Positions 1 to 64,000 of a stretch of 64,000 bases of DNA are shown in pieces. Position 1 is the first letter of the stretch. Every line of letters starts with the position of its first letter. The translations under genes and the position numbers were made by a program. Origin of the DNA: Costus lasius (lineage: Eukaryota; Streptophyta; Magnoliopsida; Zingiberales; Costaceae); the NCBI GenBank assembly GCA_027563935.2, contig CM050446.2, positions 29,949,501-30,013,500 on the forward strand. The letters run 5' to 3'. The notes beneath the pieces were generated by a model. That model saw only the letters and a program-made list of their open reading frames with translations, searched no databases and was not told where the DNA came from.

Positions 1-45
1 CAAGTAGGATCCTTAGCTGCTTATAATAAAACTCTAGGAGATCAA

Positions 46-1150
46 TTGCCTGCTGAACCTGAATTAGATCATAAGGAACACTGTAATGCTATCACTACTA
101 GGAATGGAAGACAATTACATGAACCTAAAGGGAGAGTTGTGAACAATGAAAAAGAGCCTAATGATGATCATGATGATGAATTAGAGTTAGAAAAATCTTT
201 TGAGCATGAGCAATCCCAAGATAGTTTGCCACCTCACCAAGGTGATGAACCTAAAAGTGATGAGCCATGTCAGAATGATGTTTCTAAACCTAGTTCTAGT
301 ACACCATACAGGCTACTCATACCCTTTCCCCAGAGACATGTGTAGGTGAAATTAGACAAATAGTTTGGGAGATTTCTTGATGTTTTGAAAAAGCTTTACA
401 TTAATATTCCATTTACTAAAGCTTTATCTCAAATGCCCACATATGCTAAATTTTTGAAAGAAATTTTGTCTAATAAGAGAAAAATAGAGGATTATGGTAC
501 CGTGGCTCTTACTAAAGAATGTAGTGCTATTATCCAAAACATGTTACCACCGAAATTGAAAGATCCAGGTAGTTTCTCTATACCTTGTTTTATTGGGGGC
601 ATGGCTTTTGACCGAGCCTTATGTGATTTAGGTGCTAGTGTGAGTCTAATGTCATTGTCTATTTGCAGGAAATTGGACATGGGAGAGCTTAAACAGACTT
701 CTATATCTTTACAGCTTGTCGATCGTTCAGTTAAATACCCTACGGGAATTCTTGAAGATGTGCCTATCCAAGTAGGTAAATATTTCATCCCAGCAGATTT
801 TGTAATTCTTGAGATGGAAGAAGATGCAAGAATCCCCATCATACTTGGTAGACTGTTCTTAGCCACAGCAGGAGCACTTATTGATGTAAAGAACGGTAAG
901 CTTACACTTAACATTGGGGATGAAAGAATTGAGTATGACTTGAATGAAGCCATGAAAAACCCTTCAAATGCGGGATCTTGCTATAGTGTACATGCTTTAA
1001 ATGACATTGTCTATGATCTTAATGATTTATTTGTTGAAACCTCTGAAATTGATTCTGATTTAGATTCTGCTCTTGATTTTAAGGTAGGGACCAATTCTGA
1101 AATTGATGAATTATTAGATTGCAGTACTTGTGATAATGAAAAGAGTGAAG
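46..1150 (+). pseudogene. Athila gag tail and aspartic protease, broken
   Basis: The reading frame enters from outside the window as an acidic, low-complexity gag/linker (Asp-Asp-His-Asp-Asp and Glu-rich runs). It reaches a Pro-Phe-Pro-Gln-Arg stretch, meets in-frame stops at about 343-345 and 361-363, and reopens at 385. The protease follows, with active-site DLGAS (Asp codon 625-627) and a downstream IILGR flap/core motif near 840-855. The DLG triad in place of DTG/DSG is common in Athila proteases, so I do not count it as damage. The protease would process the Gag-Pol precursor inside the virus-like particle. The two stops show the copy is inactive. A long antisense frame over the same bases is a shadow of this region. 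Confidence 0.8.
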
Positions 1151-2710
1151 AAAGGAAAGCCCCTAAAGTAGAACTTAAAGCTTTACCTGATAACCTTCGT
1201 TATGAATTTCTTGGTCCTGATTCTACTTACCCTGTTATTGTTGATGCACAGCTTGGAAAAAGCGAAACAGGTTTGCTTCTCAAAGAATTAAGGATTCATA
1301 GGAAGGTAATTGGGTACACAATTGATGACTTAAAGGGGATTAACCCTTCCTTTTGTATTCACAGGATCTTCATGGAAGAGGAACACAGGCCACATGCAAA
1401 TTTTCAAAGGAGACTTAACCCCTCTATGAAAGAAGTTGTGAAGAAGGAGGTTCTGAAATTACTTAATGCAGGTATTATCTACCCTATCTCTGATAGCAAA
1501 TGGGTAAGTCCTGTACATTGTGTTCTTAAGAATGGAGGGGTAACTGTCATGAAAAACAAAGACAATGAATTGATTCCTGTTAGAACTGTTACTAGTTGGC
1601 ACTTGTGTATAGATTATGGAAAATTAAATGCTGCCACTAGGAAATACCACTTTCTTTTACCTTTTATTGATCAGATAGTTGAAAGACTGGCAAACCATTC
1701 TCACTTCTATTTCTTAGATGGGTATTCTGGTTTTTTTTAAATTCCTATACATCCTAATGATCAAGATAAAACCACTTTCACTTGCCCGTATGGAACTTTT
1801 GCATATAGGAGAATGCCTTTTGGTTTATGTAATGCACCTGCTACTTTTCAGAGATGTATGATGGCTATTTTTTCTGATTTTATTGAGGACTTTATGGATG
1901 TATTTATGGATAATTTCTCTATATACAGTTCTTCTTTTGATGTTTTTTTGGCTAATTTATCTCAGGTTTTGCAGAGGTGTGAAAAAACTAACCTTGCGCT
2001 TAATTGGGAAAAATGTCATTTCATAGTTAGGCAACGGATAATTTTGGGACACTTGATTTCAGAGGGAGGAATTGAAGTTGACAAGGCCAAAGTTGAGGTG
2101 ATAGAGAAATTGGAGCCGCCCACTACAGTAAAGGAGGTTTGGATCTTTCTAGGACATACAGGATTCTACCGGCGATTCATCAAGGATTTCTCTAAACTTG
2201 ATAAACCTCTTACAAATTTACTTTTTAAAGATATTAAATTTTCTTTTGATGAAGATTGTTTATCTGCTCTTCAGGAATTGAAGAAGGCTTTGGTTTCACT
2301 ACCTATCATTCAGCCTCCAGATTGGGATTTGCCCTTTGAGCTCATGTGTGATGCCAGTGATTATGCAATAGGAGCAGTTTTGGGAGAGAGAAAGGAGAAA
2401 AGGCCTTATGTTATTCATTACGCTAGCAAAACTTTGGATGAAACATAGAGGAATTACACTACCACTGAGAAGGAACTTTTAGCTATAGTATTTGCCTTTG
2501 ATAAATTCAGATCATACTTGATTAACTCCAAAGTGGTAGTGTATACCGATCATGCAGCTATAAGGTACTTAATGCAAAAAAAGGATACTAAACCACACTT
2601 GCTCAGATGGATTTTACTTTTACAAGAATTTGATTTGGAGATTAAAGACAAAAAGGGATCAGAGAACTTTGTTGCATATCATCTTTCAAGGATTATGGTA
2701 GAAATTGAAA
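1151..2710 (+). pseudogene. Athila reverse transcriptase and RNase H, broken
   Basis: RT begins with the usual 'K-E-V-x-K-L-L-x-A-G-I-I-Y-P-I-S-D-S-x-W-V-S-P' type segment near 1430-1510. It continues through LCIDYGKLN and FLDGYSGF to a TAA stop at 1738-1740, where family members read Gln or Asn. It resumes as MPFGLCNAPATF at 1813. The catalytic box reads F-M-D-N (Asn codon 1912-1914) instead of F-M-D-D, so one metal-binding Asp is lost. RNase H starts at MCDASDYAIGAVL (about 2343) and is cut by TAG at 2446-2448. It ends in VAYHLSRI near 2675, where a conserved Asp (VADHLSR) has become Tyr. RT plus RNase H would convert element RNA into cDNA. Three separate lesions make function impossible. 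Confidence 0.85.
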
Positions 2711-4029
2711 AGAATGATGTAATCAATGATTCCTTTCCTAAAGAACAACTCTTGGCCATTGAACAAATCAGAGCCCCTTGGTATGCTGACATTGTGAATT
2801 ACCTTGTAGCTAATGTTTTCCCTCCTGATTTGAGTTACCAAAAAAGGAAGAGATTCTTGGCTGAGGTAAAGCACTATTTTTGGGATGAGCCTTATGTGTT
2901 TAGAAGATGTGCAGATGACATTTTTAGAAGATGTGTACCTGAAAAGGAAATCTCATATATATTGTTTCAATGTCATGGATCCTCTTATGGTGGTCATGCT
3001 GGTGCTAAGAAAACTGCTTTTAAAGTGTTGCAATCAGGATTTTATTGGCCTTCAATTTTTAAAGACATGAGATGCCACTATCCAATATTCTTGAGGTTGA
3101 AATATTTGATGTTTGGGGGATTGACTTCATGAGACCTTTTCCATCCTCTAGAGGTAACAAGTACATTCTTGTGGCAGTTGATTATGTTTCAAAGTGGGTT
3201 GAGGCTCTTGCTTCCCCTACTAACGATTCCCGAGTTGTTGTTAAGCTGTTCAAAAAAAATTATCTTTCCACGATTTGGGACACCACGAGTAGTGATTAGT
3301 GATGGAGGTTCACATTTCATTGAACACAAGTTTTCAGCTTTGCTCAAGAAATATGGGGTGAATCATAGAGTTGCTACACCTTATTACCCCCAAACAAGTG
3401 GACAAATTGAGATATCAAACAGAGAAATCAAAGGAATTTTGGAGAAGACAGTGTCACGAACTAGAAAAGATTGGGCATTCAAACTTGATGATGCATTGTG
3501 GGCTTACCGGACTGCTTTCAAAACACCTATAGGTATGTCTCCTTTTCAATTGATTTATGGAAAATTATCTCACCTTCTTGTAGAGCTCGAGCATAAGGCG
3601 TTCTGGGCAATCAAGATGCTGAATTTCGATTTGAAGGACGCGGGTGAGAAATGGAGATTACAATTAAATGAGCTAGATGAGATTAGACTCTCCGCATATG
3701 AAAATGCAAGAATTTACAAAGAGAGGACTAAAAGATGGCATGATCGACATATTCTCAGAAAGGAGCTCCAACCAGGTGACTTTGTTCTTTTATTCAACTC
3801 TAGATTAAGGCTTTTTCCTAGAAAACTTAAGTCTCGATGGTCTGGGCCCTTTCAGGTGAAGAAAATTTATCCTTACGAAGCTGTAGACATATGGAGCAAG
3901 GAAACAGGAGATTTTAAAGTTAATGGTCAAAGGTTGAAATATTACTATCAGAAAGAGCAGACTAAAGAAAAAGAAAAGTTCTACCTTGATGAACCACAAT
4001 CAAATCTGAGTGCCAAATGGTCAAGCTAA
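2711..4029 (+). pseudogene. Athila integrase, broken
   Basis: The zinc-binding part is recognisable around 2965-3065 (C-H-G-S-S-Y-G-G-H followed by G-F-Y-W-P-S-I). Its CxxC half is missing: after 3066 the sequence jumps to [19 protein letters not shown] in another frame, consistent with a deletion of roughly 25-30 codons. A second frameshift falls in the A-run near 3253-3260. The DDE core is visible as WGIDF (first Asp, near 3119), SDGGSHF (second Asp, near 3297) and GQIEISNRE (Glu, near 3408). The C-terminal tail contains LKSRWSGPF and ends at TAA 4027-4029. Integrase would insert the cDNA into the genome. The missing zinc ligands and the shifts make it inactive. Confidence 0.85.
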
Positions 4030-4921
4030 TGACCTTTAAATTAGCGCTTCTTGGGAGGCAACCCAAGCTTTCCAACTTTAGTTTTCTTTTCACTTTTTTT
4101 TACTTTTGCTCTTAGAACTATTTTTTTTTTATTTTTGTAGGTAAGCAAGTTCTGACGCAAATTACGGTACAGTAATTCTTGTCGACTTCGACCAAAAAGT
4201 TTCGACGAGATAACGGTACTGCCGTAAGTTTTTTTACAATACCATATTTTGTGTCCAAAATTGAGCAGAGAATTTCATTGCAATTATGGCACTACCGTAA
4301 GTAACTTTATGGTACCATAATTTCACTCTAGATTTTCCCGAGAATCTCAGCAATTTATCCTGTTTTACGGTAGTACCATAACGAATATTACGGTACCGTC
4401 TTTCATCATTAAAAAAAAGAAAAAAAAACATTGATGCTTCTCATCCATGTTTCCACCAGTTCCCACACTGACCAATCTACCCCAGAGACGCAAAAGAGAT
4501 TGGATCAAATGCTGATGAGCAAAACTTTATGAGTATTTTTCTTCACATCTTCAAAAATTCATTTTTCCCATTCCATCAATGTTTTATCCTCAAAAACTTC
4601 TTGCGCCCAATGTTTTATGAGTATTTTGTGATGATCTTCTTGATGATAAATAAATTCATGCCTTTGATTAAGTCCAGATCTATCATGTCAAATTTATTTC
4701 TCTAATATATATCAATTTTTGAAATTTTTCATTTACTGATAAATGAGATTTTGGGTGGATATATTGTTCGAAGAATTCAATTTAAAAGTCAAGCTACTTT
4801 TTGAATAAAATCAGCATATGAGTATAACCTTTTGAATTGATGTCAATTGATTAGTCTAATTGATGTTTAGTCTATTTACTATTTGTTGGGAAGAAAGAAT
4901 CCGAGATCCAAAAATAGTGAG

Positions 4922-5077
4922 TGACTCCCCTACTTGGCACTGTGCAAAATTGACAGTGGTAGCAAAGGACATGGGTTGAAGTCTGAAAAAAAAAATTGAG
5001 AGAAAGAAAAAGAAAATGACTCCTCTACTTGGCACTGTGTAAAATTGACAGTGGTACCTAAGGCAAGAGTTAAAGTC
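4922..5077 (+). repeat. Two-copy tandem repeat, period 95 bp
   Basis: Copies at 4922-4983 and 5017-5077 share TACTTGGCACTGTG, AAATTGACAGTGGTA and a GTC end, with an A-rich spacer. They lie in the Athila 3' noncoding region and also make antisense shadow ORFs look repetitive. Confidence 0.75.
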
Positions 5078-5440
5078 CCAAATAAAAAGTGTGTATCTAT
5101 GTGGGGACATACCATCAAAAACACAAAAAAGAATAAAAACAAAAATAGAAAAGTAAAGAAAAATTTGAGTGGAAAAAGATTTTTGGATATCCTATTCCTG
5201 TAAACAAAAGTATAATAGATCTGAACTGAAAATTAGATGAATTCATGAGATTGAAATTCTACCATTTATGCGAGTTGCGAAGTTTTATTCAATTAAGTTG
5301 TGAATCTTGAGAATTGAATTCAAAAGATGATATGCCTATTTAAAATTTTATGAATCAATTGATGGGATTTTTCATTAGTGATTGTATTTTAGAAATTTAT
5401 TCTTCATGAGAAAATCTATGCCTATGATCGATTTTTGATT

Positions 5441-5460
5441 TTTGCTTGAGGACAAGCAAA
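5441..5460 (+). promoter_or_regulatory. Perfect hairpin before the Athila 3' LTR
   Basis: TTTGCTTG-AGGA-CAAGCAAA forms an 8-bp perfect stem with a 4-base loop. The 'TTGAGGACAAGCAA' string recurs just before the polypurine tract in Athila/Tat elements, so it is likely a conserved RNA signal of the element. Its function is not established here. Confidence 0.6.
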
Positions 5461-5737
5461 GTTTGAGCCTTATGTGTTTGATGACACCGAAATTTATAGT
5501 AAATTTCATGCCATTTCATATTTCTTTTTGTGTCAAATTCATAAACTTTTGCTTATTTTTATGCCTTTTTTATCAATTACTGCAGAATCTACACTGTTTT
5601 TAGTTTTTGATGGTTTTTAGGCAAAAAGGCATGATTTTTAGGCATTTTCAAGCAATCCAGATGCGTGAATGAATTCCCACCATCAAGAGGAGATAATATG
5701 TGAAATTTCATAAAGATTGGAGCTTCAGACCAAATTA

Positions 5738-6030
5738 CGGCAGGGCCGTAATCTATATTACGGTACCGCAATTTCACAGGCTACCGTAAGTAATATCAGA
5801 GCACTGCCGTAATTTGGGAATTTTTTATCCAGAAAGATTTTCGGAAATTACGGCACTACCGTAAATATTTTCACAGGCCGTAATTTGGAGTGCTTTCCGA
5901 CCAGAAACTTTGGCTGAAAATACGGCACTACTGTAAAGTATTTCATGGTACTATAATTCCAAACATATTTCCACCCAAGAACTCGACTGAAATTATGGCA
6001 GTGCCGTAATGAAAAATACGGTCGTAATTA
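5738..6030 (+). repeat. Array of TTACGG...CCGTAA quasi-palindromic phrases
   Basis: About nine degenerate copies of a self-complementary word (for example ATTACGGCAGGGCCGTAAT at about 5735, AAATTACGGCACTACCGTAA at 5846, AATTATGGCAGTGCCGTAA at 5991) are spaced 30-60 bp apart. The same vocabulary occurs at 4160-4400 in the same element. Each word could form a 6-7-bp hairpin. Confidence 0.8.
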
Positions 6031-7324
6031 CAACCTGGAGACGTGATTTTCACGGTCAAATTTGAGTCTGATTTTTGTGGGATCGATTGTGGACGATCCA
6101 GGACATGAAATTCAAAGTTGTAAGAAGCAAAAAGGGAGCTTTCGATGAGACATTGGGGGAGACACCAAAAGCCCTAATTTTCATCCACTGACAAAGGAGA
6201 AATCGAGTTTCACACCGCCGACATAGGTTTCACGACTGGGAAGCGTACAACTCATCTCTGGCCGTGAAATTCGAAGGGAAGCTTCACCTGGAGGAGGATA
6301 CGATACCCCAGAAGTTTTAGAGCGAAATGATCTCGATCGGAGGAGAAATCAATGAAGAACCCAGCGCCGGCATTGTTCACGCGTGGAAATTACAGCTGTA
6401 ATTTTTGTTACAGCCATGTGGTTATTTGTTTTTCCCTTCTTTCTTGATTTCCAACACTTTGATACTATGAATTATTATAATTTCTCATCCATGCTAGCTT
6501 AAACCTTTCGTGGGACATAGGAGAGTAATTCCCTTTGATTTCTTAATGACTAGATAAACTTTTCATTACTTCGTCATGTATAATTTTAGCATGATAATTC
6601 TACTTTTGTGATAATTATTCTTTGATTCTCCATAGATTCATGTTATTATTCATGTTTTAGAGTTTTTGCAATAAGGACCGAAAGGTGACTTGCTTGAGAA
6701 CTTAGAACCCTAGAATTGCATGATAAGGAACTCACCGTAAGAAATTAGGTTAGTTCTTATTTATTGATTTTAGAAGAATAATTGCCATGTTTAATAATAT
6801 GAATCTAGGATTGAGTCAATTTATCAAACGTGAAGATCTTGTGCGAAAACAAGGATCGAAACGTTGGAGAATCATAAGTAGAACTTGTGTTGAGACTCGG
6901 ATGCACGAAAGTTATCCTTGAGATTCCACTCGAGATGATCCACTTAGAATTCGGATGCACGAAAGTGTTCCTTGAGTTCTTCGATGGATGATTTACTTAT
7001 TTTCAGCTTGGGATAGATCTTGCGCGAAAGCGAGGATCGGTCCCTGCATGATTGTCTACACGAAAGTGAGATAATCCTTTTATGAAGTAAATTATGTCTT
7101 TATCATGATAAAATCAAACTGACGAATTACTATTCATATCTAGTCATAGAAATCAAAGTGGATGAAACCCTAGTCCCAGTTTCTCTCTCTAGTATTTTCG
7201 TTAGCTTTCGATAATTCACTTGCATAGTTTCTATTGCCTAAATAGTAAGAACTCAATTATTCGGTACTTGACAAACAAGGTCTCTGTGAGATCGATATTT
7301 TTTATTACTTCGAGTATCCGTGCA

Positions 7325-8903
7325 TGATGCCATGCATTTTTATAGTGATTTTTATTATTATTCCATGATAAATTTATGCTTATTTGAATATTTTTACACT
7401 CCTTTAAAGCTTATTTACTTCAAAGCTTCATAATCTTCACTTTTCATCTTTCTTATGGAATTTCAGGTTAAATCAACCAATTTTGAAGTCATTTTGAAGA
7501 ATCTAAAAGCATGGGGTGATTCCTTATGAAAAGACGAAGTTGCCAATAAAATTTGGGCTCAATCGGGGCTTTTTCTAGACTTCACGGCCAGGTGAACCCG
7601 GCGGGGTTCACTGGTGATCTTGCCAAAGGATGAAACTCACCGCGCGTTTCACTGCCTGGTGAACTCGGCGGGGTTCACCGATGATGTCAAGGTATCCGAA
7701 ATTCGCCGCAGGTGAACCCCATGGGGTTCACCCGTGATTCTATCTGATAAAACCTGCGCAGAAATTTACCGTAGACTTCACTGGTAGGTGAACCCGGCGG
7801 GGTTCACCTGTGATTATTTCGCAATAGGACTGTACATAACACTTCACCACCTGGTGAATCCGACGGGGTTCACCCGTGACACTATCGGAACAGCCTGACC
7901 TTCACTCGGTTTTTCGTTGATTTTGGACCCGATTCAAGTCCAAATTTGGCAGGTGAGGACTCTATGGAAAGCTTATTTGAAGGAAAACAAATAGAATAAA
8001 AAAGGCCCAATTTTGGTGAACAAATGGTCGAGCAATCAAGCGATGAAACGGCTAGGGTGGACGGACACGGCGAACAGGCGACTTCGAGGCGATTTCTGGA
8101 GATTCAACCATTGGAACTCAGTGATTCTTGTTTTATTTCTTTCGGTTCATCGTCTCCTCCCTCTTAGAAACCTTTTCTTGTGATTTTCCTATGTACAAAG
8201 AGAGAATTTTTAGCGATTCAACGATGGTTGTAGCGTAAACTTTGTTTCAGGGCTAGGTTAAGCCCTCTGATGATTTCTTTTTGCAACTATTGTGTTAACT
8301 TTGTCATTTGGATCATATTCTGAGCATATTTCACTTGAAGTATTAACTTCTTGATATTTACTCTGGCCAAGTATTATCATGTCATAGTTATTATAGTTCA
8401 TAACGAAAGTAGGACTATAACGACGGAACCTCTTTGTGAATCTTGCGAAGACTCGACACGAAAGTGCTTGTTCTTCGCTCGAGGGTCCATAATCTACCAC
8501 GGAACCCATTGGGTTTGTCTAGAATGATCCAACGCAAAAGTAGGAGACGTTCTAAGTAAATACCGGGGTGTACACTCGAAAGAGGGCACCTTGTACCATA
8601 GGGTAGATTCCTTATGCATATTTGTAAATCCATGTAACTGATATTTATGTCTTAGCGCAATTAGAATCGTTAGAGTGGTGGAAACCAAAGCCCTAATATT
8701 CTCTCTCATATATTTTCCCCATCGTAGTAGTTTGATTTCTTGCTTACGATTTCGCTTAGTTTTAGTTTTTTTAAGTTCCAAAAACCACGATTTGATCAGC
8801 TTAGATTCCAAGAATTAGATTTTCTGGTACTGACCTTGTTCCCTGTGGGATTCGATATCTTTTGTATTACTTCGACATTACCATGCACTTGCGGATAATG
8901 TCA
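7325..8903 (+). repeat. Solo Athila-like LTR inserted in an Athila LTR (TSD GTGCA)
   Basis: The sequence starts TGATGCCATGCAT at 7325 and ends ...CTTGCGGATAATGTCA at 8903. It is flanked by GTGCA at 7320-7324 and GTGCA at 8904-8908. At 1579 bp it lacks any internal region, PBS or coding sequence, so it is a solo LTR left by LTR-LTR recombination. Its 3' end (GTTCCCTGTGGGATTCGATAT, then TTACTTCGA and GCACTTGCGG) matches the end structure of the host LTR. Its central repeats use a different palindromic word, so it belongs to a different family. Confidence 0.85.
7583..7890 (+). repeat. Five-unit array of TGAACCCGGCGGGGTTCA phrases
   Basis: Five imperfect palindromic units start near 7590, 7655, 7706, 7787 and 7850, at about 52-80 bp spacing. 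Each contains GGTGAA...GGGGTTCAC, followed by a GTGAT-like tail. The arms pair over about 8-9 bp. The units lie in the 5' (U3-like) half of the solo LTR. Confidence 0.85.
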
Positions 8904-8923
8904 GTGCACTTGTAGACACAACA

Positions 8924-11221
8924 GGTTTTTGGACATAACAAGTCTTTGGCAGGAACGCCAGAGATAAGTTTATGTTTACCTACTTGTTGGGATACAACAG
9001 ATACAACTTCCTTGAAATTACGGTAGCCGGAGATGCTCAGGAAGCCTCTTAGCGAACTCCAAATCTAGCAGCTATCGCTGCTAAATTTACCCTAAAAAAT
9101 GCCTCACTTTGCAACACTGCCTCCTCCAATCCTTTATAGAACTTCCTATACTTGCTATTCGTGAGTTTTGATCGAGTTTTGTGTTGATTTCGCCTCATAA
9201 TCATGATTTGGGTGAATTTTTAAAGTGTGGGTGGAAGAATAGAGCTGAATTTGCTTTCTACCTAGTTTTTGTAATCACATGGTTGTAACAACTGTAATGT
9301 AAATGATCATAGTCCTATGATCTCGGGCCTATTTTCTGATTTTGACTTTTTTATCTATTTAAGTCCTACATTCTCTTCAACTATGCATCTTGGTCCAATT
9401 GGCTTGGATATCTATTAAATTATGCATTTTAAGCAAAGAAATAAAAAAATTAAAAGAATATGTAGATTTCAAACCAAATGACATATTTGACTTAAAAATC
9501 AAGCAAAAGTGCATAAAAATGACTCAAAAAGATTATATAAATACATAAAATCCACTATGACTTTTTGTGTCAACACCGGTCATCATCTAGCACTCAATCA
9601 CCAGAGCTGCTTTGGCTAAAGGCTCACAAGGTTAAGGTGGGCTGATGGCAAGCTTCTGGTATCAAATGGTGGCGAGCTGATAGAGAACAAGGCAGAATAG
9701 TGGTGGAACAAGGCAATGGTAAAATGTTTTCGATCCTAGAGATCCAGTTGTCGGTTGAATAGATCCTCTTGGCTATTGGTTCACCTCAACAAAAGATGTT
9801 ATAGTTTGAGTTTGGAGTCGATCGGTGTTGTGGATGAAGCAGAATATGGGGCCATCAAAGAGCATGGTGACTAGATATTCATCCGATTCCAGTGATCTAG
9901 CAGTCCAATGACCCAATCCTTTTGGCCTTTCATTTACATGGAGGAAGAGATGTCGTCGCTAGAGTTTGGGGTTGATTGGAGCTGTTGATGAGATCAATTA
10001 TGGTGGCTGGGCAAAAGGAGCAAAGGCCATGCTACTATTTATGTTGAGACTTACATAGCTAGGCTGTCATTTTGGTCATGGGCATAATTTGGATCTTCGA
10101 TCAACATAGGAATGATCACAGTCAAGCCATGATCTCAGCCATGGCCATAATCTAGCATCATGGCCAAGCCATGATTTTTGTCCTCGCCATGATTTCTCTA
10201 CTTGTTGCTGGATTGTTGGATTCTTGATGCATCACGTAGGCGCTAAAAATCACATATGCCTAACCCAATCATCTACGTAATATTCTCTGATCAATTTTAT
10301 ATTCTAATGTAGGATGGGATTTTAGTATTGTTTGGACAAACCTTAGGTATGTAGCTCAAGTAATTTCTAACATGCAGATCCCACAACAATCAACCAAAAA
10401 GTCATGTAGAACTAAAGGGAGAGGAAGAAATGTCACTCGTCGCCCCTTTAGGGAAGGGGCCTTGCCATTTCTTTGACCTCACTCTGAGGTCTTATAAATT
10501 GGTATTTAAATGGTCTACAATCAGATCAAAACAAAGTAAGTCACTAGGAAGAAGCTACAAGCCCTAAGCAACTTTAAACTAACAAAGATCCTTACGAGGG
10601 GAGGTGGGTCTTGTTCACTTCAATAAGTGTTGAAAACCTTGTAGGTGATGGGGGCTGCAACTCACTACTTCGATCAGTTTAGGATCCTTGAGGACTCTCC
10701 AGTGATGCTTCTTCACTTCAAGGTCACCCAAAGAGATGAAGTTGAAGGATGAAAGCGATTAGGAGAACAAGGAAGAGCACCACTCTCGATCATAAGGAAT
10801 CAACTCAAGTTTTTAGAAATTTTCATGAAGAAAGTATTGCACTATGATGAATGACAACTACAAGCACTTAAAACCCATATTCCCCTCAATGGTTACATAG
10901 GAGATTTCCTATATCATCCCTTGATCTAGTGGCTGGTTTTGATGTTCTTTGAATGAAAGGTTGAGATGCTCTTGGCGCCCTTTTCATGGCTGAATTTCTA
11001 GCTGCTTTATTGGTTGGTTTGGTAGGCCAAGATAAGCTTGCTTCTTATTGGTAGGAGTTGGCTGTCATGCATGCATCATTCATTGATCTTTGAGTGGAGA
11101 AATGAACCCTATTGGTGGAGATGGGAGGTGGTGTTTCTTCAGTGGGTTGTGAGTTGGTGCTTGCCTTCCTTCTCCCTCTTGTTTTGTTCCTTGAGAGGTG
11201 TTTGTTGTGCTGAATCCTTGA
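8924..11221. other. Intergenic/degenerate DNA without a supported gene
   Basis: I see no coding region above noise. The first 60 bp (TTTTTGG...TTTGGCAGGAACG) faintly recall an Athila primer-site region but do not match one. Two loosely similar halves (about 9720-9850 and 9895-10010, sharing GAGTTTGG-GTCGAT/GTTGAT and GTTG-TGGATGA/TTGATGA) suggest an old duplication. CATGGCC...GCCATGAT phrases occur at about 10110-10190, like those near 17820. Confidence 0.5.
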
Positions 11222-11783
11222 GGCCGTGTTTACTTGGACGGATGGAAAATACAAAGGAAAGAAAAAAAAGAAAGAAAGGAAAAATAGATGGGTGGAATGT
11301 GTTATAGATTTTCCTTCCTTGTGTTTACTTGGATGGAAAGAAAGTTTGAAGGATTGATATATACACCCTAATTTTTTATTTTTTTATTCATATTATATAT
11401 ATATATAATATATAATATCATAAAATTATTAAATATTAAATATTAAATACGAGCGACGACAGCGAGGGCAAGTAGCAGCTGCATGAACGAGCAATGGCGG
11501 CGAGCTCGAGCAACAACGACAAGGATGAGTAGTCGAGAAAAGCTCATATTGAGCGAGAATAAGTAACAGTGCGGTGAAAAGTTAGGTGTGAAGTTAGTAA
11601 AGTTAAGTCATAGTTTCAGCTTTCCGTCCGACTTGGGCAGAAAGCAAATGGAGGGATTAATGACTAACTTTCCCTCTTACTTTCCCTTCTAAACTATCCA
11701 TCTGCCTAAGTAAACAAGCTTATACTCTTTTCCTTCCTACTTTCTTTCCTTTCGTTCTAACTTCCTCCCAAGTAAACAAGGCC
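11222..11783. mobile_element. Tourist/Harbinger-like MITE
   Basis: The left end GGCCGTGTTTACTTGG (11222) and the right end CCAAGTAAACAAGGCC (ending 11783) are inverted repeats with one mismatch. They are flanked by TGA on both sides (11219-11221 and 11784-11786). The element is 562 bp and non-coding, with an AT-rich core (11376-11450) and internal repeats of the TTTACTTGG word near 11320 and 11706. GGCC ends and a 3-bp duplication fit PIF/Harbinger MITEs, although their usual target is TAA/TTA, so the superfamily is probable rather than certain. Confidence 0.75.
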
Positions 11784-11849
11784 TGAGTGATGTGGTAATG
11801 AGTTGGCATCCTGGATGATGTGGTTTGGTAACTTGGATAACGTGGCATT

Positions 11850-13609
11850 TGTTGGGAAACCCCGGAGATATTTTACAATTTTAAGAAATAGAGATTACAC
11901 AAATACATTGCACAGCGAAAGCAATATCCCCGAAACGAGCCAGTCCTAAAAACCCAGTGAAGATCGTCAAGCAAGGGAGTCGACACGATGAGATAGAAAA
12001 TACCTTAAAGCAAGATGAGGCTGATGTCGAGGTAGGTGCCCAAGCGTGCGCCCTCTGCAGTCTCACACACATAGATGCCTCGAGTTCTCTTCTTCCAAGC
12101 CCGGTGCTAGCCTCAGGAAGAAGATCCAAGCCTTTGACCACCTTCTTCTATGCTTGCACCACCTCCAAGGTGTATGCGCCAATGGAAGGATAAGTGGGAG
12201 AAGAAACCGCCAAGAACTATCTCTTCTTGTGCTAAGAGGAGATGATGAAGAAGACTTGTGGTCAAGGAAGTCTCCAAGACATTACCATAAACCTCATTCA
12301 ACCTATCCATAATTGCCCAAGTTCCATATCAGCCCAAGACATGCCTTAAAGGCATTCATACCATCAAAGGGAGAAGGGCTAGGCGCATATTACTACTAAA
12401 TGAAGCAATCCTTGCCACCCAAACCCCATTATGCCCCTTAGGCGCCAATGGGATTGGGTTTCTCCTCATTATACCCTTTTAGCCTATTGCCTCTTCATGA
12501 CAACTTGTTATTGGGCCTCATTGGGTAATGAGCTAGCCCAAACTTCATTACATGGGTTGATTAAGCACTTGTATCCAATCCAATGCAACCCTAATCCAAA
12601 TGTGACCAACCATGGTCAATTTCGGGTCAACCTGCCATAAAATGGAGTTTGGCTCCAATAACATTCTTCCATCTCATCAGGCCCATTGGCGCTGATGAAA
12701 TCTCCCAAATAGATCCGAGTTATCCAATAACTCGATCATAAGGCTTCCCGATCAATACGAGAGCTCGAGTATCAAGGAGTGCGACCCTGTAGGTTCCTCT
12801 GACGCTGGCAATGCTGACCAAAGGTCATCACAAGCAGTGAATGGCACCTAGCAGTGCATCACTACTACCCAAGTCATGGAATGGATATTGACATCGACAT
12901 CCCCATCCTCGCAACTAGGTACAGATACATCACAATCTCTTTGCCGAACTGATATCTGATTGGACAAGTGTGTCACCACTTGTTTTCACCCAATCACATG
13001 GTCATGACTAAATCAGGTTCTCACCTGGGTATGGTCATACACTTTCAGTCATAGAACCATAGAGGAGCTCTATGGATATCAAGCTTCCCTTAGGAAGGGG
13101 CAAATCCTTTGTCTGTCTATTGACCTTCTCATATGGGTCGTGACATGCTCAATGACAACCGTTATTACCTCCCAACTATGGCGAGGTGTTAGGTTGTATC
13201 AAAGCATGTCCCTAACTATATAGAATGACCAATGACCTCAAGTCAAGGGATCAATGCATCTCCTATCACTTGTGAGGATAACTCATGACACCTAGTCATT
13301 GCCTCACAGTGGGTCAGTCCAGTATATCCACCACTGATATACCCATATGTCAGCGTTAGCACCTCGTGCCTAACTGGCCCATATACCAGTCTCACAAATA
13401 CCAGAGCTATCCCATATCCACTCAGGCACATCGACTGGGGACAATCATTTGAGCACAGATCCAATCTGTCTCTAGGGACATTATCATGTAAGCACATAAT
13501 CGTAAATGTAGACAAACATGAATAATGACAATGCCAGAATGATATAAAAATCAATGTCAAGTAGTACAATAATGGACCAATACTAGGTCCTAGGGCATAT
13601 ACACCAACA
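11850..13609 (-). repeat. Copia LTR, antisense, with adjacent polypurine tract
   Basis: On + it starts TGTTGGGAAACCCC and ends ...ATACACCAACA, so the antisense LTR begins TGTTGGTGTATATGCCC and ends GGTTTCCCAACA (1760 bp). These TGTTGG/CCAACA inverted ends are typical of Angela/Tork-type copia elements. Immediately outside, 13610-13625 reads ATCTCCCACTTGCAC, the complement of a GTGCAAGTGGGAGAT polypurine tract, which marks this as the 3' LTR of an antisense element. Only about 45 bp of internal sequence remains before the next retroelement. Several ORF-sized open frames inside are not coding. Confidence 0.8.
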
Positions 13610-13707
13610 ATCTCCCACTTGCACTAAGACTTAGAGGTTGAGCAACCTAAATGATCGTCTTCACGGCCGTGACCAGGTGCGCCAGATTTCATCGAGCTCA
13701 TCATGGC

Positions 13708-15040
13708 CTACCCGTGATGGGATACACGGCCGTGCTTACAACCTGCAAACCTCGCCAAGGCTGTCACACCCGTGACGGGCTTCATGGCCCGCCCATGTTC
13801 AATGCGTAGAAAAGTTTGGGGGGCTATTTTCTCGTCCGATCCGTCCCCTTCTTTAGTGCTAGCTTCTCTTGCATCAACTCCCCCCCCCCCCCCCCGGTTT
13901 GAAGAGTTCTCCTCTGGAGAACTAGGGGGAAGAGGCTTGTGGGTGTCTAATGGCTCCTCCAAAGGACCATAGAAGGGAAGGAGATCCGCCACGTTGAAGA
14001 CGGGGTGGATCCCCATGTCCTCGGGTAGGTCCAGAACATAGGCGTTAGAGTTGATCCGCCACACCTACGCATAAGGCCCCATATAACGTGGCTGAAGCTT
14101 AAAATAAACCCTGTTTGACAATCGCTCGGGGTGCATACGCACCGTCACAAACTCACCGATAGATAAATGCCATGGCCTACGGTGCTCGTTGGCCTTGATT
14201 GCATTATGAGTATTGCCCAAAAAGATACTATGCCGGACTTCATCATGTAAATTAGCTACATGCTGGGCAAAGGAATATGCATGCTCGGACAAATCGAACT
14301 CCATGGGAAGGTCGTGCAGGTCAATAGGTTTGCGGGTTTAATGGCCCGTGACGATCTGGAAGGGACTAAAACCCGTATACCTATTGGTCGCACTATTGTA
14401 CGCAAATTCTGCCATGAGAAGGATGGTAACCCAAGACCTAGGGTGATCGCTTATGAGGCAATGGAGCAAGTTGCCCAAACTGCGGTTAACCACCTCGGTT
14501 TGCCCATTAGTTTGGGGGTGGTAGGCTGTAGAGAACTGCAGGGTGGTGCCCATGAGGGCCAAAAGTGAGTGCCAGAAGTGGCTCACAAACCATGTGTCAC
14601 GGTCGAACACGATGGTCGAAGGAAGACCATGGAGACGAACGACTTCCTTGACAAACAGAAGCGCCATGTAGGATGCATCCGTGGTGCGAAAATAGGGGAT
14701 GAAATGCGCCATCTTCGAGAACCAGTCAACAACCACGTAGATGGAATCGAAGCGAGACGCGGTGCAGGGCAAACCAAGGATAAAATCCATACTTAGGTCA
14801 CGCTAAGGACCTTCGGCAACTGGCAAAGGAGTGTACAGGCCAGTGTTTGGAGGGCGGGATTTGGCCAACTGACACGTGCCACGATGGCGAACAATAAGTT
14901 CAACGTCCTTGCAAAGGGAGGGCCAGAACAGACATTTCTCCACCATCTCAAGGGTTTTGTCGCGGCCATAGTGACTAGTGACACCACCCGTGTGTAGCTC
15001 GAGCAAATATGATCTCGAAGCGATGATCGGGGAATGCACA
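13708..15040 (-). pseudogene. Gypsy integrase, broken
   Basis: From high to low coordinates there is a zinc-binding segment (LHTGGVTSHYGRDKT, with CQLAK near 14870), in a different frame from the preceding RNase H. The DDE core follows with first Asp in MDFILGLP (about 14785), second Asp in FDRDTWF (about 14600) and Glu in GQTEVVNRS (about 14497). The C-terminal barrel contains GEFVTVRMHPERL and ends GPYA before TAG at 14065-14067. It continues as [18 protein letters not shown]. The tail crosses a run of 16 C at 13880-13895. I saw no clear chromodomain. At least one frameshift and one stop disable it. Confidence 0.8.
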
Positions 15041-16730
15041 GGCGATTCCCCAAGAAAAGGTAACCCTCACACAGTTGGTATGGGGACTCGGGATCTAGGG
15101 ACTCAGTCAAGGCGGCGTACATGGCACCAAAATCAGAGCACGTGGAGTATTCCTCCTTGACATGGTCAAATGTGTTAACATGGGCACGCATGATGCACAG
15201 AAGTGTTCGGACTTGACTCAAGGCATCCGCAACCACATTTTCTTTACCCGCCTTGTGGTTGATCATGAAGGAGTACTGCTGTAAGTACTCGACCCACTTG
15301 GCATGGCAGGCGCCCAACTTCTTTTGGATACTAACGAAAGATAAGGCCTGATGGTTGCTATACAACACGAACTCGCAATGGAGAAAGTAGTGCCTCCACT
15401 AACGAAGCGACTGAACGATGGCATAGAATTTCTTGTCAAATGTTGAATAACGCTACCGGAGAGCGTTCAACTTCTCACTAAAGAAGGTAACCGGGTGGCC
15501 TTCCTAGCTAAGGGTACCTCCAAACCCAGTACCGGAGGCATCGCACGCAACCTCAAAGACCTTGGAGAAGTCCGGGAGGCGCAAAATAGGTGCGGTTGTG
15601 ATGGCATCCATAAGGGTGTCGAAGGCACGTTGAGTGGCAGTGGTCCACTCAAAGTTGTCCTTGGACAGACGTTGGGTCAGCGGGGTGGCAATCGTGTTGA
15701 AACCACGAATGAAACGGCGGTAAAAACCCATGAGGCCCAAGAAGCTGCGAACCTCGAACATGGTGCTAGGTTCGGGCCAATGCCGGATGGCTTCTACCTT
15801 GGCCGGGTAAATAAAAAGACCCTCATCGGACACGATGTAACCCAGGAAATGGACTTAGTTGGTCAGGAATGCGCATTTCGTCATGTTAAGGAAGAGACAC
15901 TCCTTACACAAAAGGTCAAATGTGGAGCGAAGATGCTCCAAATGCTCCTCACGGGTCCGACTGAAAATCAGAATGTCATCAAAATAGACGACCAAGAATT
16001 TATCCATGTAAGGCTTAAGGACAATGCAAATGGCATGACGAACCACTCATAAAGACCATCCTTGGTCTTGAAAACGGTCTTCCATTCGTCATCTTTGCAA
16101 ATGCGAACTTGGGGATATCCACTACGAAGATCAAGTTTGGAGAACCACGACGCTTCAGAGACTAAGTCTAACATGTCATCAAGCCTAGGTATGGGGAACC
16201 TATACTTGATGGTGATCCTATTGATGGCGTGGCTGTCAATGCACATGCGCCACGATCCATCCTTCTTGGGCATGAGCAAGGTGGGGACAGCACAAGGACT
16301 TAAACTGTCATGGATGTACCCCTTGGTGAAGAGATCATCCACTTGACACTGTAGTTCAGCGTGTTCCGTGGGGTCCAAATGATGATGGGGCAAGTTTGGG
16401 AGAGGTGCTCCCGGGACAAGATCAATGGCGTGTTAGATTTCCCTATCCGGAGAGAGTCCATGGGGTAAGTCCTCCAAGCTGATGTCAGAGAATTCGGTCA
16501 AAAGGGCTGAGATTTTCGAGGGAGGTGTCGCATCCGGACGCGGAGAGGGCTCCGACGACTCACGCACCATTAAGGCATAGACAACCTTGGACTCGGTGGC
16601 TTCGCGCATGAGTGTGGAGGTGCGCATGAGGGATACGACGGCATGCGCTGGAAGAGCGGCCGCGGGCAGGACAATCACACCCTTAGAGGTGGATGCACGC
16701 AGCTCCTTAGGCAGAGCTGGTATCAACCGG
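15041..16730 (-). pseudogene. Gypsy reverse transcriptase and RNase H, broken
   Basis: RT starts with an acidic leader (LLTEFSDISLEDLPHGLSPDREI, stop near 16433). It continues as [34 protein letters not shown] and VMPF. About 14 codons that normally follow MPF (GL-NAPSTF type) are missing, with a frame change near 16035-16045. The catalytic box [11 protein letters not shown] is intact near 15975. RNase H reads FEVACDASGTGFGG (about 15555) and continues, after damage around 15370-15500, as LYSNHQALSF and VVADALSQ. The first RNase H Asp and the final Asp are present. The copy is non-functional because of the RT deletion, frameshifts and stops. Confidence 0.8.
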
Positions 16731-17130
16731 ATTTTCTAGTCATTGTAGTTGAACACATAGGTTTCGACTAGACGTAGTGGACCACTGTCTCTATCGTATA
16801 ACCAAGGGCGTCCTAAAAGGACGTGGGCAACATCCATAACTACAACATCACACCATACTATCTCGGGGTAGTCCCTAAAAGTAATGGGAACTTGACACCT
16901 ATGGGTGACCGGAAGACTCGATGCGTCAACCTCTCACAATCGAGTAGGGTTTCGGAAGGGGCCCGAGGGGAAGGCCAAAGTAGATGATTGCAGTCTGGGA
17001 GACCACGTTCAAGCTACTTCGCCCCATCAATGACAATCTTGCATGAGTGCCCGTTGCACTTGATGTAAGTTGTGAATATGCTCATGTGCCTCCAATCCTC
17101 GAAGGGCGGGGTTTGGACAAGGGTGCACCT
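16731..17130 (-). pseudogene. Gypsy protease remnant
   Basis: The minus strand around 16800-16750 reads LLGRPWLYDRD, the conserved sequence after the protease in chromovirus-type polyproteins. About 230 bp upstream, CKIVIDGAK (near 17045) looks like the active-site CxxxIDGGS region with the following residues changed. There is no continuous frame. I could not identify gag between 17130 and 17800. Confidence 0.6.
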
Positions 17131-17809
17131 AACTACAACAAGAATAGGGTGACCCAACTCCTTACCACTCATGTGTAATGGTGGCTACACAAGTGTGACC
17201 TTTGTCCGCGGAGGCGCAATAGTGGGACAAACTCACTGCATCGAGCCGCAGCACGAAGATCTTGCTCAATATCCAGCGCTCTCTCAAGAGGGGAGGGAAT
17301 AAGACAAAGCACAAAAGACAATTGGTTCTAACCACTACCTACTTCTGTAGGCCACAAAAGTGGTCAAGCTGCAACTATAAGACAAAATAAAACAACCTCT
17401 ACCAAATATTCTTGAAGTTGGCGCATGTCCTTCTATCCTTTGTACGAAGGCGGTTGGGGTGGTTAGACACGTTTGGAACACACCACGATGAAGCAACAGA
17501 ACTTGGATGTTGTGGGTTGAGTTACTACCGAAGTAGCGCTCTCTTGCACCGTGCTGGTGAGGTGATTACGAGGCCCCTTAGTGGTTGGGCCTTCAGGAGG
17601 GTGGCTTGCATCGCTCTTGGGTTGAAGAACTTTGGTGTGTATCGATAACGGGCTGATGACTCCCACAAAACGATCCGCTGGTTGAGAGGTGCATTGAGAT
17701 CGCCGTATTTTCACTTTGTTGGGCTCCCTTGGATCCTCCTTGGATGGATGAACATGATAGGGAGGGTTGTGCACGTCGAAACGGGGTCGTCGGGCAGAAC
17801 GGAATCTTC

Positions 17810-18085
17810 AGGAGTGATCACAGCCTAGCCATGATGCTATTCACGGCCATGATCAGTTTTACCAAAGTGATCATGGCCTAGCCATGCTTCTCTTCACGAC
17901 CGTGATCGAGTGCTCCAGAATCTGCCAAAGTGTTCACGGCCTGGTCGTGATGGGATGCACGGCCTGCCCATGATCGTCATCACAGCCGTGACCAGGTACA
18001 CCAGATTTCACCAAGCTCGTCACGACCTGCCCATGATGGGATGCACAGCCGTGTGTACAACATGCAAACTTTGTCGAGGCCGACT
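17810..18085. repeat. CACGGCCGTG-type phrase block (paired with 13665-13800)
   Basis: Repeated words such as CACGGCC-TGATC, GATCATGGCC-AGCCATG, CACAGCCGTGACCAGGT and CCATGATGGGATGCACAG occur through the block. The stretch 17975-18072 aligns with 13655-13755 with about 15-20% difference by eye. Most words are self-complementary about GGCC. Confidence 0.75.
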
Positions 18086-18199
18086 AGAGGGTGAAAAACA
18101 TTATCGAGTAGTTAATCGGGTTTAGGTAGCATAGAAGTTATTCGGGTTTGAGTATGGGTAGGATACAAAAAATGGATACCCTACTCGTTGCCACTCCTA

Positions 18200-18540
18200 T
18201 ATTGGTGTATCATACTTCTCATATAGCCTGTGATATACCCAATAACTACAATTATGATCTCCTTATTGTAGCTAGGTATTAAGTTATATCAAATTATATC
18301 ATTCAATACATAAAAGTGCTAATGAATTCAAGTCAAACGATCATTGCAAATATTTTCACTTTGTGATATTGACTTATTCGCACCCATGCCAAATACTCAT
18401 TGGAGGGCCAAAAAAGCCCAGTATATGTTGGTTATAGCATATAGTACAATACAGTATTACTCAACATAGTTATGACATCAAGTTATCGCCGAGCCAAATA
18501 AGCCCAGTATATGTTGGTTATAAATTGTGAAAAATAGGGT
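18200..18540 (-). repeat. Diverged copia-LTR fragment, antisense
   Basis: CTTCTCATAT, GTTATATCAAA, AATTCAAGTCAAACGATCA and TTTCACTTTGTGATATTGAC align in order with 13120-13285 of the antisense copia LTR. Within it, a 30-bp repeat (GCCAAA-AAGCCCAGTATATG) occurs at about 18406 and 18493. Confidence 0.5.
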
Positions 18541-18686
18541 GTGATAACATATTTGCTATTAAAGGAATATTATAAAGGAGAATGTGTTTATTTTTAAAAA
18601 ATAAATGCATAAAATACCTAAGGTTAGGATTGCCCAATCTTACTGAGCTTTGTGAATGTTGGAATTGAATTTTTATATATATCATG

Positions 18687-19196
18687 TGTCACTCCCTTGT
18701 TTACGGTAATATTTTTTTATAGTTTTTACCCGTGAGTCAACGCTTGACTCAGAGTCCGAATACACCCATGCAGGGGTCGCAACGATCGAAACCACTGGAT
18801 TGGGCGCGACTGGCGGAGTCGATTCCTTGAACCGACCCCTAACCGGACTATGGACTCTGCGAAAGATCGCTGCCGTTCCAACACAACTAGATCAATGCTC
18901 GTGATTTACCGAGAACCGGCATCGCTAAGTCAAACTGGGTTCACCCGAACCCAAATAGGACTCAATCGTAGCCAACCGCGCCGGACGAGGTCCTCAATAG
19001 TTCCGAGCACGCACACAAGTCAGATAGAGAGTAGAGGGAAATAGCCGGGCGTCCCACGTCAAGGAGCCGGACCCACCCTTACGTCCACAGATCAAGTCGG
19101 CACCCGGCGATCACAGATGGTCGTCCACGCATAGCCGCACATCAGTGATGGGGAAGATCTAGTCGGTACCTCAATCACACGCTGGCGAGGAAGGAC
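18687..19196 (-). repeat. Chromovirus 3' LTR, outer part
   Basis: It starts TGTCACTCCCTTG at 18687 and is cut at 19196 by the copia insertion. It matches 35319-35829 of the other LTR (GTGAGTCAACGCTTGACTC, GCAGGGGTCGCAACG and so on). It continues at 28307. Confidence 0.9.
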
Positions 19197-20915
19197 TGTT
19201 GGGGTATGCCCTTAAGGCTAATGTTTGAGGCCTTTGGGATTGTAACAGTATCATGTAATAAACTCTTATGTTTATAAAGGCATGGTTATTATTCAGGTTG
19301 TTACCTTGTCTGCAGTAATAAGTGTACTACTGAATAATGTCTCAAAGCTGTTCAGCTAGGCTGACAGGCTATATGTCCTTAGTCGAGATATCTTGGTGAA
19401 TATGAGACAGCCTTGATATGATTGAGACTAATATGTGTTCTAATCTTATAGGATGCTTCGAGCATGGAATAAGATGTAGACTCATGGGTACATTGGATGT
19501 ACTGGACAGACCCTACTAGGATATTCAATTACTTGTCACAATGTGAATAATCCTTGTATGCTACAAGTGGCACATGTCCTTTGACTTGAGATCACTTGTG
19601 TTTCTAAATGATGAATGTCATTATTTTGAGGTAGTTCAATATCATTTGAAAGATAATGATCATAGACTATCTTGGATGATGATCATGAGTCAGGTTAGGG
19701 CACTAGTGATAGATAAAGGATTGCCGTCTCCTTGTTTAAGGAGTGTGATGTTCTAAAGGGGCCCCCCTGAATGAGATGATTGAGAAAGTGTATGGCCATA
19801 CCCAGGTGACTGTATTCATCTGATCTAATCATGCTCATCATATTGGAGCAACAGGCTTGACATGCTTGTCCAATAAGAACATCCAGTGGCAAAGGAAATA
19901 TGTATGCCCTGTGAATGGATTCACACTTGTGCTGTGGTTTGGGTGTAGTCTTGGAAGACTATTTCCTTTATATCGGGAGACAGTGATGTGTTGCTAGATA
20001 CCCCTCACTGATCGTGATAACGTAAGTTATCGTTACCGACATTTAAAGGAAACCCTCAGGGTCGCACAATTTGATGATATGGCTTACTTGAGTCAGATCG
20101 TGTGGACTGAATTGTTTGGGTTCAGTTTAAAGGGATTTAATCTCTGATTATAAGTGAGATCTGGTCTGATCATGTTTGATTGATTAGGGCTTGAGATCGG
20201 TAAGCTTCGATCGAGAGAGATGATGCTAGATCGGTGAGATCAGGAGCATCAGGAGATGAACGGTTAGATCTTGAGCCTTAGGGTTCAATGTGATCTAGAC
20301 CAAATAGCTTGGGTTAATTGTTTTGAACCAAACCCATTGATTTGAACCGGTTCACTAGGTGAACGTTTGGTTCGAATGAGAGAAGGTTTCGATGGTTCAA
20401 TGCATGAACGCATGCATTGAGGACTTGCCTTATGTGGAAGTCGGTTTTCCATTTGGAAAACGCTTCCACCTTGTAACGTAAGCGCTCCTCTTCTCCATTC
20501 ACTCTTGTCGAGTGGTGAGGTGTGGCTTTGGACGACAAGGAAGTTTTTGCGCAAGTAGCTCTCGCCCAAGCTTGTTCTCTCAACCTTCTTCATCCCTTCT
20601 CACACGACAAGGTCACTTGGAGAACCTTGATAGCACAAGGAGCGTCCAAGGAGCAAGCCATTGTTCATCTTGTGTGTGGCGCTTTGGAGGAGAACCCCAT
20701 CGTTCTCTTTACTTCCTAGACACCATCTAAGCGATGGCCATGGTATGAATCGCTACCATTCTAATCAATCTATCAAAGTTGATTATATGAGCATATAAGT
20801 CGATTGCATTATTGAAACCCTAGCAAACTTGCATGCGCCCCCTCCCTTAGGGTTTCGGCCCCCCTCTTGAAAGGGGTTTTATCCGCTTGCGCTCCCCCTT
20901 GAAGGGGACTCTTCA
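19197..20915 (+). repeat. Copia 5' LTR
   Basis: It starts TGTTGGGGTATGCCC and ends ...GGGGACTCTTCA. A possible TATA element, CATATAAG, lies at about 20793-20800, about 115 bp before the LTR end. The small open frames seen on both strands recur in the 3' LTR and are not genes. Confidence 0.95.
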
Positions 20916-20930
20916 ATTGGTATCAAAGCT
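20916..20930 (+). promoter_or_regulatory. Copia primer-binding site
   Basis: ATTGGTATCAAAGCT follows the LTR directly. It matches the tRNA-iMet 3'-end complement TGGTATCAGAGC with one change, so minus-strand synthesis would start here. Confidence 0.9.
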
Positions 20931-22677
20931 AGGATCTTATGTGAATCATATGGTTGCTTTGAGTGATCCTTGTTTGCGCTTGCAAAGTATAGATCTATGT
21001 ACATGCCGAAATAAACTACATGCTAGTTTAAGCTCCTAGATGTAGGTTTATCTTGATTTGCGCATGTATAATGTTTGTGGTTAGCGCTTGTCATTGTTTT
21101 CAAAGAAAAACTTACCTTGCGCGCCTATTAGATCTAATGCTCCTACTATAATCCCTTAGATGGGTTGATGGGGTTGAAAGCAGCATCTAGTTTAGATCAA
21201 CCTAGTCTGATCAGACCATCTGACAGCCTAGATGGATCGACCAGATGGCACCTGTGCGCAAGCACAAGGTGGCTATAAGTCGATTGCATCACAGGCGTGT
21301 AGCGAGGTCTGGTTGAGACGACCATTGAACACACATGAGTTAGGCCCGGGGTCACACCCGCTTGCCAGAACTCATGAGGGTTGTTCAGCCCTTGGCGCAT
21401 GCATGGTTGACCATTAGGTCAACTCGAGTCAGTTAGGACTTGGTGCATGCAAGGGTATGGATCTAACTAGATTGTTGAGTGGATCCCTATCAATGGACCA
21501 TTGTAAGGTTGTAGGACTCATAAGAAAATTAAAATTGATGCCAATGGGGTTTTCAAAATTTTATTTTCTTTGTAAGGGATCACATGATGATTGATTGATG
21601 CCATATGCTTGTTTATTTTATCTTATGTGGGTTGCCCTTAATGTGTGCTGTGCTGGGGCCTGCGAGCCTGGTAAATTGTAAATTAATTTTATTGTGATCT
21701 GTGAATCACATTATTCATTAATTTATTGTATATTTGACCTGCGAGTCAAGCTTGTCTAGATAGATCAAAATGTATTTGATTAGACAAGAGCACAGAGCAC
21801 AATTGCAGAGGCGCATTCAGCTGGTGGGCGCACCTGAGCTGCTCTTGGCACTAGGGCCCTGGGTTGGACCAGATGAGAGGCAATAGACCCATGAAAAGCA
21901 AGTGAAGACTTAAGATAAATTAAGGTCTTACTTAGGCTATGGGCTTTTACCACATAAGATGCATGCTTTCTTTTATTGTTTAAATAAGTAGAAAAGCATG
22001 ATTTATTTATCTTCTGCTATCACCATAGGGATTGCATGATAGTTGAGAAGATAAAAGGACCGTTAAAATCCAACGCTAACATATCAAGCTCGTAAGCCTT
22101 CTGACGCGAAACCTCACTGTTCTGATTATCGTTGGAGCCGTGTTGTACCCACTCAGTGGGCACGTCCATCTATCTTCAGACGGTGTGTGATTTCACCTGC
22201 GTGTTACAGAGAAGGGATTTATCGCTTCTCGTTGCTCAGCATAGCACGTGGTGGTCCAGGGAGTAGGTCGGGTCAGCTTGACCATGTAGGCTACATATGT
22301 GGCGCATATGGTAGCGCATGGAGGCAGCCATCTGCGGGATCAGAGACTGTGTTGTACCAACTCAGTTGGCACAGTCTGCTGGATTGCCCAGATGAAGGGG
22401 AATCGCACGGGTTGGCGATTGGCTGGGACTGCCTACCAGAAATTAGTGCTTGTCATCTCTGTGCATCTTATCTCGCCTGAGCGGGACGCGGAGACCAAGT
22501 ATGAAATCTGGATCCCATCTCACTAAAAGAGTGTTACTCTTCCGGACTGTTTACTGGATTTTTCAGTCAGACAAAATAGTGAGAAAAGAATCTTTCTTAA
22601 GTCCTGGATTGATTCTAGACATTGATACTGACCTTGCTGTTCTTGCATTGTTGTAGATTCCTGCAGCAACGAACACC
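20931..22677 (+). other. Copia untranslated leader with strong hairpins
   Basis: This 1.75-kb leader precedes the gag ATG. CCCACTCAGTGGG (22148-22160) is a perfect palindrome. AGACTGTG-TTGTA-CCAACTCAGTTGG-CACAGTCT (arms at 22344-22351 and 22370-22377, inner palindrome 22357-22369) is a two-tier hairpin. The two lie in a repeated context (GTGTTGTACC-ACTCAG). By analogy with retroviral leaders they may act in RNA dimerisation or packaging; that is inference. Short open frames here are unlikely to be genes. Confidence 0.7.
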
Positions 22678-25600
22678 ATGAGCTTCAATGTGCGATCCCT
22701 ACTGGAAAGGGAGAAGTTTGCTGGGCCGAACTTCTCTGACTGGTTCGGACACCTTAAGATCGTTCTTAAGGCTGAGAGGAAACTGTATGTCCTCGAGACG
22801 GCTGTGCCGCCTCAACCCGCTGCGAACGCCGCAAGGGCGGTTCGTGATGCCTATGAAAAGCACGTCAATGATAGCATTGATGTCGCTTGCCTGATGCTAG
22901 CGTCTATGACGCCACCGCTGCAGCGACAGCATGAGGATATGTCGGCTATAGAGATTATAGCGAACCTCAAGATGCTGTATGCTGCACAGGCGAGGACAGA
23001 ACGCTATAATCTGACAAAGCTTTTCTTTCAGAGCAAACTGGCTGAAGGGAGCCCAGTGGGAGCTCACGTGCTCAAGATGATTGGGCACAAGGAGGCTCTG
23101 GAGAAACTGGGGCATACCATTAACCAGGAGCTTGCTGTAGACATCATTCTGCAGTCTCTTCCGCCCTCTTTCGATGCGTTCATTATTAACTTTAATATGA
23201 ACAAAATCGATTGTACACCGGCAGAGCTGTTGAATATGCTCTTGACTACTGAGGAAACTCTGAAGGGAAAGCCTTCAACCTCTGTCTTAATGGTTCCTTC
23301 CAGGAACAAGAAGAAGGGGAAGAAGGGCAAGGCCTCTGTCAAGAACTACAGTAAGGCTCTGAAACAGAAGGTGAAGCGGTCCAAGGACAACAGGTGTTTC
23401 CACTGTGGCCAGCTGGGTCACTGGAAAAAGGACTGTAAAGCGCTCCAAGGAGATAAGAGGGGAAGCATCGCTTCTGGCTCAGGTATTTATGTGACTGAGG
23501 TCATGTTATCTTCTTCTTCTATTTCATGGGTGTTGGACACTGCATGTGGAGTTCACATTTGTTCAAATGTACAGGAACTCAAGAGAAGAAGGCAGGTGGG
23601 ACAGCATGAGGTAGACCTACGCGTTGGAAACGGGGCACGGGTTGCTGCTGTTGCTGTAGGAGACTATTTCATTTCTTTACCATCTGGCATTGTACTGGAA
23701 TTAAACAATTGTTATTTTGTACCGAGTATCACTAAAAATATTATCTCTATTCCTGCTCTTGTCAGGAAAGGATTTGCCTTTGAATGCAATATTTCAAAGT
23801 GTGTTTTATCATGTGATAATATTGTTTATGCAACTGGTTCAATTAACAATGGGTTATTCATGTTGGACATGGAATATTCCATACAAAATATTGATAATAA
23901 GAAAGCCAAGTATGCTGATGACAGCACCTTGCTATGGCATAGTCGTTTAGGCCATATTAACAAGAAGCGCATTAAGCGGTTGCATGATCATGGACTGCTG
24001 GGATCATTCTCCTATAAGGAGATTGATACATGCAAAGCTTGTTTAATGGGTAAAATGACGAAGTCACCTTTTCCCAACAAAGGTCAAAGGGCTTCAGGTT
24101 TACTTGACCTTATACACAGTGATGTGTGTGGGCCATTTAGTAAACATGCCAGAGGTGGCTATCAGTACTTCATTACCTTTACTGATGATTTCAGTAGGTA
24201 TGGTTATGTCTATCTGATGAGACATAAAAGTGAATCTTTTGACAAGTTCAAAGAGTTCAAGAATGAAGTACAAAATCAGCTAGGCCGAAATATCAAGGCA
24301 CTTCGTTCTGATCGAGGTGGAGAATACTTGAGTCATGCGTTTACTGACTATCTGAAGGAGTGTGGGATTATCTCACAGCTCACTCCGCCAGGAACACCAC
24401 AATGGAATGGTGTGTCCGAGAGGAGAAATAGAACGTTACTTGATATGGTTCGTTCTATGATGAGTCAGGCTACTCTTCCATACTCCTTTTGGGGTTTTGC
24501 ACTGGAAACAGCTGCAAAGGTACTAAACCGAGTGCCATCCAAGGCCGTTTCAAAGACGCCATATGAGTTATGGTATGGGAAACAGCCAAGCTTGACATTT
24601 ATCAGAATCTGGGGTTGCGAGGCTTATGTCAAAAAGCTCGCCTCTGGGAAACTAGAGAGCAGATCTGAGAAATGTATCTTTGTCGGTTACCCTAAGGAAA
24701 CTAAGGGTTATTATTTCTACGATCCCAAGGAGAACAAGGTGTTTGTTGCTCGGACGGCCATATTTCTTGAGAAGGAGTTTCTTCTGCAAGAGGCCAGTGG
24801 GAGAGAAATAAAGCTGGATGAGAATCCAGAGGAAGGACAAAGTAGTCAAGCACAGTTGGATGAGCCTGAGCCGGTAGATCAGGTTACTGAACAACCTGAG
24901 GCTCAAATATCACGGGAATCGCGAAGATCGGGAAGGATCCGTCGACAGCCTGAGCGCTATGACGGAGTCTACATCATTGATAATGATGAACCCCTCACTT
25001 ATGCGGATGCGGTCAGTGGACCGGAGTCAGCTAGATGGCTTGATGCTATGCGAGCCGAGATGGACTCCATGTCAGATAACCAAGTCTGGGATTTGGTTGA
25101 TCCGCCTCCGGGAGTAATCCCTATAGGCCGTAAATGGATCTTCAAGAAGAAGATTGACATGGATGGTAACGTAGTTACCTATAAAGGCAGGCTAGTTGCG
25201 AAAGGATTCAAACAAATCTACGGGATAGATTATGATGAAACTTTCTCACCTGTAGCCATGTTCAAGTCTATTCGGATTCTTTTCGCGATAGCAGCATATT
25301 ACGATTATGAGATCTGGCAGATAGATGTGAAGACAGCTTTCCTTAATGGAAATCTGGATGAGGATGTGTATATGACACAACCTGAGGGTTTCACTAATCC
25401 ATCAGATCGTCATAAAATATGCAAGTTAAAGAAGTCTATTTATGGACTTAAACAAGCATCAAGAAGCTGGAATATTCGTTTTGATGAATCAATCTCTGAG
25501 TTTGGTTTCATCAAGAACGAGGATGACCCGTGTGTATATAAGAGGTTTAGTGGGAGCGTGATTACTTTCCTAGTCCTCTACGTCGATGATATCTTGATCA

Positions 25601-26562
25601 TTGGAAACGATATTCCTGAACTGCATGCTGTTAAAGCATGGTTAGGAAAATGTTTCCAGATGAAAGATCTAGGAGAAGCAGCCTATGTGTTAGGTGTGAA
25701 GATCTACAGGGATAGATCTAAGAGGCTTCTCGGGCTGTGCCAGAGTACGTACATCGATAAAGTCCTGGAAAGATTTCATTTAGAGAATTCTAAAAGAGGA
25801 TATCTTCCAGTCAGACATGGTCTGAATCTTTCGAAGAGTCAGTGTCCGCAAACACAGACTGAGAAAGATGAAATGGACAATACGCCTTATGCTTCGGCTA
25901 TTGGGTCCATTATGTATGCGATGTTGTGTACTCGCCCAGACGTCGCTTACGGGTTAAGCGTGACCAGTCGGTTCCAAAGTAATCCAGGTGTGGCGCACTG
26001 GATTGCGGTCAAGAACATCTTAAAATATCTGCGGAGGACCAAAGATATGTTCTTGATATATGGTGGTCAGGAAGAACTCAGTATAGAGGGATATACTGAC
26101 GCTTCGTTCCAGTCGGACCAGGATGATTTCCGATCGCAATCAGGCTACGTTTTTAGCTTGAATGGTGGAGCAGTGGTGTGGAAGAGTTTCAAACAGTCTA
26201 CTGTTGCTGATTCCACAACAGAAGCCGAGTATGTTGCAGCCTCGGAAGCATCCAAGGAGGCAGTGTGGATTCGTAAGTTCGTGAGAGAACTTGGTGTGGT
26301 TCCTTCGAGTGTCGATCCTTTGGTTATCTTCTGTGATAACACTGGAGCAATCGCACAAGCAAAGGAACCACGGTCGCACCAGAAGTCCAAGCACATACAG
26401 AGACGGTTTCACTTGATCCGGGAGATCATAGATCGTGGCGAGATCAAAATATGCAAGGTTCATACAGACGACAATCTGGCTGACCCGCTTACCAAGCCTC
26501 TGGCGCAGCAGAAGCATGAAAAGCACTGTAATAATATGGGTTTGAGATTTCTCAACCATTAG
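22678..26562 (+). CDS. Copia Gag-Pol polyprotein, intact (1294 aa)
   Basis: One ORF encodes all element proteins. Gag occupies about residues 1-260 and ends in a zinc knuckle CFHCGQLGHWKKDC (CX2CX4HX4C, residues 240-253). The protease site is LDTACGVH (Asp 287), with Ala where most aspartic proteases have Gly. Integrase has an HHCC finger (HSRLGH from residue 421, then CKACLMGK) and a DD35E triad at Asp 482, Asp 545 and Glu 581. RT starts near residue 790 and carries YVDD at Asp 970 and Asp 971. RNase H has Asp 1141, Glu 1182 and Asp 1220, and ends near DPLTKPL. The copia order of integrase before RT is clear. The ATG at 22678 is the first in frame with a gag-like N terminus (EKFAGPNFSDW). 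Products would assemble particles, copy the RNA and integrate it. Confidence 0.96.
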   Translation: MSFNVRSLLEREKFAGPNFSDWFGHLKIVLKAERKLYVLETAVPPQPAANAARAVRDAYEKHVNDSIDVACLMLASMTPPLQRQHEDMSAIEIIANLKMLYAAQARTERYNLTKLFFQSKLAEGSPVGAHVLKMIGHKEALEKLGHTINQELAVDIILQSLPPSFDAFIINFNMNKIDCTPAELLNMLLTTEETLKGKPSTSVLMVPSRNKKKGKKGKASVKNYSKALKQKVKRSKDNRCFHCGQLGHWKKDCKALQGDKRGSIASGSGIYVTEVMLSSSSISWVLDTACGVHICSNVQELKRRRQVGQHEVDLRVGNGARVAAVAVGDYFISLPSGIVLELNNCYFVPSITKNIISIPALVRKGFAFECNISKCVLSCDNIVYATGSINNGLFMLDMEYSIQNIDNKKAKYADDSTLLWHSRLGHINKKRIKRLHDHGLLGSFSYKEIDTCKACLMGKMTKSPFPNKGQRASGLLDLIHSDVCGPFSKHARGGYQYFITFTDDFSRYGYVYLMRHKSESFDKFKEFKNEVQNQLGRNIKALRSDRGGEYLSHAFTDYLKECGIISQLTPPGTPQWNGVSERRNRTLLDMVRSMMSQATLPYSFWGFALETAAKVLNRVPSKAVSKTPYELWYGKQPSLTFIRIWGCEAYVKKLASGKLESRSEKCIFVGYPKETKGYYFYDPKENKVFVARTAIFLEKEFLLQEASGREIKLDENPEEGQSSQAQLDEPEPVDQVTEQPEAQISRESRRSGRIRRQPERYDGVYIIDNDEPLTYADAVSGPESARWLDAMRAEMDSMSDNQVWDLVDPPPGVIPIGRKWIFKKKIDMDGNVVTYKGRLVAKGFKQIYGIDYDETFSPVAMFKSIRILFAIAAYYDYEIWQIDVKTAFLNGNLDEDVYMTQPEGFTNPSDRHKICKLKKSIYGLKQASRSWNIRFDESISEFGFIKNEDDPCVYKRFSGSVITFLVLYVDDILIIGNDIPELHAVKAWLGKCFQMKDLGEAAYVLGVKIYRDRSKRLLGLCQSTYIDKVLERFHLENSKRGYLPVRHGLNLSKSQCPQTQTEKDEMDNTPYASAIGSIMYAMLCTRPDVAYGLSVTSRFQSNPGVAHWIAVKNILKYLRRTKDMFLIYGGQEELSIEGYTDASFQSDQDDFRSQSGYVFSLNGGAVVWKSFKQSTVADSTTEAEYVAASEASKEAVWIRKFVRELGVVPSSVDPLVIFCDNTGAIAQAKEPRSHQKSKHIQRRFHLIREIIDRGEIKICKVHTDDNLADPLTKPLAQQKHEKHCNNMGLRFLNH

Positions 26563-26571
26563 ATTAAGTGC

Positions 26572-26582
26572 AAGTGGGAGAT
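26572..26582 (+). promoter_or_regulatory. Copia polypurine tract
   Basis: AAGTGGGAGAT lies directly before the 3' LTR start TGTTGGGG. It is the standard copia plus-strand primer. Confidence 0.9.
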
Positions 26583-28301
26583 TGTTGGGGTATGCCCTTA
26601 AGGCTAATGTTTGAGGCCTTTGGGATTGTAACAGTATCATGTAATAAACTCTTATGTTTATAAAGGCATGGTTATTATTCAGGTTGTTACCTTGTCTGCA
26701 GTAATAAGTGTACTACTGAATAATGTCTCAAAGCTGTTCAGCTAGGCTGACAGGCTATATGTCCTTAGTCGAGATATCTTGGTGAATATGAGACAGCCTT
26801 GATATGATTGAAACTAATATGTGTTCTAATCTTATAGGATGCTTCGAGCATGGAATAAGATGTAGACTCATGGGTACATTGGATGTACTGGACAGACCCT
26901 ACTAGGATATTCAATTGCTTGTCACAATGTGAATAATCCTTGTATGCTACAAGTGGCACATGTCCTTTGACTTGAGATCACTTGTGTTTCTAAATGATGA
27001 ATGTCATTATTTTGAGGTAGTTCAATATCATTTGAAAGATAATGATCATAGACTATCTTGGATGATGATCATGAGTCAGGTTAGGGCACTAGTGATAGAT
27101 AAAGGATTGCCGTCTCCTTGTTTAAGGAGTGTGATGTTCTAAAGGGGCCCCCCTGAATGAGATGATTGAGAAAGTGTATGGCCATACCCAGGTGACTGTA
27201 TTCATCTGATCTAATCATGCTCATCATATTGGAGCAACAAGCTTGACATGCTTGTCCAATAAGAACATCCAGTGGCAAAGGAAATATGTATGCCCTGTGA
27301 ATGGATTCACACTTGTGCTGTGGTTTGGGTGTAGTCTTGGAAGACTCTTTCCTTTATATCGGGAGACAGTGATGTGTTGCTAGATACCCCTCACTGATCG
27401 TGATAACGTAAGTTATCGTTACCGACATTTAAAGGAAACCCTCAGGGTCGCACAATTTGATGATATGGCTTACTTGAGTCAGATCGTGTGGACTGAATTG
27501 TTTGGGTTCAGTTTAAAGGGATTTAATCTCTGATTATAAGTGAGATCTGGTCTGATCATGTTTGATTGATTAGGGCTTGAGATCGGTAAGCTTCGATCGA
27601 GAGAGATGATGCTAGATCGGTGAGATCAGGAGCATCAGGAGATGAACGGTTAGATCTTGAGCCTTAGGGTTCAATGTGATCTAGACCAAATAGCTTGGGT
27701 TAATTGTTTTGAACCAAACCCATTGATTTGAACCGGTTCACTAGGTGAACGTTTGGTTCGAATGAGAGAAGGTTTCGATGGTTCAATGCATGAACGCATG
27801 CATTGAGGACTTGCCTTATGTGGAAGTCGGTTTTCCATTTGGAAAACGCTTCCACCTTGTAACGTAAGCACTCCTCTTCTCCATTCACTCTTGTCGAGTG
27901 GTGAGGTGTGGCTTTGGACGACAAGGAAGTTTTTGCGCAAGTAGCTCTCGCCCAAGCTTGTTCTCTCAACCTTCTTCATCCCTTCTCACACGACAAGGTC
28001 ACTTGGAGAACCTTGCTAGCACAAGGAGCGTCCAAGGAGCAAGCCATTGTTCATCTTGTGTGTGGCGCTTTGGAGGAGAACCCCATCGTTCTCTTTACTT
28101 CCTAGACACCATCTAAGCGATGGCCATGGTATGAATCGCTACCATTCTAATCAATCTATCAAAGTTGATTATATGAGCATATAAGTCGATTGCATTATTG
28201 AAACCCTAGCAAACTTGCATGCGCCCCCTCCCTTAGGGTTTCGGCCCCCCTCTTGAAAGGGGTTTTATCCGCTTGCGCTCCCCCTTGAAGGGGACTCTTC
28301 A
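26583..28301 (+). repeat. Copia 3' LTR
   Basis: It has the same length as the 5' LTR (1719 bp), with differences seen near 26811, 26919, 27240, 27347, 27870 and 28016. The right-hand AGGAC follows at 28302. Confidence 0.95.
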
Positions 28302-28306
28302 AGGAC

Positions 28307-29535
28307 GCCCGACTGAGGAACCACCACTCGAAGTCGCACGCGCGTACGTGTCGACAACGGACAGACGGATTGTCCGAGCACGCCTCTCATGCATTCGCCG
28401 ACTGGCCAAAGGGCCGGCCGACCATCTCCCTCTCTTGGAAAACTCAGGGAAAAGGGGACCGCATGTCGGCGGCAGGAAGGAGGTTGTACAACACTCATGA
28501 GGGCGAGCACGGGGAGGCAAGAGTGGCGGACGGACTGTAGCAGGGGCGTCGCGCACAACCTCTTCTGTTCGCGCACGCGAGGAAGGAACTGCCGGTGGAG
28601 GCCGCACGAAGGCGATGCAAGCGGATGGAGGAGGAGCTGGCAACGACCATCGCACACATGCAGCCTCCCTCAGACGGACGGCGTCACACGCAGGCGACGG
28701 CAGAAAACAGAGGAAGCTCGCTTGCAAGCGAGCGGGGAAGAGAGAGAAGACGGCTCCATACGCAGGTAGAGAAGGGCTCATCCGGCGAGCACGACACGTA
28801 GCTGCACGCAGGTAGGTCCGAGATGGTATTTCACGCACATAGGCGGCCGGCGTCAGACGGGGGAGAGAACGGAGACGAGGAGCGAGAATCGCCGGGAACC
28901 GCGTAGGTTCAACCAGGGAAGGGACGACCACCAGGCAGATCGGAGAAATGCCAAAAAATGAAAGGAGAAAACAAAGGGGGATACCTCGGCGATCACTCAG
29001 GCCGCCGGCTCCTTCAAGTCGACGATGTGGTTGCAGATGTGCCCTCCGAGGCGGTCTGGAGGCGTCATCGGCGTCAAAGGCGACAATCGTGGTGGTGACG
29101 AACACGAGAGCGAGGGAGGAAAGGGGACAGAGCTAGCTGCGGCATTCCACCACCCACCCACACCACCAGAACACCAGGGAATCTCCGCCAAAGAGGTCCA
29201 ACGAGAAGAAAGTGATCAGAGAGGAAAGGCGAGAGCGCTCGTCAGCTTTGTTTTCGAAAACTTCCCACTTGACGAGGGCGACATCTCGTCCTCATTCCTT
29301 TTCGTTGCCCCCGCCCACGCAGCATGAATCAACGCGGCGCCCGAGGCATCAGCCGCCCATGGGACGTCCACGTCAGCTCCCCTTTGCATGCAACCTCACG
29401 TGTGATTCGCCTGTTGGGCGTAAGTTCTGGATCCAAATTCGGTTGGTGCCTAATTCGATACGCCAGGTGAGCATAAGCAGTGCTGGGCTGGGATTTTGTT
29501 TGGGCCGCGCTCAAAATCAACCCGCAGGCCTAACA
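28307..29535 (-). repeat. Chromovirus 3' LTR, inner part
   Basis: This is the continuation of the LTR after the copia insert. It is GC-rich, with several overlapping but non-conserved open frames on both strands. It ends ...GGCCTAACA at 29535, beside the polypurine tract. Together with 18687-19196 it gives about 1739 bp. Confidence 0.9.
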
Positions 29536-29549
29536 TTCTCCCCCTCCAG
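29536..29549 (-). promoter_or_regulatory. Chromovirus polypurine tract
   Basis: The minus strand reads CTGGAGGGGGAGAA followed directly by the LTR start TGTTAGG. This is the expected plus-strand primer for reverse transcription. Confidence 0.85.
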
Positions 29550-30708
29550 AGCGAGTCGCCGCCCTCGGCGACTCAAAGTAATGTCGGATCTCATCCTCGA
29601 ACTGCCACAGCTCGGACGCTTTATACCATGTAGCTTCCTTCATTGGAAAACCTTCCCATAGAAAAAGAAACTATGTTCGTCGGTTCATCCTGCTATGTCC
29701 CAAAACTCGGTGATCTAAGATCTCTCCGATCCTTTGGTCGAACTCTGTTCGAACCGTTGGAGGCACGCGAAGCGACTGTGACCGAGCTGGATCCCCCAGA
29801 TCCTTATGGAATCTCTTTAGGAAGCTCACATGGAATGTCAGATGCAGCTTCATCCCGTCGGAAAGTTTCAGACGATACGCAACTGAGCCAACTCGACTCA
29901 ACAACTTGAAAGGTCCATCGTATCTCTGTAAGTCGGAGAAGCACTAAGTCGCCCACAGCGAATTCTTCATCCCGATGTAGACGATTTGCATATTGTTGCA
30001 TTTGTCTAGCGGCTAGCTCAAGGCAATCTCTAGCCTCTTGGAGCGACTCCACTCGCTCACGAGCTGCCCGTTGAGCCTCAAGACATCTCCCCTTGGAGGT
30101 CCTCATCGCGATGTCAACGGGAGTTCTAGGCTGTCTCCCTAACACAAACTCAAAGGGACTGTGCCCCGTTGACGGTGATCTGTGGAGATTGTAGGCAAAC
30201 TGTGCCGAATCAATCTACTTCACCCAATCCTTTTGACTTGCAGCCACAAAATGACGGAGATAGTCCTCCACGAGGGTATTCACTCGCTCCGTCTGTCCAT
30301 CCATCTGGGGATGATTCGCTGTGGAGAAGTTCAACTTCGTTCACAGCTTGTCGAACAACGTTGACCACAATCGTTCGGTGAACCTGGCGTCCCTATCGCT
30401 CACGATATCTGTTGGGAGCCCACAATGCTTCACCACATTCTGAAAGAACAAATCTACAGCTACCACAGCTGCAGTTCAGGTGCTAGAATGAAAACTCTAT
30501 ACTTGGAGAATCTATCCACAACCATGAAAATAGATATTTTCCCCTCGACCTTGGGAAACCCACCGATAAAATCCATGGACACACTTGCCTAGGGGGTCTC
30601 GGGTACAGGTAAGTATTGCAACAACCCAGCCGGTAACCTCCGATCGACCTTTGCTTGCTGACAAACAAGACATGTGCAAACATACATCTCAATGTCAGCA
30701 CACATATC
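29550..30708 (-). pseudogene. Chromovirus integrase core and chromodomain, broken
   Basis: Downstream of the interrupting solo LTR, the minus strand reads the second half of the zinc finger (CTCLVCQQAKV, about 30690-30650). The integrase core follows: DFIGGFPKVEGK (first Asp near 30580), IVSDRDARF (second Asp near 30400) and DGQTERVN (Glu near 30285). LGRQPRTPVDI and a barrel segment (GDLVLLRLTEI) come next. The tail reads VAYRLKLS, FHVSFLKRFH and EILDHRVLG, then, after a TAG near 29672, FPMKEATWYKASELWQFEDEIRHYFE. That last part is a chromodomain by its W-spaced pattern, which would direct insertion to marked chromatin. Multiple stops and a frame change near 29880 make it a pseudogene. Confidence 0.85.
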
Positions 30709-32175
30709 TGATACGTCCGCAAGTGCATGGATTTATCGAAGTAATACAATTAAGTTATTGTTCCCAACGAGGATTAGGCGGTTGAGTACCAACTTCTCAA
30801 CTCATTTGAATCTAGGCAAAATCAAATAGTGGTTTGTGTTGAACTCTAAGTACGAGCGAATTCGGAAACAGCGTGAAGAGAGATTCAAATTTTGGAAGAT
30901 CGGGACTCAGGGTTTCACCACACTGACGTGTATGAATCATATAAGAATAACTCTTTGAAAAGAAAATTATGATCATTAAAGAAACTTTTCCTAGTGTACA
31001 GATTACCTCCTCCCGAAGCGTAACCCGGTATCTAACAACGTTAACTCCCAACTCTCATGATAGTTAACGTACCTAGACCCATTAAGTTTTATGAAAAGCC
31101 TACTAAATCCTTCAAACGAATCCAAACTACTCTCGTGATTTGATTCTTAGGTTTGATTAAAATAGATCTGACGTTGCGATTCACCTCCCAGTACTTTTCG
31201 CAACGTCTAAAACGCAATTGTAAGTGGCCAAGATAAACTACGGAATAAACTCAATTTCAATCAAATCATGAATAAACAATCATATCAATAGAGTAAAAAT
31301 ACAGGTTAACTCATAATGTCAGCGGGCTATGCCCATAATCCCAAAATAAAGGTTTACTCACTCATATTCTTAAAAAACAGCATGTTTATACGATGAACAA
31401 GTATAAGTCTTCTCAAAATTTGCAAGAAATTCACTAAGACAATAGTCAAACTAGCTTCCCCTCAATCTGATGGTGAAGATGAGCCGATCGAACTTCTCTT
31501 TTGCGTGAAATCTCGCCGGAATATGCTCAGAAATTGAGTTTTCGCCTCTGTCGCTGCCACCAATCGTGTCTGTCCAAAACGTCCCCTCAACCATTGAAAA
31601 ATCCAATCTTTTATAGCTTGACCAATACGGAACCCATGAAGGAACGTTTTTGCAAAGTTTGGTTTGAATCCGGTTAGATTTAGTGATGAATCGAGTGAAA
31701 AAACTCGAAGGGCGGATGTTTTCACGCTCTGTAATGAGTTTACGGCCAAGGCCGTAAATGTTTCTGTGCGTACAGCCCTTTGTACACAGAAAGTTTCACA
31801 GTCTGTGATGGATTTACAGCTTCACCCGTGAAAATTTCTATGGATTTCCACACTTGGCCGAATTTTACCTCTTTTCGCACGCCAAAATTACGACCGACAC
31901 TAGAATTACGGCCAAGGCCGTGAAAATCACGTTCTTCACTATTTTGACTCTAAATTTGACATGTAAGCTCGTGATCTCCTCAAGAATTATGATGTGGCTT
32001 TAAAACTCATGAAATCCATTGTTTTCATACCTTTTTACCTGTATTTTCAATAAAACTAAGAAAAGTAAAGATTCTGTGCTAAGTAAAAATACTAAAATTA
32101 GCATAAAATCTTACAATTAAGCCGAAAATATAGTATAAAATACCGATAAAAATGTGGTGTAAATACAATGCATCA
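30709..32175 (-). repeat. Solo Athila-type LTR (TSD ATATC)
   Basis: On + it starts TGATACGTCCGCAAGTGCATGG and ends ...TACAATGCATCA, flanked by ATATC at 30704-30708 and 32176-32180. In its own sense it begins TGATGCATTG and ends in a TTACTTCGA - GCACTTGCGG stretch like the LTRs at 5.5-8.9 kb. It is 1467 bp and has no internal region. It contains TTTACGGCCAAGGCCGTAAAT-like palindromic words at 31738-31760 and 31902-31925. It sits inside the integrase zinc-finger codons of the chromovirus. Confidence 0.93.
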
Positions 32176-32440
32176 ATATCCGGCGAATAACATGACCTAG
32201 ACAACAAGGCAAGCATGCTCCTTTGTCCTAGATGACCCAACCATGGGGTATCGTGGAACTCCCTAAGCAGCTCTCGCCGCAATCCACCGGATTCGGGGAC
32301 TAGTGGCCTTCCGCCACGAGCCATGACAATGTAATCGGCATCCAAATAATATCATCGGATCGTACCCGACTTAATCTGTTGTACAAGCTTCCAATATGCC
32401 TCATCGAAATTTGCTGCTGCTTTTATCCTCGTAAGGAGAT
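32176..32440 (-). pseudogene. Chromovirus RNase H-integrase linker and first half of zinc finger
   Basis: The minus strand reads EAYWKLVQQIKSG, meets a TGA near 32347, then reads RPLVPESGGLRRELLREFHDTPWLGH and LALLSRSCYSPDI. The two His of the HHCC finger are present (FHDTPW, LGH). The two Cys lie on the far side of the solo LTR at about 30690-30650. The insertion thus split the finger between its His and Cys pairs. Confidence 0.8.
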
Positions 32441-32444
32441 CTCC

Positions 32445-33885
32445 TTATACTCTAGGGATCGGAAAGCAGACTAAGGCGTTAAGCCTACTTAGTGCATCAG
32501 GCACCACATTAGCCTTTTCAGGCTTGTGTTCCCACTGGAACTGGAATTCTGCTAGGAATTCCTGCCATCTAGCTTGTTTTGCCAATAATTTCTTCTGTGT
32601 GGTGAAATATGTATTCGCCACATTGTCGGTTTTCACCACGAAGGTGTTACCTAGGAGATAAACTCTCCATGTACAGAGGCAGTTCACCACTGCTACCATC
32701 TCCTTTTCATGCGCAAAGTACCTCTGCTCTATCTCATTTAGCTTTTGACTCTCGAAAGCTACAGGGTGCCCATCCTGAATCAACACACCACCAATCGCTT
32801 GATCCGAAGTGTCAGTGTGAACCTCAAAAGGTTTTCCAAAATCTGGTAATCTCAAGATCAGTTCAGAAGCTATTCGCTCCTTCAAGTCTTGAAAGGCCGA
32901 CTGACACCGATCGTCCCAACCCCAGTTGGTATTCTTTTTCAGCAAATTGCTGAGGGGTGCAGTCACTCTCGAGCAACCCTGAATGAACTTTCGATAAAAG
33001 TTCACAACACTGAGAAAACTCCTCAACTCGATCTGATTTGAGGAAACTTGTCATTCCACAATGGCTCAGACCTTGCCCTTGTCCATTTGCACTTGGCCGT
33101 GGCCAACCACATGTTCAAGGAAGGAAATATCTTCTGACATAAAAGTGCACTTTTCTAACTTTAAATAAAGCTGGTTTTCCTTCAAAACTTGAATAACCCT
33201 CTACAAGTGCACTAAGTGCTCCTTAACGCTTGAGGAGTACACCACTATATCATCCAGATATACTACAACAAAGTCATCTAGAAACGGTGCTAACACCTGA
33301 TTCATCATATGACTAAACGTCGCCGGAGCATTAGTTAGCCCAAAGAGCATGACCAAGAACTCAAAAGTTCCATAACGGGTTACGCAGGCTATCTTCCGTT
33401 CATTGCCCTCAGTGATACGGACCTGCTAGTAGCCCGATCTCAAGTCAAGCTTGGAGAATATCCTAGCTTTTCCCAGTCTATCCAACAGACCTGGGATCAG
33501 TGGAATAGGATAGCAGTCCTAGACTGTTATCTATTCAGGGCTCTGTAATCCACATAGAACCTCAAAGACTCGCCCTTCTTCTTTTGGAATAGGACCGAGG
33601 CTTTGTACGGTGACACGGTTGGCCGCACAAACCCTGCTTCCAACAACTCGTCAAGTTGTTTGCGGAGCTCGGCCAAATCCACGAGCGGCATCCTATAAAG
33701 AGCCTTAGATGGGGGAGTAGATCCTGCCACAAGCTCTATCTTGTGGTCGATCCCTCTCCTAGGTGGGAGGTGCTTCGGCAATTCCAAAGGCATCACGTTA
33801 GTAAACTCCTCCAACACTTTTTGGACTGCCAAGGGAGTCTCACTCCTTGTCGGGTGGGGGCCCTCCACCCAAATGGTCATAAGTG
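32445..33885 (-). pseudogene. Chromovirus reverse transcriptase and RNase H, broken
   Basis: RT begins with VLEEFTNVMPLELPKHLPPRR and ends the first frame at LRFYVDYRALNR near 33527. After damage it reads EFLVMLFGLTNAPATF (usual MPF changed to MLF), then DDFVVVYLDDIVVYSSS with the catalytic YLDD intact near 33250. A TAG interrupts shortly after (HLVHL-stop). The thumb and RNase H read FLSVVNFYRKFIQGCS, FEVHTDTSDQAIGGV (first Asp), FAHEKEMVAVV (Glu), VKTDNVAN (Asp) and VVPDALSRL (last Asp). Most catalytic residues survive, so decay is by scattered stops and frame changes. Direction and order agree with the gag and integrase neighbours. Confidence 0.88.
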
Positions 33886-34345
33886 TCGGATCTCCTTAGT
33901 GCAACATTGCAGCCAAGGTGTTCACCGACATGGGCACTCCCCGGGAGTCCCTCTTCTTTCCCTTTCTCGGCTCCGTGCTACCAATGCAGGGAACGAGGCA
34001 ACGGGAATCCTTATCATGTATCTATATCTCATACAGATATGGCATTATGGCTATCTTTGCCTTGACTAATAGTTAGAGACCGAAGATAGCTTCATAGTCT
34101 GGCAGTTTCAAAATCTTCGCATGGCAACGGCCCTACCAACTGCCAATTACGATATCCACATCGTATGATGTCCCTAAGACCTCTGGGTCTACTGCACCGT
34201 CCGACCTCAATCGGTCCCATGCTGGGGACATCTTAAGTCCAACTCTCTTAGCTGTGGCTTCGCTTATGAAAAGGTGCGACGCACCTATATCAATCATAGC
34301 ATTCACCGATAGGGAGTTTATAAAAGAGGCGACATATAGCAACAT
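33886..34345 (-). pseudogene. Chromovirus aspartic protease, broken
   Basis: The minus strand reads SVNAMIDIGASHLFISEATAKRVGL, with active site D-I-G-A-S (usual D-T-G-A-T/S). It then reaches LGTSYDVDIVIGSW near 34133. Fragments such as PDYEAIFGL follow after frame breaks, down to the RT start. The protease would cut Gag-Pol in the particle. The DIG change may impair it; the frame breaks certainly do. Confidence 0.8.
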
Positions 34346-34348
34346 AGG

Positions 34349-35290
34349 TCATTCACTACTAGTAGAGGCAGTGCTTGAAACCAGGGGATTCAGGAGTGCC
34401 TCCTGATCCCTTACACTGCTCTCCTCTTCTGCTATTGCAGAAGGTGGGCGAACTCCGACCATCTTTGTCGGCTTTGGTGTCGCGGGCCGACTCTCCTGCG
34501 TGAATGGCTTTTTGCCCTTCACGGCGAACGAGCTCTTCATTCGCGAGGTAGAAGCCATACCACTCGTAGTGGCAGGGGCTAAGAAGGGGACATGTTCCCC
34601 GGACCTCATGTGGTCCATCATAGCTTCCGCAACCCGATACAATTGCTGCGCATAGTCCCGGATTTTCGCAACATGCCAGACTTTCTCGAGTGTTCCCCTC
34701 ACAGAGTACGTCAAGTTCTTTGGAAGGAACCGAGTCACGATCTCCATTTTAAGCCTCTCCCATGAGAGCTTATGGGCTAGATCGATCCCGAATAAGTTGG
34801 GAGTGGTCTGTGTCCGACCCCACAACGTTGCGTCTCTGAGGAGATACGCGATGCAAGCTTGGGCTTGCTCCCCCTCGAGGATCTAAATATCCTAGGAATA
34901 TGTTTCCATATCCCAATGGAAGTTCTCAACTTCCTTGGAGCAGCGTACCCCTCGGAAGGGGGCAGGCTCCGGGACATGTCATCACATGACGGTCCCCTGG
35001 CCGCAATCGGCCATGGCCGGTGCTATCGAAGCCGCCGTAGGGCGCTTCAGCCACACGACCTCTACCTGGGATGCCTCTAGCACCCCGGTAAGCTGAGTCA
35101 CCTGAGCTATGAGACGCTCGTTGAAGATGAGTAGTGTGGAGATAATCTCCACTGAGATGCAGGGATCCAGAACCCCATCTCTGACTATATCCATGAGAAA
35201 CGATAGCCTGCTGTCGGTCGAGGACTCCATTTTCACCCGAGCAAAGAGGTCACTCAAAATACAAGTACGACACTCGTACAAGTTGGAACG
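34349..35290 (-). pseudogene. Chromovirus gag, broken
   Basis: It starts near 35281, about 20 bp after the primer site. The N-terminal frame (to 34982) includes a Leu-rich helix region. A following frame reads ENFHWDMETYS and ACIAYLLRDATLWGRTQT, the capsid-like core of this gag group. It continues as LSWERLKMEIVTRFLPKNLTYSVRGTLEKV and ends near 34349. I saw no CCHC zinc knuckle. Two frames and at least two stops are involved. Confidence 0.7.
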
Positions 35291-35302
35291 CGCAGTCGTT
35301 GG

Positions 35303-35318
35303 GCTCTGATACTAAGCT
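35303..35318 (-). promoter_or_regulatory. Chromovirus primer-binding site
   Basis: Right after the antisense 5' LTR end (...GTCACA), the minus strand reads GCTTAGTATCAGAGCC. This differs from the tRNA-iMet complement TGGTATCAGAGC at one or two bases. Confidence 0.8.
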
Positions 35319-37046
35319 GTGACGTCCTTGTTTACAGTAATATTCTTTTATGGTTTTTACCCATGAGTCAACACTTGACTCGAGTCCGAATACACCCACG
35401 CAGGGGTCGCAACGGTCGAAACCGCTGGATTGGGCATGACTGGTGGAGTCAATTCCTCGAACCGACCCCTAGTCTGACTATGGACTCTGCGGAAGATCGC
35501 TGCTGTTCCAACACGACTAGATCAACGCTCGCGATTTACTGAGAATAGATATCGCTGAGTCAAATCGGGTTCACCCGAACCCAAACAGGACTCACCCGTA
35601 GCTGACTGCGCCAAACGGGGTCCTCAATAGTTTTTGAGCACACACCCGTGCCGGATAGAGAGCAGAGGGGAATAGCCAGGCGTCCAACGTCAGGCAGCCA
35701 GACCCACCCTCACGTCCACAGATCAAGCCAGCGCCCGGCGATCACAGATGGTCATCCATGCAGCATCGCATGCCGGTGACGAGGAAGATCTGGTCAGTAC
35801 CTCGCTCACATGCTGCCGAGGAAGGACGCCCGATCGAGGAACCATCACTCAGGGTCACACGCGCGTATGCATCGACAACGGACGGACGGATTGTCCTAGC
35901 ATGCCTCACATGCGTCCGCTGGCTGGCCAAAGGGTGGGCCATCCATCTCCCTCGCTTGGAAAACTCAGGAAAAAGGGGACCACACGTCGATGGCAGGAAG
36001 GAGGTTGTACAACACTCAGCAGGGCGAGCATGGGGAGGAGGCAAGAGTGGCGGACGGACTGCAGCAGGGGAGTCACACGCAACCGCGTCTATCCGTGCAT
36101 GCGAGGAAGGAACTGCTGGTTGGAGGCCGCACGAAGTCGACGCTGGCAGATGGAGGAGCTGGCGACCACCATCGCACGCAGGCAGCCACCCTCAGACGGA
36201 CGGCGTCGCACGCAGGCGATGGTAGAAAACAGAGGAAGCTCGCGCGCAGGCGAGCGGGGAAGAGAGAGAGGACGACTCCGCGCGCGGGTGGAGAAGGGCT
36301 CGTCCAACGAGAACGACACGCAGCCGCACGCAGGCGGGTCCGAGCCGGTATTTCACGCACGCAAGCGGCCGGTGTCGGACGGGGGAGAGAACAGAGATGA
36401 TCAGCGGGAACCACGTAGGTTCAACCGGGGAAGGGACGACCACCATGCAGATTGGAGAAACACCGGAAAACAAAAGGAGAAAACAAAGGGGGATACCTCA
36501 GCGATCACTCAGGCCACCGGCTTCTTCAAGTCGACGATGTGGTTGCAAATGTGCCTTCCGAGGCGGTCTGGAGGCGTCGCCGGCGTCAGAGGTGACGATC
36601 GTGGCAACGACGAACACGAGAGCAATGGAGGAATGGGGACAGCGCTGGCCGCGGCGTTCCACCACCCACCCACACCACTGAAACACCAGGGACTCTCTAC
36701 CAAAGAGGTTCAACAAGAAGAAAGTGATCGGAGAGGAAAGGAGAGAGCGCCGGTGAGCTTCGTTTTCGAAAACTCGCTGCTCAACGAGGACGACGTCTCA
36801 TCCTCATTCCTTTTCGTTGCCCCGCCCACACCGCACGAGTCAACACGGCGCCCGAGGCATCAGCTGCCCATGAGACGTCCGTGTCAGCTCCCCTTTGCAC
36901 GCAACCTCATCTGCGATTCGCCTATTGGGCGTAAGTTCCGGATCCGAATTTGGGCAGCGCCTAATTCGATCCGCCAGGTGAGCATAAGTAGGGTTGGGCT
37001 GGGCTTTTGTTTGGGCCGCGCCCAAAATCAGCCCACAGGCCTAACA
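35319..37046 (-). repeat. Chromovirus 5' LTR (1728 bp)
   Basis: On + it runs TGTGACGTCCTTG ... GGCCTAACA, and TCATG follows. It is GC-rich and CpG-rich in 35800-36900. A 436-codon open frame on + (35748-37058) spans most of it. The same region of the sister LTR is split into short frames, so I do not call it a gene. Confidence 0.92.
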
Positions 37047-37058
37047 TCATGGACATAG

Positions 37059-37331
37059 GCACATGGAGGGAGAAGAGTTGCTAATACTCCTGTTACCTCA
37101 AGTAATTGTGAGTTAGCGTCTGTCAGATCTCAAGCAATTCACGACTTTGCAGCTAATGCCAAGAAAATAGAGTTGCAAAGGATGGGAGCAAGACTATTCA
37201 AGGGGGATGTGGCTGTAGTTGAGCTGAGGCTGATGGAAAAGACTTTTGACGTCATCGATGGTGCAGGTGAGGAAAAGGTGTGCTATATTACCTTACCCTA
37301 CTCACGGTTTAGGGATTTCTCGCTCATCTAA
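37059..37331 (+). other. Orphan open frame next to the chromovirus insertion site
   Basis: An open frame of about 90 codons runs from just after a TAG at 37056-37058 to TAA at 37329-37331, in sequence richer in GC than the AT-rich DNA to its right. It contains LASVRSQAIHDFAANAKKIE, then QRMGARLFKGDVAVVELRL. GGTGCAG|GTGAGG near 37260-37271 resembles an exon end with a 5' splice site. It has no ATG near its start, and the chromovirus TSD abuts it on the left. It could be an exon fragment of a host gene or of another transposon. I do not recognise the family. Confidence 0.35.
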
Positions 37332-39242
37332 ATTCCTTTTTTTTTATTTTGTAAGGACAATAACTGTACCCATACAGTAGCGTTATAGTAACACAAGATT
37401 TAAATAGGTAATTAATTTTCTTTTATTTAATTATAAAACGACAAAAAAAATTAATTACCGTTATGAATAGTATATTCATTTATTTATTTTAATTAATCTA
37501 TTTTTTAAAACAGAATTGTTAGTTTTGTGTAAAAACAAATTTTCATCTGTGCTTTTTAAATAGAAACATATATATTATTAAAGTTTAACAAAAAAACATA
37601 TTCATCTTTTTAATAATCTATTTATTTATTTATTTTATATAAATAGAAATAATTTTTTTAATGATAATTACCACACACTTGGAGCAATTAATTGTTAGTT
37701 AATTTGCTTATTATTTTACACAGCAGCACCGCACCTTTCTGCTCCTTCGGCTACTGCTTTCTTATTTTTCAATAGATTATGAGCGGAGAGAAAAACAGAG
37801 TTTTTTTTATTATGTTTACATGAACAGAAAATTAACGGGGAACATAACAGTGTATATGATCCTTAGATTTATCATAAATTTTTATAAGACTAATTATATA
37901 CTTTAATACAATTAAATATAATTCATAATTGGTTGATTATAAATGTTATAATTGGGTATGCCACAAATTATACAGGAACATAAGTAAACAAACTTGAATT
38001 TTTCCCTCTAATATAATAAGAGTGTTGGTATCTTAGGCCCTTTGATCCGGTAAGACCAAAAATACTTGATTATACTCAAAATAATAATAATATTAATAAT
38101 AATATGAGATATTGATTATATTTGTTTGAAATGTGAACCATGTTGATGCTTACTTGTTGTGGTAACATGTGATATCATCTAATTATAGTAAATGTTGCTG
38201 CCACAATACAAACTAAAAAAAATTATAGTTTATCTATGCCCCACTTCACAAAAAAAGTACATGTGATGTTGCCCTTGATGGGTGAATCAACCTTGTGTGC
38301 TACTCAAGAATTTTGTCTCACAAAATTCTACTTTTCCTTCTACACATAAGACAAGTAGTGAGAGATATTCAACTCACAACTTAGCACTATGAGAGTAAAT
38401 AGAAAGGACTCTAGCTGGTCATGTGTATGGATAGCAAAGAGCCAAAGTGCCCAAGCACTCTTATTAGTGATTAGACTTTTATTTTTCAACAAAAGTACAA
38501 TTCTTAACTACCAATAGGCTTCTCCCTTTGGATGGATCCTTAGTTAGAAATTATTTTTTTTCTATTTCTTCTTGGTTGCATGATGCTTATTACCTAGCAG
38601 ATGCTTCAACCATTTAAAACTCTTTTATTATAGAAGACATCAAGTTATAACAAAATTCTTTTGGTCAAAATCAAGCCTGGATTGGAACTTCCCCATGTTA
38701 GCTCAACCTTCACATCAACCTAAAGAGATCTTCATTGCCACATCACTTTGAGGTTTTCACCCTCATTCCAATTCAAAACTTCTTTTTCTTTGTGTTCAAC
38801 ACAGTTTTCTTGAATGAAGAAAATGGAATGAAGTTTAAAAAGACAATATGTCTACAAAAGAATAGGTTTGTGAGGGAAAAACACTTTGAAGAACTCGCTA
38901 GAAATAAGGAACTTAGAAGGTTGAAGAAAGAAGAGGGCAAGGATAAAGTAAGATAGTCATTCAATTATATCTTTTTAGTTGTCTTAGGGTTGCAATATTA
39001 TATAAGAAATATCTATGTTATTAACTTCTTTATTGTATAAGACATAATTTCTATAGTTTAAAAGAAATAAAATGTTTGTAAGTTAATTATAACTTTTAAA
39101 ACTCCTAATATTAGTGACAACAACATCATATCTACTAAACAATAGTAGGTGCTACGGTAATAACACAAGTCTATCAAAAGCACTTTTCACATAGGCCATA
39201 TGATAAGGCATAGCTGCCCACCTTATTAATCATAAATAGCGT

Positions 39243-39262
39243 GCGTGCGTGCACACACACAT

Positions 39263-39302
<40 letters not shown>

Positions 39303-39314
39303 GTGTGTGTGTGT
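39243..39314. repeat. Composite microsatellite (GT/CA)-(TA)n-(TG)n
   Basis: GTGCGTGCGTGCACACACAC is followed by about 17 TA units and then ATGTGTGTGTGTG. The CA and TG arms are complementary, so the tract is a near-perfect palindrome and can form a cruciform. Confidence 0.9.
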
Positions 39315-40569
39315 TTTGTGATCATTAAGCCTTCATAGTCCGTTATACTATAAGCTTCTTAGTTAGTATTATATAATATGCAACTTAGTATTAGAGAGAG
39401 GATACTTGATTTCTAAATAAGATCATGTCGATTATCAAGAAAGAAGAAATAGTTGAGAACTAGATTCATGTCGAACAAAGAAATTAAGTTAATCTACTTG
39501 ATCGACATTAGGAAGCATGATGATACGTTAGTATCATATATATTATATATAATATGTCATGTAAAAATGTCATAAATTTTGTGATCCTATTTGTATTAGC
39601 TAATTATGTTCTAATAAGAACATTGTAAAAATATTTATATATTTACTAACTAGAACACATTGTACTTTATCAAGTTGAATACCAAGCCTCAAAGATGAAT
39701 GAATATTTAATTGGTAAAGATTTTAGTTGCTGATAATAAAGTTTCGTAGTCAAATCTCGCTATTATACAAGCTATATCAAGTCATTGATTCCTAATGATT
39801 TCTTCTTCCCACGCACCACCAAGTTTTTAATTTTGAAAAAAATAAAAGAACAAATTTATAGCAACCTTTTATAATGAATAAAGTGCTTCTCCTCATACTA
39901 TATTAAAATATTAATTACCAAAATATTTGAAAATCGATAATAAAATTATGAAAGAAGGAAAAAGTTACTAATTTTTAAAATACCTTAAGCTGGTTGAACA
40001 CTCGTCATACCTAAGTGTAAGGGAATATAAATTCATAAACAACGAATAAAAAATGAGCCTTTAGGACTAAAATAACTTAATTAATAGAAACAACTTATCT
40101 AAAGGACAAAAATATGTTACAAAAGTATAATTCAAGTTTATAAGAAAAATAAATTCAAATAAGATTTCTATATATAATTAGAATAGCTCTTATAAATGTG
40201 TTCACAAACTAACAAATTATGTTGAAAACTAAATCACGAAAAATATAGCAGATTTTTCATAAATTAAGCTAAAAAATTATGATTCAAAATAGAACATCTT
40301 ACCTTTAATAAAAAATCTCTTAAAATTTATTACTCAATTTGGACTTTAAGAACTATATAAAGCCCTTTCAGTAAAATTTGTTATTTTTTCTTAAAAAATA
40401 AGTAATTAAAAAATATACACTTTGAAATAAAAAAAATATATACCTCACCGTTGCTAGAAATACAGTTCTTGTACTCCAAAAACATCTTACGTATAGCTGA
40501 TTTTTCTTTCTTAATTTTTTTTTAAAAAAAAAAGTATCTGTAACTCATTAATTAGGATCGCACCATTTC

Positions 40570-41023
40570 GAGAAAATTTCCTAGCCTGGGTATGCAAGCT
40601 AGGATTTTTATGCTGGGTACTTCATTTTTGAAGTAAAATTATTATTTTCATTTTTTTTATAGAACCCAGGCTAGGATTTCTATGTTGGTGCTTCATTTTT
40701 GAAGCAAAATTTTTTATTTTAATTTTTTTTATAGAAATAATATACACACTTTAAGTACTAATATTGGGAATAGCTTAGATTATGCATAATAAGAAATTAC
40801 CCTAAACATTTCTATATAGTAAATAGTTTTTTTATTTTTATGCAATAATGTTTAGGTAATTTCTCATAATCTAAACTACTCAATATGAATACTATTGGAT
40901 AGTTTTAGAGTGTATAGATCATTTCTATAAAAAAAAAATAAAAAAAAATATTTTTTGAATAAAAATGGCAGTACCCAGCCTAGAAATCCTACCCTGGGCA
41001 CCCAAAGTAGGATTTTTTTTCTC
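40570..41023. mobile_element. Fold-back Mutator-type MITE with 9-bp TSD
   Basis: The left arm begins GAGAAAATTTCCTAGCCTGGG. The right arm, reverse complemented, begins GAGAAAAAAAATCCTACTTTGGG. The two arms pair imperfectly over most of the 454 bp, around a centre near 40820 (left CTTAGATTATGCATAATAAGAAATTACC; right complement TTTAGATTATGAGAAATTACC). CACCATTTC occurs exactly on both sides (40561-40569 and 41024-41032). A 9-bp duplication with GAGAAAA-type ends is the Mutator signature. The left arm also carries an internal duplication of its GCTAGGATTT - GGTACTTCATTTTTGAAG segment. It is non-coding. Transcription would give a long hairpin. Confidence 0.88.
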
Positions 41024-41973
41024 CACCATTTCAAGTAAAAGAAATATTTTACAATTATTAAAACTAATTATGTAGAAAAGCAAATCATTACTAAAACACC
41101 TTGAAGAGGTGTAAGACATTGTTTAGTTTTTTAAAAAAACAAAATAGTTACATACAGACCCTCTATATGATATTTTTTTATACACAAAATAAAGTGAGGA
41201 AATAAACAAAGTTTTTTAAAATATAAATATCTGGCTATTATTTAAAACACCTTAATCAAAGATTAAAAATATATTATTAAGATGTAAAATAGTTTTTAGC
41301 CACTGATCTCCAAAAATTAATATAGGTATCCATTAGAAAAACATTACTTAAGTTTTCACACAAAAAGAAGTGAAAAAAAAAGTAGTTTCTAGCCTTTGAA
41401 AACCAAAAATTAATACGGGGATCCTTTAAATGATTACTTAGTTTTTCACACAAAAAAAAGTTGAATAAAAAGCAATAACGACATCGAAACATAAACATTA
41501 TACTCTATTACTAAAAGTACCTTAAAAAGAGACGCTAAAACATCTTACATAGGACTAATTCAAGTTTTTCAATTTAAAACCTACAAAAGCTATTCCATAA
41601 GTATTTATAATATCACCTTTTTTTCCATATAAAAGAAGTATAAATAAATAAATACAAATATACAACACCTTACACATTATTAAAAAATACGTTACGTAGA
41701 AGCTAAAAATACCATAGTGGTTTTCACACAAAAAAGCAAAGATGAATAAGTTATACCAAATACTATTATTGCAAACACCTTATACTCAATGTAACTAAAG
41801 TTGTCTTTCATATGGAAAAAAAAAAATGGACTTTTAAATAATATTATTTATAATTTCACATTAAAATATGGGAAAAATTGATAGAGGCTTTCATAGAGAA
41901 AACCTTACTCATTCCTAAAAGTGACTTACCAAGTTGGAAATTTTTTTTTAGATTTAAAACTAATTTTTATACC

Positions 41974-41977
<4 letters not shown>

Positions 41978-42009
<32 letters not shown>
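41978..42009. repeat. (TA)n microsatellite
   Basis: There are 16 uninterrupted TA units. Confidence 0.95.
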
Positions 42010-42011
<2 letters not shown>

Positions 42012-43459
42012 TTTTTATATTGTTGAAAATACATTGCTCAATATTATAATGTGTATAAAAAAATAAAACACCTTAGTGATGTTCAAATCACTTAACAATA
42101 CATTCATTATGTGTTTTTAGTAATTAATTATTTCTAGTATTACTTATATGTGCTTTAAAATTTCTTAACAATATTGAAACATCTTACATCATATTGAGGG
42201 ATAAAAAATTGCATCCCCCTAAGTTCACATACATGTAACATGTGTTGAAGATTTTTTTTTTTTGAGAGAGAAAATATATTTTCAAATGACCAAAATTGGC
42301 CCAACAACATGTTAAAAAGAACTCTTAAGATTGAACCTAACTGAAGATATAGGGGTTTTTTTATTGGGAGTTCAAGATATTTTGATGAGCACATGCTCTC
42401 AGAATTAGTTAGATAAGGATTGCTAGGGGACCTCCGATTAAGAGTCCATTGAGCATTAAAATGCACAAGAAGCATAAACACATTGAAGTATAGGATTTAT
42501 TATCATTTCTTTTTGGATTTACAAAGCTTAACCAAGGGCATATCCTTGATACACATGGCGTTCTAAGCTATACGAAAGATGGTATTATCAAAAAGCTTTA
42601 AATAATAACAATAGGTACTAATTAAAAATGGTGTTTACCAAACAACTTATAAATTTTCACATCACAAGTTATAAAAGTTGGGGGTAACCAAGCCCTTAGA
42701 CTTTTATTCCAATATTGAAATTGGTCTTTAATTTATTGGAAGTTAATTACCAATATTGATGGTTATTTATATTTTTACTGTTATTAAAGGTTTGTACATG
42801 TTGACTTATTGAAAGTCACTCACTTGGTTAATCTAGATTTCATTCCGAAACTAATAAATATGATCTTATGTGGCTTATTGAAAATATTGTTAAGGTCTTG
42901 GTGTTGCTAGCTTCTGATTCATCCTATCACGTGGACATGACAATTTGATATCACCCTTGCCTAGCGGAATGTGGAGGCTTTAATCCATGATTTGTGGAGA
43001 ATGTAATCTTTGTGTTTAAACAGAATGTGGAATTCTAATCATTTATTTGCGGCGAATTTAACATTTGAATTGGTATCACTCCAATCAATGACTTATGGAG
43101 AATTTAACCTTTGAATTTATGTAACTTAGTGCTATATATGTGTGATTGCCTTTGGACTTGATAGCTTGACAGCTTTGAATATGATAACTTGGTGCCTTGG
43201 CTTTAATACCTTTGAATTAGTTGTTTAAGACACATGCAAATTCCATTTATCATCATCCTCCTATCACAAAATGCAATGTCCCCTTTGTTTTCTATCACTG
43301 CGGAGAACGGCAATCTAAAGACACTTAAGCTAATCTAGAATACAATAAAATGTGAGGAAGTGGAACAAGATTACCAACTGAAATACAATACACGAACTTG
43401 ATGGAAAAACATCTAAAACAATTTTGGTTAATTTTTTTGGATCCTGGATTTTGTAGTCT

Positions 43460-45450
43460 TCAATCATACTGAAAAATCTTCAATAAAAAAAAAAAAAATC
43501 AAAATTTGCCCTTTACATTTGATAAGGTTTCTTCTTGTTCTCCATAGGAATCTAAACAAATAATGCCAGATAAGAGATGTACTGCGTTATGAACTTATGG
43601 CTATATATAAGAAAAAAACCTGTAACCTAGTAAAACGTTTTAACAACGCAAAACTAATTGTCAAATTATTGGGAAATCTCTTATATTATAAACTTAGGTG
43701 GTACGAAAGAGCACGAGTTATACATTAAGTTTTTACATCGGTCCAAGTGCAAGAGAGCTCATTAAATAGAATAGTAACTAAATAAAAAAAAAAGTAGACC
43801 GGTAGCTAAAGTAAGAACCCAGAAAAACAGAATGCATATAGTGATTATAAATTTATAACCTCTGGCTTTGATGCCAAATTATATATTATGCCCTCACATG
43901 TCAAAACTTATGATTTAATACTAACAAAACACTAGATTTATTCAGTGTAATTCATCTCTGATGAAGGATGTTTGATTAATTTCATATAGTTCAGGCTTAG
44001 TGACTTTTCATCTTTGGTCAGCTAAGTGCAATCTGATTCTAGTCCTTTCTGTGATAGAAAATTTTTTGCGTACCCACCATTGTGAATCGAGATCTTCCGC
44101 TGCTCATTCACTATATCTTCTATAGTTCATTTATTTTCTCAAGCATAACGGGAAAGGTAGAGTGATAAAAAAGGGAATCTAAAAAGCTTGCATAAAGTAG
44201 ATCAAGAAAAGGACCCAATGGTCCCATATATATTGCTTATTGTTATCCTACTGGTCCACTTGTTTATCTTCCCTCTGAATACTTTTTATTTTATGGAACT
44301 AAACTGAGAGAGTATGACAAATGATCAACAGTTCCGTTGACTCTTAAACTGCTTAGAACAAGTTTTGACCATGAGAATGGAAGTTGCAAATGGAACAGGT
44401 CTTTCATTGTTAAGCATAAAAAAACAATTGAATACCTTCAGACTATATGAACACGAGATCCAGTTTACCATCCCATAGAACATGCAGAGGATCCAAGTTC
44501 TAGATGCAGGAGATTACATTATGCATTTAACTGTTGCTACAATTCCATTGAAGTATGGAGACAAGGGTACATGCAATACATTAACCATCTCAGCACTTAA
44601 AAAGGAATTACTCCCATTACTTAACTAGGATAACCCCTTTGGTCGTACGAGAAAATGCCATTACTCATGAACGACATAATCTGAAGGCTTTAAACCACTC
44701 ATCTATAATTTAATTAAAAGGCAAAGACATACTTGAAAAAAACATTCATCTGATCATCCATTACATAGTCTTCAATCATGTTTTCAAATATTTCATTAAA
44801 ACAAAGATTTGGATTTAAAATTGTGATTATTCCTTAGTGTTCCCCTAGGAATCTAAACAAGTAGTGCAGGAATAATAAAGATGTCGAAAGGTGCCACTCA
44901 CCACTTAGATTTCTAATAAAATAAATTAAGGGTTGTCATGTCCATTTCAAATTAACTTGTTACCATTGGCAAGGAATTTTGCTTAGATTTTCTTCTTTAA
45001 GCTTATTGTGTAATATAGGTTGATGGTGTGTCAATTTCAAGTCAACTATCCTTGCTTGAAGGGATTCATCTCTTAAGAAGGGTGTTAGATTAACAATCAC
45101 ACAGTCCAGATTGAACGACTTATTTTCCTGGTGATCCAAATGCAATCTGATTCTAGTTCTTTGTACGTGATACAAAAACATTTGGTACTCACCATTGTGA
45201 ATCGAAACAAGCTGCTCATCTAAGATATATTTTCATTAGGTTCTTCTTCAAAGAAAGTGGTAAAAAGGTTAAAAATGAAATCTTAAAATTTACAGAAAGG
45301 AGATCGGGAAAAGAAGTTTCCTATGGATTATATATTCTGAATGAGAAGCATTGTGCAAGTGTTGGTCCACTTATTTATGTCCCCTCAAAATATTTTCCCA
45401 TTTTATTCAACCAAATTGCAGACAAAAATGATATCCAATATACAATTGTA
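43460..45450. repeat. Old direct duplication, units about 43460-44330 and 44768-45450
   Basis: The blocks occur in the same order in both units: AGTCTTCAATCAT, TAGGAATCTAAACAA, ATTCATCTC-GAAGG-TGTT-GATTAA, TGCAATCTGATTCTAGT, CACCATTGTGAATCGA, and GGTCCACTTGTTTAT / GGTCCACTTATTTAT. Spacing has drifted and identity is low outside the blocks. On the minus strand both have CACAATG followed by GTGAGTACC / GTGGGTACG, like a splice donor. I could not identify a product. Confidence 0.6.
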
Positions 45451-45589
45451 TTTACTCTTTAAAATGATTAGAATAATAAAGGTTTCTGTAAGAAGTGGAA
45501 CCTGGGTTACGGGTTAACAAGGGTATTAAATAAGGGTATCACTGTGAGAAATGGTTATGCAAAGAAATACACCATGCTTTCCTTTCACA

Positions 45590-45601
45590 TGGTATCAGAG
45601 C
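45590..45601 (+). promoter_or_regulatory. Copia primer-binding site
   Basis: TGGTATCAGAGC is an exact complement of the tRNA-iMet 3' end and lies two bases after an LTR-like ...TTTCA end. Confidence 0.85.
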
Positions 45602-46341
45602 GATAGCCACTTCGCCTCGCCCAGACCTCGTCTCTTCTCCACCTAACTTCATCGCACGTCCCGCCTTCACGCTCCCGTTTCCAACTTCATGCACCGATTC
45701 CTCCCTTTTCTTGGTGCCGCCTCTTCCTTTCTTGGCGTCGCCGATTCCGCTTCTGGCACTCGAATGAAAAAGTGGTGAAGCTGGCAGAGTCGATGCCTAC
45801 TCTCGCCTCCTACCTTGATCCTTGGTTAAGGAAGCAGCTTCGAAGGCTCCTCCAGACTTGGTCTTATGCTCTTCGCTCCCTTACACGCAAGACTGCTACG
45901 ATCCTACCGATGGTGCTGCTACGATTTGGAGCACAGCAAGGTGCTGTTTTTGGTTATTCTTGGAATTCTCTATTCGTTCTTCTCCGCCAGCGGTCTGAGG
46001 TACATTTTTTGCTCTTCTCGATGCTTGACGCATATATTTTGGGATTCTTGGATTTCTGGTTTGTCGAATTGTTGAATGGGATTTACTATGGTATGATGTC
46101 TAGTGGTCATATGCTTCTTTCGGTTGTTATTTGAGAAACTGAACTCCTTGCTGCCCTTCGCACTTGTCTGTTGGTTTTTGGACCGTTTCCTTTCTTGGAG
46201 CAGAGCTCCTCGCTGTGTTATACTTTTATGTGGTAGTTCGCTAGGTTCTTTGTTGGAGCTTAGCTCCCGGGTTGCGTCGCTATCTCATATTGGTTGTTTA
46301 CCACTGTGTTGTTCTCACCTGAGCCTTCATTTGTGAGCATT

Positions 46342-47028
46342 ATGGATTCTCAACTTGCTAGTCTCGAAGTTAAATTTACTGTTAATCTTAGCACTACTAT
46401 GGAGTTGGATGGCACAAATTATTTGCTATGGGCTAGGGCTAGGGCTATGCTATTTTTTCTTGGGTCTCACGGCAAGAGATATCATGTCGAAAATATCCCA
46501 CCAACGACATCTGACCCTCATGGAGCATGGCTGATATGGCTGTAGTTAATTCTCTACTTCACAGTATGGAACTATCCATTGTATCTACTGTTAAGTTTCA
46601 TATTCTCTACTTCACATGAACCATCCATTATATCTACTATTATGTTTCATAACACCACGAAGGAAGTATGGGATTCCCTTGCTAGCACGTATGCTCCTCA
46701 ACACAATATCAGTCGTATTTATCAACTGTATGAGGAGATCCTTCTTATGCGACAAGATAGTCGGCCCTTACAGGAGTATTATACTCAATTAAAGGCAAAG
46801 TGTGATGAATTGCATCAGTATCACCCTCCAGTTGTTGATATATCTGTTATCCTTCAGCAACAAGAAGATTTTATTGATCTCAAGTTTTTTCGGGCCAGGA
46901 TGACAATCTCTCAGCACGCAACTAGCTCCTTGTGGAACCTACAGTTCTTACATTTCAGCATGTCTTTTATAGGCTTCTTCGGGTTCCATCTACATCTACT
47001 GCCTTTGAACCTCAAGAGTGCTCTTTAG
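46342..47028 (+). pseudogene. Copia gag fragment
   Basis: It starts ATG GAT TCT CAA (MDSQL) and reads TMELDGTNYLLWARA, then stops at 46543-46545. It resumes in another frame as EPSIISTIMFHNTTKEVWDSL, YQLYEEILLMRQDSRPLQEYY and LKAKCDELHQY, and ends at 47026-47028. This is the UBN2-type gag of copia elements (LDGTNY..W, then a K-x-V-W-D-S-L core). The zinc knuckle and all of pol are absent. The retained part would have been capsid. Whether the viral integration or a separate deletion removed the rest is not visible. Confidence 0.85.
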
Positions 47029-47130
47029 TGCCTCACTCATGTGGTTCCAGCAAATATAGATGCTAATAATAATGACATCTTGGAAGATATGCAAGATGAT
47101 GATTAAGTCACATCAAGAATGGAAGATACA

Positions 47131-47435
47131 CCAGCATCTCAACTATTGAAAAATAGTGGCCTATTATGTGGAAGGTCCACCTGCATCTCCACTATTGAAA
47201 AATAGTGGCCTATTACTTTACTTTATTAAAGGTTCACGTGTTGAAAGAAACGCGATGTCGGCCCACTGTGCAGGGCGATTTCTACAGGCGAATCTTTCAA
47301 TTATTAAAGTTTGTATGCTGGCATCAATTATCATAGATGCCTTACTTTAAAGTTTGTGTGCTGGCATCAATTATCATAGATGCCTTACTTCTTGTGCAAG
47401 CAAGCTCTCAACGTTGTCTATATAAGAGAGCCTCT
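47131..47435 (+). promoter_or_regulatory. Pararetroviral promoter with tandem repeats and TATA box
   Basis: TATATAAG at 47419-47426 is a strong TATA box, as in pararetroviral full-length-RNA promoters. Upstream are two tandem repeats: a 49-bp-period unit (47131-47166 and 47180-47215), whose second unit contains the perfect hairpin CCACTATT-GAAA-AATAGTGG, and a 43-bp-period unit (47306-47348 and 47349-47391) with TGGCATCAATTATCATAGATG. Such duplications often act as enhancers. Transcription would start near 47450 by distance from TATA. Confidence 0.75.
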
Positions 47436-47574
47436 AGACATGTAAGAAGGTATTCTACCTTCAGCTAGAAGTGGTGTGCTAGTACGCTTGTTTAGACATA
47501 AGCTTGTAAGTCTTCTGATGTTCTGCTTTTAATATCTCTCTCTCTTTTAAGTATTTTTGTTTGCAAAATACCCC
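47436..47574 (+). repeat. 139-bp inverted repeat, leader arm
   Basis: The segment from AGACATGTAAG to CAAAATACCCC is the reverse complement of 55640-55778 (ORF6 3' end of copy 1), with about six differences. It is also a direct copy of 56002-56140. In the RNA it lies near the 5' end, before the primer site. Confidence 0.93.
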
Positions 47575-47586
47575 CTCCTATCTTTT

Positions 47587-47604
47587 TGGTATCAGAGCTT
47601 TGTT
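47587..47604 (+). promoter_or_regulatory. Viral tRNA-Met primer-binding site
   Basis: TGGTATCAGAGCTTTGTT matches the minus-strand priming site used throughout Caulimoviridae (complement of the tRNA-iMet 3' end). By convention this is genome position 1. Copy 2's site would lie just beyond the right edge of the window. Confidence 0.92.
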
Positions 47605-48153
47605 ACGGTTCCATTTGATCGAACGGGAACACGTATAAGTATGGCATAAAAACATGTTAGTGTAAGGAAGATCCCTAAGCAGATGTATTATACTTGTTAA
47701 TTCAGATGGGATCTATTATGCTGTGTTTTTTACAAAAATCTGGAGATACCGGGGCTGCCTAAGTCACCATGTTTTGAATAAAGAAAATAACTAGAGGGCC
47801 AATGGCTTGGCAAGTAAAAGTCCAAAAGACGAGGAGAGTCGCCAGGGACGAGAGGCTTGCTAACGTCCATACAGCATGATGTTATTTTGATTATTCAAAA
47901 CCATATGGTAAAGCGGTTGATACCAGAGGAAAACATAGGCATAATAATATCTAGGAATCTATAGTTAACAAGTATTCTACTCCTTAGTATATCTTCTTTA
48001 CACAAAAACAGCATGTTGTCATACAGTGATTATACGTTAGTACCTAGTAGATCTCAAATATCTAATAATATTTATCTTTGATTGTGTTTAACCTAAAGAT
48101 GCAGATGATTCGTAAGAATCTAACAACTAGTAAGAGTTTAACACATAGGTAAT
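47605..48153 (+). other. Viral leader, copy 1
   Basis: There is no long ORF. It aligns with the copy 2 leader (63618-64000) from about 47887 on, but lacks about 115 bp that copy 2 has at 63681-63795. The junction GTGTTT|AACC lies near 48090. Leaders of this family fold into a large hairpin bypassed by ribosome shunting; whether that applies here is inference. Confidence 0.7.
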
Positions 48154-48638
48154 ATGAATATTAATTATCTATATTTAACCTTATCACAAAAATACTGGGA
48201 AACACAAACTAATTCCCAAGCAACTAAGCATAAATGCTATTTTCCAAGAGAAAATGGTAGATATGCTCATCAATTTCATACTGAACATGCTCAGATGAAT
48301 ACAATAATTGATTTTCAAATCTCTCATGCCGAAAGCCTTAGAGAATTTAATCATCTTTGTACTAAACTTTGGAAAAAAAAGTTCATTCTGAAATGATTGC
48401 GAAAAATATGCTTTTACGCAATATTCATAATAATCACGAGTATATTAAGAACCAATATACATACCTGATTACTATGGTAAAAGAGATTGAAAAATCAATT
48501 ATTTTACAAAAACAACTTACTGTTGAATTAAAAGAGATATTAGATCGTCTACATAGACAATCTCAAATCTCATATCATCAGCATGCAAAAGTAGCAGATT
48601 TACTTGTGAAATTGCAGAGAAATTATGAAGAATGGTAG
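48154..48638 (+). pseudogene. Viral P1, copy 1 (frameshifted)
   Basis: The first viral ORF encodes a protein of about 157 residues by comparison with copy 2. The N-terminal part starts MNINYLYLTL at 48154. A frame change in the A-run near 48371-48379 moves the rest to another frame, which reads VHSEMIAKNMLLRN and a helical Gln/Glu/Lys-rich C terminus likely to be a coiled coil, ending YEEW at 48638. Its place as the first small ORF resembles badnavirus P1, a virion-associated protein of unclear role. Its stop overlaps the next ATG (ATGGTAG, 48632-48638). The assignment rests on position and size only. Confidence 0.7.
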
Positions 48639-49060
48639 ATCCATCTAAAGAATACCCAAGACAGATAGATTAAGATATTAACTATCAACAAGAACTAGTC
48701 GAATCTAGTAATTATTTAGATGGAGCACTTGACATAATCTCAGATGATCCCCAAAGTGCCTATGATAAAAGATTTGTTCGCCAGAACAATTTCATTATTG
48801 CATATCTTATGCAATTAAACAAAAAACTTGATAGTATGGTACTAAGAATAACTACTTCTTCTGAAACTATACTTAGACAACAAGAAGTAATCCAACGCTT
48901 GAATGATTTGTTGGTCTTACAAACACAACAATATCAGACCTCGGTTCAAGAATTGGCTAATCAGCTAAACCGAGTACTTCAAGCATCTACTGCTTCATCA
49001 TCTACGTCTACCTCAGGACGTAAAAGACAACCTAGAAGTACCCAGTTTGCTTGTAAATGA
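48632..49060 (+). pseudogene. Viral P2, copy 1 (one stop)
   Basis: The ORF has about 142 codons. It starts at the ATG overlapping the P1 stop, meets TAA after MVDPSKEYPRQID (near 48671), then stays open to TGA 49058-49060. It has a heptad-like segment (about 48830-48990: LNKKL, ILRQQEVIQRLNDLL) consistent with a coiled coil. The C terminus is Ser/Thr-rich and then basic (SGRKRQPRS). Badnavirus and tungrovirus P2 have the same size and a basic, nucleic-acid-binding tail. The stop overlaps the movement-protein ATG as ATGA. Confidence 0.7.
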
Positions 49061-50025
49061 CAACAAGACCATTTACAGGAACTTCTAATACACTTACTGG
49101 AACCACAACAGTAAGAGAAAATAATCATAATGAAAGGTTATCAATCAGTAATCCCATCCCTAACATCCTTAACAGGATATTTGAAGGTAATGGAATTCCA
49201 GCATAAGTGTTGGAAGAAGTTGTTGATATTGATCAACAATTTGAAGTCTATCAAAATAATAGGTTACAAATATTACGTCCCCAACTTCTGTATAGAACTG
49301 GACCATTAAACCTAAGGACCCAGCTCCTAAGAATTACTCATGAAGAACACCTTTCTGTCACAACAGAACCAAGAAATCTCAAGATTATTTCAAGAGATTC
49401 TTTAACAAAAATAAGACAATCAGGGAAGACTTTAACCCATAGTGGGATGATAGTTATCTCTATAAAAGGTCTAGCCCGGAAGAAACTAGGTATAAAGGTC
49501 TTAATTTCTGTTCTTGACAAAAGATGAAAGTCTGACACAAGGAAAGCAATGATTGCCTGTATGGAAGTCGATATGACTGAAAATAAAGGCATATTTTACT
49601 GTGCTCCTGATTTTTTAATAAGTACTAGGGATCTTGGAGAACTAGAAATTAGTATCCAAGCAAGAAGATATGAAGATTTTTCTGGAGATTCTAATCTATT
49701 AATCGGATTAGGATTCTTAGGAAAATTAACAAACAATTCTAATACTGGATATAAGCTTTATATCTCTTCTGTGATTGATGCTTTAGCCAGTAAAGGAATT
49801 AAGATGATAAAACCCATGGCTATATCACCAGATGATCTTGGAGGATTATATTGGAATATCTCCAAAAATCTAGATTGCGGACAAATGCTTGTCCCGGAAG
49901 AAAGCATTATGTTTAAAAATCCTGATGATACCTATAATTTGAGATTTTCAAATTATAAAAAGAAACAACCTCTTAATGATAACGAGGCTTCAACATCAGG
50001 AAATGAAAAATTTTTAGAATCATAA
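49057..50025 (+). pseudogene. Viral movement protein, copy 1 (two stops)
   Basis: It has 323 codons in one frame from ATG 49057 to TAA 50023-50025. In-frame TAA lies at 49204-49206 and TGA at 49525-49527 (Trp in copy 2). It belongs to the 30K movement superfamily: a beta-rich core with GMIVISIKGLARKK, VLDKR, MEVDMTEN and SNLLIGLGFLGKL, the pattern seen in badnavirus movement domains. Such proteins form tubules through plasmodesmata for cell-to-cell spread. It is a separate ORF, not fused to coat protein. Copy 2 has an unbroken version. Confidence 0.85.
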
Positions 50026-51838
50026 TGGTATTAGCAGATAATACTCTTTTAATACCTAAAGAATTAGGTTTTACATTTAAAGAAATGCTAAGCCTAGAAA
50101 TTGAGGTTATTGAAACTGGTCAAATCTTTGGTTCTCATAAACCCATAGTAGATTCAGAAGGAAACATACGAGTTCAGCATGAATTTACAGAACAAATATT
50201 CCAGCGTCTCCTAGTTGAGGCAAAAAATGATAATAAGATAAACTTAAAAGCACTTCAAACATTGTATAAGTTCCACAATGATCTTGAAGCAACTCAGCAT
50301 ACAAATTTAGAAAATTTCAATGACGAAAGATATGCTACACAAAGCATAACTTCTGATGAATTAGATCGATTTGAACGATCTTGATAATCTAAATATAGAT
50401 TTAGATGTCCTCGATAATCTAAATCTTAATGATCTCTTTGAGGATGATAATTAGAGTATCCAAAGTATTCAAAAAGATTTAATGAATACAGAAATGAGTG
50501 ATGTACCACAAGGAAGTGCCGCAGCACAAATGAGTACTACAGCAACACATGCCAGTACATCAAGATCAATAACCTATCCTATAGGTCAACCACCTCGAGA
50601 ACCTTATATACAATATGAGGGTGAACGAGGAGGAATACAAACTAAAGGTAAAAGATTACCTTTAGAAATTATAGATAAAAAAAAAACTACTAGATGATGG
50701 AAAGATCCTGAATCTAGCAGCTCACGATCCACAAACATGGAATACGGTTCTTGACCATTGGTCATCAAAAGTAGCCATGAAGGTCTCAGAATTAGATAGA
50801 ATATTTTCTGCAGAAGAAATGTATTCTTATCTATAAAATTTCCTCGGTGGAACTGCAAGAGCCATATGGGAATCATATAAATTGAATTTCCCAACAGAAT
50901 TTCAACAAGATGTTGCCCTAGGAGTAAATCCTAATAATTTTACTAATAGGATGCGACTAATGATTACGGGTGCAAACCCTAACATGGGATATAATGCCCT
51001 ACAAAAAGAAGCAATTAGAAAACTTGAAATACTACAGATAAAAAACTGGAAGTATATCAAGCCTTTTCTTCAAGACTTCCTGTATTATGCTTGTGATGCA
51101 GGAGGATATCATGACCAAGCTTTAGGAGAAAGGTTATTTTTAAAATTACCTGCTCCTATAGGCCATGAAATACATAAAGCCTGGGATGCTAGTCCACAAC
51201 AGCCTCCTGGCTTAAATAATATTACACTTAGAATACAATTTATCATAGATAAATTGGTAGAAAGGTGTACTCACCTTCGGGGAAATCACCAATTAAAAAG
51301 CAAATTTAGTTTTTGTAACCAACTATATACGCCACAAACATATGTCCAGGAGAAACCTGTTCATAAGAAAAAGCCTAAGAAAGGAAAATCTTCAAAGAAG
51401 TATTTTCACCGAAAATCTTCTGCTAAAAAATCTTATTTTGCAAAGGATAAGCATGTCAGAAAATATAATCCGAAAAAGGATTATAAAAATAAGCTTTCTT
51501 GCTTTACATGTGGAAGTCAAAACCATTTAGCACGAGATTGTACCAAAAGGCAAAATCTCTATAACAAACAATCTATTCTTATTGATTGTGTGCAAGAAGA
51601 TCTACTTAATGTAGATGAATATCTATCTGATACTGAGTCAATTTACAGTATTGTCTCAATACCAGATCCAACATACCAATCTGGCTCAGACAATGAATTA
51701 GATGAATTTTCCTCTAACTTATTGTCTAAAGTAGATAGGTTACAATCACCCTTTGGAACAGAAAATCTAGTTCCTTCTATAGATATTCCTTCTATGGATA
51801 AACTAGATATTTTAATGCCCTTCTTAGAGCAATTATAA
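50025..51838 (+). pseudogene. Viral coat protein, copy 1 (frameshifts, stops)
   Basis: It starts at ATG 50025, sharing a base with the movement-protein stop (TAATG). The N-terminal frame runs to 50384. An acidic Asp/Asn/Leu-rich stretch, typical of caulimovirid coat proteins, follows in another frame (about 50385-50480). The core resumes at about 50780 with a stop near 50836, and is open to 51838. It has KLEILQIKNWKYIKPFLQDF and a Lys-rich run, then a zinc knuckle CFTCGSQNHLARDC (CX2CX4HX4C) at about 51508-51549, used for RNA packaging. An acidic Ser-rich tail ends EQL. Family coat proteins of 45-60 kDa are in line with about 604 residues. Confidence 0.85.
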
Positions 51839-51845
51839 AGTAAGA

Positions 51846-54338
51846 ATGCATGTACCTTCTTCATATCAAATTATGGCTCCTGTCTTACCACCAGTACATG
51901 AACATCAGTGGAGTCCACGAAGAGGTAGTCAAAGACCATGCTTGTATATTTTATTCAAAATATCCAAGTATGAATCTTCGCTATCTGTGTATGATTTGTT
52001 CTCTCGAAGCTTGCAAATATTGCCTAGAGAAACAAAATGTATCCCTTCCAAGCTCTTCTACTCCTGTGCCACGAAAAAACTGAAATTGTAGAATTGCATA
52101 TTTTACAATTAGAAAATAAACTTTATAAACTATCACAGCGAGTGGATGAGTTAGAAAGAGGAAGATTACCTAATAAAGGTAACCTGCCTGAAAATCTCAT
52201 GTTTTAAGAGAATACAGATTATAATGAATTCTCTTATGAAGAAATTCATCATATTGATTTCATACATAAACCACTATAACCACCCTAGTTATATTCTATT
52301 AAGATTAACAGTATTATCCAAATTTCTGATTGAAAATTAGAAATACCGGCTTTAATTGACACAGGTTGTAGTAATACAATTTTAGATATGAATCTTGTTC
52401 CGCAAAAATATCACATGAAACTTGATCCTCAAGATCGGTTTTATGCAGAACAAATGGATGGGAAATTATTCTTATATGAATATATTCTTTCTAAACATAA
52501 GCTTTCTTTTTCTTTAGGAAATGCTCATTATACACCACCGACTTTTATCGGTCGTATATGCTTAAGACCTATGAATTTAGTTAAAACTAAATTTATCATC
52601 GGCCTTAACATCCTTATTAATTCCTATAAAGGAGTCACCTTAACAACTGATGGGCTTTTCTTTTTGCCCCATACCCTTATCCCATACACTTCTTCCTCGC
52701 CTGCGAAGCGTGGTGGGTGTCCCTGCGATATTCCAAATTCTTACAAACTACCTTTACCTGTGCAAGAAGATATTCCTCCACCTTCTACCGAAGGGGATGA
52801 ATCAGAAGAAATTTTATGGATTCTTCGTCATCCTGTGAATAAGTTCCATAAAGAATATGAGAAAGATGATATTCTTGACCAAGTTTTATTTAACAAAATT
52901 TAGTCAGGAAATGATAGACAATCTAATTAGATTGTTAGAAAAGGATCAAATTTTTGGTTCCAATCCCCAAGCCCATTGGGATAAAAATAAACTTGTTTGT
53001 AAATTGAAAATCAAAGATCCTGGTTTTCGAATTACAAATAAAAAGATCACAGCAACAAACGACAATATTGCTGAATTTAAAATGCACATTGATGACTTAT
53101 TCAAACTCAATGTGATCAGAAGGAGTACATCTCCACATAGATCGCCTGCTTTTATTGTAAACAAACACAGTGAACAGGTTAGAGGCAAAACACGAATGGT
53201 TATTGACTATCGTCAATTAAATGACAATTTAAAAGATGATGGTTATGACATTCCAGATAAAACTGAGTTAATAAACTCTATACAAGGAAGTCATATCTAC
53301 TCAAAATTCGACTGTAAATCTGGTTTCTGGCAAATCAGAATGGCAGAAGAATCAATACCATAGACAACTTTTACTTGTCCATTAGAAAGCTTTGAGTGGC
53401 TAGTAATGCCATTTGGGCTCAAAACTACTCCTGCAGTATTCCAAAGATTCCAAAGAAAAATGGATGAAGTTTTTAAATCTTATCAAAACTTTGTTTGTGT
53501 GTATATAGATAACATTCTTGTACACAGTAAAATAGAGAAAGAACATACAAGTCATCTCAAACTTGTATTACAAAAATTTTATACAAACGGAATTATTGTC
53601 TCTGGACAAAGATCTCAGTTTTATAAAAAATCTATTGAATATTTAGATGTTGAAATTGGTAATGGAGAAATTAAACTCCAACCACATATCGCATCTAAAA
53701 TAAAAACCCTTGAGGTTACAGATACTAAGAGTTTACAATAATTCTTAGGACTAATAAATTATGCTAGACCTTTTTTAAAAGATCTACATAAATTGAGTAG
53801 ACCCCTCTACTCAAAGTTATCACTTACAGGTGTAAAAGAATTTAACACCGAAGACTATAAACAAATTGATAAAATCAGACAATTGGTAGATACACTACCT
53901 TTGCTCAAATTACCTTTGCATACTGATTATCTCATTGTTCAAATAGATAGTTGTGAACAAGGATGGGGTGTCATCTTACTTTGCAAGCCACATAAATACG
54001 CTTATGATCCTAAAACCATATGTAGATATGCTTCTGACAAATTTCGTGAGAAAAATGTCACTAGCAGTATTGATCAAGAGCTCTTGGCTGTATGTTACGA
54101 TCTTGATGCTTTCAGATTATTCCTTTTAAATAAAAATGACATACTTATAAGAACTGACTGTGAGGCCATAGTTAAGTTCTTCAGAACAAAAAATGAGAAA
54201 CGTATCTCCCAAAAGAGATGGTTATGATTTATTGATTATTGCATTAATAATGCATACAAAATCACCTTTGAACATATCAAAGGCAAAGAAAATGTTATTT
54301 CTAACATTTTATCACGTCTTTTATTAAGACCAGAATGA
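51846..54338 (+). pseudogene. Viral Pol (Cys-rich domain, protease, RT, RNase H), copy 1
   Basis: It starts at ATG 51846, eight bases after the coat stop. A Cys-rich domain (shifted frame, about 51935-52050) has one Cys changed to Tyr (CIFY). A coiled coil follows (QLENKLYKLSQRVDELE). The protease has PALIDTGCSN (about 52353). RT has FDCKSGFWQIRM, a TAG at 53361-53363 where copy 2 has Trp, MPFGLKT with a small RFQ duplication, and YIDN at about 53504 instead of YIDD. TAA at 53739-53741 precedes RNase H (IVQIDSCEQGWG, SIDQELLAV, RTDCEA). Other stops include 52277, 52286 and 52336. The ORF end TGA overlaps the ORF6 ATG (ATGA). The polymerase is inactive. Confidence 0.88.
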
Positions 54339-55726
54339 CAACTAACAAAGTTGTGCAGGAAATGGCAGCTCAAGGTCCATCCTCTACTAATGATAAAAAG
54401 AATTTGGAAAAAGTTTCTAAAGGAAAACAACCTCTAGTAATAAATCCCATGGATACAGACGGAGCTACTTATGCTCAGACAGTTAAGGAAGCTCCACCAA
54501 AAGAACAAATATATTTGTTTCGGACTCCGAAACACTATACGTCTTTAACAAACCAAGATCATATGCTTTTGGATTTGTTATGGAAAGACCATCATGGGGC
54601 GGGTTTTCTCACTACAATGAATAGTCTTGCGGCTCATTTACAAGCTATTCGCTATATGAAGACCTTACTAGTACTATTACCACAGGTGCAAAGATTAGAG
54701 CCACAAACATTAGAAGCTTATGTGGCAAAAGAATTCAAAATCTCAAAATTAGAAGCCGAAGCTTTCGGCTTCAAAGCCAGGATTGAAGAATTACAAACCC
54801 AAAAGGCTAGCCTTGAGGAAAATATCAAGCTTTTATCTACAGCTTGGGATCAAGAACTGAACATGCAATGGAATCAGTCTAAAGCTAAAATACCTTCAGT
54901 TTTACACCCTGTAAAATAACAGGTATATGAGTTCATCAAGAAATCACAACAGCAAAAGTTTTTGCGAATTATCCAATGCTTTCGGCTTATGGCATTAAAT
55001 CAAGTCACAAAGCCTACTGGCTTTCATCTGACTATGATTACTCTAAAGACAGAAGAAGCTCACCCAAATGAGCCTCATTGTCACTGTCACCAAGGGTTCA
55101 CAATTATCAAAGCTTCTGTTAATCTTACCTAATGGAAGGACTGTAAAATTATGGGTACAGAGGTATCACTTCTCGACCTTTATAATTATGGACTGCTAGA
55201 TCGATTGGTTGTCCATCATATGCATTTATGGAAGTTTTCTGCTTTCCCATGGAAATTACGATTTTGCTTAGACAAAATGTACAAGACTTATGAATTTTCA
55301 GGTTATCTTGACTTGAACATAAATTCATGTCCACCTTGGTATATTGGCTATCCTAGTGATGCTAAGCACCAGATATTGATCAAGATCTAGCAAGACTTTT
55401 TACCGGATTTTTGGGATGTGTCTTTTGAAGATGAAATAAGAAAGACAGAACAAGTTCCTCTTGAGCTCCAAGTACGACTATAGAGACATTATTGTATGAC
55501 TGAAGAGTATGTGGCTTTTTCACTGTCATATTTACTTACAGAAGATAAAACTCTGAAAATATATGTGGAAGATGAAAAAGATATCTTTTTTGTCCCTTTC
55601 CACTCACATTTTTGCACTACCCCTGGGCAATATGAACACGGGGTATTTTGCAAACGAAAATACTTAAAAGAGAGAGATATATTAAAAGCAGAACATCAGA
55701 AGACTTACAAGCTTATGTTTAAATAA
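54335..55726 (+). pseudogene. Viral P6-like ORF, copy 1 (stops only)
   Basis: It has 464 codons in a single frame from ATG 54335 to TAA 55724-55726. It is interrupted by TAA at 54917, a stop near 55129, TAG at 55388-55390 and TAG near 55481. The N terminus is Lys/Ser-rich. The middle has a predicted coiled coil (FKISKLEAEAFGFKARIEEL). The C-terminal half is Tyr/Trp/Cys-containing and likely folded (CPPWYIGYPSDAKH). A last ORF after RNase H occurs in tungrovirus (P46) and in caulimoviruses (transactivator); homology to either is not shown. Its 3' 87 bases lie in the 139-bp inverted repeat. Confidence 0.65.
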
Positions 55727-55778
55727 GCGTACTAGCACACCACTTCTAGTTGAAGGCAGAATACCTTCTTACATGTCT
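55640..55778 (+). repeat. 139-bp inverted repeat, ORF6 arm (copy 1)
   Basis: GGGGTATTTTGC ... ACATGTCT is the complement of the leader arm 47436-47574 and of 56002-56140. It includes the end and stop of ORF6. It bounds the central promoter segment on the left. Confidence 0.93.
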
Positions 55779-56001
55779 AGTGGTCTATTATGTGGAAGGT
55801 CCACCAGCATCTCCACTATTGAAAAATAGTGACCTATTACTTTACTTTATTAAAGGTTCAAGTGTTGAAAGGAACGCAATGCCGGCCCACTGTGCAAGGC
55901 GGTTTCTACAGGCGAATCTTTCAATTATTAAAGTTTGTATGCTGGCACCAATTATCATAGATGCCTTACTTTAAAGTTTGTGTGCTGGCATCAATTATCA
56001 T
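55779..56001 (+). promoter_or_regulatory. Central promoter fragment lacking its TATA box
   Basis: It matches 47156-47380, including the CCACTATT-GAAA-AATAGTG hairpin and the 43-bp repeats. It then jumps at TAGA from CATAGATGCC to TCTAGACATG, deleting about 58 bp that contain the TATA box. It is flanked by the two arms of the 139-bp repeat and forms the centre of the viral palindrome. Confidence 0.85.
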
Positions 56002-56140
56002 AGACATGTAAAAAGGTATTCTGCCTTTAGCTAGAAGTGGTGTGCTAGTACGCTTGTTTAGACATAAGCTTGTAAGTCTTCTGATGTTCTACTTTTAATA
56101 TATCTCTCTCTTTTAAGTATTTTCGTTTGCAAAATACCCC
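56002..56140 (-). repeat. 139-bp inverted repeat arm shared with copy 2
   Basis: On + this equals the leader arm of copy 1. On - it is the 3' end of copy 2's ORF6. After ...AAAATACCCC the + strand continues as antisense ORF6 (GTGTTCATATTGCC), where copy 1's leader continues to the primer site. It marks the point where the two copies were joined. Confidence 0.92.
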
Positions 56141-57447
56141 GTGTTCATATTGCCTAGGGGTAATGCAAAAATGTGAGTGGAAAGGGACAAAAAAGATATC
56201 TTTTTCATCTTCCACATATATTTTCAGAGTTTTATCTTCTATAAGTAAATATGTCCGTGAAAAAGCCACATACTCTTCAGATATACAATAATGTCTCCAT
56301 AGTCATACTTGGAGCTCAAGAGGAACTTGTTATGTCTTTCTTATTTCATCTTCAAAAGACACATCCCAAAAATCTGGTAAAAAGTCTTGCTAGATCTTGA
56401 TCAATATCTAGTGCTTAGCATCACTAGGATAGCCAATATACCAAGGTGGACATGAATTTATGTTCAGGTCAAGATAACCTGAAAATTCATAAGTCTTGTA
56501 CATTTTCTCTAAGCAAAATCGTAATTTCCATGGGAAAGCAGAAAGCTTCCATAAATGCATATGATGGACAACCAATCGATCTAGCAGTCCATAATTATAA
56601 AGGTCGAGAAGTGATACCTCTGTACCCATAATTTTACAGTCCTTCCATTGGGTAAGATTAACAGAAGCTTTGATAATTGTGAACCCTTGGTGACAGTGAC
56701 AATGAGGCTCATTTGGGTGAGCTTCTTCTATCTTTAGAGTAATCATAGTCAGATGAAGGTCAGTAGGCTTTGTGACTTGATTTAATGCCATAAGCCGAAA
56801 GCATTGGATAATTTGCAAAAAAACTTTTGCTGTTGTGATTTCTTGATGAACTCATATACCTGTTGTTTTACAGGATGTAAAACTGGAGGTATTTTAGCTT
56901 TAGACTGATTCCATTGCATGTTCAGTTCTTGATCCCAAGCTGTAGATAAAAGTTTTATATTTTCCTCAAGGCTAGTCTTTTGGGTTTGTAATTCTTCAAT
57001 CCTGGCTTTGAAGCCTAAAGCCTCGGCTTCTAATTTTGAGATTTTGAATTCTTTTGCCACATAAGCTTCTAATGTTTGTAGTTCTAATCTTTGGACCTGT
57101 GGTACTGGTACTGGTAAGGACTTCATATAGCGAATAGCTTGTAAATGAGCCGCAAGACTATTCATTGCAGTGAGAAAACCCGCCCCATGATGGTCTTTTC
57201 ATAACAAATCCAAAAGCATATGATCTTGGTTTGTTAAAGACGTATAGTGTTTCGGAGTCCGAAACAAATATATTTGTTCTTTTGGTGGAGCTTCCTTAAC
57301 TGTCTGAGCATAAGTAGCTCCGTCTGTATCCATGGGATTTATTACTAGAGGTTGTTTTCCTTTAGAAACTTTTCCCAAATTCTTTTTATCATTAGTAGAG
57401 GATGAACCTTGAGCTGTCATTTCCTGCACAACTTTGTTAGTTGTCAT
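56045..57447 (-). pseudogene. Viral P6-like ORF, copy 2
   Basis: ATG at 57447 overlaps the Pol stop (ATGA). A stop lies near 57196. The coiled-coil part (FKISKLEAEALGFKARIEEL) is present, and the reading frame is lost at a T-run near 56820, where copy 2 has extra bases. The C-terminal half continues in another frame, with TAG at 56390-56392 (also in copy 1). The last segment ends at TAG 56045-56047, later than in copy 1, inside the inverted repeat. It has the same unknown role as its twin. Confidence 0.65.
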
Positions 57448-59937
57448 TCTGGTCTTAATAAAAGACGTGATAAAATGTCAGAAATGATATTTTCTTTGTC
57501 TTTGATATGTTCAAAGGTGATTTTGTATGCATTATTAATGCAATGATCAATAAATGATAACCATCTCTTTTGGGAGACATGTTTCTCATTTTTTGTTCTA
57601 AGAACTTAACTATGGCCTCACAGTCAGTTCTTATAAGTATGTCCTTTTTATTTAAAAGGAATAATCTGAAAGCATCAAGACCGTAACATACAGCCAAGAG
57701 CTCTTGATCAATACTGCTAGTGACATTTTTCTCACAAAATTTGCCAGAAGCATATCTACAGATGGCTTCAGGATCAGAAGCGTATTTATGTGGCTTGCAA
57801 AGTAAGATGGCACCCTATCCTTGTTCACAACCATCTGTTTGAACAATGAGATAATCATTATCCAAAGGTAATTTGAGCAAAGGTAGTGTATCTACCAATT
57901 GTCTGATTTTATCAATTTGTTTATAGTCTTCAGTGTTAAATTTCTTTACATCGGTAAGTGATAACTTTGAATAGAGGGGTCCACTCAATTTATGTAGATC
58001 TTTTAAAAAAGGTGTAGCATAATTTATTAGTCCTAAGAATTATTGTAAACTCTTAGTATCTGTAACCTTAAGGGTTTTTATTTTAGATGCGACATGTGGT
58101 TGGAGTTTAATTTCTCCATTACCAATTTCAACACCTAAATATTCAATAGATTTTTTGTAAAACTGAGATTTTTGTCTAGAGACAATAATCCCGTCTGTAT
58201 AAAATTTTTGTAATACAAGTTTGAGATGACTTGTATGTTCTTTCTCTGTTTTACTGTGTACAAAAATGTCATCTATATACACACAAACAAAGTTTTGATA
58301 AGGTTTAAAAATTTCATCCATTTTTCTTTGGAATACTGCAAGAGCGGTTTTGAGCCCAAATGGCATTACTAGCCACTCAAAGCTTCCTAATGGACAAGTA
58401 AAAGTTGTCCATGGTATTGATTCTTCTGCCATTCTGATTTGCCAGAAACCAGATTTACAGTCGAATTTTGAGAAGATATGACTTCCTTGTATAGAGTTTA
58501 TTAACTTAGTTTTATCTGGAATATCATAACCATCATCTTCTAAATTGTCATTTAATCGACGATAGTCAATAACCATTCGTGTTTTGCCTCTAACCTGTTC
58601 ACTGTGTTTGTTTACAATGAAGGCAGGCGATCTATGAGGAGATGTACTCGTTCTGATCACATTGAGTTTGAATAAGTCATCAATATGCATTTTAAATTCA
58701 GCAATATTGTCGTTTGTTGCTGTGATCTTTTTATTTGTAATTCGAAAACCAGGATATTTGATTTTCAATTTACAAACAAGTTTATTTTTATCCCAATGGG
58801 CTTAGGGATTGGAACCAAAAATTTGATCATTTTCTAACAATCTAATTAGATTGTCTATCTCAGCATTTCCTGACTCAATTTTGTTAAATAAAACTTGGTC
58901 AAGAATATCATCTTTCTCATGTTCTTTATGGAACTTATTCACAGGATGACGAAGTATCCATAAAATTTCTTCTGATTCATCCCCTTCGGTAGAAGGTGGA
59001 GGAATATCTTCTTGCATAGGTAAAGGTAGTTTGCAAGAATTTGGAATATCGCAGGGACACCCACCACGCTTTGCAAGCGAGGAAGTGTATGGGATAAGGG
59101 TATGGGCCAAAAAGAAAAGCCCATCAGTTGTTAAGGTGACTTCTTTATAGGAATTAATAAGGATGTTAAGGCCGATGATAAATTTAGTTTTAACTAAATT
59201 CATAGGTCTTAAGCATATACGACCGATATAAGTCGGTGGTGTATAATGAGCATTTCCTAAAGAAAAAAAAAGCTTATGTTTAGAGAGAATATATTCATAT
59301 AAGAATAATTTCTTATCCATTTGTTCTGCATAAAACCGATCTTGAGGATCAAGTTTCATGTGATATTTTTGCGGAACAAGATTCATATCTAAAATTGTAT
59401 TACTACAACCTGTGTCAATTAAAGCCGGTATTTCCAATTTCCAATCAGAAATTTGGATAATACTGTTAATCTTAATAGAATATAACTAGGGTGGTTGTAG
59501 TGGTTTATGTATGAAATCAATATGATGAATTTCTTCGTAAGAGAATTCATTATAATCTGCATTCTCATAAAACATGAGATTTTCAGGCAGTTTACCTTTA
59601 TTAGGTAATCTTCCTTTTTCTAACTCATCCACTCGCTGTGAGAGTTTATAAAGTTCATTTTCTAATTGTAAAATATGCAATTCTACAATTTCAGTTTTTC
59701 CCTTCTATGGTGGCACACAGGAGTAAAAGAGCTTGGAAGGGATACATTTTGTTTCTCTAGGCAATATTTGCAAGCTTCGAGAGAACAAATGATACACAGA
59801 TAGCGAAGATTCATACTTGAATATTTTGAACAAAATATACAAGCATAGTCTTGACTACCTCTTCGTGGACTCCACTGATGTTCATGTACTGGTGGTAAGA
59901 TAGGAGCCATAATTTGATATGAAGAAGGTACATGCAT
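57444..59937 (-). pseudogene. Viral Pol, copy 2 (catalytic motifs present, frame broken)
   Basis: It starts at ATG 59937. The N-terminal Cys-rich domain is complete: Cys 33, 36, 48, 51, 56 and 59, spacing CX2CX11CX2CX4CX2C, which is the second zinc-finger-like motif described for badnaviruses. A frame change near 59700 is followed by a coiled coil, then TAG 59486-59488. The protease has PALIDTGCSN (Asp near 59420). RT after TAA 58802-58804 has FDCKSGFWQIRM, MPFGLKT and YIDDIFVHS (near 58275), all intact. TAA at 58040-58042 separates RNase H, which is further broken near 57860. The protein would copy viral RNA to DNA in the virion or cytoplasm. The breaks prevent a full-length product. Confidence 0.88.
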
Positions 59938-59944
59938 TCTTACT

Positions 59945-61759
59945 TTATAATTGCTCTAAGAAGGGCATTAAAATATCTAGTTTATCCATAGAAGGAATAT
60001 CTATAGAAGGAACTAGATTTTCTGTTCCAAAGGGTGATTGTAACCTATCTGTTTTAGACAATAAGTCAGAGGCAAATTCATCTAATTCATTGTCTGAGCC
60101 AGATTGGTATGTTGGATCTGGTATTGAGACAATACTGTAAATTGACTCAGTATCAGATAGATATTCATCTACATTAAGTAGATCATCTTGCACACAATAA
60201 AAAAGAATAGATTGTTTGTTATAGAGATTTTGCCTTTTGGTACAATCTCGTGCTAAATGGTTTTGACTTCCACATGTAAAGCAAGAAAGCTTATTTTTAT
60301 AATCCATTTTCGGATTATATTTTCTGACATGCTTATCCTTTGCAAGATAAGGTTTTTTAGCAGAAGATTTTCGAAGAAAATACTTCTTTGAAGATTTTCC
60401 TTTCTTAGGCTTTTTCTTATGAATAGGTTTCTCCTGGACATATGTTTGTGGCGTATATAGTTGGTTACAAAAACTAAATTTGCTTTTTAATTGGTGATTT
60501 CCCCGAAGGTGAGTACACCTTTCTACCAATTTATCTATGATAAATTGTATTCTAAGTGTAATATTATTTAAGCCAGGAGGCTGTTGTGGACTAGCATCCC
60601 AGGCTTTATGTATTTCATGGCCTATAGGAGCAGGTAATTTTAAAAATAACCTTTCTCCTAAAGCTTGGTCATGATATCCTCCTGCATCACAAGCATAATA
60701 CAGGAAGTCTTGAAGAAAAGGCTTGATATACTTCCAGTTTTTTATCTGTAGTATTTCAAGTTTTCTAATTGCTTCTTTTTGTAGGGCATTATATCTCATG
60801 TTAGGGTTTGCACCCGTAATCATTAGTCGCATCCTATTAGTAAAATTATAAGGATTTACTCCTAGGGCAACATCTTGCTGAAATTCTGTTGGGAAATTCA
60901 ACTTATATGATTCCCACATGGCTCTTGCAGTTCCACCGAGGAAATTTTCTAGATAAGAATACATTTCTTCTGCAGAAAATATTCCATCTAATTCTGAGAC
61001 CTTCATGGCTACTTTTGATGACCAATGGTGAAGAACCGTATTCCATGTTAGTGGATCGTGAGCTGCTAGATTCAGGATCCTTCCATCATCTAGTAGTTTT
61101 TTCTTATCTATAATTTCTAAAGTTAATCTTTTACCTTTAGTTTGTATTCCTTCTCGTTCACCCTCATATTGTGTATAAGGTTCTCAAGGTGGTTGACCTA
61201 TAGGATAGGTTATTGATCTTGATGTACTGGCATGTGTTGCTGCAGTACTCATTTGTGCTGCGGCACTTGCTTGTGGTACATCACTCATTTCTGTATTCAT
61301 TAAATCTTTTTGAATACTTTGGATACTCTGATTATCATCCTCAGAGAGATCATTAAGATTTAGATTATCGAGGACATCTAAATCTATATTTAGATTATCA
61401 AGATCATTCAAATCTTGATCTAATTCATCAGAAGTTATGCTTTGTGTAGCATATCTTTCGTCATTGAAATTTTCTAAATTTGTATGCTGAGTTGCTTCAA
61501 GATCATTGTGTAACTTATACAATGTTTGAAGTGCTTTTAAGTTTATCTTATTATCATTTTTTGCCTCAACTAGGAGACGCTGGAATATTTTTTCTATAGA
61601 TTCATGCTGAACTCGTATGTTTCCTTCTGAATCTACTGTGAGTTTATGAGAACCAAGGATTTGACCAGTTTCAATCAGCTCAATTTCTAGGCTTAGCATT
61701 TCTTCAAATGTAAAACTTAATTCTTTAGGTATTAAAAGAGTATTATCTGCTAATACTAT
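59945..61759 (-). pseudogene. Viral coat protein, copy 2 (start lost, one stop)
   Basis: The whole 605-codon stretch is in one frame down to the stop at 59945-59947. The start codon has become ATA (TAATAG in place of TAATG at about 61757-61761). One TGA lies at 61184-61186, where Arg is expected. An acidic stretch (about 61410-61320) precedes the capsid core (LNFPTEFQQDVALGVN). A zinc knuckle CFTCGSQNHLARDC lies near 60280-60240. It would form the bacilliform or icosahedral shell and bind RNA through the knuckle. Only two point changes separate this copy from an open ORF. Confidence 0.88.
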
Positions 61760-62727
61760 TATGATTCTAAAAATTTTTCGATTCCAGATGTTGAAGCCTC
61801 GTTATCATTAAGAGGTTGTTTCTTTTTATAATTTGAAAATCTCAAATTATAGGTATCATCAGGATTTTTAAACATATTGCTTTCTTCCGGGACAAGCATT
61901 TGTTCGCAATCTAGATTTTTGGAGATATTCCAATCTAATCCTCCAAGATCATCTGGTGATATAGTCATGGGTTTTATCATCTTAATTCCTTTACTGGCTA
62001 ATGCATCAATCACAGAAGAGATATAAAGCTTATATCCAGTATTAGAATTATTTGTTAATTTTCCTAAGAATCCTAATCCGATTAATAGATTAGAATCTCC
62101 AGAAAAATCTTCATATCCTCTTGCTTGGATACCAATTTCTAGTTCTCCAAGATCCCTAGTACTTACTAAGAAATCAGGAGCACAGTAAAATATATCTTTA
62201 TTTTCAGTCATATCGACTTCCATATAGGCAATCATTGCTTTCCTTGTGTCAGACTTCCATCTTTTGTCAAGAACAGCAATTAAGACCTTTATCCCTAGTT
62301 TCTTCCGGGCTAGGCCTTTTATAGAGATAACTATCATCCCAATATGGGTTAAAGTCTTCCCTGATTGTCTTATTTTTGTTAAAGAATCTCTTGAAATAAT
62401 CTTGAGATTTCTTGGTTCTGTTGTGACAGAAAAGTGTTCTTCACGGGTAATTCTTAGGAGCTGGGTCCTTAGGTTTAATGGTCCAGTTCTATACAGAAGT
62501 TGGGGACGTAATATTTGTAACCTATTATTTTGATAGGCTTCAAATTGTTGATCAATATCAACAACTTCTTCCAACACTTGTGCTGGAATTCCATTACCAT
62601 CAAATATCCTATTAAGGATGTTAGGGATAGGATTACTGATTAATAACATTTCATTATGGTTATTTTCTCTTACTGTTGTGGTTCCAGTAAGTGTATTAGA
62701 AGTTCCTGTAAATGGTCTTGTTGTCAT
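61759..62727 (-). CDS. Viral movement protein, copy 2, unbroken (322 aa)
   Basis: It is an uninterrupted ORF from ATG 62727 to TAA 61759-61761. The ATG overlaps the P2 stop (ATGA). It has a 30K-superfamily core with IGMIVISIKGLARKK, VLDKRW, MEVDMTEN, IQARGYEDFSGDSNLLIG and NNSNTGYKLYISSV. The same order of motifs is known for the movement domain of badnavirus polyproteins, but here the protein ends before the coat domain. It would act at plasmodesmata. It is the only unbroken viral ORF in the window. No promoter for it is visible apart from the viral full-length one, which lies outside. Expression is therefore doubtful. Confidence 0.9.
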   Translation of the reverse strand: MTTRPFTGTSNTLTGTTTVRENNHNEMLLISNPIPNILNRIFDGNGIPAQVLEEVVDIDQQFEAYQNNRLQILRPQLLYRTGPLNLRTQLLRITREEHFSVTTEPRNLKIISRDSLTKIRQSGKTLTHIGMIVISIKGLARKKLGIKVLIAVLDKRWKSDTRKAMIAYMEVDMTENKDIFYCAPDFLVSTRDLGELEIGIQARGYEDFSGDSNLLIGLGFLGKLTNNSNTGYKLYISSVIDALASKGIKMIKPMTISPDDLGGLDWNISKNLDCEQMLVPEESNMFKNPDDTYNLRFSNYKKKQPLNDNEASTSGIEKFLES

Positions 62728-63150
62728 TTACAAGCAAACTGGGTACTTCTAGGTTGTCTTTTACGTCCTGAGGTAGACGTAGATGATGAAGCAGATGCTT
62801 GAAGTACTCGGTTTAGCTGATTAGCCAATTCTTGAACCGAGGTCTGGTATTGTTGGGTTTGTAAGACCAACAAATCATTCTAAGCGTTGGATTACTTCTT
62901 GTTGTCTAAGTATAGTTTCAGAAGAAGTAGTTATTCTTAATACCATACTATCAAGTTTTTTGTTTAATTGCATAAGATATGCAATAATGAAATTGTTCTG
63001 GTGAACAAATCTTTTATCAGAGGCACTTTGGGGATCATCTGAGATCATGCCAAGTGCTCCATCTAAATAATTACTAGACTCGACTAGTGCTTGTTAATAG
63101 TCAATATCTTGATCTATCTGTCTTGGGTATTTTTTAGATGGATCTACCAT
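62724..63150 (-). pseudogene. Viral P2, copy 2
   Basis: ATG at 63150 overlaps the P1 stop (ATGGTAG). TAA lies near 63096, at a different site from the copy 1 stop. A frame change near 62880 (AATCATTCTAAGCG) follows the conserved SSETILRQQEVIQR segment. The basic Ser-rich C terminus is still legible in another frame. Confidence 0.7.
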
Positions 63151-63617
63151 TCTTCAGAATTTCTTTGCAATAAATATGCTATTTTTGCATGTTGATGATA
63201 TGAGATTTGAGATTGTCTATGTAGACGATCTAATATCTCTTTTAATTCAACAGTAAGTTGTTTTTGTAAAATAATTGATTTTTCAATCTCTTTTACCATA
63301 GTAATCAGGTGTGTATATTGGTTCTTAATATACTCCTGATTATTATGAATATTGCGTAAAAGCATATTTTTCGCAATCATTTCAGAATGAACTTTTTTCT
63401 AAAGTGCAGTACAAAGATGATTAAATTCTCTAAGGCTTTCGGCCTGAGAGATTTGAAAATCAATTATTGTATTCATCTGAGCATGTTCAGTATGAAATTG
63501 ATGAGCATATCTACCATTTTCTCTTGGAAAATAGCATTTATGCTTAGTTGCTTGGGAATTAGTTTGTGTTTCCCAGTATTTTTGTGATAAGGTTAAATAT
63601 AGATAATTAATATCCAT
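63144..63617 (-). pseudogene. Viral P1, copy 2 (single stop)
   Basis: It runs from ATG 63617 to TAG 63144-63146 in one frame of 158 codons, with one internal TAG at 63399-63401. The N terminus reads MDINYLYLTLSQKYWE. The C-terminal half (KEIEKSIILQKQLTVELKEI) is helical and probably a coiled coil. It is the cleanest guide to P1 length. Its function is unknown; by position it corresponds to badnavirus P1. Confidence 0.72.
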
Positions 63618-64000
63618 ATTACCTATGTGTTAAACTCTTACTAGTTGTTAGATTCTTACGAATCATCTGCATCTTTAGGTTAAAAACCATAAGATGTTTT
63701 GAAACCCTAAAGGTTTGTTTATGCCCAGAGGCATGATTATGTGTAAAGCCTTTCGGCTTTTGTGGATAAACTCGTTTCATCTAAACTATGTGTATAAACA
63801 CAATCAAAGATAAATATTATCAGATATTTGAGATCTACTAGGTACTAGCGTATAATCACTATATGACAACATGCTGTTTTTGTGTAAAGAAGATATACTA
63901 AGGAGTAAGAATACTTGTTAACTATAGATTCCTAGATATTATTATGCCTATGTTTTCCTCTGGTATCAACCGCTTTATCATATGGTTTTGAATAATCAAA
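63618..64000 (-). other. Viral leader, copy 2 (partial)
   Basis: It aligns with 47887-48153 of copy 1 but has about 115 extra bp (63681-63795). That segment holds three short perfect-stem hairpins: AAACC/GGTTT (63703-63717), ATGCC/GGCAT (63721-63734) and AAAGCC/GGCTTT (63745-63760). The primer site would be about 300 bp beyond the edge. Confidence 0.8.

Follow-up and report, generated by a model that had tools for sequence, protein, structure and literature searches.

A tail-to-tail pair of endogenous caulimovirid copies in Costus lasius with the potential to form a long hairpin RNA

Rearranged endogenous pararetroviruses in an inverted-repeat conformation have been described in tomato as TSAs (Valli, Gonzalo-Magro and Sanchez 2023, Mol Biol Evol msac240, as presented in PMC10377300 and PMC12904150). 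These two accounts report 22-nt siRNAs and degradation of targets for the TSAs, which have been proposed as a heritable RNA-based immunity; section 3.5 of PMC10377300 describes 22-nt siRNAs produced by inverted-repeat caulimovirid loci of tomato. In soybean, long inverted repeats derived from caulimovirids and TEs feed DCL2 22-nt siRNAs (Jia et al. 2020, as cited in PMC10377300). Section 3.4 of PMC10377300 further describes endogenous banana streak viruses, whose fragments are duplicated in the same or opposite directions and for which release of infectious virus by recombination has been proposed, and the petunia vein clearing virus type, in which endogenous pararetroviruses lie in head-to-tail tandem.

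Hairpin-forming virus fossils are therefore already known from tomato and soybean, and the idea that such a locus serves as a silencing cassette is not new, the tomato inverted-repeat caulimovirid loci being a published precedent. The locus described here is a fresh example, near full-length, that lets the palindrome's age be compared with that of the integration. The two ages come out about equal, which is relevant to the question of whether hairpin fossils arise by integration itself or by later rearrangement.

Structure of the inverted pair

The window, that is, the whole stretch of 64,000 nucleotides that was analysed, contains two endogenous caulimovirid copies placed tail to tail, copy 1 on the plus strand and copy 2 on the minus strand:

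47120..47434, plus strand: promoter region of copy 1, with two 49-nt tandem units (47120-47215) and a TATA-like box
47435..47574, plus strand: R-like segment of 140 nt, beginning a little upstream of the probable transcription start and ending just short of the primer site
47587..47598, plus strand: 12-mer resembling the primer-binding site of initiator tRNA-Met (motif match)
47575..55639, plus strand: body of copy 1 (arm 1), its tail cut at 55639 (repeat alignment)
55640..55779, minus strand: inverted R that follows the cut tail of copy 1, making a tail/inverted-R joint (repeat comparison)
55778..56004, plus strand: promoter fragment of the loop, with joints at TAG and TAGA and without the TATA segment (58 nt) before R
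56001..56140, plus strand: R, which is an inverted R on copy 2's own strand, with the same tail joint (repeat comparison)
56141..64000, minus strand: body of copy 2 (arm 2), continuing beyond the window to the primer site

By blastn, 48074-55779 pairs with 63695-56001 at 96.2% over 7,726 columns, and a second match joins 47886-48090 to 64000-63795. A chance repeat as the source of this pairing was rejected, since the first match has a bit score of 12,591. The arm alignment holds 7,865 aligned bases, with 247 substitutions (3.14%; 180 transitions and 67 transversions) and 15 indels. Long palindromes are a known type of artefact in long-read data, and an assembly error or a fold-back read might therefore be suspected. 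We rejected this explanation, the least probable of those considered, on the divergence between the arms, in which substitutions, mostly transitions, far outnumber the indels; the 16 private stops and neutral codon pattern described below, the microhomology at the joints, the lack of any N in the window or its 7-kb extension, and the existence of further inverted pairs with different arm divergence also argue against it.

The TATA-like box of copy 1, TATATAAG, lies at 47419-47426, and the order promoter, R, primer site recurs in other copies of the family. The true ends of R are placed by inference, and the 12-mer at 47587 is, by its motif, presumably the initiator tRNA-Met primer site; an Rfam scan and a tRNA scan of the window gave no matches. 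At the centre, the promoter fragment is identical to 47154-47380 at 217 of 227 positions, and the 58 nt bearing the TATA-like box are absent on the loop side, between the fragment and R.

The viral genes lie in the two arms as follows:

49057..50024, plus strand: movement protein gene of copy 1, with two private stops; the Pfam MP match falls on its copy 2 equivalent
50025..51838, plus strand: coat protein ORF of copy 1, broken, with Caulimovir_coat_dom and a zinc knuckle
52070..54227, plus strand: protease, reverse transcriptase and RNase H of copy 1, broken; 51828-52070 is the putative start of this ORF
54305..55390, plus strand: tail ORF of copy 1, broken, with no Pfam domain above cut-off
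58040..59485, minus strand: broken pieces of the copy 2 protease and reverse transcriptase (Pfam)
59945..61006, minus strand: part of the coat protein ORF of copy 2, an open stretch of 353 aa
61759..62727, minus strand: open movement protein ORF (322 aa) of copy 2, with the Pfam MP match

The domains run in the order MP, Caulimovir_coat_dom with zf-CCHC, Peptidase_A3B, RVT_1 and RT_RNaseH, and no integrase domain was found among 29 scanned viral pieces (10 + 9 + 10, some overlapping). Judged by this gene content and order, the absence of integrase and the primer site, the locus belongs to the Caulimoviridae. Named sequences made up 1 of 14 coat matches and 1 of 3 MP matches, both of them plant genomes (Dioscorea alata, Platanthera zijinensis), and a scan of IMG/VR with the coat protein gave no relative. 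Neither copy is intact: 16 in-frame stops are private to one arm, 3 are common to both, and 7 frame-changing indels separate the arms within genes.

Copy 2 extends 313 bases past the window into the extension sequence (L009), ending next to the tRNA primer site; this outer end retains the primer site (the 12-mer is in L009) and lacks R and promoter. The whole viral insert measures about 17.2 kb, and its host flanks, which lie outside the palindrome, are:

46579..47028, plus strand: left flank, copia-type gag (match below Pfam's cut-off)
L009:338-661 and 1291-2693, same orientation as the left flank: right flank, gag_pre-integrase and RVT_2 (Pfam)

The insert thus appears to interrupt one copia-type element. 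A search with a copia protein matched various plants, and among the 120 of 350 matches that were listed, those with full coverage reached no more than 65% identity. The surroundings of the pair are rich in retrotransposons.

The initial annotation had proposed a tail-to-tail, mirror-image pair of pararetroviral genomes in which copy 1 keeps a promoter with a TATA box, and the domains, the arm alignment and the left promoter bear this out. Some of its measurements are revised. The viral span, given as 47131..64000, begins where it was placed (~47120-47131) but ends 313 bases farther on. The promoter fragment of 223 bp set between the copies is there, in a loop of 221 nt; the 139-bp repeats on either side of the centre are also present (140 nt each), not as spacers but inverted with respect to each other and part of the arms.

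Origin and age of the palindrome

Searched as 23 bases with up to 3 mismatches allowed, the tail/inverted-R joint occurs twice in the window and is absent from 65 fetched loci, 12 of which contain the tail of another copy. Among 20 tail pieces examined from other copies, the tail is present in these 12; it continues into the promoter (plus strand) in 11, has no promoter match in one, and enters an inverted R in none, on which count we rejected this joint as the natural order of the virus. Arm 2 has an extra 114-base segment that was most likely lost from arm 1, since it is matched in 7 of the 20 tail pieces (in one over 19 bases only).

Two related viruses might have inserted independently and come to lie tail to tail by coincidence. 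The family has a high copy number, its other copies are 94-95% alike in RT, and in RNase H arm 2 differs slightly less from another copy (4.6%) than from arm 1 (5.0%). Yet the arms are sisters both in a tree of RT plus RNase H (8 rows, support 100/98) and in one of RT (40 rows, support 94/87), and their tail ORFs are 3.0% apart, as against 24.7-30.5% for four other copies with long alignments. With the identical joint in both arms, which none of the 12 other tails shares, this led us to reject independent insertion as highly improbable.

A single copy could instead have integrated first and undergone inverted duplication in the chromosome later. That the arms are sisters and have in-frame stops in common, including one on the stem, would fit such a history. 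One shared stop is also present in 2 of 34 other copies with letters there, so that particular stop is weak evidence of common origin. Later duplication is at odds with host flanks outside the palindrome whose copia-type domains keep one orientation, with a copy 2 that breaks off at the primer site, where the ends of other viral copies are clustered, and with the synonymous character of 8 of the 10 stem changes. These pre-split changes comprise 8 synonymous, 1 nonsynonymous and 1 stop, whereas the private ones comprise 8, 30 and 2 (Fisher p=0.0003 on synonymous and nonsynonymous changes, a test based on 10 stem changes in 1.25 kb). Between the arms, 39 of 144 changes are synonymous, against 29.4% expected (p=0.58, dN/dS ~1.12). 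Changes before the split look selected and those after it neutral, suggesting that the pair arose at or soon after integration. We consider later duplication unlikely; the common stops would also fit a brief single-copy phase after integration. Differences along the arms are somewhat uneven (at bin sizes of 200, 400 and 800, p=0.18, 0.052 and 0.028), and the arms have an identical run of 371 bases (30 of 20,000 permutations), a hint of gene conversion that would distort the age estimate.

Around the primer site, viral ends fall at 47573 (copy 2), 47571 (a second palindrome), 47583, 47586, 47594 and 47598; among 10 informative copies, one ends outside this cluster (47630) and 5 run through. Two further inverted sister pairs occur in the genome, and the window locus and C1:139.5 Mb have one break point at nearly the same place, no more than about 3 bases apart. 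Close same-strand pairs of copies, and junctions running tail, promoter, R, primer site, body, are also found in the genome.

The pile-up of ends at the primer site suggests that linear viral DNA was joined in break repair. We suggest that viral DNA was opened at the primer-site discontinuity, and that its ends were joined, snap-back copied, or both, by template switching at the TAG/TAGA microhomology during repair, which would yield the palindrome at or soon after integration. An old germline insertion in which caulimovirid DNA was captured as an inverted dimer is the likely origin. A bolder and rather doubtful proposal would make such capture, with inverted dimers joined at ends close to the primer-site discontinuity, a route taken repeatedly in this plant, so that germline hairpin loci arise at integration and not by later rearrangement; if true, every such capture would be an instant heritable antiviral RNA memory.

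Silencing potential and comparison with known systems

The hairpin potential claimed at the outset holds: RNA of the centre (55500-56280) has a folding energy of -520.9 kcal/mol, while 20 shuffled versions give -170.0 (sd 4.8), and of 7,844 22-nt windows 3,817 have a perfect partner in the other arm. If a transcript started at the copy 1 promoter, or outside the locus, and crossed the 221-nt loop, it could form a hairpin as long as ~8 kb. DCL2/DCL4 (and DCL3) might dice this into siRNAs that target, in trans, related viruses as well as sister copies elsewhere in the genome. Such siRNAs could act widely, because each of the 38 other RT copies compared has one or more 22-mers in common with the arms. 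Read-through from 47450 (~8.2 kb) must cross 11 AATAAA motifs before 55639, in AT-rich sequence.

The locus may instead be transcriptionally silent, yielding only 24-nt RdDM siRNAs like any repeat and having no hairpin role, and to this we give slightly better than even odds. Heavy decay and the retrotransposon-rich setting favour silence, as do transition differences per site, which are highest in CHG (40/380) and CG (16/184) contexts, as expected for methylated DNA, against 124/2,055 in CHH. The left promoter elements, however, remain readable, and inverted-repeat ECVs elsewhere are reported to be active (PMC10377300, section 3.5). Present-day siRNA production from the hairpin seems possible but somewhat doubtful, and a benefit to the plant less likely still; a silencing-cassette role is plausible. 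For the explanation by dimer capture as a whole, we estimate a probability of about 0.7.

Compared with the petunia vein clearing virus type described in PMC10377300, this is likewise a multimeric insertion, but tail to tail where that is a head-to-tail tandem. It shares inverted viral pieces within one locus with the endogenous banana streak viruses of that account, and differs in having two copies disrupted by numerous stops and frame changes. As in the soybean inverted repeats, it could be an inverted-repeat source of primary siRNAs; RNA was shown there, whereas this locus is known from its DNA. For tomato TSAs, which we compare from published descriptions, siRNAs and target degradation are reported, while our evidence is DNA sequence. 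Like them, the locus contains a long inverted repeat of ECV sequence, a caulimovirid insert rearranged so that a hairpin transcript is possible.

Structure and identity of the palindrome

The initial annotation described two pararetroviral copies lying tail to tail, and self-comparison of the window bears out both their presence and their pairing: 48074-55779 aligns with 63695-56001 at 96.2%. Copy 1 (+ strand, body 47575-55639) and copy 2 (- strand, 56141-64000 and beyond) form the two arms, aligning over 7,865 shared positions with 247 substitutions (180 transitions and 67 transversions; K2P 0.032) and 15 indels. Between them lie pieces of promoter and of R, an R-like 140-nt segment:

up to 55639, + strand: tail of copy 1
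55640-55779: inverted R
55778-56004: promoter fragment
56001-56140: R, followed by the inverted tail of copy 2

The central promoter fragment is identical to the left promoter at 217 of 227 positions and lacks the 58 nt before R, the part that holds the TATA-like box. The central joints carry the microhomologies TAG and TAGA, and as RNA the centre folds at -520.9 kcal/mol, compared with -170.0 for its 20 shuffles.

The element is an endogenous caulimovirid (ECV). Pfam domains comprise a movement protein (MP), a caulimovirid coat domain with zinc knuckle, an A3B protease, RT and RNase H, and the Pfam scan detected no integrase domain among 29 viral pieces. The coat protein has 14 matches, 40-59% identical in the aligned parts, and MP has three (48-56%); the named ones, one coat and one MP, come from Dioscorea alata and Platanthera zijinensis. 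The family is high in copy number, with 40 scored matches among 696 candidates for one RT piece. Compared with other family copies (L011-L029), the tail of the locus (54900-55639) is only 67-71% alike and its promoter and R (47131-47574) mostly 68-85%, unlike its RT, which is up to 94-95% like other copies; this disparity suggests recombinant virus lineages.

Insertion site and origin of the pair

The window lies at C1:29949501-30013500 of the 1.28-Gb genome, and copy 2 extends 313 bases past it, through the primer site. On the left is a copia-type gag (+ strand, below the Pfam cut-off) and on the right, also on the + strand, are gag_pre-integrase and RVT_2, the latter in one piece above and one below the cut-off. 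From these domains and their orientation, the viral DNA, about 17.2 kb, appears to interrupt a single copia-type element. A 103-base repeat in the flanks (45487-45589 and 3159-3258 of L009, the extension to the right; 84%) might represent the LTRs of that element, a reading made uncertain by a second, weaker flank match in a different order. Further right (L009 4935-6287) are BED zinc finger and DUF659 ORFs, presumably the remnant of a hAT-type transposase. Elsewhere in the window is a young copia-type LTR retrotransposon (repeats 19194-20916 and 26580-28302, 99.6% identical) with an intact polyprotein of 1,294 aa at 22678-26562; other repeats flanking it on both sides (28301-29536 / 35822-37047, 85%; 18687-19196 / 35318-35827, 84%) suggest that it is nested.

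Both viral tails break off at the identical base, where each meets the same end of an inverted R. Two instances of the joint lie in the window and none in 118,836 bases from 65 fetched loci, only some of which cover the tail. In 12 of 20 tail pieces drawn from other family copies the tail is present; 11 of these run on into a + promoter and none into an inverted R. R adjoins the primer site (a tRNA-Met 12-mer at 47587-47598) in 10 of the 20, five continuing through and five ending nearby, with viral ends at 47583, 47586, 47594 and 47598 (4 pieces) and at 47630 (1 piece). Copy 2 ends at the equivalent of 47573, in a stretch of C that also contains the end of the inverted R (47574), and the right arm of a second palindrome, at C1:139.5 Mb, begins at 47571; these positions are alignment ends and so good to a few bases. 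The caulimovirid minus strand begins at the primer site, leaving a discontinuity. We suggest that linear viral DNA opened at this discontinuity would have been taken as filler, by end joining, into a break in the copia-type element, and that a snap-back template switch over TAG/TAGA may have made a copy of one arm; the order of these steps is one that we infer. Break repair using viral filler DNA is one of the two hypotheses that PMC10377300 (section 3.1) describes as widely held.

Kinship, decay and timing of the arms

The arms are mutual nearest relatives among the 40 scored RT copies (4.0% apart, versus at least 5.5% to others; support 94/87), and they pair in an eight-row RT and RNase H tree (100/98). 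Their kinship is seen most clearly in the tail ORF, where they differ by 3.0% as against 24.7-30.5% from four copies with long alignments; two further copies match over 54 bases only (11.1%). The exception is RNase H alone, in which arm 2 is 4.6% from another family copy (L007) and 5.0% from arm 1.

In-frame stops (12 private to copy 1, four to copy 2 and three common to both, at 52286, 53739 and 55388) and seven frame-changing indels between the arms within genes show that both are dead as genes. The stop at 55388 may be where the tail ORF naturally terminates. At 53739, 40 RT copies comprise four stops, 32 sense codons and four gaps, the stop carriers being both arms and two copies outside their sister pair. 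The common stops imply a source that was already defective, or that was briefly a single copy in the genome.

Coding differences between the arms follow a neutral pattern, with 39 of 144 synonymous (10 stop changes excluded; 29.4% expected, p=0.58) and 59/47/48 by codon position. Changes were polarised with five other copies, using only sites at which all five agree and dropping the remainder. Those on the stem ancestral to both arms number eight synonymous, one non-synonymous and one stop, versus eight, 30 and two among those private to one arm (Fisher p=0.0003, synonymous and non-synonymous only). Such synonymous stem changes and neutral private ones point to selection until the split and none afterwards, so that the arms split upon integration or soon afterwards, and inversion and integration are of about the same age. 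Under plant substitution rates of 6.5e-9 to 1.3e-8 per site per year, 3.2% places the split roughly 1.2-2.5 million years ago, as a guide only. Some degree of gene conversion between the arms is hinted at by an identical run of 371 bases in the coat gene (50988-51358 and the matching stretch of copy 2; reached in 30 of 20,000 permutations), which may be a conversion tract, and by differences that are spread unevenly when binned by 800 bases (p=0.028; smaller bins give 0.052 and 0.18).

Other inverted pairs and a possible silencing role

A survey of the 40 scored RT places found two further close inverted sister pairs, so the window is not the only place in this genome with such an arrangement. 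One, at C4:25.66 Mb, has arms of at least 1.77 kb at 97.1%. The other (L063, C1:139506500-139513500) is a head-to-head caulimovirid palindrome, its arms matching over 2.84 kb at 99.3% and, in the adjoining piece, over 2.5 kb at 99.6%, with a third copy elsewhere on C1 almost equally close; its right arm begins close to the primer-binding site, roughly where the window has its break point. Close same-strand pairs at C8:19.7 Mb (L036/L037) and C1:51.8 Mb (L047/L061), each 0.4% apart in RT with copies 7-9 kb from one another, are probably recent tandem or concatemeric insertions.

The locus is real and informative. Inverted repeats of ECVs are already known, and what is new here is the dating; no title in the literature searched describes a full-length tail-to-tail caulimovirid palindrome, and we do not claim its absence from print. 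The initial annotation further envisaged a natural silencing cassette. The locus is almost completely self-complementary, perfectly paired 22-nt windows between the arms number 3,817 of 7,844, the left promoter is still readable, and each of the 38 sister copies compared has 22-mers in common with the arms in the RT piece; counted against such a role are 11 AATAAA motifs ahead of the centre and surroundings rich in retrotransposons. According to PMC10377300 (section 3.5), tomato ECVs in inverted-repeat form give rise to 22-nt siRNAs through which matching transcripts are degraded, and inverted repeats in soybean supply DCL2. By analogy with tomato and soybean, siRNAs could also be produced here, aimed at the sister copies.
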